A stretch of DNA of 64,000 nt from positions 186,001 to 250,000 of the forward strand of contig WHVD01000061.1 in assembly GCA_015178975.1 (NCBI GenBank). Direction: 5' to 3'. How positions within the stretch are numbered: position 1 is the stretch's first letter; each line of letters opens with the position of its first letter. Below are positions 1 to 64,000 of this stretch, piece after piece. A program made the position numbers and the translations under genes. Under the pieces are notes generated by a model that searched no databases, was not told the DNA's origin, and saw nothing but the letters and a program-made list of their open reading frames with translations. The stretch is from Hysterangium stoloniferum (lineage: Eukaryota; Basidiomycota; Agaricomycetes; Hysterangiales; Hysterangiaceae).

Positions 1-475
1 CATAATTATAAATTTGCGGTGGCTGACGAAATGGAGGTGGCGAGAATGGAGGGGGATGTCGTTGTGCATGGGAATGTATGAATTGTGGATGTCTTGGGGG
101 ACCATTTGGGGGATGTCCTACAATTAGCGGGCCACCATTGACCATGTGTTGCTGCTGGTAAGATTGTTGATGAAGTCGTGGGGGAGGAGGATGATGCTCA
201 ATGTGGACGTAATTACCATGCTGATAATGGTGATGAGGATGGAAAGGCGGATGAAATGCAGGCCCGGGTCGGCTAGGGCCGTGGTGAATGTAACTTGCGC
301 GTCCAGCCCCATTCGGACCCCTGTGAAGATGCATAGGAGCATTACTTGAATGGTGATGTTGGAAATGATGTTGATATGGCGGATTTCCGCCAAAGGTGTA
401 CGGCTGGGACGGTACATTGTTGTATGGGATAGAAGAGGGCCCGGGTTGCGGGTGGTGGGGGTGGGGGGTGGCCAT
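1..475 (-). CDS. N-terminal part of a His/Pro/Gln-rich protein, continues beyond the window
   Basis: An ATG at 475 (MATPHPHHPQPG) opens a frame with no stop for 158 codons down to base 1, so only the N-terminus is present. The sequence is very rich in His, Pro, Asn, Gln and Gly (for example PPPPRLHQQSYQQQHMVNGG) and looks intrinsically disordered; no folded domain is visible. Such tails are common in fungal transcription and RNA-binding factors, but nothing here identifies the family. The gene is divergent from fibrillarin, with 380 bp between the two start codons. An intron just upstream of the ATG is possible and not excluded. Confidence 0.6.
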   Translation of the reverse strand, partial: MATPHPHHPQPGPSSIPYNNVPSQPYTFGGNPPYQHHFQHHHSSNAPMHLHRGPNGAGRASYIHHGPSRPGPAFHPPFHPHHHYQHGNYVHIEHHPPPPRLHQQSYQQQHMVNGGPLIVGHPPNGPPRHPQFIHSHAQRHPPPFSPPPFRQPPQIYNY

Positions 476-855
476 TGGGATGCTCACCCAATACCGCTGT
501 AAAGAAAAAATGTGAATATTGATTGTCGCAAATTTGGGACGGATTTTCATGCACCGTTTCGAGATCTTCAACGTCCTACTGTGTTCACGAGACAGCTGTG
601 AAAGGGTTCTAAAGTGACTAATGAGCAAACTCATCCAAGAAAGTTTAATTACATTCAACTAACCCGTCTGAAAGCAATAGAATAAGTCCACAAATATTTT
701 CGCTGCTGCGCCCGATGAAACCTGAACAAATCGAGGATGCGGGTAACTATAGGAGAATTATACACACTAAAGGTTTGCGGACATCCAAATTTCTCAGTTC
801 CAACTCCGCCCGTTTTTTCAGGTCAACATCTGCAACCAACAGCCATACTTACTCA
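476..855. promoter_or_regulatory. Shared divergent intergenic region (His/Pro-rich gene / fibrillarin)
   Basis: These 380 bp separate two divergent start codons and must carry both 5' UTRs and core promoters. I see no clear TATA box or other recognisable motif. Short open frames across it have no coding character. Confidence 0.4.
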
Positions 856-2110
856 ATGGCTTTCGGTGAGTATCCCATATCATACATAGACTCGTATATC
901 ACGATGTTTTTTTTTCAGGCGAATCAGGCGGCAGAGGTGGATTTGGTGGTCGTGGTGGTCGTGGTGGTAGTCGCGGGGGAGGTCGAGGTGGGGATCGAGG
1001 AGGCCGAGGAGGCTTTGGTGGTGGCCGGGGTGGTGGTAGAGGCTAGTGCTTAAGCTACATGACGTTACAGAGGTACTAATTTGTTGCATAGGTGGTGGTG
1101 GTCGTGGTGGAGGCCGTGGGGGTGGTCGTGGTGCCCCTCGTGGTCGCGGTGCACCCCGGGGTGGAGGGCGTGGTGGCGCAAAAGGCGGTGCCAACGTTAT
1201 CTTGGAACCTCACCGACACCCAGGCGTTTTCATCGCAAAAGGAAAAGAACATCTATTGGTCACCAAAAATCTTGTCCCTGGGGAATCCGTATATGGCGAA
1301 AAACGCATTTCGATTGCTGGTGATGTAGAAGGCACCAAAACAGAGTATCGTGTTTGGAATCCATTCCGGAGCAAGTTGGCTGCAGGAATTTTAGGCGGTC
1401 TCGATCATATATACATCGCCCCAGGCAAAAAAGTGCTGTACCTCGGCGCAGCCAGCGGGACAAGTGTCAGTCATGTGGCAGATGTAGTTGGTCCGGTATG
1501 CAGACGTTTCCAGCATTATTTAGTTCAAACTATATCTTTGTGAATTAGACAGGGACTGTATATGCAGTCGAATTCTCCAACCGGTCAGGACGGGATTTGA
1601 TCAACATGGCTAAAAAGCGGACTAATGTCATTCGTATGGTCACCTTTTTTTCATCTTGACCCATTAACCTAATTATTTCAAATAGCAATAATCGAGGATG
1701 CGCGATATCCTCAAAAGTATCGCATGTTACTCTCTCTAGTTGATGTCGTCTTTGCAGATGTTGCCCAACCTGACCAAGCTCGGATTGTTGCAATTAATGC
1801 CCATCAATTCTTAAAAAACGGTGGCCATGCCGTAATTTCGATCAAGGCCAACTGTATCGATTCTCTCATTCCTGCAGAGGTCGTGTTTGCGAGTGAGGTT
1901 AAGAAGCTAAAAGAAGAGAAATTCAAACCATTGGAGCAGCTCACTCTGGAGGTATGTTGTTCAATAATGTTACGTACTTCATTATCCTGATCTTGCACCA
2001 CTCAGCCCTACGAACGAGTAAGTGACGATCTGTTTGCTTTCTTACACCTTGGCTAATATCTTCTGTAGGATCACGCAATGCTTATTGCAGAATATCAGCG
2101 TCATTCGTGA
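856..2110 (+). CDS. NOP1: Fibrillarin, rRNA 2'-O-methyltransferase of box C/D snoRNPs
   Basis: Seven exons: 856-865, 919-1035, 1092-1495, 1549-1633, 1686-1951, 2006-2017, 2069-2110, giving 311 aa, close to yeast Nop1 and human FBL. The N-terminus is a glycine/arginine (RGG) domain encoded by exons 2-3. The methyltransferase domain follows, with [20 protein letters not shown] (SAM-binding loop), [20 protein letters not shown], then [22 protein letters not shown] and the family C-terminal block TLEPYERDH. In the nucleolus the protein methylates rRNA guided by C/D snoRNAs (established for the family). The donor of intron 2 is ambiguous: GT at 1036 or GC at 1042, both phase 1 and differing by two residues in the RGG region. 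Exon 6 is only 12 nt. Confidence 0.97.
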
Positions 2111-2323
2111 TTATCCCCGATGTATATAATTCTTCCAGTCGTTATATGTATTAAAACTGAATAATTCTGAGTGGTTTCTAATAATAATAATAATAATAAA
2201 TGAATAGACGGTGTTAGTCTCAGTCGCGGAGGCGCCCAGGGAGTCCCATCATCTTGTAACCTCATCTCATCGACGTGTCCGACATCGTGGATAACGTCCA
2301 GACATATTCTCTCTAAGAAGCGA

Positions 2324-5300
2324 ATGCCTAAGCCTTCGGACGTGGCTCTAGAAATTGGTACACCGCCAGGCTCATCACGAACTTCTGAAGAGTTTGAACA
2401 AGTCCCCTATCCAGGCAATACAACAACAGCCGAGCAATATTGGGCTCCCCCTCGTCACCAAATCGAGGAGGAGCTTCCGCTGCACTATATGAACGAAGAG
2501 AAAACTCGACGGAGGGTAAAGGCTGGTGGGGCCGCATCGCATGAAAATGAAGGGAGACAATACGATGTCGAATACGACGATGACAAGGGTCTTTATTACG
2601 ATAAGCTAAAGTCTGTAAATATTCCTCGCATAGGCAGGAATATTAGAAGAACTCCTCCGCCCACGAACCTGGTATCATGGTCTTTTCTGTTTTCTCTGAC
2701 TTGTTCTTACCTCAAGTCTGCAGACTGAGTTTATCCAACAAAATTTAGAGCATATAGTCCCAGCTATTTACACGCTCCTCTCATGCTGGACACGCTTCTA
2801 TGAGATCGGTAAAGCCGCGTTTGTCGTCTGGGATGAAGCACACTTTGGAAAGTTCGGATCGCACTACCTTAAACGTGAATTTTACTTTGATGTCCACCCT
2901 CCGCTGGGGAAAATGTTGGTCGCACTGGCCGGTGCTCTTTCAGGCTACACAGGCTATTTCGAGTTCAAAAGTGGCTCAGACTATGGAGATGATGTCCCAT
3001 TTGTAGCAATGAGGGTTATGCTTGCACTTTTTGGTGTTGGCATGGTGCCTCTGGCCTGGTATACGGCTGTCGAGTTGGGCCTCACCTGGAGAGCGTGTCA
3101 CATTGTCGCTTTGCTGGTTTTGTTAGGTGCGTTTGTATGTGCCCATTCGGAATGTTCCTCACATTGTATGTTTAGATGTTGCGTGGCTCTGTATATCTCG
3201 ATTCATTCTTCTCGACGCAATGCTTCTTTTTTTTACTTTCAGTACCGTATTCTGCATGACTAAATTCCATAATCAACAAAATCAGTAAGTTATTTTACCT
3301 TTCTTTTCCTCGATTCATTCCGCTGACGTAGAGTAAGATCATTTTCCATCGACTGGTGGCTTTGGCTCTCGTTAACCGGAATTTCAATCGGTTGTGTCAC
3401 AAGGTGATTATTTATTGCGATGTACTGAGGTGCAGACTAATCATTTTAATAGTGTCAAGTGGGTTGGATTATTTGTTACTCTCCTGGTTGGTGCCTATAC
3501 TATTGAGGACCTCTGGGATAAATTTGGTGACCTCAAAATGCCAATTGTGCGTGTCATCTTTATTTTTCCTTTTGTTTCTTTGGAGAGCAAACATATTTAA
3601 CCTGCACAGAGGACTTATTTCAAGCATTGGATCGCCAGAGGAATATGCCTGATACTTATACCTCTGGTTGTTTATATGGCCTCATTCAAAGTCCATTTCT
3701 TGATCCTCAATCACTCTGGTCCTGGCGATGCACAAATGAGTTCTTTGTTTCAGGCCAATCTTATCGGTAATGATTTCGCCCAAAATCCTCTTGGTGAGCA
3801 ACGTTCTTCATAAAGTGTGAGTGATGACCAACGACTACACTCAAGATATCGCCTTTGGTTCCAAAATCACACTCAAAAATGTCGGGTATGGAGGTGGTCT
3901 GCTTCACTCACATGTCCAAACATTTCCAATCGGATCAAACCAACAACAAGTGACCTGTTATCACTATAAGGATAACAATAACGAATGGCTAGTGATGCTA
4001 CCCTGGGAGGAACCGCCTCTGGATCCCAACGCCGAATTGCGTTTTCTAAAAAACAAGGATATCATTCGATTGCACCATGTTCCCACAACGCGTAATTTAC
4101 ATTCGCATCCCGTTGCAGCGCCAGTCACGAAGCTAAATCATGAAGTTTCCTGCTACGGAAATAGTACAATTGGTGACGTGAATGACCATTGGGTCGTTGA
4201 AGTTGTTGACGATCTCCAACGTGGCTCGGTAGCCAATATTGACCGTATTCATTCCTTGACTACACGTGTGCGATTCCGGCACCAAATCCTTGGTTGCTAT
4301 TTACGAGCTGCCAATGCAGTTCTCCCTCAGTGGGGGTTTAAGCAGATTGAAGTCAGCTGTGACAAGGAGAACAATCCAAAGGATGCACATACATATTGGA
4401 ATGTAGAAAGCCATTGGAATGATAGATGTGGGCTAGTACTTGTTTAACGAGTCAATATTACTTATGGTGACTTTGACAGTGCCTCCCGGAGAACAAGCTC
4501 TCTATAGGTCACCCTTCTTCCGCGATTTCTGGCATCTCAATGTTGCTATGATGACGTCCAATAATGCCCTCGTTCCAGATCCAGATAAAGAAGATGTATT
4601 AGCCTCAAAACCCATTGATTGGCCTTGGATGCATCTTGGTCTACGCATGTGCGGTTGGGGAGACAACCAGATCAAATACTATCTCCTCGGGACACCAATA
4701 ATATGGTGGGCTGGCACGTCTAGCTTGATCTTGTCATTGGTCGCACTCGGAATATACCTGCTTCGGATGCAGAGACGTTACAAAGACTTCGAACCTAGTG
4801 AGTTCATCCAATCACCTCTATCACTGCATTTTAACTTCAATTGAAAGATGAATGGGACCACGCGCTTTATGTTGGGAAGGTCGCCTTTGTCGGATGGAGC
4901 TTCCATTATTGTAAGCAATTTTCCTGCAATGTAGATATATATATATCTAATCGTATCACAGTGCCTTTCCTGGTGATGGGTCGTGTATGTTGACATATTC
5001 ACAGATTCACACAGACTTTACTAATCCACATATTATTCAGGTGACATACGTGCATCATTATGTATGTCATAACAGTCTGTACTGTGCATACAAATAACTT
5101 AGTAATCTTCTGCGTCTTCTGCAGCTTCCAGCTCTATACTTTTCCGTACTAATGACGGCGCATCTCATTGACCAATTCATATTTCGATCGCAACGACTCA
5201 AGGAACAAACGAAATATGTCATTTTCGCAATCATCGTGTTTGTAATCGTCGGCACATTTTGGTGGTTCAAAGGTTTGGCATTTGGAATTGAAGGTCCTGC

Positions 5301-5396
5301 TGCAGCTCATTGGGGTTTACGTTGGCGTAAAGTAAGTTTCGTTTTTGTGCAACAAGAAGATCTAAACACTCCCCACAGAGTTGGAATATATATTAA
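2324..5396 (+). CDS. PMT2: Dolichyl-phosphate-mannose protein mannosyltransferase, Pmt2 type
   Basis: Thirteen exons: 2324-2671, 2724-3126, 3176-3284, 3332-3403, 3453-3546, 3610-3793, 3846-4427, 4480-4797, 4848-4910, 4962-4984, 5041-5061, 5125-5331, 5379-5396; 813 aa, slightly longer than yeast Pmt2. ER membrane enzyme that transfers mannose from Dol-P-Man to Ser/Thr (family knowledge). Visible signatures: a disordered cytosolic N-terminus of about 115 aa, VVWDEAHFGKFGSHYLKREF and DVHPPLGKM in the first luminal loop (catalytic Asp-Glu), MIR repeats in exon 7 (SLLHSH-like GGLLHSHVQTFP, SNQQQVTCYHYKD, NLHSHPVAAPV), then NNALVPDPDKED, LRMCGWGDNQIKYYLLGTP and multiple membrane helices ending near HHYLPALYFSVLM. 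The FEFKSG segment and MIR details favour Pmt2 over Pmt1/Pmt4. Exons 10, 11 and 13 are 23, 21 and 18 nt. Confidence 0.95.
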
Positions 5397-5495
5397 ATAC
5401 CAGCTGGAAAGGGTTCACACTTAAAGTAATCAAATAAAGTAAATTAACACTCTTATGGACCATTAGCTACATACATAGTGACTGGCGCTTATTAT

Positions 5496-8244
5496 TTATT
5501 CGATGTCACTTGGGCCCTTAGCTGAGGCGTGATCATACCCATCCCCTTCATTGCTGGGGTTAAGAGGGGCAGGGCTTGAAAAAATACCGCTTCTAGATCC
5601 ACCTAAACCTAGTAAGTACATCGCACTTGATGATCTTGTATCCCGGACTGGCAAGGTTGAAGGATGTCTTGGTGAGCCAACCTTTGTGCCAGGTAAAGAA
5701 GCTTTGAAAGGCATTGCAATTCTAAGTCCCAGATGTGTGTAAGGATCTTCAATTTCTATCTCCTGAGAGCCTCGCAGAGATAACGGCAAGAAAGATGCCG
5801 ATGACACTCGGTTTGCTTTTGGTGCGGTGATCACACTACCAAACGTAGACGTTGGGCTATGGAATGAGGTAGGAGATGATAAGTTTGTGGATGACCAATG
5901 TTGTTTAATAGGCGGCGTTCTGGGTGGTTCGGGAGCTGTCTCGAACTCGTATAAGACTCTTCTGACCTGAGCAATGTCGTGTTGGAGGTCTGCCAGTTTA
6001 GCCTTGAAGGACTCCTGTACATTTGCGACCGACGGTAATGTTCCATCGATAAAAGCTCGAATTTCGAGTCGTGTTGCTGCATCCTGCCCCTCCTTTAATG
6101 CAGCAGGCAAACGAAGCATTGTCTCGAAATTCTGCACCATTCTCTCTTCATCAGTTATCCTTATCTCCAGTTCGACAAGAGCATCTTCACAGTAATCGTC
6201 CAACCTGAGGGTTACATTTTGTAATAATGACATGCCTCGATGGGGTAGGCTACCAGACGCAATTTGAGCTTTCAATTGCGCTAATGAGACCCGACAATCA
6301 CGAAAAGATCGCTGTATTTGGTCGTAGCGCTGAGCAATAATAGATGAACCACCTGCTGACGAAAAGCTGAATGAAAGTTTATTTTCGTCGGATGGGAATA
6401 TGGGTAACCCTTCTGAGGGGCTATCATCATATGATTGGGCTATAGGATTGGGGAAATATGCAGCTATGTTGTCTATTTCAACTTCTGCATGTGAATTCTC
6501 ACCAGAGCAATTGCCTGCGAAAACTTCCTCAGAAATGGTTCCAACTTCCGAGGGGACTACGTGATGGTCCTGGTCCTGTTCCTGTGTCGACTGATCCTTG
6601 CTAGAATCTGTATTAGAAGAGATGAGTGTCGAACAATTATCCACCTCATCGGTCAATTCGAGAGCAGAGATTGAGGAATTGAATAACTCTGAAGCGATTT
6701 TGCGCGCAAGAAGTAGTCTCTTTTCCGTCTCCTTTTGCAACTCTAAGGCTAAGGTTGCACATGTGTGTTCGGCCAGTAGGATGTTCCCCAATGGGCTGCC
6801 CGACGTTTCGTCTTTCGTGTGTGATGCGGATCTTAATATACATCTGGCTTCTTCGAGTATCTGTTCAAATCCAGTTGCTAGAGGCGAGACATCCTCCACA
6901 CATGACAGATTGTCCCTAGAAGATATAAGCGATACAGATAATTGTGGTATCCGCTCCTCTGCTCGCCTGACCCAACCACGAAGGTTTTCCATAAGTCTCT
7001 CCTCTCGTGCGAGGCTCTTCATTCGGAGGAGTACCTCTCGTCGCCGACCAAAAGTCTCACGGGAGATGTCCTCGGTGAGTGTATCAAGGATATCACGTAG
7101 TTGAAGTGCACGCTTCCGCTCTGAGTCTACAGTGCAAGAAAGCGCCTCAGAAGAAGTTGTAAGGGTATATAATGTTGCAGCATGTCGGGCTTTTAGCGTT
7201 TCCACGGCTCGTTGAAGGGTATCTATAGAGCTCTGTGAGAATCGCCTACAGCGCAGTGTGTTAGCCATTGAAAGGCCTGATACGGGATTCACTAGTCCAC
7301 TAACATATATCTGGAAACCATTTTTCCTGCAGAGGTATCATCCGTTCTATACCGTTCATTCGTAGCCAATGCCTCCGACAACTTTTCGCGTTCTGATCTG
7401 GACACTTCACGCTCCGCATCCAAGGTTATCTGAACAGCTGAAATCTCACCATGAAGACGAGTGATTTCAGACTGGAGGTTTGCCGTTTCCGCATTAAACT
7501 CATAGAGAAGACGCTGAAGAGAGGTTCGATTTTGGGTAAGAGAGTCAACAGGAGTTAAACCTGTCCTTCGCAGGAAACGAATATCATGTGCCGTCGAATC
7601 GTCCTTCGCATCGCCATCTAGGTCAGAATCAGAGGTAGCAGCAGTAGCATTGGAGTGAGAAAGGCGGAACTCCAATGATCGAACTAGGTCAGCGTACTCC
7701 ATTACGACGACATCGGCCATTCTAGCTTCTTCTTCAGCAGCTCTACATTGGGCCCGAAGCTGGCATTCTCTAAAGTGACCATCATCAGCTGTGAGCCTCA
7801 ATTTATCTCTCTCTGCACGAGCGATATTTAATTCGGCCTGAACGTGGTCTTTGTCAGAGACGGCATTTGTTAGCTCTAATGTCCTCTCTTGGAGGTTATT
7901 CTCCGTAATTGACAGCTTGTCGGAAACATGTCTCAAAGCAAGACTGAGCTCCGTGACTTGTCGAGGCGTATGACTAGGCTCCACGTTAGCTCTCAAGAAA
8001 GCGACCTCATGTTTGAGACGGTCATTATCCGCTTCCAGAGATTTACAACGTGCAGAAGTGTCATTGGCCTCTAAACGGGCTCGTTGCAGTTGAAGAGACG
8101 ATACTTGCGCGGCGTGCTATGCCAATATTGAGACTCTACGATGATCATAAGTCGAATATTCACACCTGCCTGGTATTTGTCGAGTGCAGCTCGTAAGCTG
8201 TCTAGTTCCAGATTAAGTGGGTGATCAAGATACTCATCTAACAT
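5496..8244 (-). CDS. Large coiled-coil protein of unknown function
   Basis: Three exons on the minus strand: 8244-8166, 8103-7353, 7245-5496, giving 859 aa; phases close exactly. Intron 2 has a GTATAG donor, a CTAAC branch site and a TGTAG acceptor. The start is MLDEYLDHPLNLELDSLRAA. From there to about residue 260 the sequence is heptad-rich (ELSLALRHVSDKLSITENN, ELNIARAERDKLRL); a second coiled-coil block follows (about 280-410), then an acidic linker, a third helical block (SFRDCRVSLAQLKAQIASG) and a Ser/Thr/Pro-rich tail of about 150 aa. This resembles cytoskeletal, spindle-pole or polarity scaffolds, but no diagnostic domain is visible and I do not assign a family. It converges on the PMT gene with 99 bp between stop codons. 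Confidence 0.8.
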
Positions 8245-8372
8245 GAATACTGGATAGGATAGTGTTGGGGCGTGGTGTCGTCGGAGTGGTTGAGCGGAGT
8301 TGAACTAGTTTTTCTCTTTGCCTCAACCTTGTCTGCATCCAAAAATTCACGCTCTCAAGTTTAAACATTAAA
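8245..8372. promoter_or_regulatory. 128-bp divergent promoter region (coiled-coil gene / zinc-knuckle gene)
   Basis: Only 128 bp lie between the start codon of the minus-strand coiled-coil gene and that of the plus-strand GIS2-like gene, so the two must share promoter sequence. No specific factor site is recognised. Confidence 0.4.
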
Positions 8373-9764
8373 ATGTCAGGGGCACGAGGTTGCTTTAATT
8401 GTGGCGGATGCATGTCGATTCCTTTAATCTGTGCAACGAGGAAATGCTGACGGTGTTAATCGCTATGTTTGTTTTGCATACTCTTCATCGCGTCTCTTTT
8501 TTCCCATTCAAATGGTTCATTGTTTTCACAATCGATCAATAACATCGTATTCGTATGATCATGGTTCTCATTCATGCATCGTTGGGATGTACGTGTCTTT
8601 TTCTATCTATCTGATCAATGCCATCTTTTCCCGTCGAAATCCGCTCTTCAGTCGGTCACCAGGCTGCACAATGCCCTAAGGCTGGCACGCCTACGTGGTA
8701 AGGTTATTTCGAATGTGTTGTCACATGACTGGCTGAACTAAATTATTTTTATCTTTAGTTACAATTGTAAGCTCGCAGAGTTTTTGATGTTGTATCTCCT
8801 CAAGGTTTTCACAGGTGGACTTGAGGGACACGTCTCCCGCGGTTTGTTACGGTTTTCCAAGTAAACCTATAGTCACTCACACAAATTATTATTAGACTGT
8901 ACATCAGAACCAAAGGCAAAAAGTTGCTACAAGTGCGGTGCGGAGTGGGTGAATTCTCATATTTATTTTGAACCTCGTTGATCATTCATGAACCATAGAG
9001 GGCATATTGTAGGTCTCTATTTCGCCTGAAATTGTATTTATCATCAATTTAGACTTTTTAGTCTCGCGATTGTCCTCAAGCTGCTGAAGGTGGAGCAGGA
9101 TTTAGTGGAAACTGGAACGGGGGGTCAGGCGCTGCCGAATGTTACCGATGTGGCAAAGTAAGTCGAATTTCCCTGACGAAAGTGGAGATATTACAACTAT
9201 ATAACCAGGTCGGTCACATTGCTCGTTCTTGCCCCGATGCCCCAGGCGGCGCTGGTGGCGGAGGTTACAGCGGCGGAGGCGGGTATGGCAGCTTTGGGTC
9301 TCAGAGCAAGACTTGGTAATCACGTCCATGGAAGTGTATTATAGTGCACTTACTTATTTTGTTTTTTTAGCTACACATGTGGAGGAGGTGCGTATCTCTA
9401 TGCTTTTAGGGGGTGTTTGCCCTTATAGTGAAACAGTTGGACATTTGAGCCGTGACTGTGTTCAGGGATCTAAATGCTACAATTGTTCCCAAACGTGAGC
9501 TCTTCAAATTATATTGATTTTGGGCCTAACTCATAATATTCATAGCGGACATATCAGCAAAGGTAATCGTTTTACTATAGATGAAACTTTTCATAGGTTA
9601 ATCTATCTACATATATATAGAGTGCCCTCAACCCCAAAGGCGTGCATGTTACACCTGCGGTAGTGAATCGTGAGTTTTCTGCAAGACTTAGAATGTACAC
9701 AGATATGGACTTACTTTTCAGCCACATTGCACGGGATTGTCCTGGCCCTGTGGAGGCGACTTAG
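8373..9764 (+). CDS. GIS2: Seven-knuckle CCHC nucleic-acid-binding protein (GIS2/Byr3/CNBP family)
   Basis: Thirteen exons: 8373-8409, 8652-8697, 8759-8766, 8815-8841, 8896-8944, 8999-9008, 9062-9157, 9209-9315, 9371-9387, 9437-9494, 9546-9562, 9621-9669, 9722-9764; 187 aa. The spliced product has seven CX2CX4HX4C knuckles: CFNCGGFGHQAAQC, CYNCGLEGHVSRDC, CYKCGAEGHISRDC, CYRCGKVGHIARSC, CYTCGGVGHLSRDC, CYNCSQTGHISKEC and CYTCGSESHIARDC, with a Gly/Ser linker between knuckles 4 and 5. Number and spacing match S. pombe Byr3, yeast Gis2 and human CNBP, which bind single-stranded RNA and DNA and act in translation (family knowledge). Two exons are 8 and 10 nt. Intron 1 needs a GC donor at 8410. 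Knuckle 7 has Ser for the usual Gly before His. A five-knuckle paralogue lies directly downstream. Confidence 0.92.
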
Positions 9765-10035
9765 AGAAAGGACGCAATCGCCTTCAAAATTAACTATGCC
9801 AATTTTTCCCAGATCTGTTCTTACCTCTTTTGCTTTCGAGCGCACACCTCTCCTCTCCTGTAGTCTGCGTGTTGTCGACGTCTCGTAGTATCAAATACTA
9901 AAAAGTTTTACCCTTAATCAGAGGGAAATAATATGCTGGATCGTTTAGACAGAAACAACTCATGTAAGACTAAAATAGATCTGGGATGACGCCCAGCTCC
10001 CGGATCATGGCGGGCGTTTTCTCTTTGACTGAAAG
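9765..10035. other. Intergenic spacer between the two zinc-knuckle genes
   Basis: 271 bp that must hold the 3' UTR of the upstream gene and the promoter of the downstream paralogue. I see no further gene in it. Confidence 0.5.
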
Positions 10036-10936
10036 ATGTTTTCACTTAAAAAACTGGTATTTTCCCCGCAGTACCATATAGCACCAAAATGTGCAACACG
10101 TACTTTATCACGGACGACCAGTTTGAGAAATGCTGTAAGTCATTCTATTGTTGTCATAGATGTTGTTGCTGCTGTTTTGTTTGTTCGGGATGCTGAGTCT
10201 AGTGCGGTTCAGTCAGATAGCCAGCATGCTGCATATACTCCACATCACAATAAGACATGTTTTATTTGTGGCCAATGTATGTCTGCAGTGTTGTCAAGTT
10301 GGTTTATGTCCATATGATAACCATGGTTATTATGTTGCAACGGTAGTTGGACACCTTGCCGCAAATTGTGTTGAAAAGCGGGGGAGCGCCCCTCGTCCCA
10401 GATCCAACGTGTGGTATGTTTCGATGTGTCTACCCAATCTAACGTTTGAACTTTGTTCTGTATTGAAGCCATAACTGTAATGACATTTAACTCTATCATA
10501 CGCAACTTCTAATGCAGCTACAGGTAAAAAACCTGGGCATTTGGCACATGCATGTCCACAACCGGTCATTTGCCGTATATGTAATCAAACTGGTTTGTTT
10601 TCCTGTTACATCAATGATCACTACTAAGATTTTTCAGGTCACATGGTTTGTTGTGTCGTGTCGGGTTGGGTTTATTCAATCACTTACGTCTAATGTATGG
10701 AAGGCAAAGGATTGTGCCGATGCGCTCTGCTATCGGTGCGGTCAGAAAGGTCACACTGTATGTTCAACTGCTATCCTATTATTTGATTTTTATATCCTTT
10801 AGGCATCCGCATGCTCGTCAAATAAATGGTACATCTGCTTTGAATAGATCTGCAGTCCTTTCGACTCTGACACGTGAGCAGCTATAGATGTGGTGAAACA
10901 GGACATACATCTCGCGATTGTTCAAGGGCAGGATAA
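10036..10936 (+). CDS. Five-knuckle CCHC zinc-finger protein, tandem paralogue of the upstream gene
   Basis: Nine exons: 10036-10134, 10213-10276, 10347-10413, 10469-10476, 10524-10592, 10638-10645, 10704-10757, 10803-10828, 10882-10936; 149 aa, all phases consistent. Five CX2CX4HX4C knuckles appear only after splicing: CFICGQFGHLAANC, CHNCKKPGHLAHAC, CRICNQTGHMAKDC, CYRCGQKGHTASAC and CYRCGETGHTSRDC. Exons 4 and 6 are 8 nt each. The start at 10036 is chosen because it gives a 33-codon phase-0 first exon; an ATG at 10090 is out of phase. The N-terminus (MFSLKKLVFSPQYHIAPKCA, then more basic and hydroxylated residues without acidic ones) resembles a mitochondrial presequence, which is inference only. 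Intron positions in knuckles 1-2 match the upstream gene, indicating tandem duplication. Probable single-stranded RNA/DNA-binding protein. Confidence 0.82.
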
Positions 10937-11239
10937 TGTTAATGATCGAGAATGATCGGGCTGGGAGCGTGAGTGAAGTATTTATGACACAATATTTCAT
11001 CAATATTGACATGCATCAGGTAATGGGTCTCACGAGAAACATCTATAACGAAGTTCCATTTCAAAAATAAAGATGTGCTTAATACACTTGTGAAACTATG
11101 TCAGGAGTCTATCTATCCTCTATTCCAATGTCATGTCCCTTGACGTATTTTACACCCCCAAAAAGTTACATGATACAAAGTATTATTAAACTTCCTTTAT
11201 ATAATGGTGTGAAAATGTGAATTTGCCCTGAGTAAATTC

Positions 11240-11594
11240 AAGTGAAGTGGAGCTTGCTTCTTATGTGTTGGGCCCTCACACAATGCTCAGGTGCTCCAAA
11301 AATTTGAATGAATACAAAACAAGTAGGGATATTGTTAGGAGTCATTCTCAAGCCCCCTGTGAAGAACTAAAACAGGAAGGGGGTTAATACTTATGCAACT
11401 GGCAACTCCAGTTGCTCTTTGACAAGTGGAGCTCAGCTTCAAACTTATGTGTTGTGCCCTCACACAAACTATCAGGTCCTCCAGTATTTCAAAACAAACA
11501 AGGAGGACATAGAAATAATTATATTATATTGTGATATGTAGGTAGTAAACTGGGAGGCTGGGAACTAAGGATCAGAGGGGACTAAGCCACAGTG
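11240..11594 (+). repeat. Repeat family R, fragment a
   Basis: Contains the family core (GTGGAGCT... TATGTGTTG ... CCCTCACACAA ... CTCAGG/ATCAGG ... CCAGTATTTCAAA) twice, near 11250 and 11425. The same core recurs near 16002 and, in part, at 17218. The stretch 10937-11239 before it holds no gene I can support. Confidence 0.6.
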
Positions 11595-11960
11595 TTGTTA
11601 GGATCCCTGTCATTCAGCCCCCCACAACCTTGTTTTACCCTCCTCACCCTCTGGCATCCTGCTATTGGTACCCCTGACCAGAGTGTCACCTGCAGCACCC
11701 TGACACCTGTTTCACTGTACATCACCCTTTTGGGAATTCCATCCCATCTCCATTCCAACACTCCCATTACCCATTCTAGGTGTAAATGATATTTTGCCAC
11801 CTCATACCTTTTAGTATACTTTAATTACCTGTATTCACTTTCAGTTTGATCCTTACCCCTTTCCATACTTCTTGACACAAATTGAATTTCTACTCAACAA
11901 AGTTGAATACTAATTGAATAATATTCTATTTATCAAATTTGGAAGCCTCATTTGATGGGA
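11595..11960 (-). repeat. Repeat family R, fragment b (inverted)
   Basis: Starts TGTTAGGATCC and runs through CTCTGGCATCCTG and TTGGTACCCCTGAC, the reverse complement of the 3' end of the full-length copy at 15866-16808. It therefore lies opposite in direction to its neighbours. Confidence 0.6.
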
Positions 11961-12004
11961 ACAGAGACGGGACAGAAAGCTAAGGCATTAAGATACAAGA
12001 AAAC

Positions 12005-12162
12005 AAGTGTCAGGGGTACTGCAAGTGGTGCTACTGTGAGTGGGGGTACTGATAGTGGGATGCTGGAGAGTTACAGGACTAAAACAACTTGTGGGAGTCT
12101 GAAATGACAGAGAGCCTAAAAGGGGGGTCTGTTAAGATCTAACCTAAAAAAGGGGAATGAGG
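12005..12162 (+). repeat. Repeat family R, fragment c and the start of another copy
   Basis: 12005-12125 reads in the family's forward direction (GTCAGGGGTACTG, GGGATGCTGGAGAG, TCTGAAATGACAGAG). A new TGTTAAGATCTAAC start follows at 12130, and that copy is cut off by the gypsy LTR beginning at 12163. Confidence 0.5.
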
Positions 12163-12370
12163 TGTTACGACCATGTCGTAACCCCATCGCAACCCAACAG
12201 TCCCTGATGATACAATGGTTTGCCTGCATTTCGAATCACGAGTCAAGTCATCGTATCAGCAACCATCAGTATACCGACACTGGTGTATACCTTCATGGCA
12301 ATCAAACCCTGTTTACACCCCTGTCAAGTTATACTCATACCATCTGGTTATGCTTTGATATGTCCCTTTT
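12163..12370 (+). mobile_element. Gypsy LTR, left piece of a split copy
   Basis: Begins TGTTACGACC like the LTRs at 13682, 52832 and 61728, and aligns with the first part of the solo LTR at 13682 (CAAGTCATC, ACCATC, TTTGATA-GTCCC). It is interrupted at 12371 by the copia-type element and resumes at 15369. Confidence 0.75.
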
Positions 12371-12485
12371 TGTTTGATGTTGACATTATAGCGAAAAATG
12401 GACAAAGTTTATTTTTGATGACTAAGCTACTGTAAAGTATGAAATAGCCGAGCATCGACGGCATGCAATACTATAACTTCTAACA
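12371..12485 (-). repeat. copia-type 3' LTR (115 bp)
   Basis: Near-identical to 15249-15363, differing at only a few positions, which indicates fairly recent insertion relative to the degenerate host LTR. Confidence 0.85.
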
Positions 12486-12499
12486 CGCCCACTTTGCAT

Positions 12500-12900
12500 G
12501 TTGTTGAGAACTTGTAGGAAATCCATATGTACCCACCAAGAATATAAACCCCTTTTCAATATAAGAAAAATACACCCAGTCAATGCAAAACCTGTCCAAA
12601 ACCCATCCAAAATTCGAACCTATGCCTGTGCTGACTTGACACAAAACCTGTCCAAAAACTCATCTGAAAATCTGTCCGAAAATCCATCTGAAATCAAAAA
12701 ATATGCCTGCACAAATACACCTGTGCCCACTAGACGCAATCCATCTGAAATCGAAAAAATACACCTGTGCCCACTAGACGCAATCCATCTGAAAATCGAA
12801 GACACACCCGCTGTGCCCACTAGATGCAATCCATCTGGTACTTTTGGTGTCGAATCAAACCTTGGAGTGACTCTTGCTCCTAGAACACATTCCCCCAACT
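12500..12900. repeat. Degenerate tandem repeats inside the copia-type element
   Basis: Short units around AAACCTGTCCAAAA and CCATCTGAAA are followed by about three copies of a 45-60 bp unit containing CTGTGCCCACTAGACGCAAT (12720-12838). Open frames across it on both strands are by-products of the repeats. Confidence 0.55.
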
Positions 12901-13054
12901 TCCCAGACTAAAAAAAAATGCCAGACCTTGGAGCCCTGCTCACAACTCCTAGTCCACACAACAATTTCAAACACGCAAAACATAAGCACTCTTTCCTGTG
13001 CTATCAGTGGGGATCTCTGGGTTTTTGGTAGGTAATCCACTTGAAGACAAAACA

Positions 13055-13490
13055 ACTGGCCTCAGTGGGACAAAAACGTGCAATGTGACCTTCACTGTTG
13101 CATCTATAGCAATTCTTCAGCTATCGCACATTTGGTGAATCGACTTTCATTTTCATGGCAATCTGACTCTCATTTTCTTTCCACCCTTTTAGATGGCTTT
13201 CTTCTTCTACCAGCGCCGTGGAAATTTCTTCGACGGTAAGTGATCCAACATGCTGCATAAGAGCAGTTGCTACCGCACCAAATTCCAGAGCCAAACAATA
13301 GATGAGGACATCCGACACATCCTCATCACATAACTTGACTCCAATTGCTCAAGGCTGCAAAGCCAGAGTCAAAATGCCATGGACATATTCCATCACTGGC
13401 TGTAAAGAGTTGAGTAGTTTACCACTCAATGTGCGATCATTATCAACTAATGATAGTACGAAATACAACCGACTAGTAGTTTGAAGTAGT
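13055..13490 (-). pseudogene. copia-type gag, C-terminal part with CCHC knuckle
   Basis: Minus-strand reading gives a gag C-terminal helical region (ALMQHVGSLTVEEISTALVEEE), one in-frame TAG, then CYRCNSEGHIARFC, a CX2CX4HX4C knuckle typical of copia Gag. Upstream (13490-13320) the frame reads as the middle of the same gag. It belongs with the N-terminal piece at 14817-15190. Confidence 0.65.
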
Positions 13491-13622
13491 CAAATATAGA
13501 TTACGATTGACCTTTTAAGGTGCAATTGGTAGATGATTACAAGAGCGGATTGACCTTACAGTACGATCTGATTGCATAGCTAGCTGGGCCAATGGCCAAG
13601 TAGAGGAGAGAAAGTATATATT

Positions 13623-13644
13623 GAGAGAGAGAGAGAGAGAGAGA
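13623..13644. repeat. (GA)n microsatellite
   Basis: An uninterrupted run of about eleven GA dinucleotides, just left of the target site of the solo LTR at 13682. Confidence 0.9.
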
Positions 13645-13681
13645 ATATCCTAAGAAAGTGAGCTACGATGGATATTCTTAC

Positions 13682-14403
13682 TGTTACGACCGTGTCGCAA
13701 CCCTATCGGTCCCGAGGTTATCGCCACTTGTCAACATTTCAAGTCATCCTATCGGAAACCATCGGCCCCAAAGCTGACGAATGTTTTTGTGAAGATCAAA
13801 CTCCGTTTACGCCCACGTCAAAATAACTCGTATTGTCTGGTCAAACTTTGATACGTCCCCTTTATTATGTTGATCCGTCCAATCTTATGTTTTGCATATG
13901 CCTATCTATATTTGTAGTCCTTGAACTATTTCCTTTTATCGTAATCCCGCTCTCAGTTATCATCGGCCTCCGAACTAATCATAAACTTCCCGTTCCTAGT
14001 CAAGCTTATTGATAATACCGTGTTCCGCCCTTCTCCCCATTAGTATTTTCCAGACGCTTGTTACTTGTATATGAACCCACTGTAGTTGTAGTCACTAGGC
14101 AATCAGAATATCAACTCAGAATACCCTCATACGCCTGTATCAGTCTCATACTAAGAATCCCCCCATCCGCCTTTGCGTGCGCTCGCCCACTTCCGGCCCC
14201 GACCCCTTGGCCCGACGCTCGACTTGTCCTTCGATTCCAATCAGTATCACGCCGAAAGGTACTCATTAGGATTAGTCTTCGCCCGCCCGAAATTTAAGGA
14301 CATCCTACGGATATTTGCGAGGGCGCAGCACATAAGCTGAAGCCAAGTCCTTCCGATCGGTCCCTGTCGGCCACCGACATTAGTCAGTTTTCAGTTCTTA
14401 ACA
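13682..14403 (+). mobile_element. Gypsy solo LTR (722 bp) with CTTAC target duplication
   Basis: Starts TGTTACGACC and ends TTCTTAACA; CTTAC occurs at 13677-13681 and 14404-14408. Its 3' part contains GAGGGCGCAGC-ATAAGCTGAAGCCAAGTCC, shared with the 5' LTR of element B near 53545, so it is a relative of that family. It sits inside the copia-type element. Confidence 0.88.
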
Positions 14404-14408
14404 CTTAC

Positions 14409-14816
14409 CGTGCGAAGCAAGAGGTAGAAGTCGAGTCGAATAATAGTAACTGACTTTGACTGTTTCAGTGTGAAGTGTAGTTACTATAGATCTAGGAAGA
14501 GAGATAAAGTGAAGGCTTGTTTTAGACAAGACCCCGGACCAGTACTTGTGTATGCAGGTGATGGTTGTCGGGGTTGAAAAGTGTCTGATTTTCCTTGTGT
14601 GACTACTACTGTGACATGCACGTACTTCTTGTGGGCAAGAGCGCCCACAAGCATACATGGACTCTTGAACTAATAAAAAGGGGGTATGACCCGTATTTAT
14701 AAGTTATAGAAAGAGAATAAAAATATAAAACATAAAGGAAATAATGAAATTATAAAGCAGCTAAGGAGTAAGGCTTAGAGCCTTTAGCCACACCTCCTAC
14801 ATATGTGACCTATCCT
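14409..14816. other. Non-coding stretch interrupting the copia gag
   Basis: AT-rich; no gene. Together with 13491-13676 it separates the two gag pieces and may be the remains of another LTR (minus-strand start TGTGAAGGATAGG near 14819), but no target duplication could be matched. Confidence 0.3.
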
Positions 14817-15190
14817 TCACACTGGCTTTTTGACATCATGCTGGTACATATGGAGCTGGTGTTTCAATGAAATCCGATTGGCCTGATTATTTGCCTGATA
14901 GATTTTCGCAAGTGCTTGCCATGCCTCTGGTCCAGTGGTGCAATCCCGAATATACGATTGTTGGCTTGATGCAATTGTCAATCCAATTGCCGTGTAACCA
15001 TCCTCCAAATGCTTTGCCCAATCCAAATACTCCTTACTATTCTCATCCTTAGGTGCCTTTGTTCCACCATTAACAACACTACATGATCCAGCATGCCGCA
15101 AAACCATTGACAATGAAAACTTCCATTTGTGGTAGTTATCACCCGAGAGTTTTTTGGGATACTCGCAAGTAAGGCGTTGATATTAGACAT
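14817..15190 (-). pseudogene. copia-type gag, N-terminal part
   Basis: Two overlapping minus-strand frames, start MSNINALLASIPKNS, then after a frameshift SMVLRHAG...EYLDWAKHLEDGYTAIGL and CTTGPEAWQALAKIYQANNQ. This matches the layout of the UBN2-type copia Gag domain, with the conserved Trp-Ala pair before a Leu/Tyr helix. It is immediately downstream of the 5' LTR and primer-binding site. Confidence 0.65.
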
Positions 15191-15234
15191 AAGATGATGA
15201 GATAGTATTAGTGTGACTTTTTAAAGCAACAGGG

Positions 15235-15248
15235 CTGGGCCCATAACC
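15235..15248 (-). promoter_or_regulatory. copia primer-binding site resembling complement of the tRNA-Met anticodon arm
   Basis: Directly adjoining the 5' LTR, the minus strand reads GGTTATGGGCCCAG, the complement of CTGGGCCCATAACC. That contains anticodon CAT in an anticodon-arm context (GGGCTCATAACCC in initiator tRNA-Met, one base different). Drosophila copia primes from an internally cut initiator tRNA-Met half, so the same mode is inferred. Confidence 0.6.
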
Positions 15249-15363
15249 TGTTTGATGTTGACATTATAGCGAAAAATGGACAAAGTTTATTTTTGATGAC
15301 TAAGCTACTGTAAAGTACGAAATAGCCGAGCATTGACGATATGCAATACTATGACTTCTAACA
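15249..15363 (-). repeat. copia-type 5' LTR (115 bp)
   Basis: Right-hand partner of 12371-12485; the flanking CTTTT follows at 15364. Confidence 0.85.
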
Positions 15364-15368
15364 CTTTT

Positions 15369-15608
15369 TATTATGATTGATCTGTTCTACTTTATGTTTC
15401 ACATATGCCCCATATATACTTGTAGCTTTTGGACTATTCCCTTTTCTCGTAATCCTGCTCTCAGATAATCATGGCTTCTGATCTTATCGTAACCTTTCGG
15501 TTCCTAGTCAAGTTTATTTGTCATCAATTGGACATTCCTGCTCTTACCTAGTTAGTATTTTCAAGATGCCGTTAACTAGTATTTAAGTCCTAAACTTGGG
15601 TTATGACA
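15369..15608 (+). mobile_element. Gypsy LTR, right piece of the split copy
   Basis: Continues the LTR that starts at 12163: TATTATGATTGATC, TTTCACATATGCCCCATATATA, TCGTAATCCTGCTCTCAG, each paralleled in 13682-14403. The 3' end diverges near 15590. Confidence 0.7.
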
Positions 15609-15865
15609 CTATTGCTAGTGCCATCAAAGAATCAGAGGAGGACTGGAGCGACTGATTGAGTCTTGAGTTTGTGAATGGTGAGGAAATCAGTGTCAATGAA
15701 GCAATGGGTCAATCCAGAATCCACCAAGGCTCTAAACTTTGAAGGGGTGAGTGCTGAGGTCAAGGAAACAAAGAGCAAATTGGGGTTTGAAAGAGCAGAT
15801 GCATTGAGGTGGAAGGCTGTAGTTAGAGGATAACAGTTTATGAGCTTGAGTTCTAATACACATAC

Positions 15866-16808
15866 TGTTAAGATCTAAACAAGGGGGAAAAGGGGCTCTA
15901 TCCAACTTTTAGGATCTAGGGTCAAAGGATGAAGGGAAACAATGTTGGAGGGCCAACAAAGCAAGTCATACTAATCAGGAGGTCTGATTCTACAAAACAA
16001 GTGGAGCTTGGCTTCAACTTATGTGTTGCACCCTTGCATGAACTGTTAGGGTGGTCTGGTATTTCAAGAGAATGGATAGTACAAGTTCCAACTGAAGACA
16101 ACAATTAGCTGAATCAACCAGAGCACCGAAAATGCTAAGAGCTATTTGGGTAAGAGTCATAGCTGGCTGATGACATCTTTGAAGGGATTAGGAGAAGAGT
16201 AAATGGGAATTAAAACTAAAGGAGGGTAATCTAAGTTAATATTTGAACTAGGGAACTGTAGCATACATGAAAAGAGCTTTATACTACAGTAAAATGGATA
16301 ATTGGAGGGCTGATTTAGAAAGTGAGGGGTCAAACAGATCAAAGGGAAGTAAGTGACAAAGCAGGGAAGCAAAGGGAACTAAATGTAGAGTACCAGAACA
16401 ATACTAAAAGGGTCTGAGGTGGTAAATAAGGCATACACATAGAATGGATGGTGGAGGAGCATTGGAATGAAGAGGGAACAGAATGACTAAAGAAGTAGTC
16501 TACAGTAAACCAAGTTTTGGGGGCCAAGGCAGTGGCTCCATAGTCTGGGACACTAGTGTCAGGATGCTGGAAGGTTGCCAGGAGGTGTGATAGAGTAAAA
16601 CAAAGTGCTGGGTTGTTGCAAGCAGTGAAACTGAAGTCAGGGGTACCAATGGCAGGGTGCCAGAGATTTGCTAGAGTGGAACCAGCTTCTGGGTGCCCAA
16701 AACTGTGATATTCCTATTAGGTACCAATGTCAGGATGTCAGAGAGTTGCTGGAGGGTCACCAAGGTAGAAATAGGTTACAGGGGCCCAAAACAGTAAGGA
16801 TCCTAACA
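15866..16808 (+). repeat. Repeat family R, full-length copy (943 bp, LTR-like ends)
   Basis: Ends TGTTAAGATC...GGATCCTAACA form an inverted TGTTA/TAACA pair, as in an LTR. Internal blocks (GGGTAATCTAAGTT, GTCTGAGGTGGTAA, CAGGATGCTGG) recur at 17212-17736 and 32890-33373. No coding sequence and no matching target duplication. It is probably the solo LTR of an element whose body is not in this window. The stretch 15609-15865 before it shows no gene. Confidence 0.6.
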
Positions 16809-16959
16809 TTGTGCCTGTCAGAGGACCCTATGTCACAGACCCCAAGGAGCACCAGTCCCTGGGTCCACAGTCCAACCCCATGCCTTTCATCACTTTCCCT
16901 CTCCTTGTGGATATCAACTACTCTGGTAATATGTACATGCTTCTGAGAAGTAAGTGATT

Positions 16960-17216
16960 ACCTTCAGAAGCTTGTAGCACTAGTGTCCCATTATGGGGAA
17001 GGGCCCCTGTTCTGTATCAGGTAAAGTTATTTTTAGACTACTAGGTGCTTATGGGTCACACCTTGCAGGGGGAATTCCTTAGACTGTTTCTCTTCAGATT
17101 CCCTCCTGCTAGGTGAGTTAGGTAGTTGTTTGTATATATATTAGTTCTAATATATCTTCAGATTCCCTCCTGCTAGCCTAGTGTGAGTACCACAGGCAGC
17201 AGGGGTTGCCCTTACA
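16960..17216 (+). repeat. Diverged LTR relic related to element C
   Basis: Ends GGGTTGCCCTTACA, exactly as the element C LTR does in its own direction. It shares the doubled motif CAGATTCCCTCCTGCTAG (near 17093 and 17156), equivalent to the doubled GGATTTCCTCTATCAG of the C LTR. Its start is not recognisable. Confidence 0.55.
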
Positions 17217-17217
17217 G

Positions 17218-17736
17218 TGCCCTCATACAAATTGTTAAGATGCTCCAGTATTTCAAACAGAGCAGATAGTACAATAAAGACTAAAGACAACACTTAGCTC
17301 AATTGTCCAGAGAGTCAAAATGCTAAGAGTCATAGGGTAAAAAGTTGTGGCTTGCTGACAATGTCTTTGAGGGTATTAGAGAGGGAGTAAGGTAGCTGAA
17401 GACTGAATGAGGGTAATCTAAGTTGATATTAGAACTGAAGAATAGTAGCATACATGGTAGGAACTTTATATAAAGGTGTGACAAATGAGTGGAGGTCTGA
17501 TCAAGGAAGTGAGAAGTAGTGACAGATTGAAAGAAGCATGGAAAGGAGTAAGGATCAAACTACAAGTGAATATGATATGATTAGGGTATACTAAAAGTAT
17601 GAGGTGGCAAGATATTGTTTACATGTAGAATGGGTGATGGGAGGGCATTGGGACAGAGATGAAACAGGATGACAAAAGGGAAACTGTAGTGAATCAAGTG
17701 TCAGGGTACCATAGACAGTGACACCATGGTCAGGGA
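17218..17736 (+). repeat. Repeat family R, copy cut by element A
   Basis: Aligns with the full-length R copy from CCCTCAT-CAAATTGTTA through GAGGGTAATCTAAGTT and AAGTGTCAGGGTACC. It stops at the truncated 5' LTR of element A. Confidence 0.6.
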
Positions 17737-18068
17737 TATTCGACAACATCGAATCTCTTTTGACATGTCTCATTTTGACATCACAAATGATTTCATTATT
17801 AGATCATAGTATAGTCATAACGATACGAAGAAAAACCTAAAAGGGCCACAAAAGAAGCAAGGGAAGTCAGTTGAAATATTTGTAAATTAGTGATATTAAT
17901 AATCTAACTTGTCGTAACTTCTTCGACAAATACTTCTGTGAGTTCTTGCGACTGGTAATAGCCTCTTACTTCATTGACAGGGCAAATATATACTTCGTTG
18001 AATGAGGCTTTCAAGTTTGATCAGTAGAATATTATTCGACTTTATTGAAGAATAATCAATTCATGACA
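17737..18068 (+). repeat. Element A 5' LTR, lacking its first ~100 bp
   Basis: Aligns closely with 32550-32882 (GACATCACAAATGATTTC, TAATCTAACTTGTCGTAAC, GAATATTATTCGACTTTATT) and ends ..TTCATGACA. TATA-like AAATATATAC lies near 17985. AGTAGAATATT at 18023-18033 is partly complementary to the site right after the LTR (18071-18081). Confidence 0.85.
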
Positions 18069-19570
18069 GTATATTTCGACTATGTTGATGAAGCCCAGGA
18101 TGCAATCCAAGACTACCAAAGCATCGAGTACTACAGCACTTCAATCTGTAGCCCCCATTCCTTCACTGAGAGTTATTTGGCCATTGTGAATTCTCCTTTA
18201 ACCAAAACTAGAAGAGCTGCGATGTCTTCAATTCGAGAACCCGAAGAAGTTCGAGAACTCGAAGAAATTCAAGAAGAGCTGATCTTGCCAATTCAAGAAG
18301 AATCCAAATCTCCTTTAACGCCTTTGCCCAAGTCTCTGCCTCCCAAAGCTGTTACGTCTGACGATGAAACAATGTTATGACATTTCAGAGATGTGCTCAG
18401 AAAAGTATTGAAGGACCAAATGTCTTCCCCGAAGAGTTTACCGGAGAAGAACCTTCGATGTTAAAGAATTTTATCGCTCATTGCAAAATGGTTTTTCGAT
18501 CTTGACCAAAATCATTCAAATCCGATCAATCAAAAATTACAATGGTAACTTCATATTTTCAGAAAACAGCTCAAAAGTGGTGGCAACCTTTTCTATTAAA
18601 TCCTCTGATTCCGCCTCCATCTTTTCTTGTGGATTATCTCGATTTTCTAGATGAATTATATGCTCAGTTTGGAGAAATTGACCCAGAAAGAGAAGCCAAA
18701 GAAAAACTTGACAATCTTTGAATGAAAGCTCATCATCATGTTGTGAAGTATTCAATTCAATTTACAAGTCTCGCTGCTCAAACTCAATATGATGAATTTG
18801 CTTTACAACGATGATTTTATAAAGGACTTCCAAACTGAATTAAGGATGAAATAGTGAAGCTTCAAGTTCAGCCCAAAAGTTTTGCCGAATTGCAAATGAC
18901 AACCCTTTGACTTGATTCTTACTATTGGATGTGAGAAAATGAATGACAACGTTAAACAGAATCAGTTTTGACTCCACGAAGATTTGAAAGAAGACAATTG
19001 ATGACACCTTCGACTTATCACGAACACCTTTGACATCACAAACACCTTTGACATCACAAACACCTTTGACATCACAAACACCTTTGACATCACAAACACC
19101 TTTGACATCACAAACACCTTTGACATCACAAACACCTTTGACATCACAAACACCTTTGACATCACAAACACCTTTGACATCACAAACACCTTTGACATCA
19201 CAAACACCTTTGACATCACAAACACCTTTGACATCACAAACACCTTTGACATCACAAACACCTTTGACATCACAAACACCTTTGACATCACAAACACCTT
19301 TGACTTCAAAACTGACAACTTCAACTTCAAGAACATTTAGGCCTTCAACTCAAGTGAAACCTTCTTCAACAATTTTAGGACCTGATGGACGATTACTTCC
19401 TGCCGAACAAGACAGAAGATTTAAAGAAGGATTATGTACAGTATATACAGTATATTATGTGGAGAAAAAGGCCATTCAGCAAGGGATTGCCCGAAAAGAA
19501 AAACTCGTCAAATTGCAAAAGGATGAATCATTGAAGTTCAAGATTCAACAACTCAATCTGATCAGTTGAA
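18069..19570 (+). pseudogene. Element A gag
   Basis: Fragments read as gypsy Gag: FDYVDEAQDAIQDY, then LDELYAQFGEIDPEREAKEK and NL*MKAHHHVVKYSIQFTSL, AALQR-like FALQR*FYKGLPN*IKDEI. Stops marked * are TGA where Gag of element B has Arg (NLRMKD, LPSRLKDE). After the minisatellite a tail with GPDGRLLPAEQ leads to CTVYTVYYVEKKAIQQGIARK, a decayed zinc-knuckle region comparable to LTPQERQRHM...CLLCGKPGH in B. Confidence 0.7.
19024..19300 (+). repeat. 18-bp in-frame minisatellite in element A gag (about 15 units)
   Basis: About 15 near-perfect copies of ACCTTTGACATCACAAAC, encoding Thr-Pro-Leu-Thr-Ser-Gln repeats in the gag frame. Homogeneous units indicate recent expansion. The long minus-strand frame (VFVMSK repeats) is only its reflection. 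Confidence 0.95.
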
Positions 19571-19659
19571 TCAAACATCAAATGTTAAATCAGAAAATTA
19601 AAAAGGGATACTCTTCAGGCATGTGAAGAGTATTGAAGAAAACTCGATCACGCCGAAAA

Positions 19660-21382
19660 AGATTCCTGTGTAATATTACGAGTGGTAACAATTTCTGATT
19701 CTTTGATTATTGAACTTAAATTGAAGAAAATTCTGAAAATAAAAGCATTAATTGATTCAGGATCTAGTCACATTTTTATGGACAAAACATTTGCACGACA
19801 AAATAATCTACCTTTCGACCAATTGAAAAATTTGTTATCATTGAAATTAATCGACGGATCAGTTCCAACATCAGGACAAATTTGTACATATACAACTACA
19901 TTACAAGTTTACTTTCCATCCGGGCAAACTCAAGAATTACAATTCTTTTTAACCAATCTTGACTCGTCTTGTCAAGTGGTATTAGGACTCAACTGGCTGT
20001 ATGTATATCATTCAAACCTACTTTGAGACCTTCGACAAATCCAAATCCAATTCAATCATCAATTGAAACATTATTGGAAGAGAAGCATGCTTCAACCTCA
20101 GTGAGTCATTCATCTACATCTGAGAAAATCTGTGAAGAATCAAAATCTGAGACTATTAATCCGAATATCAATATAGTCAATCAGAAGACATTCTTATGAG
20201 CTGTGAAAGCAAAATATTCTCAAACCTTTGTAGTCTTCATTTGCGATGAATCTTTCAAGACTTGTAAAGCCTCTGGTGCAAAAACTACGACTTCGACTCC
20301 ATTCAACATACCAAACATTCCGACCAAATATTCTGATTTCTTGGACGTCTTTGACAAAGAAGAAGCTGAAGCTTTACCTCAACATTGAAGTTATGATCAT
20401 GCTATCCCATTAGAAGGAGGAACTACTACACCTATGGGTGGGATCTATTCATTATCCGAGACAGAACTTCAAGTGCTACGAGAATATCTCCAAGAAAACC
20501 TTTCAAAGAAGTTTATTCAATTGTCACAATCTCCTGCCGGTGCACCAATTTTATTCATTAAGAAAAAAGACAGAAGCCTACGACTTTGTGTCGACTATCG
20601 AGGACTTAATAAAATTACTTGAAAAAACCAATATCCACTTCCTTTAATTCTTGATCTTTTGGATTGACATTGAACAGCGAAATATTTTATGAAAATCGAT
20701 CTCTGAGGTGCCTATAATGTAGTTAGGATTGCTCCAGGTGACGAATGGAAAACAGCCTTTCGGACTCAATATGGATCTTTTGAATATTTGGTTATGCCTT
20801 TTGGACTATGCAATGCTCCAGCAACCTTCCAACAATTAATGAACAAAATATTTTCAGATTTACTTGATATTTGGGTAATTATCTATCTCGACGACATACT
20901 AATATTTTCCGACAATCTTGAAGAACATTTACGACATGTTCAAGAAGTTCTTTGATGGCTTCAACAAAATCAATTATTTGCAAAACCTGAAAAATGCAAA
21001 TTTCACAAAACCAGTGTTGAATTCTTAAGATATGTTATTTCTCCTCAAGGTGTACAGTATGTATATATGGACGAAGAAAAATTCAAAGTTATTCAAGATT
21101 GGCCTGAACCACAAAAAGTCCATGATATTCAATCATTTTTAGGATTCATGAATTTCTATCGAAGATTTATTCCAAGTTATTCTGAAATCATTATACCGTT
21201 GACTTGACTTACTTGAAAAAAGGCTCAATGGCATTTCAACAAAAAATATCAACATGCATTTAACTATTTGAAAAAAGAATTTACTACAGCTCCGATTTTA
21301 ATTCATTGGAATCCAGATTATAAACCTATACTTGAAACTGATGCTTCTGATCATGCCATAGCTTCAATATTTTCTATGCAAC
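19660..21382 (+). pseudogene. Element A pol, protease to RNase H (5' portion)
   Basis: Aspartic protease motif LIDSGSSHIFMDKTFARQN (about 19748), then [63 protein letters not shown] (YLDD catalytic box), IQSFLGFMNFYRRFI, and the start of RNase H (ETDASDHA). TGA stops interrupt at KIT*KNQY, LLD*H*TAKYF, KIDL*GAYN, EVL*WLQ and PLT*LT*KK, all at positions where related RTs have Arg. The frame is broken at 21382, in SMQP, by insertion of element C. Confidence 0.88.
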
Positions 21383-21703
21383 TGTAAGGGCAACCCTAGT
21401 GGTGAATATCACACTGATAGAGGAAATCCAAAGATATATATAAGTGTCTAAATACAAGATAACTATCTACTCACCTGATAGAGGAAATCCAAAGAGAAAA
21501 GTCTAAGGAAACTCTACCAGGTGTGACACATCAGCTATACAGCACGCAGTGCATTTTCCCACACCTTAAGCACCCTCATACATCAGTTCAATGTCCCCTA
21601 TAAAGAATCAAGTGTCCTGTAATAGTGGGGTAATAAAAGGGAATAGACAATAGAGCATAATCTGGGGGATATAAAGTATGAATGATTTGTCCCCTTATGT
21701 ACA
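21383..21703 (-). repeat. Element C 3' LTR
   Basis: Plus-strand ends TGTAAGGGCAACCC...CCCCTTATGTACA. The minus-strand polypurine tract TGGGGGGGTGA lies next to it at 21714-21704. Confidence 0.88.
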
Positions 21704-21719
21704 TCACCCCCCCATCTAG

Positions 21720-22480
21720 ATGTGGTGCCTCGACACACGAGTGTTATCCAACCTCAACTTGGAGTCCCTGAAAATGGCAAAGTCTTTCTCCTGAATGGGT
21801 CTGGGTGCACCTGAGTGCAGTCAATGAAACTCTGCTGCTAGCTCCAGTGCATGGACATCCTTAGCATCTACCCACTCATTTTCCTCATAGCCATAACCTC
21901 TCCATTTGATAAGATATTGGAACTTCCTGTAGTGCATCCTGCTATCTAGGACTTCCTCCACCTCATATTCCTCTTGGTCACCTACAAGATCTGGGGGGGG
22001 GGGGTTGGTAGGGCTTAGGACAGCCTGGAAACAGGTCTACTGGAGCAAGCATGAGTTTAACAACAGGGAAGACTGGGTGTAAACACTTGAGCTTTTGAGG
22101 TAAACACAGTCGATATGCATGTGTGCCCACTTCCCTCTCTACCATGAAGGGGCCCAAACACTGGTGTGCCAGTTTGGCAGATGGTCGGGTAGAAGTTAGA
22201 TTACTTGCATCCAAAAACACCTTATCTCCTGGATGATAGACTGGAGTGGGTTCTCATTGTCGGTTATAGTATCTCACCATGTCATCCTTTGATTTCTGTA
22301 AGGCAGCCCTAGCTTCCTGCAGAGCATCTGCCATCCACTCCTTAAGTTCATTTACTGATTCCAGTCTGGATGACACCTGATGTGGTTCGAAACCCATGCA
22401 CAGATGATGACCAGTGTCAACCATGAATGGTGTGTGTTGTGTGGAAGAATGGATGTGATTATTGTATTGGAACTCTGCCA
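21720..22480 (-). pseudogene. Element C integrase C-terminus and chromodomain
   Basis: The minus strand reads integrase C-terminal sequence (FLDASNLTSTRPSAKLAHQ, LGPFMVEREVGTHAYRL, LHPVFPVVKL), then a proline tract and a chromodomain (EEYEVEEVLDSRMHYRKFQY, LIKWRGYGYEENEWVDA). It ends SRHHI-stop at 21720. One TGA replaces an expected Arg in AEFH*LHSGAPRP. Chromodomains target such elements to heterochromatin marks (family knowledge). Confidence 0.85.
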
Positions 22481-22513
22481 AGGGGAGTAGAGTAATTTAT
22501 CCCAATCATCCTG

Positions 22514-23914
22514 TCACTCATTTGTGAACAACTGTATATATTGCTCTAGTTCCATGTTGAGATGTTCTGTCTGTCCATCTGTCTGAGGATGATAGGCAGT
22601 AGAGGAGGCTATCTTAATGCCAAGCAAGTGGTAGATTTCCTTAGTGAATTCTGCCACAAACTGTGAGCCACGGTCAGAAACCACCTTCATTGGCAAGCCA
22701 TGTAGTTTCCAGACATGCTGTAGGAAAAGACATGCTGCACCTGCTGCTGAAAATGTGGTCATGGTAGGGATGAAGTGTGCCTGTTTTGAGAGTGAGTCAA
22801 CCACATTCATAATCACATTGAAACCATGGGCTTCTGGCAGTTCTGTAATGAAGTCCACACTGATCACTTCCCAGTGTTGACTGGGGATTGGCAATGGATG
22901 CAACTGGCCCATAGGTTTATGCCGGATGATCTTGGTCTGCAAACACACATCACAAGTCTTGGCATAGAGTCCTATGTGTCTTGACATCTGGGGCCACCAG
23001 TAATTCCTGGAAATGAGTTCTAAGGTCTTCCACTTGCCTGGGTGACCTGTTACCTTGGTATCATGATGTTGGGCCATAATACAGTGACGGAGATCCAAGT
23101 GGTCTGGAACATATACCTTACCACAAAACAGGAGTAGGCCCTCTAATTCTGACCACTCTGAGGACTGTGTAGACCTGCTTTTAGTCTTGTGCATCTCCTG
23201 AATGGCATTTGCCACTGCATCTTCTGGAGTTGACTCCTTCAAGCCTTTCCGGACATCCTTCAGGATATCCCATTCTTCACCATAAACCTCTACCCCTTCT
23301 AATGCTTGAATAGCAAACAATTCTGGTCGGAGGAGTACCCTATCCTTGTTGTCTTCTGCACCAGAACCATGGTCGGCATGTCTGGATAGAGCATCTGATT
23401 TTCCCATAGAGGCTCCTGGATGATGATGCATCTCAAAGTCAAATCGTGCCAAATAAAGTGACCATCTGGCTTGCCTCCAGTTCAACTTCTTGGATGTGCA
23501 AAAGTATTCCAGGTTCTTATGGTCTGTCCAGATCTCAAATTTATGCTCAGCACCTTCTACAAAGTGATGCCACTCTTCCAGTGCCTAGATGATAGCCAGC
23601 ATCTCCTTATCATGAATTTCATAATTGTATTCCACCTCATTGAGGCTTTTGGAGTAGAAAGCAATGAAATGCCACTTGCCATCTTCCTGTGACTCCTGAG
23701 ACAGTACTGCACCTGTGGCAAAGTCTGAACTGTCAGCCTCAATACGGTATGGAAGGTCATCTTTTGGAAAGACAAGAACTGGTGCTGAAGCCACCAGATG
23801 CTTGAGAGTGTGGAAGGCACCCACTTCCTCCTTGCCCCACTTCCAAAGCTGATCCTTTTTGGTGAGATCAAACAGGGGATGTGCATGGTGGGAAGTCCTT
23901 GACACTGGAGGCAT
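22514..23914 (-). pseudogene. Element C RNase H and integrase core
   Basis: RNase H: RIEADSSDFATGAVLSQES, EYNYEIHDKEMLAII then TGA at the Arg before ALEEW, and WTDHKNLEYF. Integrase: zinc-binding HHCC region (HHDTKVTGHPG...TCDVCLQTK) and DDE core residues in ISVDFITELP, VVSDRGSQFVAEF and TAYHPQTDGQTEHLN. A second TGA ends the frame at FTNE*QDDW, again at an expected Arg. Confidence 0.9.
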
Positions 23915-24277
23915 CCCAAGGTTTTTGGAGTTTGAAAACCTTCCAAAAATCCTAATATTTGGCCAAAATTTCTAAGAATTGTTTGAACTGATATACTGTT
24001 TAAAAATTTTAAGTTTTAGTAGAATTTTCCAAAGTGGAAAACTATATCTGAAAACTTTAAAAATTTGTATCAAGAAACTCTAACTAATGGTGTTTCCTCA
24101 GATTTCCTGATACAAATATTTAAAGTTTTCAGATATGATTTTCCACTTTAGAAAATCCTACTAAAACTAAAAATTTTCAAACAATTTATCAGTTCAAAGA
24201 ACTCTTAAAGAATTTGGCCAAATCATAGGATTTTCAGAAGGTTCTCCAACTCCAAAAACCTTGAGGTGCCTCCAGTG
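23903..24277. mobile_element. CACTG-ended foldback element (375 bp) inside element C pol
   Basis: Two long inverted arms (about 23903-24090 and 24100-24277) begin CACTGGAGGCA and are complementary over most of their length. TGA flanks both ends, consistent with a 3-bp target duplication. No coding sequence. CACTG ends plus a 3-bp duplication suggest a CACTA-type MITE (inference). It separates the RT tail (FANFYWRFI) from RNase H. A related right half lies at about 32100-32329. Confidence 0.8.
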
Positions 24278-24680
24278 TGATGAAACGCCAGTAAAAGTTG
24301 GCAAACCCCAGGAAGGACTGTACTTCCTTACAGCTACCCAGGGTTGGCCATTCTGCTACACCAGCCACTTTGATCAGATCCATCTCCACCTGACCCTCTG
24401 AAATAATGAGTCCCAAATACTCAATCTTGGTCTTCTCAAATTCACACTTCTCTGGCCTGAGATAGAGTTTATGCTGGCATAGCCATTGCATAACTAGATG
24501 TGACACATGGTAGTGCTCTTGCAGTGTTTTGGTGAATATCAAGATGTCATCCAGATAAATGACCACAACACCTTCCATTATAAGGTCATGGAAAATGTCA
24601 TTCATCATTGTCTGGAAGGTGGATGGGCTATTGGTGAGTCCAAAAAACATAACAAGGGGTTCAAACAGCATCTGGTACCA
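24278..24680 (-). pseudogene. Element C reverse transcriptase, 3' part only
   Basis: Reads [69 protein letters not shown]. The preceding linker (WDHAIELVPDA, about 24690) joins straight to FEPLVMFF with a frame change, so about 110 codons of RT, including the DYR-LN and first catalytic Asp blocks, are deleted. Confidence 0.85.
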
Positions 24681-25800
24681 GTTCAATGGCATGGTCCCAG
24701 GATTTCTGGTCAGGGAGTCTGTCAAAAGAGGCCTTGGAAAAGATGTCCACATATTCATGCAGGTACACAGGAATTTGATCTTGTACTGGTCCTTTACCTA
24801 AAGTCATTGGTTGGGAATTACAACGAAATGCCTCTGCAAGATGTTGAGAGGTGGTAGTACTAGGACAAATAAACTCTTCTTTGGGGGGGAGTGAGGCCAC
24901 CCAAATGCAGTCTCCATTCTCTCGAAGATCAGTATCTTCTTCTGTATCTTCTTCTATCTCTCCCTCCATCATTGAATCATCTTCTATAGGAGTGGTGGGC
25001 ATCAGTAATGGCCCAGTACGGCAGACTCGAAGCTTTGCAGCTGCCCAATGCTCTTCCTTTAACTCTTGTTGGCAAGTCCGACATTGGGATGGGCATCGAC
25101 TCATAGTGACCTTGCCTGTTGACCAATCCACCTCTGGGTTGTGCTGTTGCAGCCAGGTGAATCCAAGAAGCATATTGTGGCGACCCACACTGGTGATTGC
25201 AAAGACAGCACACTCATAATGATCTTTATAATGCAGGATGAGGTCAACTACTTCTGTGATAGCACCAGCCTCATTGTGAGTGCCATCGACATTAAGGACT
25301 GGGGGCAAGTGAGGGAATGAGTGGTGAGGTGCTTCTTTTTAACAAAATCCCTGTCAATGAACAGTCCTGTAGCACCACAATCTAAAAGAGCACTCAGGGC
25401 ATGGATCTCAGCAGTGTCTGTCACCTGAATCTGAATTGGCAAGGACAAGGAGTTGGTCGAGGGGGTTGAGCATATGATGTAGGTGGATGGCAACCTCCGC
25501 TCCCACTTCAGGAGATGGGGGTAGGGTTTCAGGAGGTTAGATGTGACTATTGGTTTCACAGTTTCAGCATAAGTAGAAGGAGTGTATTGAGGCTCTATCT
25601 TATCTATTGTTACACTGTGAAGTTGGTCATGAACAAGCAATGAGGGCACATCCTTCACTCGTTGCTGGGGGGAAAACCCTGTTCCACCGACTGTCCCAAT
25701 GGGAGTGGCTCCTTGTCCACATTGGAAACCTGGCCTGCATCCTCCAATGCCAATATACTGTATCTTGAGTGAATGCCGACAGGTCATCTGGGTCTTCTGC
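24680..25800 (-). pseudogene. Element C protease and protease-RT linker
   Basis: Protease active-site motif ALLDCGATGLFIDRDFVKKK (about 25380), frame-shifted into a following segment with HYKDHYECAVFAITSVG and MLLGFTWLQQHNPEVDW (the protease flap/C-terminal ILG-like motif). Then an acidic linker and the conserved PVYLHEYVDIFSKASFDRLP before RT. Confidence 0.8.
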
Positions 25801-25820
25801 TAGGAAATGGAGGATTTCCC

Positions 25821-26874
25821 TTATCTCCTGACAATCATGTGCCCAATGACCCACCTGTCCACATTTACGACAGGTATTGAGAGGGGTATGTTGCTGTGTC
25901 CGACAAGCCCGGTCCACTTCCATAGGCACAGTTCCGATTGCGGACCCCCGTTGCATCGACAGAGCGTGTAAGGGAAATCCGGGGGGCACCCTGGCGGCAG
26001 TGTGTAATTGATGTGAGGGGGTGTGGGGATCGAGTGGGAATGTGATCCAGTTGTCGACAAAACAACTGGTGTTCTCGGGGGTAAGCTCTGCCGTTGGAGC
26101 GACTGTTGGAAAGTGTCACTGGCTGCCTGGGCTTGTGCTGCGATGTGTGCTGTCTCAAACCAGCTGTCGAGGTCGCTATTGCCTGGGCGGCCAACTGTCA
26201 TGGTCACAACTTGTCGTTCGATGCTGTGGTTTAGACTGGCTCTGAATGCCATGACAGCAGGGGTGCTGGTGTACTCTGCCTTGTGGGCCATCTCTTGAAA
26301 GTCGTCGATGTAGAGGTTGATATGCCAGGTACCTTGAAAATATGCCATAGAGCTGAGTCGACTAGCGGCAGCTTCTTGTTAGAATTGCAGGTAGAATTCC
26401 ACTTCAAATTGGGTCTGAAAGTTGCCCCAGTCTGTGAACATAGTGCCATTAGCATAGTGTTGCAGGATCACCTTACTTGCCCAAGTTGCGGCTCAGCCAG
26501 TTTTCATGAAAGTCAAGACCCAAAGGATGCGTGTGTTGTCATCCAGGAAATCTTCAGGACACAGCATCATGTAGGTGTAGCAAGAGTGAAGAAGGTTGTG
26601 GCCATGGTCTCTATTTCTGTTGAAGTCGCTCGGTTTCAAACCTTTTGGATGATGCATCATTCGGACAGATGTTGCGAGAGATGGGGTGGAATGTGGTGAC
26701 TGGATTCGAAGGATGAGTAGAGGGTGTGGCTGATGAAGAGGGGAGTGTAGAATTCACGAGATTGCTAATGGTGAGTTGGAGTTGAGTAATGAGGTCTGTG
26801 AGAGCCTTGACACTGTCCTGAGTGTTCTGCTCCATGCCTTGCAAGTACTGCTCGAGCTCTGGAGGCAGAGACAT
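25821..26874 (-). pseudogene. Element C gag with CCHC knuckle
   Basis: Start MSLPPELEQYLQGMEQNTQD at 26874, then frameshifted Gag segments (FQGTWHINLYIDDFQEMAH, AVMAFRASLNHSIERQVV). The zinc knuckle CRKCGQVGHWAHDC is at about 25870. Several frameshifts. Confidence 0.8.
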
Positions 26875-26978
26875 CCCAAAATATGAGGTGGGGTGATATG
26901 CAGAATGTAAGGAGTGGTTGCAAGTTTACTCCATGTTTTATCTGTAGTAACAACTGCAGCCAGCCCTAGGAGATTGTG

Positions 26979-26988
26979 AGACTTTTCT
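26979..26988 (-). promoter_or_regulatory. Element C primer-binding site, complementary to its own LTR
   Basis: Two bases after the 5' LTR the minus strand reads AGAAAAGTCT, the exact complement of AGACTTTTCT within the LTR (minus strand 27112-27103), about 36 nt downstream of a TATA-like TGTATAG. This is the geometry of Tf1-type self-priming. Confidence 0.6.
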
Positions 26989-26990
26989 AC

Positions 26991-27307
26991 TGTAAGGGCA
27001 ACCCTAGTGGTGAATATCACACTGATAGAGGAAATCCAAAGATATATATAAGTGTCTAAATACAAGATAACTATCTACTCACCTGATAGAGGAAATCCAA
27101 AGAGAAAAGTCTAAGGAAACTCTACCAGGTCTGACATGTCAGCTATACAGCACACAGTGCATTTTCCCACGCCTTAAGTGCCCCCATACATCAGTTCAAT
27201 GTACCTTATAAGGAATCAAGTGTCCTGTAATAGTAGGGTAATAAAAGGGAATAGACAATAGAGCATAATCTGGGGGATATAAAGTATGAATGATTTGTCC
27301 CCTTACA
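26991..27307 (-). repeat. Element C 5' LTR (317 bp)
   Basis: Differs from the 3' LTR at few positions and by a 4-bp indel near the end. Confidence 0.9.
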
Positions 27308-29420
27308 GCAACCCCCTGATAACAAAATTCATCCAATTGCTTATCATTCAAGAACCCTTTCGACCTCTGAAATTAATTATGACACTTATGACAAACAATT
27401 ATTGGCAACATTCAAATTTTTCAAAATTTGGTGACATTATTTTGAAGGAACAAAAGAATCAATTGAAGTTTTGACAGATCACAAGAATCTCGAATATTTT
27501 GCGACAACTCGAATTTTGTCTTGATGACAAGCTCGATGGGCAGAATATTTATCGACTTTCAATTTAATTATTCAATTTTGACCAGGAAAACTAAATTTGA
27601 AAACAGATGTTCTTTCAAGAAGAAATGATGTTTATCCAAATGAACCTGACTACTCAAAAAAGAATCCGACTAATCTTCGACTGGTATTTACAAATGAACA
27701 AATCCAAGCTTCCTTTTATGCAACGTATTATCTTCCAATAGCGAGAAAAGCTACTCTTACATATTATGGATACAGATCAACTATTGAAAGATATATTCAA
27801 AGCTCAAAAAGAAGATCAATTTACTCTTGACAAAATTTGACAGATTTCTGACACTACCCAAGAAGATTGGCAAAAGAACGAACAAGATTTTTTATGTTCC
27901 TGAAACAGAATTTACATACATTCCTGATTATCAAAATCTTCAACTTCAAATTATTCAATCAAGACACAATTATATTACTGCAGGCCATTTCAGTCAAATG
28001 AAAATGTATCGAACAATATATTGAGATTTCTTTTGGCCACAACTCCAACAAGATATTCAAGATTTTATTTGATCATGTGTAACATGTACAAAATCGAAAA
28101 CTCCACGACATTGACCCGTTGGATTACTTAAGCAACAGCCAATCCCTCTTTGACCATGGCATTCAATCTCAATGGATTTTATCAAACAATTACCAACTTC
28201 AAATGGTTACAACTCAATACTCATAATCATCAATCAACTCTCAAAACAAGCAATATTCATTCCAACTTATACTACAATCAATGCTCCCGAACTCACTCGA
28301 CTTTTCATATTACATGTCTTTTCAAAACATGGAGTCCCAAGTCATGTAACTTCCAATTGAGGATCCAAATTTGTGTCGCATTTCTTTTGATCTCTCGGAA
28401 CAGTACTTGACATGAAACTTCATTTTACTTCGGGATACCATCCTGAAGGTGATGGACACACCGAACCAGTCAATCAAACTCTCAAACAATATTTACAAAT
28501 ATATTCCAATTATCAACAAGACAATTGGTCTGAATTACTCCTTTTAGCTGAATTCACTTATAACAATGCACCTTCCAAAATAACTGGTGAAATGCCATTT
28601 TTTGCTAATAAAGGTTATTATCCATTGTTAGAAATTCACCCTGAAAAAGATCTAGCCACTCTAGCTCATGATTATACAACAGATCTCGAAGCTCTACATA
28701 AACATCTCAAAGCTCTACATAAACATCTCAAAGCTCTACATAAACATCTCAAAGCTCTTACATAAACATCTCAAAGCTCTACATAAACATCTCAAAGCTC
28801 TACATAAACATCTCAAAGCTCTACATAAACATCTCAAAGCTCTTACATAAACATCTCAAAGCTCTTACATAAACATCTCAAAGCTCTTACATAAACATCT
28901 CAAATCAAATATCCAGAAAGCACAAATATGTTATCAAAAATATTCCAACATACATCAAAAAGAGTCATTTGACTTCCCAATCCATTCTCAAGTCTTTGTA
29001 CGATCTGACTTCATTTGAACGACTTGACTATCAAAAAAATTATCAGAAAAACTATTAGGCTCATTCGAAATCATTGCTCAACCAGGATCTCATTTGTATA
29101 CATTAAAACTTCCCAATCATCTTGAAGGAATTTACCTCATCTTTCATATTTCAATGTTAGAACCGTTTTATCCCAATACTTTCCCAAATCAAAAACAACC
29201 TCCTCCTCCACCAATTTATGTTGAAGAACAACCTGAATATGAAATTTGAGAAATTTTGGATTCAAAATTCGATAAAAGATATAAAGATTCATTATAATAT
29301 TTAGTTGCTTGGTTAGGTTACGAAGGAACAGACGAAGAAACTTCATGTTAGGATCTCAAGATCTCGAACATGCTTTTGGCCTTATTGAAGAATTTCATCA
29401 AAAATATCCAAATCTTCCAT
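27308..29420 (+). pseudogene. Element A pol, RNase H end, integrase and chromodomain
   Basis: Resumes with IHPIAYHSRT, then HYFEGTKESIEVLTDHKN, integrase HHCC (RHNYITAGHF...CVTCTKSK) and the DDE core (SISMDFIKQLP, HVTSN*GSKFVSHFF*SLG, TSGYHPEGDGHTEPVNQTL). The chromodomain has ILDSKFDKRYKD and WLGYEGTDEET. Stops are TGA at Arg positions, directly checkable against element B (HVTSDRGSEFVSHFFRSLG). A 21-bp minisatellite interrupts the integrase C-terminus. Confidence 0.88.
28688..28905 (+). repeat. 21/22-bp minisatellite in element A integrase
   Basis: About ten copies of AAGCTCTACATAAACATCTCA, encoding Leu-His-Lys-His-Leu-Lys-Ala. Several units carry an extra T (AAGCTCTTACAT) and so shift the frame. 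Confidence 0.92.
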
Positions 29421-29522
29421 GACATTAAAAATTTCATTTAACTATCTTTCAACACTTATTCGACAAAATCGAAAAAAATTATCAAAACACAAAAACATCA
29501 ATTAAATCAAAATTTCAAATAT

Positions 29523-29726
29523 CTATAAGTCTTCAATACCCTCCTCTCTCAACTCTGCCATCTTATCAAACCATGCCCCTCTAAATCTCCCACTATTAAC
29601 ACTGATATCAGTTTCTTCACTAAAATCCCCACTTTTGACCAATTTTTTCAACAAAATCAAAAAGTCATCCCTGAATGCCTTGACCTCACCAATTAAATCC
29701 TCTATAGTTCTCTCCACTTCTGACAT
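29523..29726 (-). pseudogene. Antisense 3' gene remnant of element A (coiled-coil C-terminus)
   Basis: Minus-strand frame MSEVERTIEDLIGEVKAFRD ... MAELREEGIEDL-stop, about 67 residues, helical and acidic/basic alternating. It sits about 100 bp past the end of pol and reads towards it, the same place and direction as the spliced antisense gene of element B (58884-61517). Upstream it is cut by a GC-rich segment, so no cysteine cluster remains. Assignment rests on position and character, not clear sequence identity. Confidence 0.5.
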
Positions 29727-29739
29727 TCTTTCACTTGAG

Positions 29740-30830
29740 CGTGGACTTTGGGGGCTTCCCGCCTGGGCTTGGTAGCAGCGTCGTGGGGAACAGTGGGAGC
29801 AGATACGGCAGCCTCGGCGGGAGCAGTGGCAGTGGTGCGGGGAACAGGAGTAGGGGCAGCAGCGGCGGAGGGGGTGGGGGCGGCACGCTGGGGCTTGGGA
29901 TGCTGACGGCGCCATTTTTCCCACAGGGCCCTGGGGGCTCGCCGAGCACCACCACGACCAGCTCAAGCAGTGTGGTGGGGGGCGGATCGGGCGCAGAGGT
30001 GGGGCCGGGCCATTTCTCGTGGGGAGGTGTGCGACTCGTACCACACGTCATATATTGGCTCGCATCACCCGCAGACGTCGACGACGCACCAGTCGTACCA
30101 GCACCCGTCGGGCCTGGGGACCACGCTTGCGCTGTCCCCCACAAATGTGCAGCATGGCAGTCTGTGGAGCAGTATGCGGACGATGAAAACGGAGATATGA
30201 ATAGGATGGATGAGTGATCACATTTCGCCATCGTCTCCTCTGGCCGGCTCCCTTTGGTTATCTCCCCCCCCCACTTCTATTGCTATCCTCTCAGTTGGAT
30301 TCCCTTTTTCTTGCTCAGCATATTATATCACACCATCATGCCCACACCACCTCTCCCCGCCTTGTCACCCCGCCCCGGCCAGCACTGCGCCAGCTTTCAA
30401 GATTTATACAAGTAAAAAGTATATTCTACTTAATATAACCAATGTCTCGTTTATATCCTGCGCCTGATGATACTGGTATCGATACTCAACTACCTGTACC
30501 TACCCACCATCACCCCAGCCTGCCCCCTGCCGCTGCCACCATCTTGGATACTGCCTGCCCCAAGCCCCATTTTCTTGTTCCATGCCATCATCCCCTAGCT
30601 TCAAATTCACATGCGATGTGTACCTCCTACTGTATATCAGGTTTGCTGCGGCTTCTTCTTAACATAGATTATGTATATAATTGATAGTGATGCGTTTTTT
30701 TCCTCCCTTTGTCCATGTGCTGTGTGTATAGTGTATCATTGTTTGTGGTCATAGAGAAAAGAGGATAATAGAAATTTTGGAGGCTTTTTACATAGATTAT
30801 TATTGTGTGAAGACACTGTGCTATGATTTG
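29740..30830 (+). pseudogene. GC-rich segment resembling a host gene 3' end plus 3' UTR
   Basis: Composition changes sharply at about 29740, from AT-rich element A to GC-rich. Plus-strand frames read Gly/Ser/Thr-rich protein (SSVVGGGSGAEVGPGHFSWG) and, after a frame change, SYHTSYIGSHHPQTSTTHQS ... MRTMKTEI-stop at 30200. Pyrimidine-rich sequence and a TATATAATTGATAG tail follow, like a 3' UTR. The C-terminus resembles the disordered end of a transcription factor. Captured or inserted host sequence is inferred. Confidence 0.4.
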
Positions 30831-31600
30831 TGACACTTTTGCGACTTTTTGCAACACGACTTTTTGCGATACTTTGCGACTTTGTGTGACACTTTGTGAC
30901 TTTGTGCGACTTTGTGACTTTATGTGACACTTTGCGACTTTATGTGACACTTTGCGACTTTGTGCGACTTTGCAACTTTTCAAAGAGTCACAAAGAGTCT
31001 ATAACAGTTGTAACGAGTCTATAAGAGTCACAAAGAGTCTAAAAGAGTCGCAAAAAGTCCAAAAGAGTCGCAAAAAGTCCAAAAGAGTTGCAAAAAGTCC
31101 AAAAGAGTTGCAAACAGTCCAAAAGAGTTGCAAAAAGTCCAAAAGAGTTGCAAACAGTCCAAAAGAGTTGCAAACAGTCCAAAAGAGTCGCAAACAGTCC
31201 AAAAGAGTCACAAAGAGTCCAAAAGAGTTGCAAACAGTCCAAAAGAGTTGCAAACAGTCCAAAAGAGTTGCAAACAGTCCAAAAGAGTTGCAAACAGTCC
31301 AAAAGAGTTGCAAACAGTCCAAAAGAGTCGCAAAAAGTCCAAAAGAGTTGCAAACAGTCCAAAAGAGTCGCAAACAGTCCAAAAGAGTCACAAAAAGTCC
31401 AAAAGAGTCGCAAACAGTCCAAAAGAGTTGCAAAAAGTCCAAAAGAGTTGCAAACAGTCCAAAAGAGTTGCAAACAGTCCAAAAGAGTCACAAAAAGTCT
31501 AAAAGAGTCGCAAACAGTCTATCAGAGTCGCAAACAGTTGCAAACAATCACAAAGAGTCTAGAATAGTTGCAAAAAGTCTAAAAGAGTCGCACTCTAGCC
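30830..31600. repeat. 20-bp satellite with an inverted left arm
   Basis: 31020-31600 is roughly 26-28 copies of AGTCCAAAAGAGTTGCAAAC with TTG/TCG/TCA variants. 30830-30975 holds the reverse-complement theme (TTTTGCGACTTTTTGC, GTGACACTTTGCGACTTT). The strand bias flips at about 30976, so the locus can form a long imperfect hairpin. Long open frames on both strands exist only because the 20-bp unit lacks stops. Confidence 0.92.
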
Positions 31601-31699
31601 TCCCGAACACTTGCGAATCACACTGTATCTTTTCAAATATTTGCGAATCGCACTGAATCGCACTGTATCCTTTCAAATATTTGCGAATCGTGCTGAATT

Positions 31700-32329
31700 G
31701 CAAAACATCAGTTCAGGGTTTCTCACATTGAAAAACCTCTAAGAAACTCATGGAAAATCATCAATTTCTTCATGATTTCACAAACAGATTTTTTGAATTT
31801 CCCTAGTGTTTATGACCAAGGAAAATTTTGTTGAAATATCTAATTATTCAATGATTTTATGTATAATTAAATTGTAAATTTCATCATGGTTTTCCCCTTG
31901 ACAAAACATTAAAAAAACTTTGTCTTGGCTCAAGATTTTTTCAGGCAGAGAACCATAGTTTTCACTGAATTCCCTCAGAGGCAAAATTAAGTAGAAATAT
32001 GTGGTTTTCAATTGATTTCTCTAGGCACATTATTACAGGTTTCATAGGATTTTGTTAGGTGGAAAAATCCTAACAAAATACAGGGTTTTCTAAAAGTTTT
32101 CTTATTCAGAAAATCCATAAAGAATAGGCTATTTCCAACAATATTTCCTCATAATTTCCTGATGCAAATTTTTAGAATTTTCAGATCCAATTTTTGGCCT
32201 CAGAAAAACCTACTAAAACTCAGAATTTTCAAAGAGTTTTTCAATTCACAAAACACTTAGAAAATTTGGCCAAATAACAAGATTTTCTGAAGGTTTTCCA
32301 ACTCCAAAAATCTTGGGATGCCTCCAGTG
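31700..32329. mobile_element. Relative of the CACTG foldback element, right end only
   Basis: 32100-32329 aligns with the right arm of 23903-24277 and ends TCTTGGGATGCCTCCAGTG. No matching CACTGGAGG start is found on the left, so the copy is truncated or a longer variant. It lies just before the element A polypurine tract. Confidence 0.6.
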
Positions 32330-32435
32330 AAACAAATTATCAAAATTGAAAAAAAATTGACAAATTGAAAACTTACAAATTTTCTGATTTTGCTTCAAAT
32401 TCCCATTGCATTCCAATTCCTTTACAAGGGCTTGG

Positions 32436-32452
32436 TCACAAGGGGAGGATAC
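32436..32452 (+). promoter_or_regulatory. Element A polypurine tract
   Basis: CACAAGGGGAGGATAC directly before the 3' LTR. Element B has the matching AAAGGGAGGATAC at the same place. Confidence 0.7.
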
Positions 32453-32882
32453 TGTCACAACCATCACAAGTCACAATATTGTCACAAACATTGAAAGGTA
32501 ATATTTGACAACTTTTCGACTCATCAAATTTGACTCAACAAAACCAAACATTATTTGACAACATCAAATCTCTTTCGACATATCTCATTTTGACATCGCA
32601 AATGATTTCATTATTAGATCATAGTATAGTCATAATGATATGAAGAAAAACATAAAAGGGCACGAAAGAAGCAAGGGAAGTCAGTTGAAATATTTGTAAA
32701 TTAGTGATATTAATAATCTAACTTGTCGTAACTTCTTCGACAAATACTTCTGTGAGTTCTTGCAACTGGTAATAGCCTCTTACTTCATCAACAGGGCAAA
32801 TATATATGTCATCGAATGAGGCTTTCGAGTTTGATCAGTAGAATATTATTCGACTTTATTGAAGAATAATTGATTCGTGACA
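32453..32882 (+). repeat. Element A 3' LTR (430 bp)
   Basis: TGTCACAACC...GATTCGTGACA, aligning with the truncated 5' LTR at 17737-18068. Confidence 0.85.
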
Positions 32883-32889
32883 CAGGGGG

Positions 32890-33373
32890 CCAAAAATACA
32901 AAAAATTGTATAGTAAGAGTTCACAGCTTGCTAAGAATGTCTTCAGAGGTAGTGAGGAAGGGAGAACAAGACTGGGAACTAGTAGAGGGTAATCTAAGTC
33001 AATTTTTGAACTAAGAACTGTAGCACACATGAAGAAGATTTATACTATGATGAGATGGATGACCAGAGGGCTGATCAAGGAAGTGAAGGGTGAAATGGAT
33101 CATGAGAAGTTGATGATGAGGTGGGAAGACTAAATGTAATACTAATCATTATAGAAGGGGTCTGAGGTGGTAAGTGAGACATGTAAGAGGAAGCAGTAAT
33201 GGGAGAGTGAATAGGATGGAGATGGAACAGAAGAATACAAGATTAGCTACTATAATGAAACAAGTGTCAGGGATGCCGCAATCACAAATGACTAAGATGG
33301 GGGTTCCAACAGTGAGCTGATGGTGGGTTTTGAGCCTAAAACAGTCACAGGGGTCCAAAATGACAGAATCCTA
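32890..33373 (+). repeat. Repeat family R, copy to the right of element A
   Basis: CAGCTTGCTAAGAATGTC, GAGGGTAATCTAAGTC, GTCTGAGGTGGTAAGTGAG and a GAATCCTAACA end match the full-length R copy. It is not the continuation of the R copy on the left of element A, because the same blocks occur again from the start. Confidence 0.6.
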
Positions 33374-36300
33374 ACATCTTACTAAAGCAAGAGATTCCCA
33401 AAACTCTTACAGAAGTATAGGATAACTGGAAAGAAACAATGCTCAATAACACTGGATGAATAGAGAAGCTGTATCACCAAAAGATGTAGTGTGGTTTGGG
33501 TCAGTGAGGCTCAAAATTTTTTCAAGCTCCAACATTGAATCTTACTGTGTGGGTGCCACATACTGCTGGTGAGGGGGGTGTTGCAAAAAGTGGACAATTG
33601 CCACAAATATACATGTTGGCTTCAAACTAAGACATAGCTATATTTTGAATGGTAATACTCAAAATACCATTTTAAATAATATATGCTCTTAGAAAAGGGG
33701 TTAATCCACAATTTTAAACATCAAAACCCAGTCTTAAAAGTAAATTAACAGGGCCCCAGTACACAGATTGATATGTTATAAAGAATATATACAAAACTAT
33801 ATCTTTTATGCTAGGTAAATGCATCTTTGAGGGCATTTTGAGGTGTTCACAGCAGTCACAGCAGTCATGACACCCTCGGCGGCACTTTCCCATGGCCCAG
33901 TCCTGACTCGTGACCGTCAACCTTTCATCTCTTACAGCACAATGCCCATCACAAACTGGGTTGACTATGCGCATGTCTGAGATAAGAACACCAGCACCAG
34001 TCAAGGTGATATGCCTGGGTCTCAGTTGCACAGGGGTAGAACACAATGATTCGAATCATCAGAGCTGAGGAAATGTTAACTGCAATCCACTGTGATGTCA
34101 ACAGACCACAAGTTTCAGTGAGACACCGGATATACTTGGTTTGGTCCTTGCTATCACACTTATTCACTTGTATGCAAGGGAAAAATGATTTCAATGCGTG
34201 GTTCAAGATCAGCGATGGCATGTGTTTTTTATCGAGTTGTACTTATTGACATCCTGGATCATGTGTAGGACCAGTGACTCCGGAGCAATTCGACGCGATT
34301 TTACAAGGTTATCACACCATTCTGGACTAATCTGCCACACTTTTTCCTGGCAAACTTTTGGTGTATCCTGATGTGAAGTTTATATTGGTATATGTCATTG
34401 CTGTAATGGTCAAAAACGATAATATATATTTTTCCTAAAGACGACACAAAATCCAGACAAGGGGGTTGCCAGTGCACAAAAACAATATTTGCGGCAATTG
34501 GATTACTGTGGCAGATAGAGCCTGAGGATTGGACACCTATACAAGAATTTTTCTGTATATGATGACCATCTCCTTGTGTGATCTGTATTGTTAGCAGTTT
34601 GTATTCTCATATTGGAATACAATAAAGAAATTTTATGGCCAAAATGCTTTCACTACCCCAAAGGGGATCATTTTGAAGCATAATAAGAAGGTTAAAAGAA
34701 TTGTCCCCAAAGAAAAGCTTCTCATGTACAAAGTTGGGGAAGGTTAGACCAGGCTGTGTCAATTTTTGGAAGTGTAAGAGGTTCTCAATAAAATAGAATT
34801 AATGGCTAACGTAAAATACTTTGCCGTTATTTGGACACAGACGCTCCATTGGTACCTTTTCCTTGCCTCAATGATAGCAAGAGTTTTGGTATATTGTCCT
34901 AAAGGAATTGAGCAAAGAGGTATAAAGTCAAATTTGGTTTTAACAATGGACTCCAATATTTCTTCAATGTCTGATATTTCCCCATGTGTAACCTTGCTTT
35001 GAGGCATAATTGATTTCAAATATCAATTATTCATATTCGAAAAAATGCACACATCAGGAAATGGAATTCGAAACCGCTAGTTTAACTAGTTTATCTAATA
35101 ATGCCAAGTCAACTATTCCCTTGCGCACTTCAGTATCATAGACTACTAATTATAAACCACATGGTAGTCTACCTTGCCATAAATTGTTTCCAAATCCCAA
35201 ATATAATTCATGACTTGGATGGGACTCAAAGGGTTTGAAGACAAAACCGAGATGCATCCTGAATATCTATTCCAGCTGACTTCGCTCATGAGCATTTTCA
35301 GCAGGGTGAACTGTGATGTGTACACTTTGTTGTTGTTAGGGCATACACTACTATAACGAATACCTTCACTCCCAACCTTGCTAAAGAGATCCGGACTATC
35401 TCATATTTTACTTGCATGTCATTAGATCTCTCTGGGATGGAAACTTGAAATACTAGGAATGTTTGCGCATTTTTGCCCTATTCAAGAAGCCACATTTGGA
35501 TACATTACATTGCATTCTAATGATCATAGTGGACCTAATACTTTCTTGATGTTGTTCAACACATTAATGACGATCTCTAGTCTGGTCGAGACTATTTAAT
35601 ACATAAATTAACTCCGGGGTCGTGGAAGAAAGCATTTACATTAGAGCCATCTTCGGCAAAGAGAAATCATCTGAAGTGGAAAGACACTAGCTCTGCTGCT
35701 AGGATGACTTAGGGGAGAAGGGGAAGTTGGAGAGGGATATGCATTTCTCTGCATGTCAACACTTGCAATAAAAAGTTTGGTTGGGAGCTATTAGGATATT
35801 TTGTGACCTTATTCCTCTCATAGAGTCGAGTTTCCTTTAATACTTTCCAAATTTCCCCAAGTAGCCAAGCAAGCCAGGCTATTTCTGTTAGGAAGGGATA
35901 ATTTAGCTGAATTCTAATTGGCTCTAAACAAAGGACGAGCTTGGCACGACTCATCAGGGGTTCCCCCTTGTCACCATACATTTCTCACACTCAAGCGAGC
36001 GAAGTTGTCGAAATGATCCAAACCAAAGAGAATACCCCACTTCTGCAGACTCTGGGAAATTGGTACTCATATGTGACTAGAATGCCTCCATGTTTAAACC
36101 CTCAGTAAACAGCTTGGACACTATGGCAGGCTACTGGTTGTCAATTGCAATGTATCCACTCAAGTGATGGAGGATATATAATTGCGGCAATCGGAAATTC
36201 ACGAAGATTGTTACTCGAGATTTAACCCAAATGAAACTTAGGGGTAGATGCTGCCTTATACAGTATGTCTAACACAAAATTGGAAAGATACCATATGGGT

Positions 36301-37200
36301 CTGTTGGCTAGCTGCACAACTGACTTAAATGTTACAACTCAGCAGGGCTTAGCACTAGTACGTTATCTGCTCTCAATTTTATTATACTCATTGGTCCTCA
36401 CCGATTTCTTATTCCTGGGGTCTTGTTGGCCTTGGTTCCTTTTACAACTCTGTGTGCAGCTTCAACTTGAAGGACCAACTTCAGGCTCCAGACAAACATT
36501 TCATAATATCCAGGAGCCTCCCAGAATGGGACTTCCTCGGGAAGCCCTCCGGATCTAAAACCATTTTACTGATATGTTGGAAAAATCCGAAAATCCTAAT
36601 CAGGCCTGTCAGCCCAACTAGGTGCCAGCTTACCTAATCCCAGTTGCCCAGGTTCTGAGCAGGTGCCCAGCAGACTGGTCGTGCCTGGTGCAGCCAAAAC
36701 ATCAGGCCGGCCAGGCTCTGCACAGACCTGCCCAAGGTCATGCAGCCTGATTGGGTCTGCGCAGATGCCCGGCACCCTAATGTAGGCTTTGACACATTAC
36801 CTGGCCAAATTGAGTAGTGCAGTTATTGGCGCAACATGAGTGCCATGTTTTTTAAATTTCCAAGTTCATAGTGCAGGGAATAATAAGTAGTAGTTGATGT
36901 TATACTTATGGTAAAGTAGTGAGTACTACTGTATTTTTAATTCATTACACCATCACCTAAGATTCATCTGAGTCAGATCTCGAGACATCTGATCCCCTTA
37001 ACATCCACACCTGTTCTGTGAATGACTGATACCTTTTCCATCCCCACCACATGCCCAAGGGTCTCATCTTCATCCAGTTTGTTCTACATGGGGGATGTCT
37101 TTCACTATCAAACTAACATCACTTCTGAGATTTTGTGATGCTACAGCAATAAAAAGAGTTAAAAATAGATGACTGTCTTTGTGCTAGTCTGTGCTATGAA
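33374..37200. other. AT-rich region without a supportable gene
   Basis: Scattered frames under 110 codons on both strands, without recognisable motifs or paired splice sites. GC-rich CAG/CTG/GGC-laden stretches occur at 36600-36780. Probably decayed transposon or gene debris; I cannot assign it. Confidence 0.4.
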
Positions 37201-37426
37201 TATTTTCGCAGGCTGCAACCTTAACTTCACCACACCATTCTAAATGATCTAGGGTAGAAGGAAATTGACGCAGTAGCTGCGGACTACTTAGATAGATACC
37301 CCAACATGCCTAAGGAAGCATTGCACTTCAAAGTTTGGAGTCATATTGGTAGGTGTGCAATCCATCACTAATTCAACCTCTTGTGGTGTCTTGTGCTTCT
37401 ACATTCACATCATTGACTCTGTATAG

Positions 37427-37548
37427 ATCTCAAAGGAATTGATGAGATCCATATTAAATTCAAATTCAGGATGCCTTTTAAGCCTTTTGAACAACTAATG
37501 GGCATTTTTCCAGAGGCAAGTAAGGAATACATATACATATTCCTGTAG
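37427..37548 (+). pseudogene. Fragment resembling an XRN1/Rat1 5'-3' exonuclease
   Basis: After a GTAGGT...TATAG intron the frame reads DLKGIDEIHIKFKFRMPFKP then FEQLMGIFPEASKEY and a stop. It closely resembles the XRN-family block with PF(K/R)PFEQLMGV(L/F)P and S(K/R) that follows the region around the catalytic core. No other XRN segment is found nearby, so this is a scrap, not a gene. Confidence 0.4.
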
Positions 37549-39158
37549 TGTCTAGAGTAAGCACATGGTATTGAATATTCCCACTAGCTCATTTGGCATC
37601 TCAGACTGTCTTCTGTATAATGTAAGCTTTCTCTTCCAGCCCCCTTGTACACAATGGATTTGGAGCTGACTGTGAGAGGTGCTTAGCATGGATCTGTACA
37701 ATCAGGGATTCAGAGGCCACATTGCTTGAAATTGAGCTATCCTCTGATGAAGAAGAAATTTATGTATAATATCCATTCATTTATTTTATTAGTAGACTAC
37801 ACTACATGTTTACAAATCCCAGTTTTTACCTGTGGCCTGGGCTCAAGCTGGGCTGAGTCCAGCCCAAGCCATCTCTTAAAGCCTGGCCTGAGCTATTGGG
37901 AGGCCCAAGCTGTCAAAGCCAGGCCTAAGCTGGGGCTTTCAGGCCAGGCTGGGCCTTGCCAATCATTAGGCTGTTCAAGTACTCAAATTAAACTTTCCAA
38001 AATAAAATATTCAGTATTCTTCTGGAGGCCAACATGGTGGCCAAGAAAATATCAAATATCATACATTGCATGACATATATACTGGAGTCAGTATTCTGCT
38101 CACAGCCCAAAATAAAATAAAGTGTAAGTTCAAGTTTAGAAACCAGTCTTTTTCAGCTTAAAAAAGTCTAATGTTCTAACTTGCAGAATAAAAAAGTGCT
38201 CTTTCAACAATAGCCCTCTTCATTTATGGAAAAACCTGTTTCACAACCCTTTGATGTTTCACAAGAAGTACTTATGAAAACCCTAGCATTCTATTGCTCC
38301 TTGAGGTAGAATGGACATAGGTATTTTTGGCATGGAAAATGATTTAGTAGCCTCAGAGGATAACAGTGAAGAGTTTGAACCTTACAGAATAACTTCAGGA
38401 GGTGTAAGGGGACACTCAATTCCTTGTCCCTTTTGATTTCAGTATTGTTTCTTTTAATATTTCTTCCCAATTATTGGATAGTTCCAATTCCCCTTCTAAG
38501 GCCACCAGTCTCCTAATAAGTTCATCTGATTGACCTAACCCTAAGAGACTCATTGGTACTATTTCTTTTAATTTTGCTACATTTTTTTGAGACTTCTCTA
38601 GGAATATTTCTAAGGTACAGTAAATAGTTAATGCCCATTGGGGTGAGCTGTCATTCTATTTATAGACATCCCATGTTTCAAAGTATCTAACAGCAGCCCC
38701 CCTCCTTATCCATTTCTCTTTGGATATCCTGCTGCTAGGAGGATAAACAAAAACATTAAAAATTATTTACTCAATCAAGTATATATATTTACACTGTTTG
38801 GCAAAGAATTAGTATTGCATAAAATCCAGTCCATCAAGTATCACTCTGGAGAACAGGAAAGTGTTAATATACATATATGTATGCTGTATTAGATAAAAGT
38901 TAGTCAAACAATCATCTGTAGATTATCCTTTTGGAATAAGTTGCACAACATGGATTGGTAAGCTAGATTGTTCTGGTTATGTTTCTGAATAAAATCAAGT
39001 TAAATTATGTTAACTATTTTGCAGAGTCACACAGATACATACATATTGTACATAAGTGCACATCAGCCCTCTAGCTCTCCACACTAGTCCTCCTGCTGCT
39101 TGACCCCTTACCATGCAATGAAGTCTATTCTAATACTACATTGTAGACTGACAAACTC
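37549..39158. other. Non-coding or decayed sequence
   Basis: 37815-37965 is rich in GGCCTGG/CCAGGCC and AGCCCAAGC/GCTTGGGCT, i.e. local inverted repeats. At 38400-38612 the minus strand has an open stretch (VAKLKEIVPMSLLGLGQSDE, LIRRLVALEGELELSNNWEE) without a start codon, possibly a helical Gag-like remnant. Nothing firmer. Confidence 0.3.
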
Positions 39159-39965
39159 CTAGTTACCACAGCATAAGAACATGTTTGCATCAACCATATC
39201 ATTCAAGTAGTACATCCTGTCAGCTCCACCAAATGTTGGGATCATGTGGCATGCCCACACCACATACTTGAGAAAAATTATACTTCTTCCCTTCTCCTCA
39301 AATACCTGGCAGTTCTTCCAATATGTTTTTGGTTTCCACTTAGCTTCCTTTAGCCACTGGACAAGTGCCATATCCACTGTCTGTCCTGACCGTAGGATAC
39401 AGGAGAATACAAACAGCAGATGACCATAGCTCACTGGGTTTGTGTTAATAAGGATGCAGTCATATCGAGGGTGGCCATGAAAGGATGGATTACAGCGTGC
39501 AATGTCTTTCTTAACCTTCCAGTCCTCAAGAGATGTGTAGTGAATATGGACACATTTGTAAGGAATAATCTGTAATGTTGTCAAACTAAGTCTAGAAAAT
39601 GAATCAATATTTACCTTGTATCCTGTTAAAATGATTTCACTTGGAGCAAGATATTGTCTAACAACATTGGAGATATCCTCTGTAAGAGTGTGAAGGATGG
39701 GATTATCAGGAAACTCTGTAGACAGCTTTGATATCATTAGGCAATACTGAGGAGACCCAAGCCTCCAGTGATTGTTGTCTATTGGTGCTGTCAGCTCTTT
39801 GTTGGTGTTATTTTCTTCATGGTTGTCATCATACAGGGCCTTCAGCTCTTTAATCTCATTGTCATAGGTTTCAACATCCATTGCAATATAGGCTAGTACC
39901 TCCTTGTTTGCATCAATGGTGACTATCTGAAGTGAGCTTTAATTAGATGTTCAATAGGAGTAATA

Positions 39966-41565
39966 CAGTAGGCAACAAAACCCTTACAATGTTTTGCACT
40001 TTTTGAAAGACATGGCTATTCCTCCAGAAATAAATTCTGTAAATTGCTGAAAATATTATGTAATATACTTCAACATCATACCTTCCAGAAATGCACAGCC
40101 ACAAGGCACCATGTCTTTATTTGGTAAGTTCACATCACACACAAACCAATAGCTCATTGTAAGGGTTTTGTTGCATACTATTTTGAGACTATTATTACAA
40201 GAAATTAGTATTTAGTATGGCCCCCCTTTGCTCTAATCACTGCTGCAAGTCTTCTAGGCATACTCTCAATAAGCTTCTGACACTCCTCCTTTGGAATCTC
40301 TTCCCACACCTTCTGCACCCTCTCCCACAGTTCATGAACACTATTTGCAGGCTGTTCATACTCCCCCAGCTTCTTTTTGACATGATTCCACAGATGTTCA
40401 ATAGGATTCATGTCAGGAGATTGTGCAGGCCACTTGAGGACTATAACATCATGGTCAGTGAACCATTTCTGGGCCTTTTTGCTGGTGTGCTTGAGGTCAT
40501 TGTCTTGTTGAAACACAATGTCAGCCACTGTTTTGTTGTAATATTTGAGGGTTTGCTGGAGTTCATCATCCAGGATCTCCACATAAAGCTCAGCATCCAT
40601 CCTCCCATCAATTTTGGTTGCAAACCCAACCCCATCCCAGCCCATGCATCCCCACATCATCAGGTTTCCTCCTCCAAACTTGACTGTTCCCTCTACTAAC
40701 CTATCATTTAACCCCTCACCCACATTTTTCCACACATATTTCCTTCCATCTGATCCTAGCCTATTAATCTTAGTCTCATCAGGCCATATGATCCTCTTCC
40801 AGTCCTCCAGGGTCCATTCCAAATGCCTTTCTGCAAACTCCAATTGAGATTTCCGATGATGAGGTTTGAGAAGTGGCCTTTTTCTCTTTACCACAGCCCT
40901 CATGCCTGTGGTTTTGAGGTGGCAATGCACTGTTTGTGAAGTAATAGGAGTGTTGATGATGTCTATAAGTTTCTTGGTTGCCTGTGTGGCATTATCAACC
41001 TTCCCCATGCAAATTATTCTTCTAGCATAGGCAATATTGGCTGTGGTAAGCTTTGTAGGATGGCCATCAGAGCATTTGGGAGGTCAGGGTGATGCTCAGA
41101 GTGAATACAACTGATGGTGGCACTGCTGAGATGAGTTTGGTAACATATTTGAGCTCCAGAAATGCCAGAGTCAAGTAGAGTAAGAACATGTTGGATTTGG
41201 CTGGAGGAGAGCTTTTTCATTGTGAGTAGGGTGATTGTGGGATTCCAACTGGTTGCTTTCATCTTATATATATTGAGACAGAGTGGTCACATGACTTTGT
41301 TGAACTTTATAAACAAAGTCATGTGACTAGGACCCATTTGAACTTTAAAAATGTGTGCAACAAAACCCTTACAATGAGCTATTGGTTTGTGTATAATGTG
41401 GACTTACCAAACAAGGATGTGGTGCCTTGTGGCTGTGCATTTCTGGAAGGTATGATGTTGAAGTATATTACATAATATTTTCGGCATTTTACAGAATTTA
41501 TTTCTGGAGGAATAGCCATGTCTTTCAAAAAGTACAAAACATTATAAGGGTTTTGTTGCCTACTG
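39966..41565 (-). mobile_element. Tc1/mariner element 1, inserted in a Plavaka intron
   Basis: 1600 bp with TA on both sides (39964-39965, 41566-41567) and inverted ends CAGTAGGCAACAAAACCCTT. The terminal repeats are about 215 bp each (39966-40180; 41350-41565). The 20-bp end motif GCAACAAAACCCTTACAATG is repeated, inverted, at the inner edge of each arm (about 40155 and 41349). The flanks match a GTGTGT...CTTCAG intron of the Plavaka gene. Confidence 0.92.
40205..41262 (-). pseudogene. Tc1/mariner transposase 1 (DD34E), frameshifted
   Basis: The N-terminal DNA-binding part (MKKLSSSQIQHVLTLLDSG, IHSEHHPDLPN) reads in one frame from 41262, and the catalytic part in another from 41008 to 40205. 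One small indel near 41085 separates them. Catalytic residues: Asp in WPDETKINRLG, Asp in VFQQDNDLKHT, Glu in SPDMNPIEHLW, the DD34E arrangement. The second copy (51485-52501) is intact across the same point, which confirms the frameshift. Confidence 0.9.
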
Positions 41566-43584
41566 TATACTGTAATACACACCTGTTTCTCCACATTCTT
41601 GTAGTTAGTTTGAAAGTATGCAGCTCGGGATTCTTGCTGAAATCCTTCTCCTGTCCCTGTTGTGTAGTTGATGGTTGATCCTTTGTGTGTGATGTCATGA
41701 TAAAGATGTGATGGTGCATGTTGCTTTGGGAAGTGGAAGTCTTTCCCATACTCAGCACTCACTATCTGTAAAATAACATGTTGGTGGAAAAACTATTATA
41801 TGAGCTGATAAAAAATATGTACTTCACAGTATGTCTCGTATTCACCCAAAGCAACTTGCATTCTCTCCAATTGCAGTGAGGTGATCATATGCAAGCCTGC
41901 AAACATTCGAAATGTTGCCAAGGCATGGACACAGTGAACAAAGGATGACTTGGGTGGAAACAATTGGACAATGCAAGGAACTGTTGTCTGATGGGAGTAA
42001 GCATACCTTCAAAATATCCCAAAATGTGTTGCCATCAGAAAAGTCTAATGTAATAACATTCTGAACATTTTTCAAGCCAGGCCAACTGGGAATCTGGGAC
42101 ATGCTACATGCCAAAGCCAGTTGGGTGAATTGATTGAATGAAATAAAACCTACAATTCTGAATATCCTTGTTTCATATTACCTAATGCTTCCACCATTTT
42201 TGGAAAGAGATGTTTTCCCCATTTTCCTAAATCATCTGAGTGAAGAGTGTCATAGGAAACTGCTGAGTATGGATCTGAGTTGGAAATTGTCCAAAAGGCA
42301 TTCTGAATCACTATTTATAACAATTTGAAATCCAATTATTCAAATTACCCACATGTACTATATGTATGAAGACCATTATCCCGGAGGATTTCTTCTCCTT
42401 TTTTTTTGCTCTTTGCCATTCTTGCCTGGTTTATAATGTCTAACATTGATAATTGTGTTGTGCGAAAGGAAAACACCTTTGTTAGCTTGGTGAGTTCATC
42501 TTTATGAACAAGGCATCGAGGACAAGGATGAAGGGCTGAAGCACCCCATGTAGCACAGGTCCACACTGCTTCTTCACCATCAACAGATTGGATGGTGATA
42601 CCAGTTGTAAGAACCCGCTGAAAATAATCAGAACAAGTGACAGCTTCTCCATACAGTGAAGGACGTTGGAGTGGTTGGAGGGCAATTCTCAGTACCTTAT
42701 GATAGATTGATCGCTTGAAAAATGAGAATGCAGTTTTCTGTGTTTCTGTCTGAGATTTGGGGTCATATGGGTCCTCAACCTGTGATAATTGAATACATAC
42801 AATGAGAATGCAGTCAATCTACATTACCAACCATATGACTCACTACAGGCATCATAAGAAATAATACTGCACCTCCATTTCCAGAGCCATTTCTAATATC
42901 TCCTGGAAGAAATCCAGCCCAAAGCAGTGCTGGATGTAATTTGACAGTTTTTGAGACCTTTCCCTTGTCAAGCCAGATATGCAAGGGGAGAAAACAGTGG
43001 GGAAGGTCTGGATTATGTAGCAGTGCATTCTAAAGAAGAGATGAGCTTGATCTCCAAACCAAATTTTAACACTGAATTTACCTGAATATCCCACCAGCTC
43101 TTTCCTGAATCAATATCATCATACAACTGAGTGACTATATCACCATCATGCAGGTATTTTTTGACTGGATACTAGATCAAGTGCTTGGCCAATGTTGCAT
43201 CTCTGACAAGGCTAAGGATCCACTGCCATGGATCACAATGATAGAAATCAAAAGTGTATTCCTTGCCATCATACATCTCTGAAACACTGGACTTTTTAAA
43301 CTGAGAGAAATATTAACAACAGGGCTACAGTAAGAGAAGGATTAGGAATAATGGACCTACTTCAGGAACCCAGTTTCTTGCAGCTTCCAAGCCAGCTTTG
43401 TAGTCATCAAGGCTAGAAAATATCACCTTTCCATGCCCTGGATCAACCCAAGACCCAGTAACTCCCTTCAACATTCTTTTTGTGAACTCAGCAGAGAGCC
43501 CAGCATCAACATTAAGTTGTGCAAACTCAAAGTCAGCTCGAGTTCAGAATGGGGCCCAAGGTTGCCCCATTTGATGCCAGTGTA

Positions 43585-44310
43585 ATATATTATTACTATT
43601 TAGCATACTTTTAAACTCTTTTTACTTGAGTTAAGTAGCGTAGCTTGAGAAAGGAGATTCAAATTCAAATTAATCTGTATGTAGGAGTTTTGTCAATTAA
43701 ATCAGTATCCACTTTTATTCAACTACATGCCCATGTCCCTTTTCCGAGGAGAAAGCTCAACTCAAGGAAACAAGACGGTCAACAGATTGGCAAGGAGAGT
43801 ACTCAACTTAAGCATAATGTGTGGACCTAGTAGGCAAGTGTAGCTAAATGAGCAAGTGATGTGATATTGAATGATATTCTAAATACATGATTTGAGCCTG
43901 TATTTATACTAGTACAGGATCCTGCTTACTAAGTAATGTGACTAGGAGAATGAGTCAGTATTTCCCATACTTGACTCATAAGTGTATTTCAGAGTCATCC
44001 AACCAGCTATGGCTGGTCATGACTCATTGCATAGTCATATTGATATGACTCACCAATGAGTCATCTCCCTCAATATGTAGTCAAGGAGATGGGGTAGATT
44101 GCATACTATAAGGGCTAGAGATACCTTATTAGTATGTAATCCATGACTCTGCTGGTTTCCATGGCAGTGCCACCTAGCTACTTAGGGTTAAGATATGCTA
44201 ATTCTAGGGTTTAGAGCTAGCAATAAATCTTATGTTATCAGAACAATGACATCTTAAACTCTTGAGCCAAAGTTAAAGGATCTAGTCCTCTACTATTTGA
44301 CTAATGTCCC
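43585..44310. other. Non-coding insertion within the Plavaka gene
   Basis: About 730 bp of AT-rich sequence without coding character, with TATA-like CTAGTATAAATACAGG on the minus strand near 43905. It could be a solo LTR, but its ends and target duplication are not clear. Confidence 0.3.
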
Positions 44311-44944
44311 TTAAAGGTTAAACAAAGAAACAAAGTGGTAAAATATATGACAGCCGGTGTACATGCAGTAAAGCTTCACCAGTGGAAGGTGTGGGGATGT
44401 TGTCATCACGGTAAATAAAATCATCAGGAAGACCTGAGTGGGGATGATGCACAACCCTGATGTATGGTCCTGAGGATGTAGGCTGCTCTATGTTGTTAGA
44501 ATGATAGGGTTCAGGTTCATGTATGGAAGGTGATTCAGATCCAGAGTCATTCAATTCTTTAGACTCAAATGACATAGCACTACTAAAGGCAGCTGGAACT
44601 GTGTGAATATAATTCTATAAAAGAGATAAGTGAAACAGCATACAAGGCTCAGAGTGGAAGGATGGTTCTGAAACAAGCACACCTGGGTCCTGTCTAACTT
44701 CAATAGCTGGCAGATAATAAAATAGATGTCAATTAACACTTACCAAGTACCAAGTAGGAAATTCCTGCTTACCTTGGTGTGATTGTGATTTAAATTTCTC
44801 AGCAGCAGTAAAATATTCCATTTTTTGCTTGCAGCTGCGGACATGATTTGAAAATCCTTTGGTGTTCTTATAGGAGCTGCAGTAGCTGCACCAAAATGAT
44901 CTTGCATCAATGGAGCGTGAGTAATGATTCGGAGGATCTTCCAT

Positions 44945-46817
44945 CAGGAGTGTTGTGTAATGGAATTACAGTGAGGTGATAATATCACTGTTCTAAAACA
45001 CAGAAGTATTGACTCTGAAGTTTCAGACTTAAACCAAGCTTAGAGACTGTAGATGGTCAAGGATGATAGCAGAGGACAACACACAGAGGGTAATGTGACA
45101 TTGGGCACAGGGTTTCAGTAATACTAGTAATTGCCTTTTAATTATTTGTCAAAGTTTACAGCTGTATTATAAACATTGTTTTCAGAAATTATGTCTTGAT
45201 GATAGAGTGGGAATATTGAAAGCTAATCGGACATTGATACATAGATGTGATCCTGACAACACAATACGCTGCCACCCACACACCACCACCAACCAACTAG
45301 CACTTGCCTCCCTGTTACCCTGATCACCATCTTCAATGTAGTTAATGCATTTCCATGCATGCCAGCCTCCAGCAGGGCAGACAAAATTTGGGCCTGGTGG
45401 AAGGTAAAGGAAGTGTTGTTTATTAACTTTCACTAACCATGTTTGTAGATTGAGCATGGATAGAGTCTTTCTCTTCTGCTTCATACTCTTTGATGAAAGC
45501 TCCAGACAAGCCATTTCAAACCTGACATGTAAAAAAGTATGAATTTGATGGTAGACATATACAAAAACTACTAACCTTTTTAAAGGGAATATGTGAACAA
45601 AAATATCTGCAAGGTTTTAAACTCCATCAATAAGGCCCTACCACAATGTTCTTGACAGTGGTGATGACAACAATGATGGAGGTGACAATGATGGAGATAA
45701 CAATGACAATGACGGTGGTGATGATGACAAAGACGACACAGAATATGAACGATTGAGAGCGGCAGCGATATCTTCAGCAGTATCCATTCACATCTAGGTT
45801 ACCCACCCTACTCTCACAAGACAGTGGAAGCAGCAGCAGTGGAGGTTAGAATGATAAAGAAGATCCACTCCTTACAATGCCAATCTCGCCTATGGCAGGT
45901 CACAGTCCAAATGAGCCTTTGCTAGCATTGACCTCCCCTTTAAGCCCCAAATGATTCTTTGAGTCAGCTAGAATCTCATGGGAGCATGTCATGGCTGATT
46001 TCTGACGACTCTCGTATGCCGCTGGGTGTCAGTCCAGGTGGATATCTTTTCCTAGGTGCACGAGAATCGTCTGTTGGTTCACAGGGAAGCATACTGTTAT
46101 ACTGACTAGCTTCTGACTCTGACCCTTGGGACGACGATCCCCGCATGTCCCCATCTTGGCATCCACGGGATCGATTCAGTATGGGCTCTGATTCAGGTCT
46201 ATCAGTACACAGCATCACTTCTGGCTCGAAATGCCCCACAGAGAAGTTCAACACAGGCAGGAAGGGGACTTTTCTTGCATATGTGTATGATCCCAGTCAG
46301 GACCAAAATGGACCGCCAGATGCAGATGACATTATGCATGGCCCGGAGACATTAGACCATGACAAAGGTTTTCAGCTTTCAATCTCTGGGGCTGTTTTAA
46401 CATCACCATCCTCATACTTTTCGTATCACACTCATCTGTCTTTTCACATTTATCCTATCATCACCTTCCTACGATTGAATATACGGAATCTGGCAACTGA
46501 CAATAATGTTCAAGTGAATGGCACTGGTCAAGTACCGGTTTTGACGAACTTTCTCAATGACCGGCCAGCCAGAATCTCAAGGCCTGCGGGTCAATCATTT
46601 CCACCCTGCACCTAACACACCAACGAAAAGGCTATAAAGTATGTCCCACAATATCTAGTCGAACCAGGACATTCTGTCTAATTTCTTACCCCTCTAGAAC
46701 TATATCCAGTTCGTCACTACTGCCAATTTCCTTTCCCTTCCAGAATGGCATCCAGCTCTTCATCACTGCATATTTCCCTTCCCCTCTCACAACGACTCCC
46801 ACTTTATCTCTAGAACA
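44945..46817. other. Region with low-complexity frames and no identified gene
   Basis: Includes an acidic GAT/GAC/AAC-rich tract (45658-45745, plus strand, Gly-Asp-Asn repeats). Overlapping frames at 45976-46254 (minus, Ser-rich) and 46145-46615 (plus) cannot both be real; neither shows a known domain. 45182-45514 (minus) is open but unrecognised. Confidence 0.3.
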
Positions 46818-48307
46818 ATGGACAACAACCTAAGGTGAGTATAATTGTGTTGGCCTCAGCCATTAACTTTGAGCTTTATCAAGTAGTATATGTAGTCGAA
46901 GTCCGATAGAAGATGGATGTGAATGCAAAGCTCAACCACCCAATGTACAAGGGAGGAATTTAATTGTCTGCATTGACGGGGCCTCAAAAAATCTGGGGAT
47001 ACGGTATGTTCTTATGTTTATCGACAGATTCATGACCTCAGAGTGAGTTCCGAGAACTTTTTCAAGGCGCTCCTAGTAGACTGTATGTTAATTACATATA
47101 TGATAATATCCATCTGACCACACGAAAGTGAACTTCTGAAAATGGCATCTGACCACACTGGAAGCTGCCCTGAGTGATAGTCAGCAAAAAAACTATTGCA
47201 GTATGTCTTTCAAATTCCTCAGAACTGGATTACGCTCGATGAATCCAAGTAAACTGTGTGGTTGATTGGGAAAGATTTAGCCAATTGGTGGCCTCTACTC
47301 AACACCCTGCAGGAATGTGAACGTGGTGATGCACAACTTTATCAATTATGTAAATCTACTTACTTACTGGCCATCGATGTATTCCGAAGCAACACATTGA
47401 CGGCTGGTGATATCATCGATCTTATAGAGCCCATCCTGCGGGAACCCCAACATAGCATTCTCACAAGCCTTATGGAACACGGTAAGCGTATTCCTGGTGG
47501 CCAGATGTTATCACACTCAATGTTGCTACAGAGGTGTTTCGCACCATGGTAGTGACTAACCATATTGGTGACAAGCTGGTAACTTGGCTGGAAAGTAATG
47601 ATCAAAATGTTCCTGAAACCGTTACAATGCTTGAGGCTCTACTTAGGAAATATGGTACATCCTTGTCGTTGCGATCCTATATTTCTCCCTCTTTGACCCT
47701 CATTCAAGTAGATGCATATGAGCTGCATGCAGATCTGGCAAGTGACGGAAATCCATCTCGCACTTCATACCAAATGAACCTGGCCCAACACTTTAAGGAC
47801 ACATTGTCTAGAAATGATATTTGAGTGCATTTTATTGGGGTTTGGTATGCTGATTATGCTGTTCAGATTGTGGTGCTTTATTAACAATAAACTTGTTGTT
47901 TATCAGGATACTGGTCTGAGGCTAATGTGTTCCGATGTAGCATGGAAATGGGATGAACTAGGCCCAATGAATGAGTCACTCACATCAGTTTGGAAACTCC
48001 TAGAGTCTTTGCTGATAAAGTGACTGTCCTACAAATCTGGCGACAGCATCACTTGGTGGTACATTCTTACTGCATGGGGTTCAATGTGTTAATTTTATAG
48101 GGAATTAGTCCACATCGTGGCTGGGGACGCAAAATCCATCCTGGACAGAAGGTGCACATCTCTGCGGCATACTGTCAAAAGTCATATTTACCCAAGGCCG
48201 TCCTACCTGTGGATGGTACACAATGGGTTGACTTTATAGGCCTTGGTGACCCAGAAGATCTGTTGTCTGTCCTGCAAAAACTCAAAGATATAGATCTACT
48301 AGAATGA
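46818..48307 (+). pseudogene. Decayed DUF2235 (Tle1-like alpha/beta-hydrolase) gene
   Basis: Exon 46818-46834 (MDNNLR) splices to 46896-47003, giving CECKAQPPNVQGRNLIVCID then GASKNLGIR, the N-terminal DUF2235 nucleophile-elbow region (GRNLVVCIDGT in relatives). Further on come AYELHADLASDG, NLAQHFKDTLSRNDI then TGA then VHFIGVW, VVYQDTGLRLMCSDVAWKW with DELGPMNESLTSVWKLLE, and finally GWGRKIHPGQKVHISAAYC to a stop at 48307. The GFSRG catalytic segment is missing. 47256-47640 holds unrelated open sequence. Fungal DUF2235 proteins are predicted hydrolases. Confidence 0.6.
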
Positions 48308-48670
48308 AGATCTTTGATCCAAATGCTGCAGACATCATGAGGATGGTTGAAAACTTGCCAGATAAAACAGGACCGTGCCTGAATCTATGTTTCCTTCTTT
48401 AAGCACCACATCTCCCAAAATCTACCCTGTCCCTCGTTGTATAACTTATATCAAGATAATGATTCACCAATGACCATATTATATTATGATTCATAAATGT
48501 TGAAATAACAGCAAAAATATACATACTTCATAAATATATGATAAGTATTCCATAGTTCCACATAATATTTTTGCATTATACCTTTTTGGAATTTGTGAGC
48601 AACCTGGAGTTGCACAAGCTATGACTGTAGCCTTCACAGTGTTTCCCACGTCTTTCATGAACCATCTAAC

Positions 48671-49000
48671 ATGCCCGCTCTTCTGCCCACTCTCCTGTAC
48701 GATTTCCTGTCAGCTTTCCTCTCTCCATCTCGATTTATCATGTCAAATCCCTATGCATCCAATTTCGGATTGAAAGAGCTTGCACCTGCAGGGGAATCTC
48801 CTACCATCAAGTAAATGTGTACTTGCCTCGTCAGAGACGATCATTGCTGAACTCCTCACAGTATGGTGGCTATACACAGCTTCAATGGTCACCGGGAAGC
48901 ATCCTTCACTGCAGAGAATGGTGTCCTATGGCTTCGTGACCTCCTGCCAGAGGTGATACCATCTGCCAGGATTCTCACATACGGTTATGGGCCAATATAG
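48671..49000 (+). pseudogene. N-terminal fragment of an alpha/beta-hydrolase (SERAC1/DUF676-like)
   Basis: Exon 48671-48810 (a better start may be MSNPYASNFGLKELAPAGES at 48740) splices to 48862-49000, reading MVAIHSFNGHREASFTAENG then VLWLRDLLPEVIPSARILTY and a TAG after GYG. Fungal relatives read IHGLNGH...W.RDLLP....ARILTYGY; here the oxyanion-loop Gly is Ser and the nucleophile domain is absent. Confidence 0.55.
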
Positions 49001-49199
49001 TCTTTACAGGTTCAAATCGCACACAGGCCCACCCACGCATTGTGGGCACTACATCACATATACAGCTTGAAATGGGAGGTGGTGGTGCCGATGAAGAGAG
49101 TGTTTTTGGTAATGACGAGGAGGTTGAAAAGGGAACATGGGAACATGAGGGGTTGGTGCACCTATATGTCCATTCGATATACACACACCGGTTGATGTC

Positions 49200-49530
49200 A
49201 TGGCATGTAAAGGCTGGGACAGCTACAACTATGAATTGGTCTTTTTGGACAAGTTCAATGTTGAAGGTCGCATGTTTTGGCTGGGTGATGATCCATTCTG
49301 GGAGGTGGTAGATTTCTGGTATGGCAGTACCCAAGACATGGAACGGTATTTGCCAGGTGAGCATTCCTGTCAAAGTGTTTAGTATTTACGGCTCACAGCA
49401 CTGTGGAAGAAGCCACAATGGTTAACGGAAGTTTACGCCTTCATCTGGATGCAGCTGATCCAATGACAAACCATGCTCAGTTGAAAGTCAGCGATGCTTC
49501 AGAGCTGGAACAAATTCTCTTTCACAGGTG
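49200..49530 (+). pseudogene. Gene fragment of unknown function
   Basis: The open frame MACKGWDSYNYELVFLDKFN ... GRMFWLGDDPFWEVVDFWYG ends at a GTGAGC donor (49357) and continues after a CACAG acceptor with STVEEATMVNGSLRLHLDAA to about 49527. Coding-like composition and plausible splicing, but I do not recognise the family. Confidence 0.35.
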
Positions 49531-50690
49531 GTAATATTGAAGGTCAGTGACTGTAGCTACCACTTATATCTTTACATTGCTAACCTTTGTCTTGCAGTAT
49601 CAGTATCATTCCTGGGCACTAGTAGCAATGTTACAGGATATGTAAGTTTGCTTCTCACTTGTGCCATCGCCCTCTAGCCCCCTCCACAGTAGCCTGGTGT
49701 GTGGCTCATGGGAAATCTTGGACGCCCGGGCTACGGTGCATCCACAGATGGTCTATGGCCCTATTCATATATGTAGTATATTGTCGGTGTCTTTTCACCA
49801 CTTAGGAATGACTCAGCTGATTGTCTTCATAACATCTTAATGTTTTCTGCTCAGTACATAGTACTGTCATGGATCTATAGGTGTCAAAAGAAATTGGTGC
49901 ATCATCATAAAATTACTCAGTGTTGTCTAACTGATACATAAAGAGACATAGATTTCAACTTCCCGACCACTTGACCACCTCCACCACCTTTTCTACCACC
50001 CCATCCACCAGTAATACCAATATCACAGAAAGGTCTACATGTCCTCGACTTCTCTCACAGACACAGGTGCGGGTGGCCAACTGTGTGTATCCTCTTGACT
50101 CACATTGAGCACCACTACTATACACCAATTCGTTCCATCCATGAGGAGAGATCTCTTTGCAGAATACATCGCACTGCAAAAGCATTCTAAAAACCTTGTT
50201 TTTTTTTTGACCAAGAGTTTGATGAGGTGCAAGAGTTTCCTTAGTGAGTACTTATTATTAACTTTTTGTTTATCTCTTTCTAACTTGCTTATCTAGTCCA
50301 ATGTCACAAGGCTGTGTCATTTATCCAGAGGGTATCCCTGCCTATCTAAACATGTGACAAATCAAATTTGAGTGTTTTTGCACATTGTTGTTGCCTGTAT
50401 TGCTATTTGCAGAGGTGAAGACCATTGCTGGACCAACCCGTGCATTCTCCTCTGCTTGTGGCTTAAATGGTAAGTCGGATCTTACATATGGCACATTATT
50501 TGCTAAATCATGCCTAGTCGTTATTGATGAGAAGTATGTGAGTGCCAAACTTGTAGCAGATTATCCCACACAGGATAAAGATGGCAGTATGTTGCAAATG
50601 TATATGTAACAACCAAGATGACCTAATATCTTTATAGCTGTCTCACCAGTGTCCTCTACTCTGTATTGCCAGTGTCCTCTACTCCGTATC
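49531..50690. other. No supportable gene
   Basis: Short frames with occasional splice-like sites; nothing recognisable. A 29-nt direct repeat around CAGTGTCCTCTACTC occurs twice at 50648-50688, just before the S-type LTR. Confidence 0.3.
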
Positions 50691-51195
50691 TGTGATGTAT
50701 TAGCCTTATTTTAATACTATTTTCCAAAAAAGGAGTCCAATGCTCTATCAAAATGTGCAAATACTCAATTCACTACAAGGTAAAATCATTTAAGTATTTG
50801 ATATTAATCAGTGGCAGCCTAAATAGACTTAGAACCCCTGAAGTCAAGAGTTTACTTGAATATATGCACGCTACTTTGCAAAGAAGGTTTTGAGAGCTGC
50901 TTGTGCAAGCTTGTTCTTTTTCTGTGACAACAACTAGTAAAATAAGAATAACAATTTACTGATTCCAAAGCTAGATTTAACTTCAATACTAGCTAGTTTA
51001 TATATATTTTATACTATTTATCAAACAGTAAAAATATTTATAAACAGGTCAAAAGATTAGATATAGAATAAAACACTATTTGGCTAATATATGCTTTATT
51101 TACACTAACCTACAAGGTCTACTGTGATATTAACTTATCAGGATCTTAATGTAGTCTTAAGGATCTTGCAAGGATATTCTCAGTATTTATTTATG
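50691..51195 (+). repeat. S-type LTR, copy 1 (truncated)
   Basis: TGTGATGTATTAGCC start, aligning with 59858-60363 throughout. The 3' two thirds are missing and replaced by sequence leading to the Tc1 element at 51246. Confidence 0.85.
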
Positions 51196-51245
51196 TGAAT
51201 ATGCTTTACTGATTCACAATAAATGAGCAAATAGAACAGGGATTA

Positions 51246-52830
51246 CAGTGAATTACAAAACGTATCCAATGTTTAGTAGTTTCAGCTTATATATGCTATA
51301 TCCCAGTGGATAAAATAGTAGAAATCACCAAAGTATTTGTGAACATGACCTATCATGTATATATTTATACGGTAGAATTATATTACATAATATCCATATA
51401 TGGCAACACTATGAATATTTCAATGGAGAGGGTTCATTGGATACGTTTTGTAACTGACACATTTAGGCAGGAAATTACTAGTATTTAGTACTTAGTGTAG
51501 CCACCCTTTGCCTTTAATACATCTGAAACCCTCCTAGGCATACGTTCAATCAAATCCTGACACACCTTTGCATCAATCCTGTACCATTCATCCACCACCC
51601 TCTCCCACAACTCTTCCATCCCCTGGGTTGCATTCTCATACCCTGCCAACCTCCTCTTCAGGTGATTCCATAGGTGTTCAATGGGATTCAAGTCAGGAGA
51701 CTGTGCTGGCCATGAGAGAACCCTGAAACCATTTTCTTGGAACCAATTCTGGGCCCTCTTGCAGGTATGCTTGGGGTCATTGTCCTGCTGGAAGATGATA
51801 CCATTGGCAGATTTACCATAGTCCTTAAGACTGGCTTGCAGGTCATCCTCCAGAATCTGGATGTAGAGATCCCCATCCATCCTTCCATCAATCTTGCATG
51901 CATACCCAACCCCCTCCCACAGCATGCACCCCCAAACCATTAAAGATCCACCACCAAACTTCAGGGTTCCCTCAACCAGTCTGTCACTCAAGCCCTCCCC
52001 TGCCTTTTTCCACACCCACTTCCTGCCATCTGACCCAAGCCTATTAATTTTGGTCTCATCAGACCACACCACCTTCTTCCAATCCTCCACAGTCCAATCC
52101 TGATATGCCAAAGCAAAATCCATCCTCTCCTTCCTATGCCTCTTAGAAAGAAGAGGCCTTTTCTTCTTTACCACAGGCTTCATCCCAGCTGCCTTGAGTC
52201 CACAATGCACTGTTTGAGCATTGAGTGACTGGTTGGTGATAGTGCAAAGTGCCTTTGTTGCATCTACAGCTGTATCAACCTTTCCAGAGCTGATAAGGTG
52301 TTGTGCAAAATGGATGTTGGCTGTGGAGAGTTTGGAAGGACGACCACCAGAGGACTTAGAAAGGTGGGAACAGTGTTTAGAATGAAGTCTAGAGATAGTA
52401 GCATAACTATAGCCAGTAGAAAGTGAAATATGTCTGGCAGAATGGCCAGCATCAAGTAGAGAAAGAATCTCATACTGGGCAGCAGTGGAAAGGGGATGCA
52501 TAGTTAGAATTGAGGGAATCTTAGCTGAGAAAGCCCTTCTACTTATACTGTTGTATAGAATGATCACATGACATGTTGAAAAACATAAACAAATGCAAAC
52601 AATCAACATAGGCACATGGTTTTCATGCCAGAACCTGTCAGTTACAAAATGTATTCAATGAACCCTCTCCATTAAAATATTCATAGTGTTTCCATATATG
52701 GATATTACATAATATGTTTCTACCATATAAGTATATACATGATTGGTCATGTTCACAAATAGTTTGGTGATTTCTACTATTTTATCTACTGGGATATAGC
52801 ATATATAAGCTGAAACTACAAATAACAATG
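51246..52830 (-). mobile_element. Tc1/mariner element 2, right end lost
   Basis: Left end TA-CAGTGAATTACAAAACG. Arms of about 200 bp (51246-51465; 52640-52830) are inverted copies (GTAGTTTCAGCTTATATATG, TGGTGATTTCTACTATTTTA). The TTACAAAACGTATCCAATG motif recurs inverted at the inner edge of the arm (51437). The outermost ~24 bp of the right arm are absent where the LTR of element B begins (52832). Same overall plan as Tc1 element 1. Confidence 0.88.
51485..52501 (-). CDS. Tc1/mariner transposase 2 (DD34E), intact
   Basis: 338 aa from MHPLSTAAQYEILSLLDAGH; the frame is open 38 codons further upstream, but this Met aligns with the start of the helix-turn-helix. N-terminal HTH region (HISLSTGYSYATISRLHSKH), GRPSKLS hinge, Asp in WSDETKINRLGSDGRKWVWK, Asp in IIFQQDNDPKHTCKRAQNWF, Glu in SPDLNPIEHLWNHLKRRL, ending AKGGYTKY. 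No stops or frameshifts, so the enzyme may be functional although its own right terminal repeat is damaged. It could act on related elements elsewhere. Confidence 0.92.
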   Translation of the reverse strand: MHPLSTAAQYEILSLLDAGHSARHISLSTGYSYATISRLHSKHCSHLSKSSGGRPSKLSTANIHFAQHLISSGKVDTAVDATKALCTITNQSLNAQTVHCGLKAAGMKPVVKKKRPLLSKRHRKERMDFALAYQDWTVEDWKKVVWSDETKINRLGSDGRKWVWKKAGEGLSDRLVEGTLKFGGGSLMVWGCMLWEGVGYACKIDGRMDGDLYIQILEDDLQASLKDYGKSANGIIFQQDNDPKHTCKRAQNWFQENGFRVLSWPAQSPDLNPIEHLWNHLKRRLAGYENATQGMEELWERVVDEWYRIDAKVCQDLIERMPRRVSDVLKAKGGYTKY

Positions 52831-52831
52831 T

Positions 52832-53631
52832 TGTTACGACCGGACAATCCTGCCGGACTCTGGGCACTAACTTGTATGCCCCCACGCGCTACAAGCACCA
52901 ATCGTCTGTTTATAGGATTTCCCGCCCGGACTCCATTACGTCAAGGCTTGTTACGTTCGACCTCATTAAGACACATATCAGTCACCGGACTTCCCCTGGA
53001 CCCCATCTCTGTCTATGTCCGTCTTCATCCCACGCATCAGTCACCGGACCCGCTCAGAATCCTGTCACCGCTCTAATCGAGCCCCGTTCCCGTTTTAGTC
53101 AAATGACCTGTCACGATTTAGGACTCCGCTCCCGCTCCATTTCCCGTTATGGGTTATGCTTTGTCACAATTTGGACTCCGCTCCGTTCCGTCCCGTTCCT
53201 AACACCAATTTGGTGTTTACGATTCCCGTTTTATGTTTTGCTCGTTTCATCTCATTATTACTGGATTCGGTATGTCATGCATTCCACGGTCTATATAAAC
53301 TGGCAGATGTTGTACATACAATCCAGTCAGAAAATTAGCTTAGATTCCCCCCAGTAATCTAAAGCCTACTCTTATCAGACCGCTCACACTAGTCGGAGCC
53401 CACGGGCTCCGGCGCATCTATCTCTCTCGACTATCTCGATTCACAACTCACGACTCACCACCTACAACTCACGACCCACGAACCCCCGCCCGGACTCCCC
53501 GGGATTCCTGTCTGCCTGTCTGAAATTGGACAACACGATCTAGCGAGGGCGCAGCCTATAAGCTGAAGCCAAGTCCTACTGGATATTCCACAGGTTTCTC
53601 CGGAAACCCGCCCTGTGTGTGTATCCTAACA
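52832..53631 (+). repeat. Element B 5' LTR (800 bp)
   Basis: TGTTACGACC...TATCCTAACA, with 5-bp inverted TGTTA/TAACA ends. The first 250 bp match 61728-61977 with a handful of differences (mostly C/T). It contains the R-U5 block GAGGGCGCAGCCTATAAGCT shared with the solo LTR at 13682. Confidence 0.92.
53292..53335 (+). promoter_or_regulatory. Element B TATA box and inferred transcript start
   Basis: TATATAA at 53292-53298. About 32 nt downstream, AGTCAGAAAAT (53325-53335) is the exact complement of the primer-binding site, so transcription is inferred to start at or close to 53325. Confidence 0.6.
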
Positions 53632-53633
53632 GT

Positions 53634-53644
53634 ATTTTCTGACT
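53634..53644 (+). promoter_or_regulatory. Element B self-complementary primer-binding site
   Basis: ATTTTCTGACT, two bases after the LTR, is perfectly complementary over 11 nt to AGTCAGAAAAT at 53325-53335. In Tf1 the first 11 nt of the RNA prime reverse transcription at this position (established). Confidence 0.65.
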
Positions 53645-53668
53645 TACACTCGCAGATTGTTTTTTATT

Positions 53669-54950
53669 ATGCCACTAAGAAGAAGTACACGTGCACAGTC
53701 ATCATTACCTGGACCGTCAACTCTTCATTCCCCGTTAACTCTGTATACCAGTCAGACGCTTGCGAACCAGTCGGAACCCATGGAAGAAGCCAGTATCGAA
53801 GAAGTCCCAGAAAACCAGGATGAACTCGAGAACGAGGAAGAATCTGTGGCCCCCGACAAGGGCAAAGGTGTCGAAAACCCTCTCGAAAATCCTCTGCCTC
53901 TCGAACGACCGCACACGAGGGATCCTACTTCTGAGTTTTTAGCAGGTACTATAGATAAATTTATGATGCACCTGCTAGAAGAACGAAAAAGAAAGGAACA
54001 AGAACCTCCACGGTCAAAAGTCAATGCTCCGGAACCCTTCACGGGTTCCAACCCAAACAAACTCTCCACTTTCCTCATGCAATGTCGCTTCAATTTCCGC
54101 GATCATGCCGCTGCATTCTCCACGGACTCCCGAAAAGTCAATTACGCACTTTCATATTTGTCGGGATCCGCGTTGAAATGGTTCGAACTGGCTTTTAGCG
54201 GGATTACCGAGGAAGAGCCGCTCTGGCTTGAAAATTGGGAAGCTTTTGTTGAGGAGCTTGAAACCAACTTTGGCCCGTATGACCCGACAGGAGAAGCCGA
54301 GAATAGTCTCACAAATCTTCGTATGAAGGACACGCAGCGCATCACGGACTATATCGTCCAATTCAATAATCTTGCAGCTCGTTGTCAGTGGGGCGATCCC
54401 GCTCTCCACTACCAATTCTATGCCGGTCTGCCGTCCCGCCTTAAAGACGAAGTCTCGAAAGGAGAAGATGGCAAGCCAAAAACCCTGTCCCGTATGCGCC
54501 TCAAGGCTCAAAACGCGGACGCACGTTATTGGGAACGTCGCGCGGAAGTTGCCCGCGAGACCTCCGCGGATAAAGTTCCACAGCCAATAAAAACAACAAC
54601 AACAACTCGTCAACCAGCAACTCCACTCAATCTGACAAGAAGAACGACAAAAAGTCTTCAAACAACAACAAGGATAATAAGGACAATAAGGACAACAACA
54701 AGGGTCAACAGTCCAGCAAGCAAGCCGGCAAACCCGACCTCTCAGGCAAACTCGGACCCAATGGCAAATTAACCCCACAAGAAAGACAACGTCATATGGA
54801 CAACAATCTCTGTCTATTGTGCGGGAAACCCGGTCATCGAGTCCCGGAATGTCCACTGGCAAAAGCAAACTCTTCAAAGGGTCGATCAGCCAAGGCCTCC
54901 ACGGAAACCCCATCGAAGGACAAACCAGCTACCGACTCGAAAAAAGAGTA
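53669..54950 (+). pseudogene. Element B gag (single frameshift)
   Basis: Start MPLRRSTRAQSSLPGP at 53669. Acidic region, then the conserved Gag core (EPFTGSNPNKLSTFLMQCRF, ALSYLSGSALKWFELAFSG, LRMKDTQRITDYIVQFNNLA, HYQFYAGLPSRLKDEV). A one-base indel near 54590-54605 in an AAC-repeat shifts to the frame that carries LTPQERQRHM and the knuckle CLLCGKPGHRVPEC (about 54810). Confidence 0.85.
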
Positions 54951-57046
54951 AGCAACCCCGCGGGCTCCACGTGGGTTGGGGGTTGCGTTGCCTCTCCGCG
55001 CATTCAAGAGTTTACTCGCCTCAACGCATCCACTCTTTCACATTCTGATTCATTTTTCGTTAAACTTATGTCTAATATGATCCTGAAATTCGTTTTTTCA
55101 GCTCTCATAGATTCCGGCTCGACTCACTGTTTTTTAGATACAAAATTCATGCAAAAAAATTCTTTGTCAACTTATTCGATAAATCCCGTCGCACTCCGCC
55201 TCTTCGATGGCACAAGTAATTCGGTTGTTACCCAAGCTTGTGATTTACCCATCAATTTCCCTTGTGGAACATCTCAATTGGTCACTTTCTATGTGACCCA
55301 GTTAGACTCAAGTTGCTCGGTAGTCCTAGGACATAACTGGCTTACCCGCTACAATCTGTTGATTGACTGGATAGCTAACAGTATAACATTCCGGACTCCC
55401 GCGGCGACCGAGGAAACTGCGCCTGTCTCGGCCTCCACGGCACCCATGGCCTTCCCGGCACCTGCAGTCTCGAGGATGCCTGTGATCCCTACGGCACCTA
55501 CAGCTTCCCCGGAACCCACGGCACCTCCGTCCATTTCTCTGATTAATGCTGCAGCTTTTATTAGGGCTTCAAAAATGGATGGGTCCCAGGCGTTCACTAT
55601 CAACTTGAAAATTGATGAAGCAACTGGACGTTTCTCAACCCCAGTATCCGAATCTGAGCAAGCTGCTGACCTAGAAGGCGTCCCGGAGAAATACCATGAC
55701 TTCACGGATGTTTTTAGCAAGTGAAAAGCTGACCGGCTTCCGCCTCACAGAGAATACGACTTAAAAATCGATCTTGAAGATGGCGCCCAGCCACCCCTAG
55801 GACATATTTACCCGCTCTCGTCCATGGAACTATCCGCAATCCGTGATTTCCTGGATGAACATTTGTCCATAGGCTTTATTCGACCCTCAAAGTCTCCTTT
55901 TGGAGCACCTGTTCTGTTTGTCAGAAAAAAGGATGGATCCCTTCGACTATGTGTTGATTTTAGAGGACTCAATGCTGTCACCAAAAAGGATAAATATCCA
56001 CTCCCGCTTATATCTGACCTGCTCGATGCTCCGCGGAATGCCCGAATTTACACCAAAATAGATCTCAAGCATGCCTATCATTTGGTCCGGATCGCCGTGG
56101 GCGACGAATGGAAAACCACTTTTAGAACCCGTTATGGGGCCTTTGAGTGGTTGGTGATCCCTTTTGGTCTCACCAATGCTCCTTCTGTTTTTCAGCGTTT
56201 TATCAACGACATTTTCTCCGACATGCTCGATGTATGTGTCATTGTTTACTTGGACGACATTCTTATCTACTCCGAGAATCCCGCGGAACACGACAAACAA
56301 GTCCGTGAAGTTCTCCGGAGACTCAGACAACATGGTTTATTCGCAAATGGTAAAAAATGTACTTTTGACACGGACTCCGTGGAATACCTAGGTTTCATGA
56401 TGGGACCCGATGGACTCCGCATGGACGAAACTAAAGTACAAGTCATCAAAGATTGGCCCGAACCCCGAAAAGTTAAAGATATACAATCCTTTCTCGGCTT
56501 TGCCAATTTTTACAGACGTTTTATCCGCGGATATTCCGACATCACAGTACCCCTTACCCATCTCACACGTAAGGGTACTCCGTGGAATTTTAACGATAAG
56601 TGTCAAAAAGCTTTCAATCTTTTAAAAAATTCTTTTTCTACAGCTCCTATTCTGTCGCATTGGAAACCGGACTTCCCACTCATTGTTGAAACGGACGCCT
56701 CTGATTATGCGCTTGGAGCCATTTTGTCTATCCAGGACTCCGACGGAGAGGTCCACCCCGTGGCTTTTCTGTCCTGGACTTTTACCGGAGCAGAGCTCAA
56801 CTACGATGTTCATGATAAAGAACTTCTGGCAATCTTTTCAGCTTTCAAAGCATGGCGACACTATTTGGAAGGTTCAGGAGCTCCTATTGACGTTGTAACA
56901 GATCACAAAAACCTGGAATACTTTTCTACCACAAAACTTTTGACCTGTCGGCAGGCCCGCTGGTCTGAATATCTATCTGCCTTCAACATGATTATCCATT
57001 TTCGACCTGGCCGTCTCGGCGGCAAACCCGACGCTTTAACTAGATG
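54951..57046 (+). pseudogene. Element B protease, RT and RNase H
   Basis: Protease ALIDSGSTHCFLDTKFMQKN; linker; a TGA at 55722 (FSK*KADRLP). RT: FGAPVLFVRKKDGSLRLCVD, TKIDLKHAYHLVRI, VIVYLDDILIYS, IQSFLGFANFYRRFI. RNase H: IVETDASDYALGAILS, YDVHDKELLAIFSAFKAWRH, VVTDHKNLEYF. The frame ends in TGA at 57045 within ALTR*WDVYP, an expected Arg. All catalytic residues are present. Confidence 0.93.
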
Positions 57047-58680
57047 ATGGGACGTCTATCCTAAAGAGGGGAGCAACGACTATGCAACGGTAAATCCGCA
57101 CAACCTGAAACCTATTTTCACGAATCAACAACTTACCGCATCGGTCCGCGCAACTTTCCTCGTCAATCCCATTGTCCGTGGAATAATCATTATGGATATC
57201 GAGAAGTTACATCAAGATATTCTATCGGCAATTCCCCTAGACCCAATTACTAAAGCTCATCTAGACAATCTCGCGGACCCCGATCAACCTCGGTGGTCTC
57301 TTGATCAACATGGTTTCATTAGACTTGACAATCGCATCTACATATGTACCGGACTCCGACGGCCTCCGCCTCAGGATCCTTCAATACAAACATGATCATC
57401 CACTCTCAGGACATTTCGGGTACAACAAAACTCTATCATTAATAAGAAGAGAATATACTTGGCCTGGACTCCGTGGATTCATTAAGCACTATTGTAAATC
57501 TTGCACTACTTGTCCCCGCTCGAAATCTCAGCGACACAAGCCATACGGCCTTTTGAAACAACTCCCGGTACTGGAACACCAGTGGAATTCTATCTCTATG
57601 GATTTCATTGAACACCTACCGGATTCTGAAGGCTTTTCTGCTATTCTAGTTATTGTTGACAGATTCTCAAAACAAGGTATATTCATCCCTACTTATGATA
57701 CAATTACGTCCGTGCAGCTAGCGGAACTTTTCATTATCCACGTATTTTCCAAGCACGGAGTTCCGTCCCACGTGACTTCCGATAGAGGATCAGAGTTCGT
57801 ATCTCACTTCTTTAGATCCCTCGGAAAATCCTTGGACATGACATTACATTTCACGTCCGGACATCACCCGGAAGGCGACGGACAAACCGAACGCGTCAAC
57901 CAGACCTTGGAACAATACCTCCACGTATATTGCAACTACCAACAGGACAATTGGAAATCCTTGTTACCACTTGCAGAGTTTGCTTACAACAATGCACCTT
58001 CGGCCACTACTGGTGTTTCCCCGTTCTTTGCAAATAAAGGATATAATCCAAACATTACAGTACATCCAGAACGAAATCTCGCCTCCGTTCGCGCTCAAGA
58101 GTTCACCACGGACCTCCACGAGCTCCACAAGGAACTCCGGACTGCAATATTGTCCGCCCAAGAGCAATACCAACATTCAGTGGACAAACACCGGATCCCG
58201 CCACCCAACTTCAAGATTGGCGACCGTGTTTATGTCAAAGCTCAATTCTTCCGGACTACCCGTCCATCAAAGAAGCTTGCTGAAAAATATTTAGGTCCCT
58301 TTGAAATTATCGCACAAGTAGGTTCAGTTTCTTGGACTCTACGGCTTCCGGATAGCATGCGTGCGGTACACCCGGTATTTCATGTTTCTATGCTAGAACC
58401 TTGTACTGCTAACACTATCCCGGATCGCGTGCAATCTCCGCCTCCTCCTGTCATCATTGATGGAGAACCCGAGTTTGAAATCTCGCAGATTTTAGATTCA
58501 AAAATTGATAAGCGTCGACACACTTGTAAACTGCTTTACTTGGTCAAGTGGGCGGGTTACGAGGGTACCGATGAAGAAACCTCATGGATTTTGGCCACGG
58601 AACTCGGTAATGCCACGGAAATCGTTACTGACTTTCATACAGCTTACCCACTCAAACCTGGACCATTATCTTCTCTCTGA
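57047..58680 (+). pseudogene. Element B integrase with chromodomain
   Basis: A frameshift near 57345 divides the N-terminal spacer from the main frame. HHCC zinc-binding HDHPLSGHFG...CKSCTTCPRSK. DDE core: SISMDFIEHLPDSEGFSAIL, HVTSDRGSEFVSHFFRSLG, SGHHPEGDGQTERVNQTLE. C-terminal SH3-like part (FKIGDRVYVKAQFF, LGPFEIIAQVGSVSWTLRLP). Chromodomain EFEISQILDSKIDKRRHTCK, LLYLVKWAGYEGTDEETSW. Ends at TGA 58680. Confidence 0.93.
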
Positions 58681-59857
58681 CTGCACTCCGCGGACCCCGT
58701 GTTATATTTGGACTCATTTTCACTATTCCCTGTCGCCCTATGTCTCTCTTTGCTTTTACAGGTTCTGACATGTCAAGTCAAGTCTTTTAAGCGGACTCCC
58801 CGCGGACTTTGGCTTTGACTTTTATTCTTATGTTTTTCACGCTTTACTTTCATGTTCAATTATTATCAAGTTTTATTTTATTTTCAATCTACATTGATGG
58901 GGCTATGTTTTTTCCCCGCTGCCTCAGCTACCTCCTCAGGGAGCTCCGTGACCTCCGCAGCAACCCCGTCCTCATCCGACCCGGCATCCTCGGAACTCCC
59001 GATCTGCGGCTCTTTATAGACATAGCCGCCATACTCCGCCAGGAACTTCCAAAACTCCTCGTGGAGTCCGGACAGCTCCTTTGCCACCACAATTTGGACC
59101 TTGTTGCTCTTCCGGAGCAACTCATTTTGGGCCTCGATGCCCTCGGCGATCCGTCCAAGGACTTCATCCAACCCGGACAACCCATCCGTCCTGCTTATGT
59201 CTCGCGCCCCGGATCCCGTGGCCTGCTCGTGCACAAGTGAGCACCTCGCCTTGAGGTGCGCGCATTGGTAACACCCCGGACCCCGGCCAGACTTTCAATT
59301 GCACTCTGTGTTCCGGTCGTTACAACTGGAACACCGCGGCTCGTTCCACATCGGTAGTCGGACTGGTGCCGCCTTCCTTGCCTTCTGTTGATATGGTCAG
59401 TTTTCACCGGTTATCCCATGGACATGAGGCCTACCTTTTGGGGGCTCTCCGGCTCCCCCTCGGACTCGGACTCCACCTCTGTCGCTTTGCGCTGAAAATT
59501 ACAAGTCAGTAAAGAGGTTCGACAAGTTGGAACCTGGGACTTACCTTTCCCGCAACAATGGCGGCCCTCTCCGCGGCCACCCGGGCTTTCTCTGCAGCCA
59601 CCCGGGCGTTCTCCGCGGCCACTCACGCAGCCTCCTCTGCCTCACATTCCCTCTCCTTTGCGGCCTCTTCCTCCGCAGCCAACGCTTCCTGGTACTCTCT
59701 GTCCAGGGCCTCCTCGGCCTCCCTCGCCTCTCTCTCTGCTGCTTCACGCAGTTGGCGTTGCTCTTCTCGCCGCGCCAACAATTGGGCCACACTCCACGGT
59801 GCCCGATACGGAGTGCCCGTGGAGGGCCCTGATGTAGGCATTGGCTTGCGTGGTGTT

Positions 59858-61498
59858 TGTGATGTATTAGCCTTATTTTAATACTATTTTCCGAAAAAGG
59901 AGTCCAATGCTCTATCAAAATGTGCAAATACTCAATTCACTGCAAGGTAAAATAATTTAAGTATTTGATATTAATCAGTGGCAGCCTAAATAGACTTAGA
60001 ACCCCTGAAGTCAAGAGTTTACTTGAATATATGCACCCTACTTCGCAAAGAAGGTTTTGAGAGCTGCTTGTGCAAGCTTGTTCTTTTTCTGTAAAAACAC
60101 TACTAAAATATGAATAACAATTCACTGATTCCGAAACTAGATTCGACTTCGATTCTAGCTAGTTTATATATATTTTATACTATTTATCAAACAGTAAAAA
60201 TATTTATAAACAGGTCAAAAGATTAGATATAGAATAAAACACTATTTGGCTAATATATGCTTTATTTACACTAACCTACAGGGTCTACTGTGATACTAAC
60301 TTATCAGGATCTTAATGTAGTCTTAAGGATTCTGCAAGAATATTCTCAGTATTTGTTTATGCCAAAAACCGGGTAGAAATTAGAATATATGTATTTCTAA
60401 TCTCAATATAACCTAAAATATTTATTACTTTAACTGATAACCAACAACTCAACTAGAGGTGGATTAGTAATAAAGGATAGCCAGCTACTCAACTAAGAGG
60501 TGGCAAAAAGGGAACAAGTTGTTTGTCAGAAGCTCAACTAGAGGTGACAAGGGGGTAGGATTATTACCAGAAGCTCAACTAGAGGTGGCAAAGGGATCCT
60601 GAGATAGCTTAGGTCAGCAGCTCAACTAGAGGTGACTAAGTGTTTATATATATTTATCCAACAGCCCAACTAGGGGTGGAATATAACTGCTGATGCAGTG
60701 GCACACTGATGTGGTGTAGTAAATGGGTTAAAATAAGTTATATTTCAGTGGTGGAGCAGAGCTCCTTATATACAGTAAAATCTGAGACATGGGAGAATGT
60801 TCTAGCTACTTGTTTTACCTATTTTTAGCTATTTTACCTGGAATCTGCTGGAATATTCCAGGAGTTTCTGCTACTTTCCATTGTAGCATATATGCTGATG
60901 TAATGTTCTCGCGCGTCGCGAAGTTGCTGATTTCGTGCGCGCGCTGATTACATAATTTTCCCGCGCGTGTCGCGTTTGTGACAAGTCGTCGCATTTTGTG
61001 ACGACGGTCACTTGTTGTGACGACAGTCACCGTTGTGACGACAGTCACCGTTGTGACGACAGTCACTTGTTGTGACGACAGTCACCGTTGTGACGAAGGT
61101 CACCATTGTGACGAATGTCACCGTTGTGACGAATGTCACCGTTGTGACGAATGTCACCGTTGTGACGAATGTCACCGTTGTGACGAATGTCACCGTTGTG
61201 ACGAATGTCACCGTTGTGACGAATGTCACCGTTGTGACGAATATTCCCGCGCGTTGTGCAATAAGCGCCAGAAGGCCGACTTCGAAGATTTTTAGTTAAA
61301 AAAGAATAAACAGTAGAATTTCGATAGTTCTCCCAAATTAAATCATAAAAATATGAAATAAATTGTAAAAATCAGGTTAAATTCAGGAGAATATTGTACA
61401 ATAATTTCGTCGCAATATAAGTACATTTGAACTTGTTTTTATCAATTTGTTTAGGGGGAGATTGGTTAAAAATCGGAAAAACCTAAAAATACATAACA
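59858..61498 (+). mobile_element. S-type solo LTR, copy 2 (1641 bp, TSD GTGTT)
   Basis: TGTGATGTATT...AATACATAACA ends, with GTGTT at 59853-59857 and 61499-61503. It contains degenerate repeats around CTCAACTAGAGGTGGCAA (60440-60680), TATA-like CTTATATACAG (60763) and an 18-bp minisatellite (60990-61245). It is inserted in the first coding exon of element B's antisense gene. No coding sequence of its own. Confidence 0.9.
60990..61245. repeat. 18-bp minisatellite in S-type LTR copy 2
   Basis: About 14 units of GTCACCGTTGTGACGAAT and variants (GACAGT, GAAGGT). Every unit contains inverted GTCAC/GTGAC, so each can fold. Open frames across it on both strands are repeat artefacts. Confidence 0.93.
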
Positions 61499-61710
61499 GT
61501 GTTGGTTTTGGCCCCATAGTGACAATGATGGGGGTAATGAAGAAGAAGAAATTTCTATTTTTTCAAATTTTTATATAGGCTCGTCGCGTTTGAACCTTAC
61601 CTTCCAGATCACATGACTCTTTGACACATACATGTAACCGACATGACTTTTGACACATGCGCGTAGCCGACAAGAACCTTATCAAAGTCTAGAGCCTCTT
61701 TGGGACTTCG

Positions 61711-61727
61711 GCATAAAGGGAGGATAC
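61711..61727 (+). promoter_or_regulatory. Element B polypurine tract
   Basis: AAAGGGAGGATAC immediately before TGTTACGACC of the 3' LTR. Confidence 0.75.
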
Positions 61728-61977
61728 TGTTACGACCAGACAATCCCGCCGGACTCCGGGCACTAACTCGTACGCCCCCACGTGCTACAAGCACCAATCG
61801 TCTGTTTATAGGATTTCCCGCCCGGACTCTGTTACGTCAAGACTCGTTACGTTCGACCTCATTAAGACACATATCAGTCACCGGACTTCCCCCGGACCCC
61901 ATCTCTGTCTATGTCCGTCTTCGTCCCACGCATCAGTCACCGGACCCGCTCAGAATCCCGTCACCGCTCTAATCGAG
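61728..61977 (+). repeat. Element B 3' LTR, first 250 bp only
   Basis: Matches the 5' LTR up to GCTCTAATCGAG and then switches abruptly to S-type LTR sequence. The remaining ~550 bp are absent from the window. Confidence 0.9.
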
Positions 61978-63422
61978 CAAATACTCAATTCACTGCAAGG
62001 TAAAATAATTTAAGTATTTGATATTAATCAGTGGCAGCCTAAATAGACTTAGAACCCCTGAAGTCAAGAGTTTACTTGAATATATGCACCCTACTTCGCA
62101 AAGAAGGTTTTTGAGAGCTGCTTATGTAAGCTTGTTCTTTTTCTGTGAAAACAACCACTAAAATATGAATAACAATTTACTGATTCCAAAACTAGATTCA
62201 ACTTCGATTCTAGCTAGTTTATATATATTTTACACTATTTATCAAACAGTAAAAATATTAATAAACAGGTCAAAAGATCAACTATAGAATAAAACAATAT
62301 TTGGCAATATATGCTTTATTTAAATTAATCTATTGGATCTACTGTGATACTAACTTATCAGGATCTTAATGTAGTCTTTATGATTCTGCAAGAATATTCT
62401 CAGTATTTAATTATAAGCCAAACCAGGAGAAATTAGAATTATATCCTAATTTCAAACAATAAAACAAACAATTTATTTATTACTTGGTTGATAGCCAACA
62501 ACTCTAACCGAGGTGGCAACAGATTCCAACAACTTAAATAGAAGTCAGAAAAAGTAATAAAGCCAGCTACTCAATTAAGAGGTGGCAAGGGGGAACAAAT
62601 AAGTCAACAACTCAGATTGAGGTGACAAGGTGAACTACTTGGGCCAACAACTCTAACCGAGGTGGCAAAGGTTTCCAACAACTCAAATAGAGGTGGAATT
62701 AAATGTCCAACAGCCCTGATAGGGGTGGAATAGCCTGCTTGCTGCAGTAACACACAGATGTGGGTGGATAAAAAGTTATATTTTCACGGCTGGAGCAGAG
62801 CTCCTTATATACAATAAAATGTGAGACATTTTTGAAACATATTACATCATTACTATCCTAATTTAGCTATTCCTGGGGAAGCTTCTGGAATGCTCCAGGA
62901 ATTTCCGGTTCTTTCTACAGTAGCATACATGATGATGTAATCTATTCCTGCACCTTTCGTGTATGTCATCCGCGCGCCTTTGTGATCATCGCGCCGTGTG
63001 ACTGTCACATTATGTGACTGTCGCGCCTTGTGACCGTCGCGCCTTGTGACCGTCGCGCCTTGTGACCGTCGCGCCTTGTGACCGTCGCGCCTTGTGACCA
63101 TCGCGCCTTGTGACCATCGCGCCTTGTGACCATCGCGCCTTGTGACCATCGCGCCTTTTTGTGACGACTGTCACATGATTTTCTCGCGTTGTGTAATTAG
63201 CGCCTGGTGGCCGGTTTGATAGTATTTAGTTAAAAAAGAATAAATTCATAACTTCTTCAATATTTAAGATAAAAATGTAAAATAAATTGTAGAAATTCAA
63301 CGAAATTTAAAAGATATTTATACAAATTTTATCATCGCAATATAAGTACATTTCACAAGCCATTTTGGCTATTTCGGCTTTTGGGGGACTTAAAAGGTAG
63401 AAAACTAATAAAATACATAACA
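61978..63422 (+). repeat. S-type LTR, copy 3 (lacks the first ~65-70 bp)
   Basis: Starts at the internal CAAATACTCAATTCACTGC and aligns with copy 2 to the ATACATAACA end. Degenerate AACTC-AGGTGGCAA repeats at 62480-62720, TATA-like CTTATATACAA, and a different minisatellite at the equivalent position. Confidence 0.88.
63000..63155. repeat. 15-16 bp minisatellite in S-type LTR copy 3
   Basis: About nine to ten units of TGTGACCGTCGCGCCT / TGTGACCATCGCGCCT, occupying the same place as the 18-bp array of copy 2 but with a different unit. Confidence 0.93.
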
Positions 63423-63812
63423 ACCTCATTTGAGATGCCATCAGATTTGGAAGGATATACATGAATGGTAACAATTGACCTATAACTTGGCAGAACAAGC
63501 TACCTCTCAAGTCAATTCACTCATAATCTCCTCAGGAATACCAGAGTGGTACCAACAAACCAGAAACTCTTCACATCCCGCCTATTAGTTCGGGAAGGTG
63601 GTGGGTGGTTTGGTAATGTTACTGTACAATTGCTTAGTAATTTAATAAAGCATTTCTTGCTCAAGTCTACCGTGTGCCAGTGCATTCTTGCCCCTTCAGT
63701 GTGTCAATTCCCCAATGCCCTCAACAAATATCCCACTCTTCCAGCTCCCTCACAATGAGGTGGAGGATTTCACAGTCCAGTTGGGCTTCTCAGATTCAGA
63801 TGACAGTGTACT
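63423..63812. other. No feature seen
   Basis: 390 bp between the S-type LTR and an LTR-like start; short frames only, no recognisable gene. Confidence 0.4.
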
Positions 63813-64000
63813 GTTACAACCCGTTCCCGGATGTTTCAATATCTGGCTTCCGATCTCCGACTACGGAACATCATAGTTACCGTATCATCCGTATCCTCCC
63901 TTGTTCCGCATTTGGTAATTTGTCCATTGACAAGTATTCACTCGTTTGTTTGTTATATTCCCGTTTCAGAATATTGTCTCCCTAATATGTCTTATTGTAT
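63813..64000 (+). repeat. Possible start of another gypsy-type LTR, cut by the window end
   Basis: TGTTACAACCCGTTCCCGG resembles the TGTTACGACC starts of the other gypsy LTRs (with one CG-to-CA type change). It continues as CTCCGACTACGG-like non-coding sequence to the end of the window. Confidence 0.4.

Follow-up and report, generated by a model that had tools for sequence, protein, structure and literature searches.

Organization of the locus

We analyzed a window of 64,000 nt from the genome of Hysterangium stoloniferum, which belongs to the Hysterangiales and is ectomycorrhizal (PMC7550596). Near the right end of this window lies a Ty3/gypsy element that carries, on the opposite strand between the chromodomain integrase and the 3' LTR, a frame with two introns (58884-61517). 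This frame had been proposed in a preliminary description of the DNA, and all of its coordinates check exactly. The features of the element are as follows, in window coordinates.

52832-53082, plus strand: 5' LTR, matched part of 251 nt, 238/251 identical to the 3' LTR
53630-58680, plus strand: gag-pol remnants over four ORFs (gag, protease, RT, RNase H, integrase, chromodomain)
58884-59384, minus strand: exon 3 with the stop codon (coding 59384-58887), holding the six-cysteine cluster, a helical segment and an acidic tail
58886-58884, minus strand: stop codon of the antisense gene
59297-59295, minus strand: in-frame TGA in exon 3
59385-59434, minus strand: intron 2, 50 nt, GT-AG, with a CTGAC motif
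59435-59491, minus strand: exon 2, 19 codons, acidic/serine stretch
59492-59544, minus strand: intron 1, 53 nt, GT-AG, with a CTGAC motif
59545-59852, minus strand: main part of exon 1, Arg/Glu/Ala-rich, resuming after the insertion
59625-59623, minus strand: in-frame TGA in exon 1
59858-61498, no strand assigned: solo LTR-like insertion in exon 1, 1,641 nt, TG...CA ends on the plus strand
61499-61517, minus strand: first 19 coding bases of exon 1 (ATG at 61517-61515)
61518-61727, minus strand: promoter-like region with a TATATAAA box, two direct repeats and a pyrimidine-rich leader
61728-61978, plus strand: 3' LTR, matched part

The window copy of the gene is broken by the 1,641-nt insertion and by the two TGA codons. 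The insertion is flanked by a GTGTT duplication, located at 59853-59857 next to the main part of exon 1 and at 61499-61503. It is absent from intact copies of the gene, and its unit recurs at dozens of places in the genome among the matches listed. Naturally intact copies encode 294 residues, the product length that had been proposed for the window copy.

In the carrier, Pfam matches above the cut-off were found along gag-pol (PF03732, PF08284, PF00078, PF17917, PF17921, PF00665 and PF00385), and the domain order between the LTRs is that expected of a Ty3/gypsy chromodomain LTR retrotransposon. The differences between the two LTRs indicate that the window copy of the element is not young.

Copies of the gene and their linkage to pol

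Exon 3 is present at at least 150 places in the genome, with 79-100% identity among the matches listed, and the matched stretch is free of stops in 125 of the 150 listed copies, as counted by eye. A divergent relative, about 65% identical, accounts for dozens of further copies among at least 150 matches listed, a set that overlaps the first one. We fetched 60 loci, which represent 47 distinct places. At least 20 of these 47 hold an uninterrupted frame of 294 codons and one more holds a frame of 297 codons, while the remaining places have stops or frameshifts or were missed by the text patterns.

In terms of arrangement, pol stands tail-to-tail with the antisense gene at all fetched loci (60/60, or 47/47 distinct places). 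An LTR lies upstream of the gene in 57 of the 60 loci, the exceptions being the window copy, which was fetched twice, and one other locus (L035). Starting from the other side, we picked ten integrases because their gene was absent from the exon-3 list, and all ten had the gene or a fragment of it alongside (a fragment only in three). The lack of a homologous antisense frame in related gypsy elements would have refuted the preliminary description; such a frame is present family-wide.

For the alignment-based measurements, 68 sequences including repeats of the same place were aligned, giving 58 rows with the reference and 48 distinct copies. Neither the 58 rows nor the 48-copy set used for dN/dS and diversity was picked for an intact frame or for the cysteine motif. 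The codon counts follow the columns of a single reference copy, so that insertions are hidden, and in these columns the whole coding sequence is stop-free in 32 of the 48 distinct copies. Of the 26 stops in this set, 25 are TGA, and 18 of them stand where most copies have CGA, which suggests that CpG decay may have broken the stopped copies. When the terminal stop is read copy by copy, 53 of 55 places end in TGA behind the final residues, and L069 and L075 have a different tail; the aligned stop column of the 58 rows reads TGA in 15, a gapped TG in 36, TGG in 5 and GAT in 2.

Intron signals

The splice dinucleotides are nearly invariant over the 58 rows: GT at donor 1, AG at acceptor 1 and AG at acceptor 2 each occur in 57, and GT at donor 2 in 56, with TT in one row and gaps in the other deviating rows. 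The introns themselves are variable, with a nucleotide diversity of 0.128 and 0.158 against 0.054-0.089 in the exons. Text patterns extracted intron 1 from 38 copies (48-57 nt) and intron 2 from 40 copies (48-51 nt), and a CTRAY motif lies within the last 30 nt of the intron in every one of them (38/38 and 40/40).

Gap lengths against one reference copy differ between the two kinds of sequence, being multiples of three in 11 of 18 cases in exons and in 0 of 33 in introns. The exon gaps were of 21 nt (six), 18 nt (one), 3 nt (two) and 1 nt (four) in exon 1, of 1 nt (two) in exon 2, and of 3 nt (two) and 7 nt (one) in exon 3, whereas all 33 intron gaps were of 1 or 2 nt. Splice sites are kept while the intron sequence drifts, as in a two-intron gene, and the antisense gene is predicted to be spliced at two GT-AG introns.

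Selection on the coding frame

Codon-level purifying selection, which the preliminary description had named as a check across copies, is present in the gene. Over the 48 distinct copies, the median pairwise dN/dS is 0.195 in exon 3 (1,114 pairs) and 0.307 in exon 1 (1,026 pairs), compared with 0.186 in the integrase (692 pairs). Where a copy has both regions, as 39 copies do, the gene gives a pN/pS of 0.268 and the integrase one of 0.193. Between subfamilies, dN/dS is 0.12-0.36 at dS 0.28-0.77, based on five copies that, like alignment A1, were picked for an intact frame with the cysteine motif. The other forward frames gave 0.94-1.38. On the opposite strand of exon 3, two frames gave 1.2 and 1.8, and the third gave 0.269; this value is low since the third positions of that frame coincide with those of the gene frame, and each of the 48 copies has stops in it. 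Judged from these codon comparisons, the protein is under purifying selection near the level of the integrase.

Promoter-like region

Upstream of the ATG, 56 of 57 distinct places have a TATATAWA box, among them a relative whose protein is about 67% identical. This count includes L072, whose box reads TATATAGA and which is among the copies with less than 200 nt that were left out of the 35 unique upstream sequences. In the copy measured, the box is at -60 from the ATG and the direct repeat is at -140 and -111. The repeat consists of TGTGTCAAA followed by AGTCATGT, and the plus strand of the window reads TTTGACACA at 61620 and 61649. Twenty-nine of the 35 unique upstream sequences contain TGTGTCAAA twice.

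In the promoter-like region, identity to seven divergent copies is 89-96% over 121 nt, compared with 67-85% for intron 1 (six copies where extracted, the text pattern having missed that of L073). Over 150 nt before the ATG, diversity is 0.046. This is lower than in the gene, exons and introns alike, and lower than in the sequence behind its stop (0.066); for the integrase the value is 0.023, from fewer and closer copies. Based on this conservation and the TATA box, the gene appears to bring its own antisense promoter, located between the 3' LTR and the gene and outside the matched LTR. The same region also contains the purine-rich tract of the element that adjoins the LTR, and its conservation might instead serve the sense strand, through this tract and 3' end formation.

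The protein and its six-cysteine cluster

From its sequence, the product has an Arg/Glu/Ala-rich segment at residues 31-109, followed by an acidic serine stretch between the Lys/Arg runs KRK and KKARK; we take these Lys/Arg residues to be a basic NLS-like motif. Six cysteines follow at residues 146, 149, 156, 166, 169 and 176 in a region with a net charge of +5, then a hydrophobic, probably helical segment at about 196-248 and a tail with a net charge of -12. The spacing CX2CX6CX9CX2CX6C at residues 146-176 is seen in intact copies.

The six cysteines, whose lack of conservation would also have refuted the preliminary description, are each kept in 57-58 of 58 rows. Their columns are conserved at 0.98-1.0, but 56% of the exon-3 columns are equally conserved (in this count L078-L080 lack an aligned cysteine region, L069 and L076 each have one cysteine changed, and L077 and L081 are frame-shifted in the region). 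The DNA diversity of the cluster is 0.089 versus 0.084 for exon 3.

The fungal Zn2Cys6 cluster has the spacing CX2CX6CX5-12CX2CX6-8C, with which the spacing found here agrees. The profile gave a different result. Seven of eight family members match Pfam Zn_clus (PF00172), all below its 21-bit cut-off (E 0.43-4.2). The two copies displayed score 8 and 10.2 bits, and the match covers 16 of 39 model positions in the window copy. In this partial match, model positions 16-31, the second half, fall on the first three cysteines of the protein, as if the halves were swapped. Accordingly, the part of the earlier Zn2Cys6 claim that concerns the spacing stands, whereas the profile does not support membership; we speak of a Zn2Cys6-like spacing rather than of a Zn2Cys6 protein. 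Like fungal Zn2Cys6 proteins, the product also has basic residues nearby and an acidic tail. None of the 42 Zn_clus matches in the genome is at a listed place of the antisense gene, as compared by eye. These matches cluster in repeated groups on contigs C56 (near 27.5, 39.6 and 45 kb, for example), C115, C113 and C209, which points to gene duplication or to a mobile element that carries canonical Zn2Cys6 domains.

The description of the cluster as flanked by coiled coils could not be established, since shuffled sequences reached the heptad score in 75 of 1000 cases for exon 1 and in 159 of 1000 for the C-terminal helix. A PDB sequence search returned only weak matches to talin-1 helices (E 0.14 and 0.17). 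Sub-threshold Pfam names were taken as chance matches: TAF4 (E 1.3), DUF5539 (0.24), ANTH, WSN, a chemotaxis sensor, and AvrD (best E 0.089, in 4 of 8 members).

Comparison with known antisense accessory genes

The preliminary description regarded the gene as an undescribed system, which is too strong, because antisense accessory genes at the same place in LTR retrotransposons are already in print for plants and for Boty of Botrytis. In plants, aORFs between pol and the 3' LTR are known in Grande and Retand; an upstream promoter and nuclear localisation are reported for gene23, and DNA binding is predicted for TRP28 (PMC7264820, PMC11963269). On the one hand, these aORFs share with our gene the antisense place between pol and the 3' LTR. 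On the other hand, their carriers are plant elements, of which Retand belongs to a non-chromovirus lineage, whereas the Hysterangium carrier is a chromodomain element. In addition, the word "intron" does not appear in the main texts of PMC7264820 and PMC11963269, which appear to mention no six-cysteine cluster. The TRP28 domain (PF04195) gave no Pfam match at E up to 10, a search in which the HMMER filters drop most weak matches. The plant aORFs and the Hysterangium gene have the same organization, which does not show that they are the same family.

The brtn gene of Boty is reportedly due to Zhao et al. 2011. It is carried in antisense by Boty elements of Botrytis cinerea and Sclerotinia (PMC7264820, PMC8365987). 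Compared by description, brtn is like our gene in position and orientation but belongs to ascomycete carriers, and protein searches with the Hysterangium product named no Botrytis protein. A paper on LTR retrotransposons in fungi contains neither "antisense" nor "zinc" in its main text (PMC3248453). In terms of its introns, conserved promoter-like region, cysteine cluster and basidiomycete chromodomain carrier, the Hysterangium gene seems distinct from the known aORFs, with brtn judged by description only.

A further comparison is provided by HBZ of HTLV-1, which has a spliced form, a basic region and a bZIP domain and is not known to carry a cysteine cluster. Transcription of HBZ begins in the 3' LTR, whereas the TATA box of the Hysterangium gene lies outside the matched LTR. 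Like the present gene, HBZ belongs to a retroelement and is encoded in antisense (PMC3185765).

Possible role of the antisense gene

The proposal of a retrotransposon-encoded antisense gene is strongly supported by its family-wide presence, its two introns as read from sequence, the purifying selection and the conserved promoter-like region. We consider it probable that this is a genuine antisense accessory gene with its own promoter, spliced twice, and that its 294-residue product is most likely a nuclear nucleic-acid-binding regulator of element transcription. During expression, transcription would begin past the TATA box that separates the 3' LTR from the gene, and the transcript would be spliced twice to yield a 294-residue nuclear protein acting on the element. 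Such a protein would be a nuclear nucleic-acid-binding regulator like HBZ, or as proposed for the plant aORFs. This reading draws directly on the frame, the intron signals, the selection, the promoter-like conservation and the linkage to pol; transcription, splicing, zinc binding, nuclear location and the target are what we infer from them, so that a role in regulating the element should be read as conditional. For the suggested heterochromatin targeting, we found no evidence.

Introns in reverse-complement orientation in a genomic RNA are not removed by splicing and so persist through reverse transcription. In the sense genomic RNA of this element, the introns would be carried as their reverse complement and would stay unspliced. 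Since the gene runs antisense to the genomic RNA, retrotransposition can leave its introns in place, and the family looks to be a clear example of orientation allowing a gene with introns to survive reverse transcription. In RNA-seq data, the introns would also mark an antisense mRNA beyond doubt. The family has well over a hundred copies, with at least 20 of 47 places intact, and would serve as a testbed for whether retrotransposons encode their own regulators.

A more specific form of this regulator model is a circuit like that of HBZ, in which the spliced antisense gene is driven by the TATA promoter and its half-swapped Zn2Cys6-like product binds the promoter repeats, the LTR or both, setting the balance between copying and silence. 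We offer this only tentatively. If it were true, self-encoded antisense regulators would, together with brtn, be recurrent in fungal gypsy elements.

The protein may be real and yet not regulate transcription. It could handle the RNA or cDNA of the element, in export, packaging, nuclear import or integration, with the cysteine cluster as a nucleic-acid-binding knuckle. The positive charge of the six-cysteine region and the sub-threshold Zn_clus match agree with such a role, but a separate antisense promoter-like region with a TATA box would be a better fit for a regulator expressed on its own than for a protein produced together with Gag-Pol. We regard RNA or cDNA handling as rather unlikely.

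Capture of a host gene in antisense, introns included, and its retention for a cellular activity and not for regulating the element seem improbable. Its best support is composition: GC3 is 0.71 in the exons of the gene and 0.44-0.46 in gag, RT and integrase, and the short introns with a branch motif are as in a nuclear gene. However, GC3 is also only 0.41-0.46 in three other ORFs of the window, so the gene is compositionally unlike these as well as its carrier. Moreover, no paralogue away from pol was seen among the 47 places read, which come from lists of close copies. Protein searches, limited by shared-word seeding, by a candidate length window and presumably by annotation on masked genomes, returned only two partial copies (P0001 and P0002), both from H. 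stoloniferum, and no relative outside the species. Among viral contigs, 20 pattern matches were obtained, none of them related to the gene.

It is very improbable that the antisense transcript is the functional unit, through dsRNA or interference with sense transcription, and the protein incidental. The conserved promoter-like region would suit such a role, which has been discussed for plant elements (PMC7264820), and antisense RNAs of Ty1 and Tf2 are linked to control (PMC7175516), but codon selection near the integrase level disfavours it.

Long GC-rich frames do occur: 30 of 48 copies lack stops in frame +1 of exon 1, and 26 of 48 lack them in one opposite-strand frame of exon 3. These two frames, however, evolve at dN/dS 1.03 and 1.21, low values are confined to the gene frame and the opposite-strand frame sharing its third positions, and a chance open frame is refuted by the pairwise and between-subfamily dN/dS. 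At the level of sequence, purifying selection, conserved GT-AG and CTRAY signals and family-wide presence confirm that the antisense frame of the regulator model is more than chance.

Other observations on the family and the window

Many copies of the gene are located within a few kb of contig ends (L025, L060, L066, L068 and others). We rejected an association with telomeres, since the two ends read, the start of C103 (L066) and the near-start of C1 (L025/L044), fall inside pol and look like assembly breaks. The element family probably limits the assembly. The CpG observed/expected ratio is about 1.16 in intact exon 3, 0.84 in the window copy, about 1.02-1.05 in gag and pol, and 0.56 for the whole window.

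The window contains a second Ty3/gypsy element on the minus strand (21381-27305) with 317-nt LTRs that are 96% identical (21381-21697 and 26989-27305); no relative of the antisense gene was found in it. Just left of the 5' LTR of the carrier is a Tc1/mariner-type transposase ORF (DDE_3, 389 aa, 51273-52822) surrounded by 202-nt inverted repeats that are 91% complementary, and a further transposase ORF is present at 40205-41083. Rfam gave no match at gathering scores. On the other side, a diverged LTR-like unit of the same type as the insertion in exon 1 abuts the end of the matched 3' LTR (61979-63425) and seems to be without its first ~70 nt. The insertion contains an array of an 18-nt near-palindromic unit (TTGTGACGAATGTCACCG and variants) at 61014-61248, and a 16-nt version of the unit occurs in the relative at 62964-63173. 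From their sequence, these arrays look like a binding-site array within an LTR.
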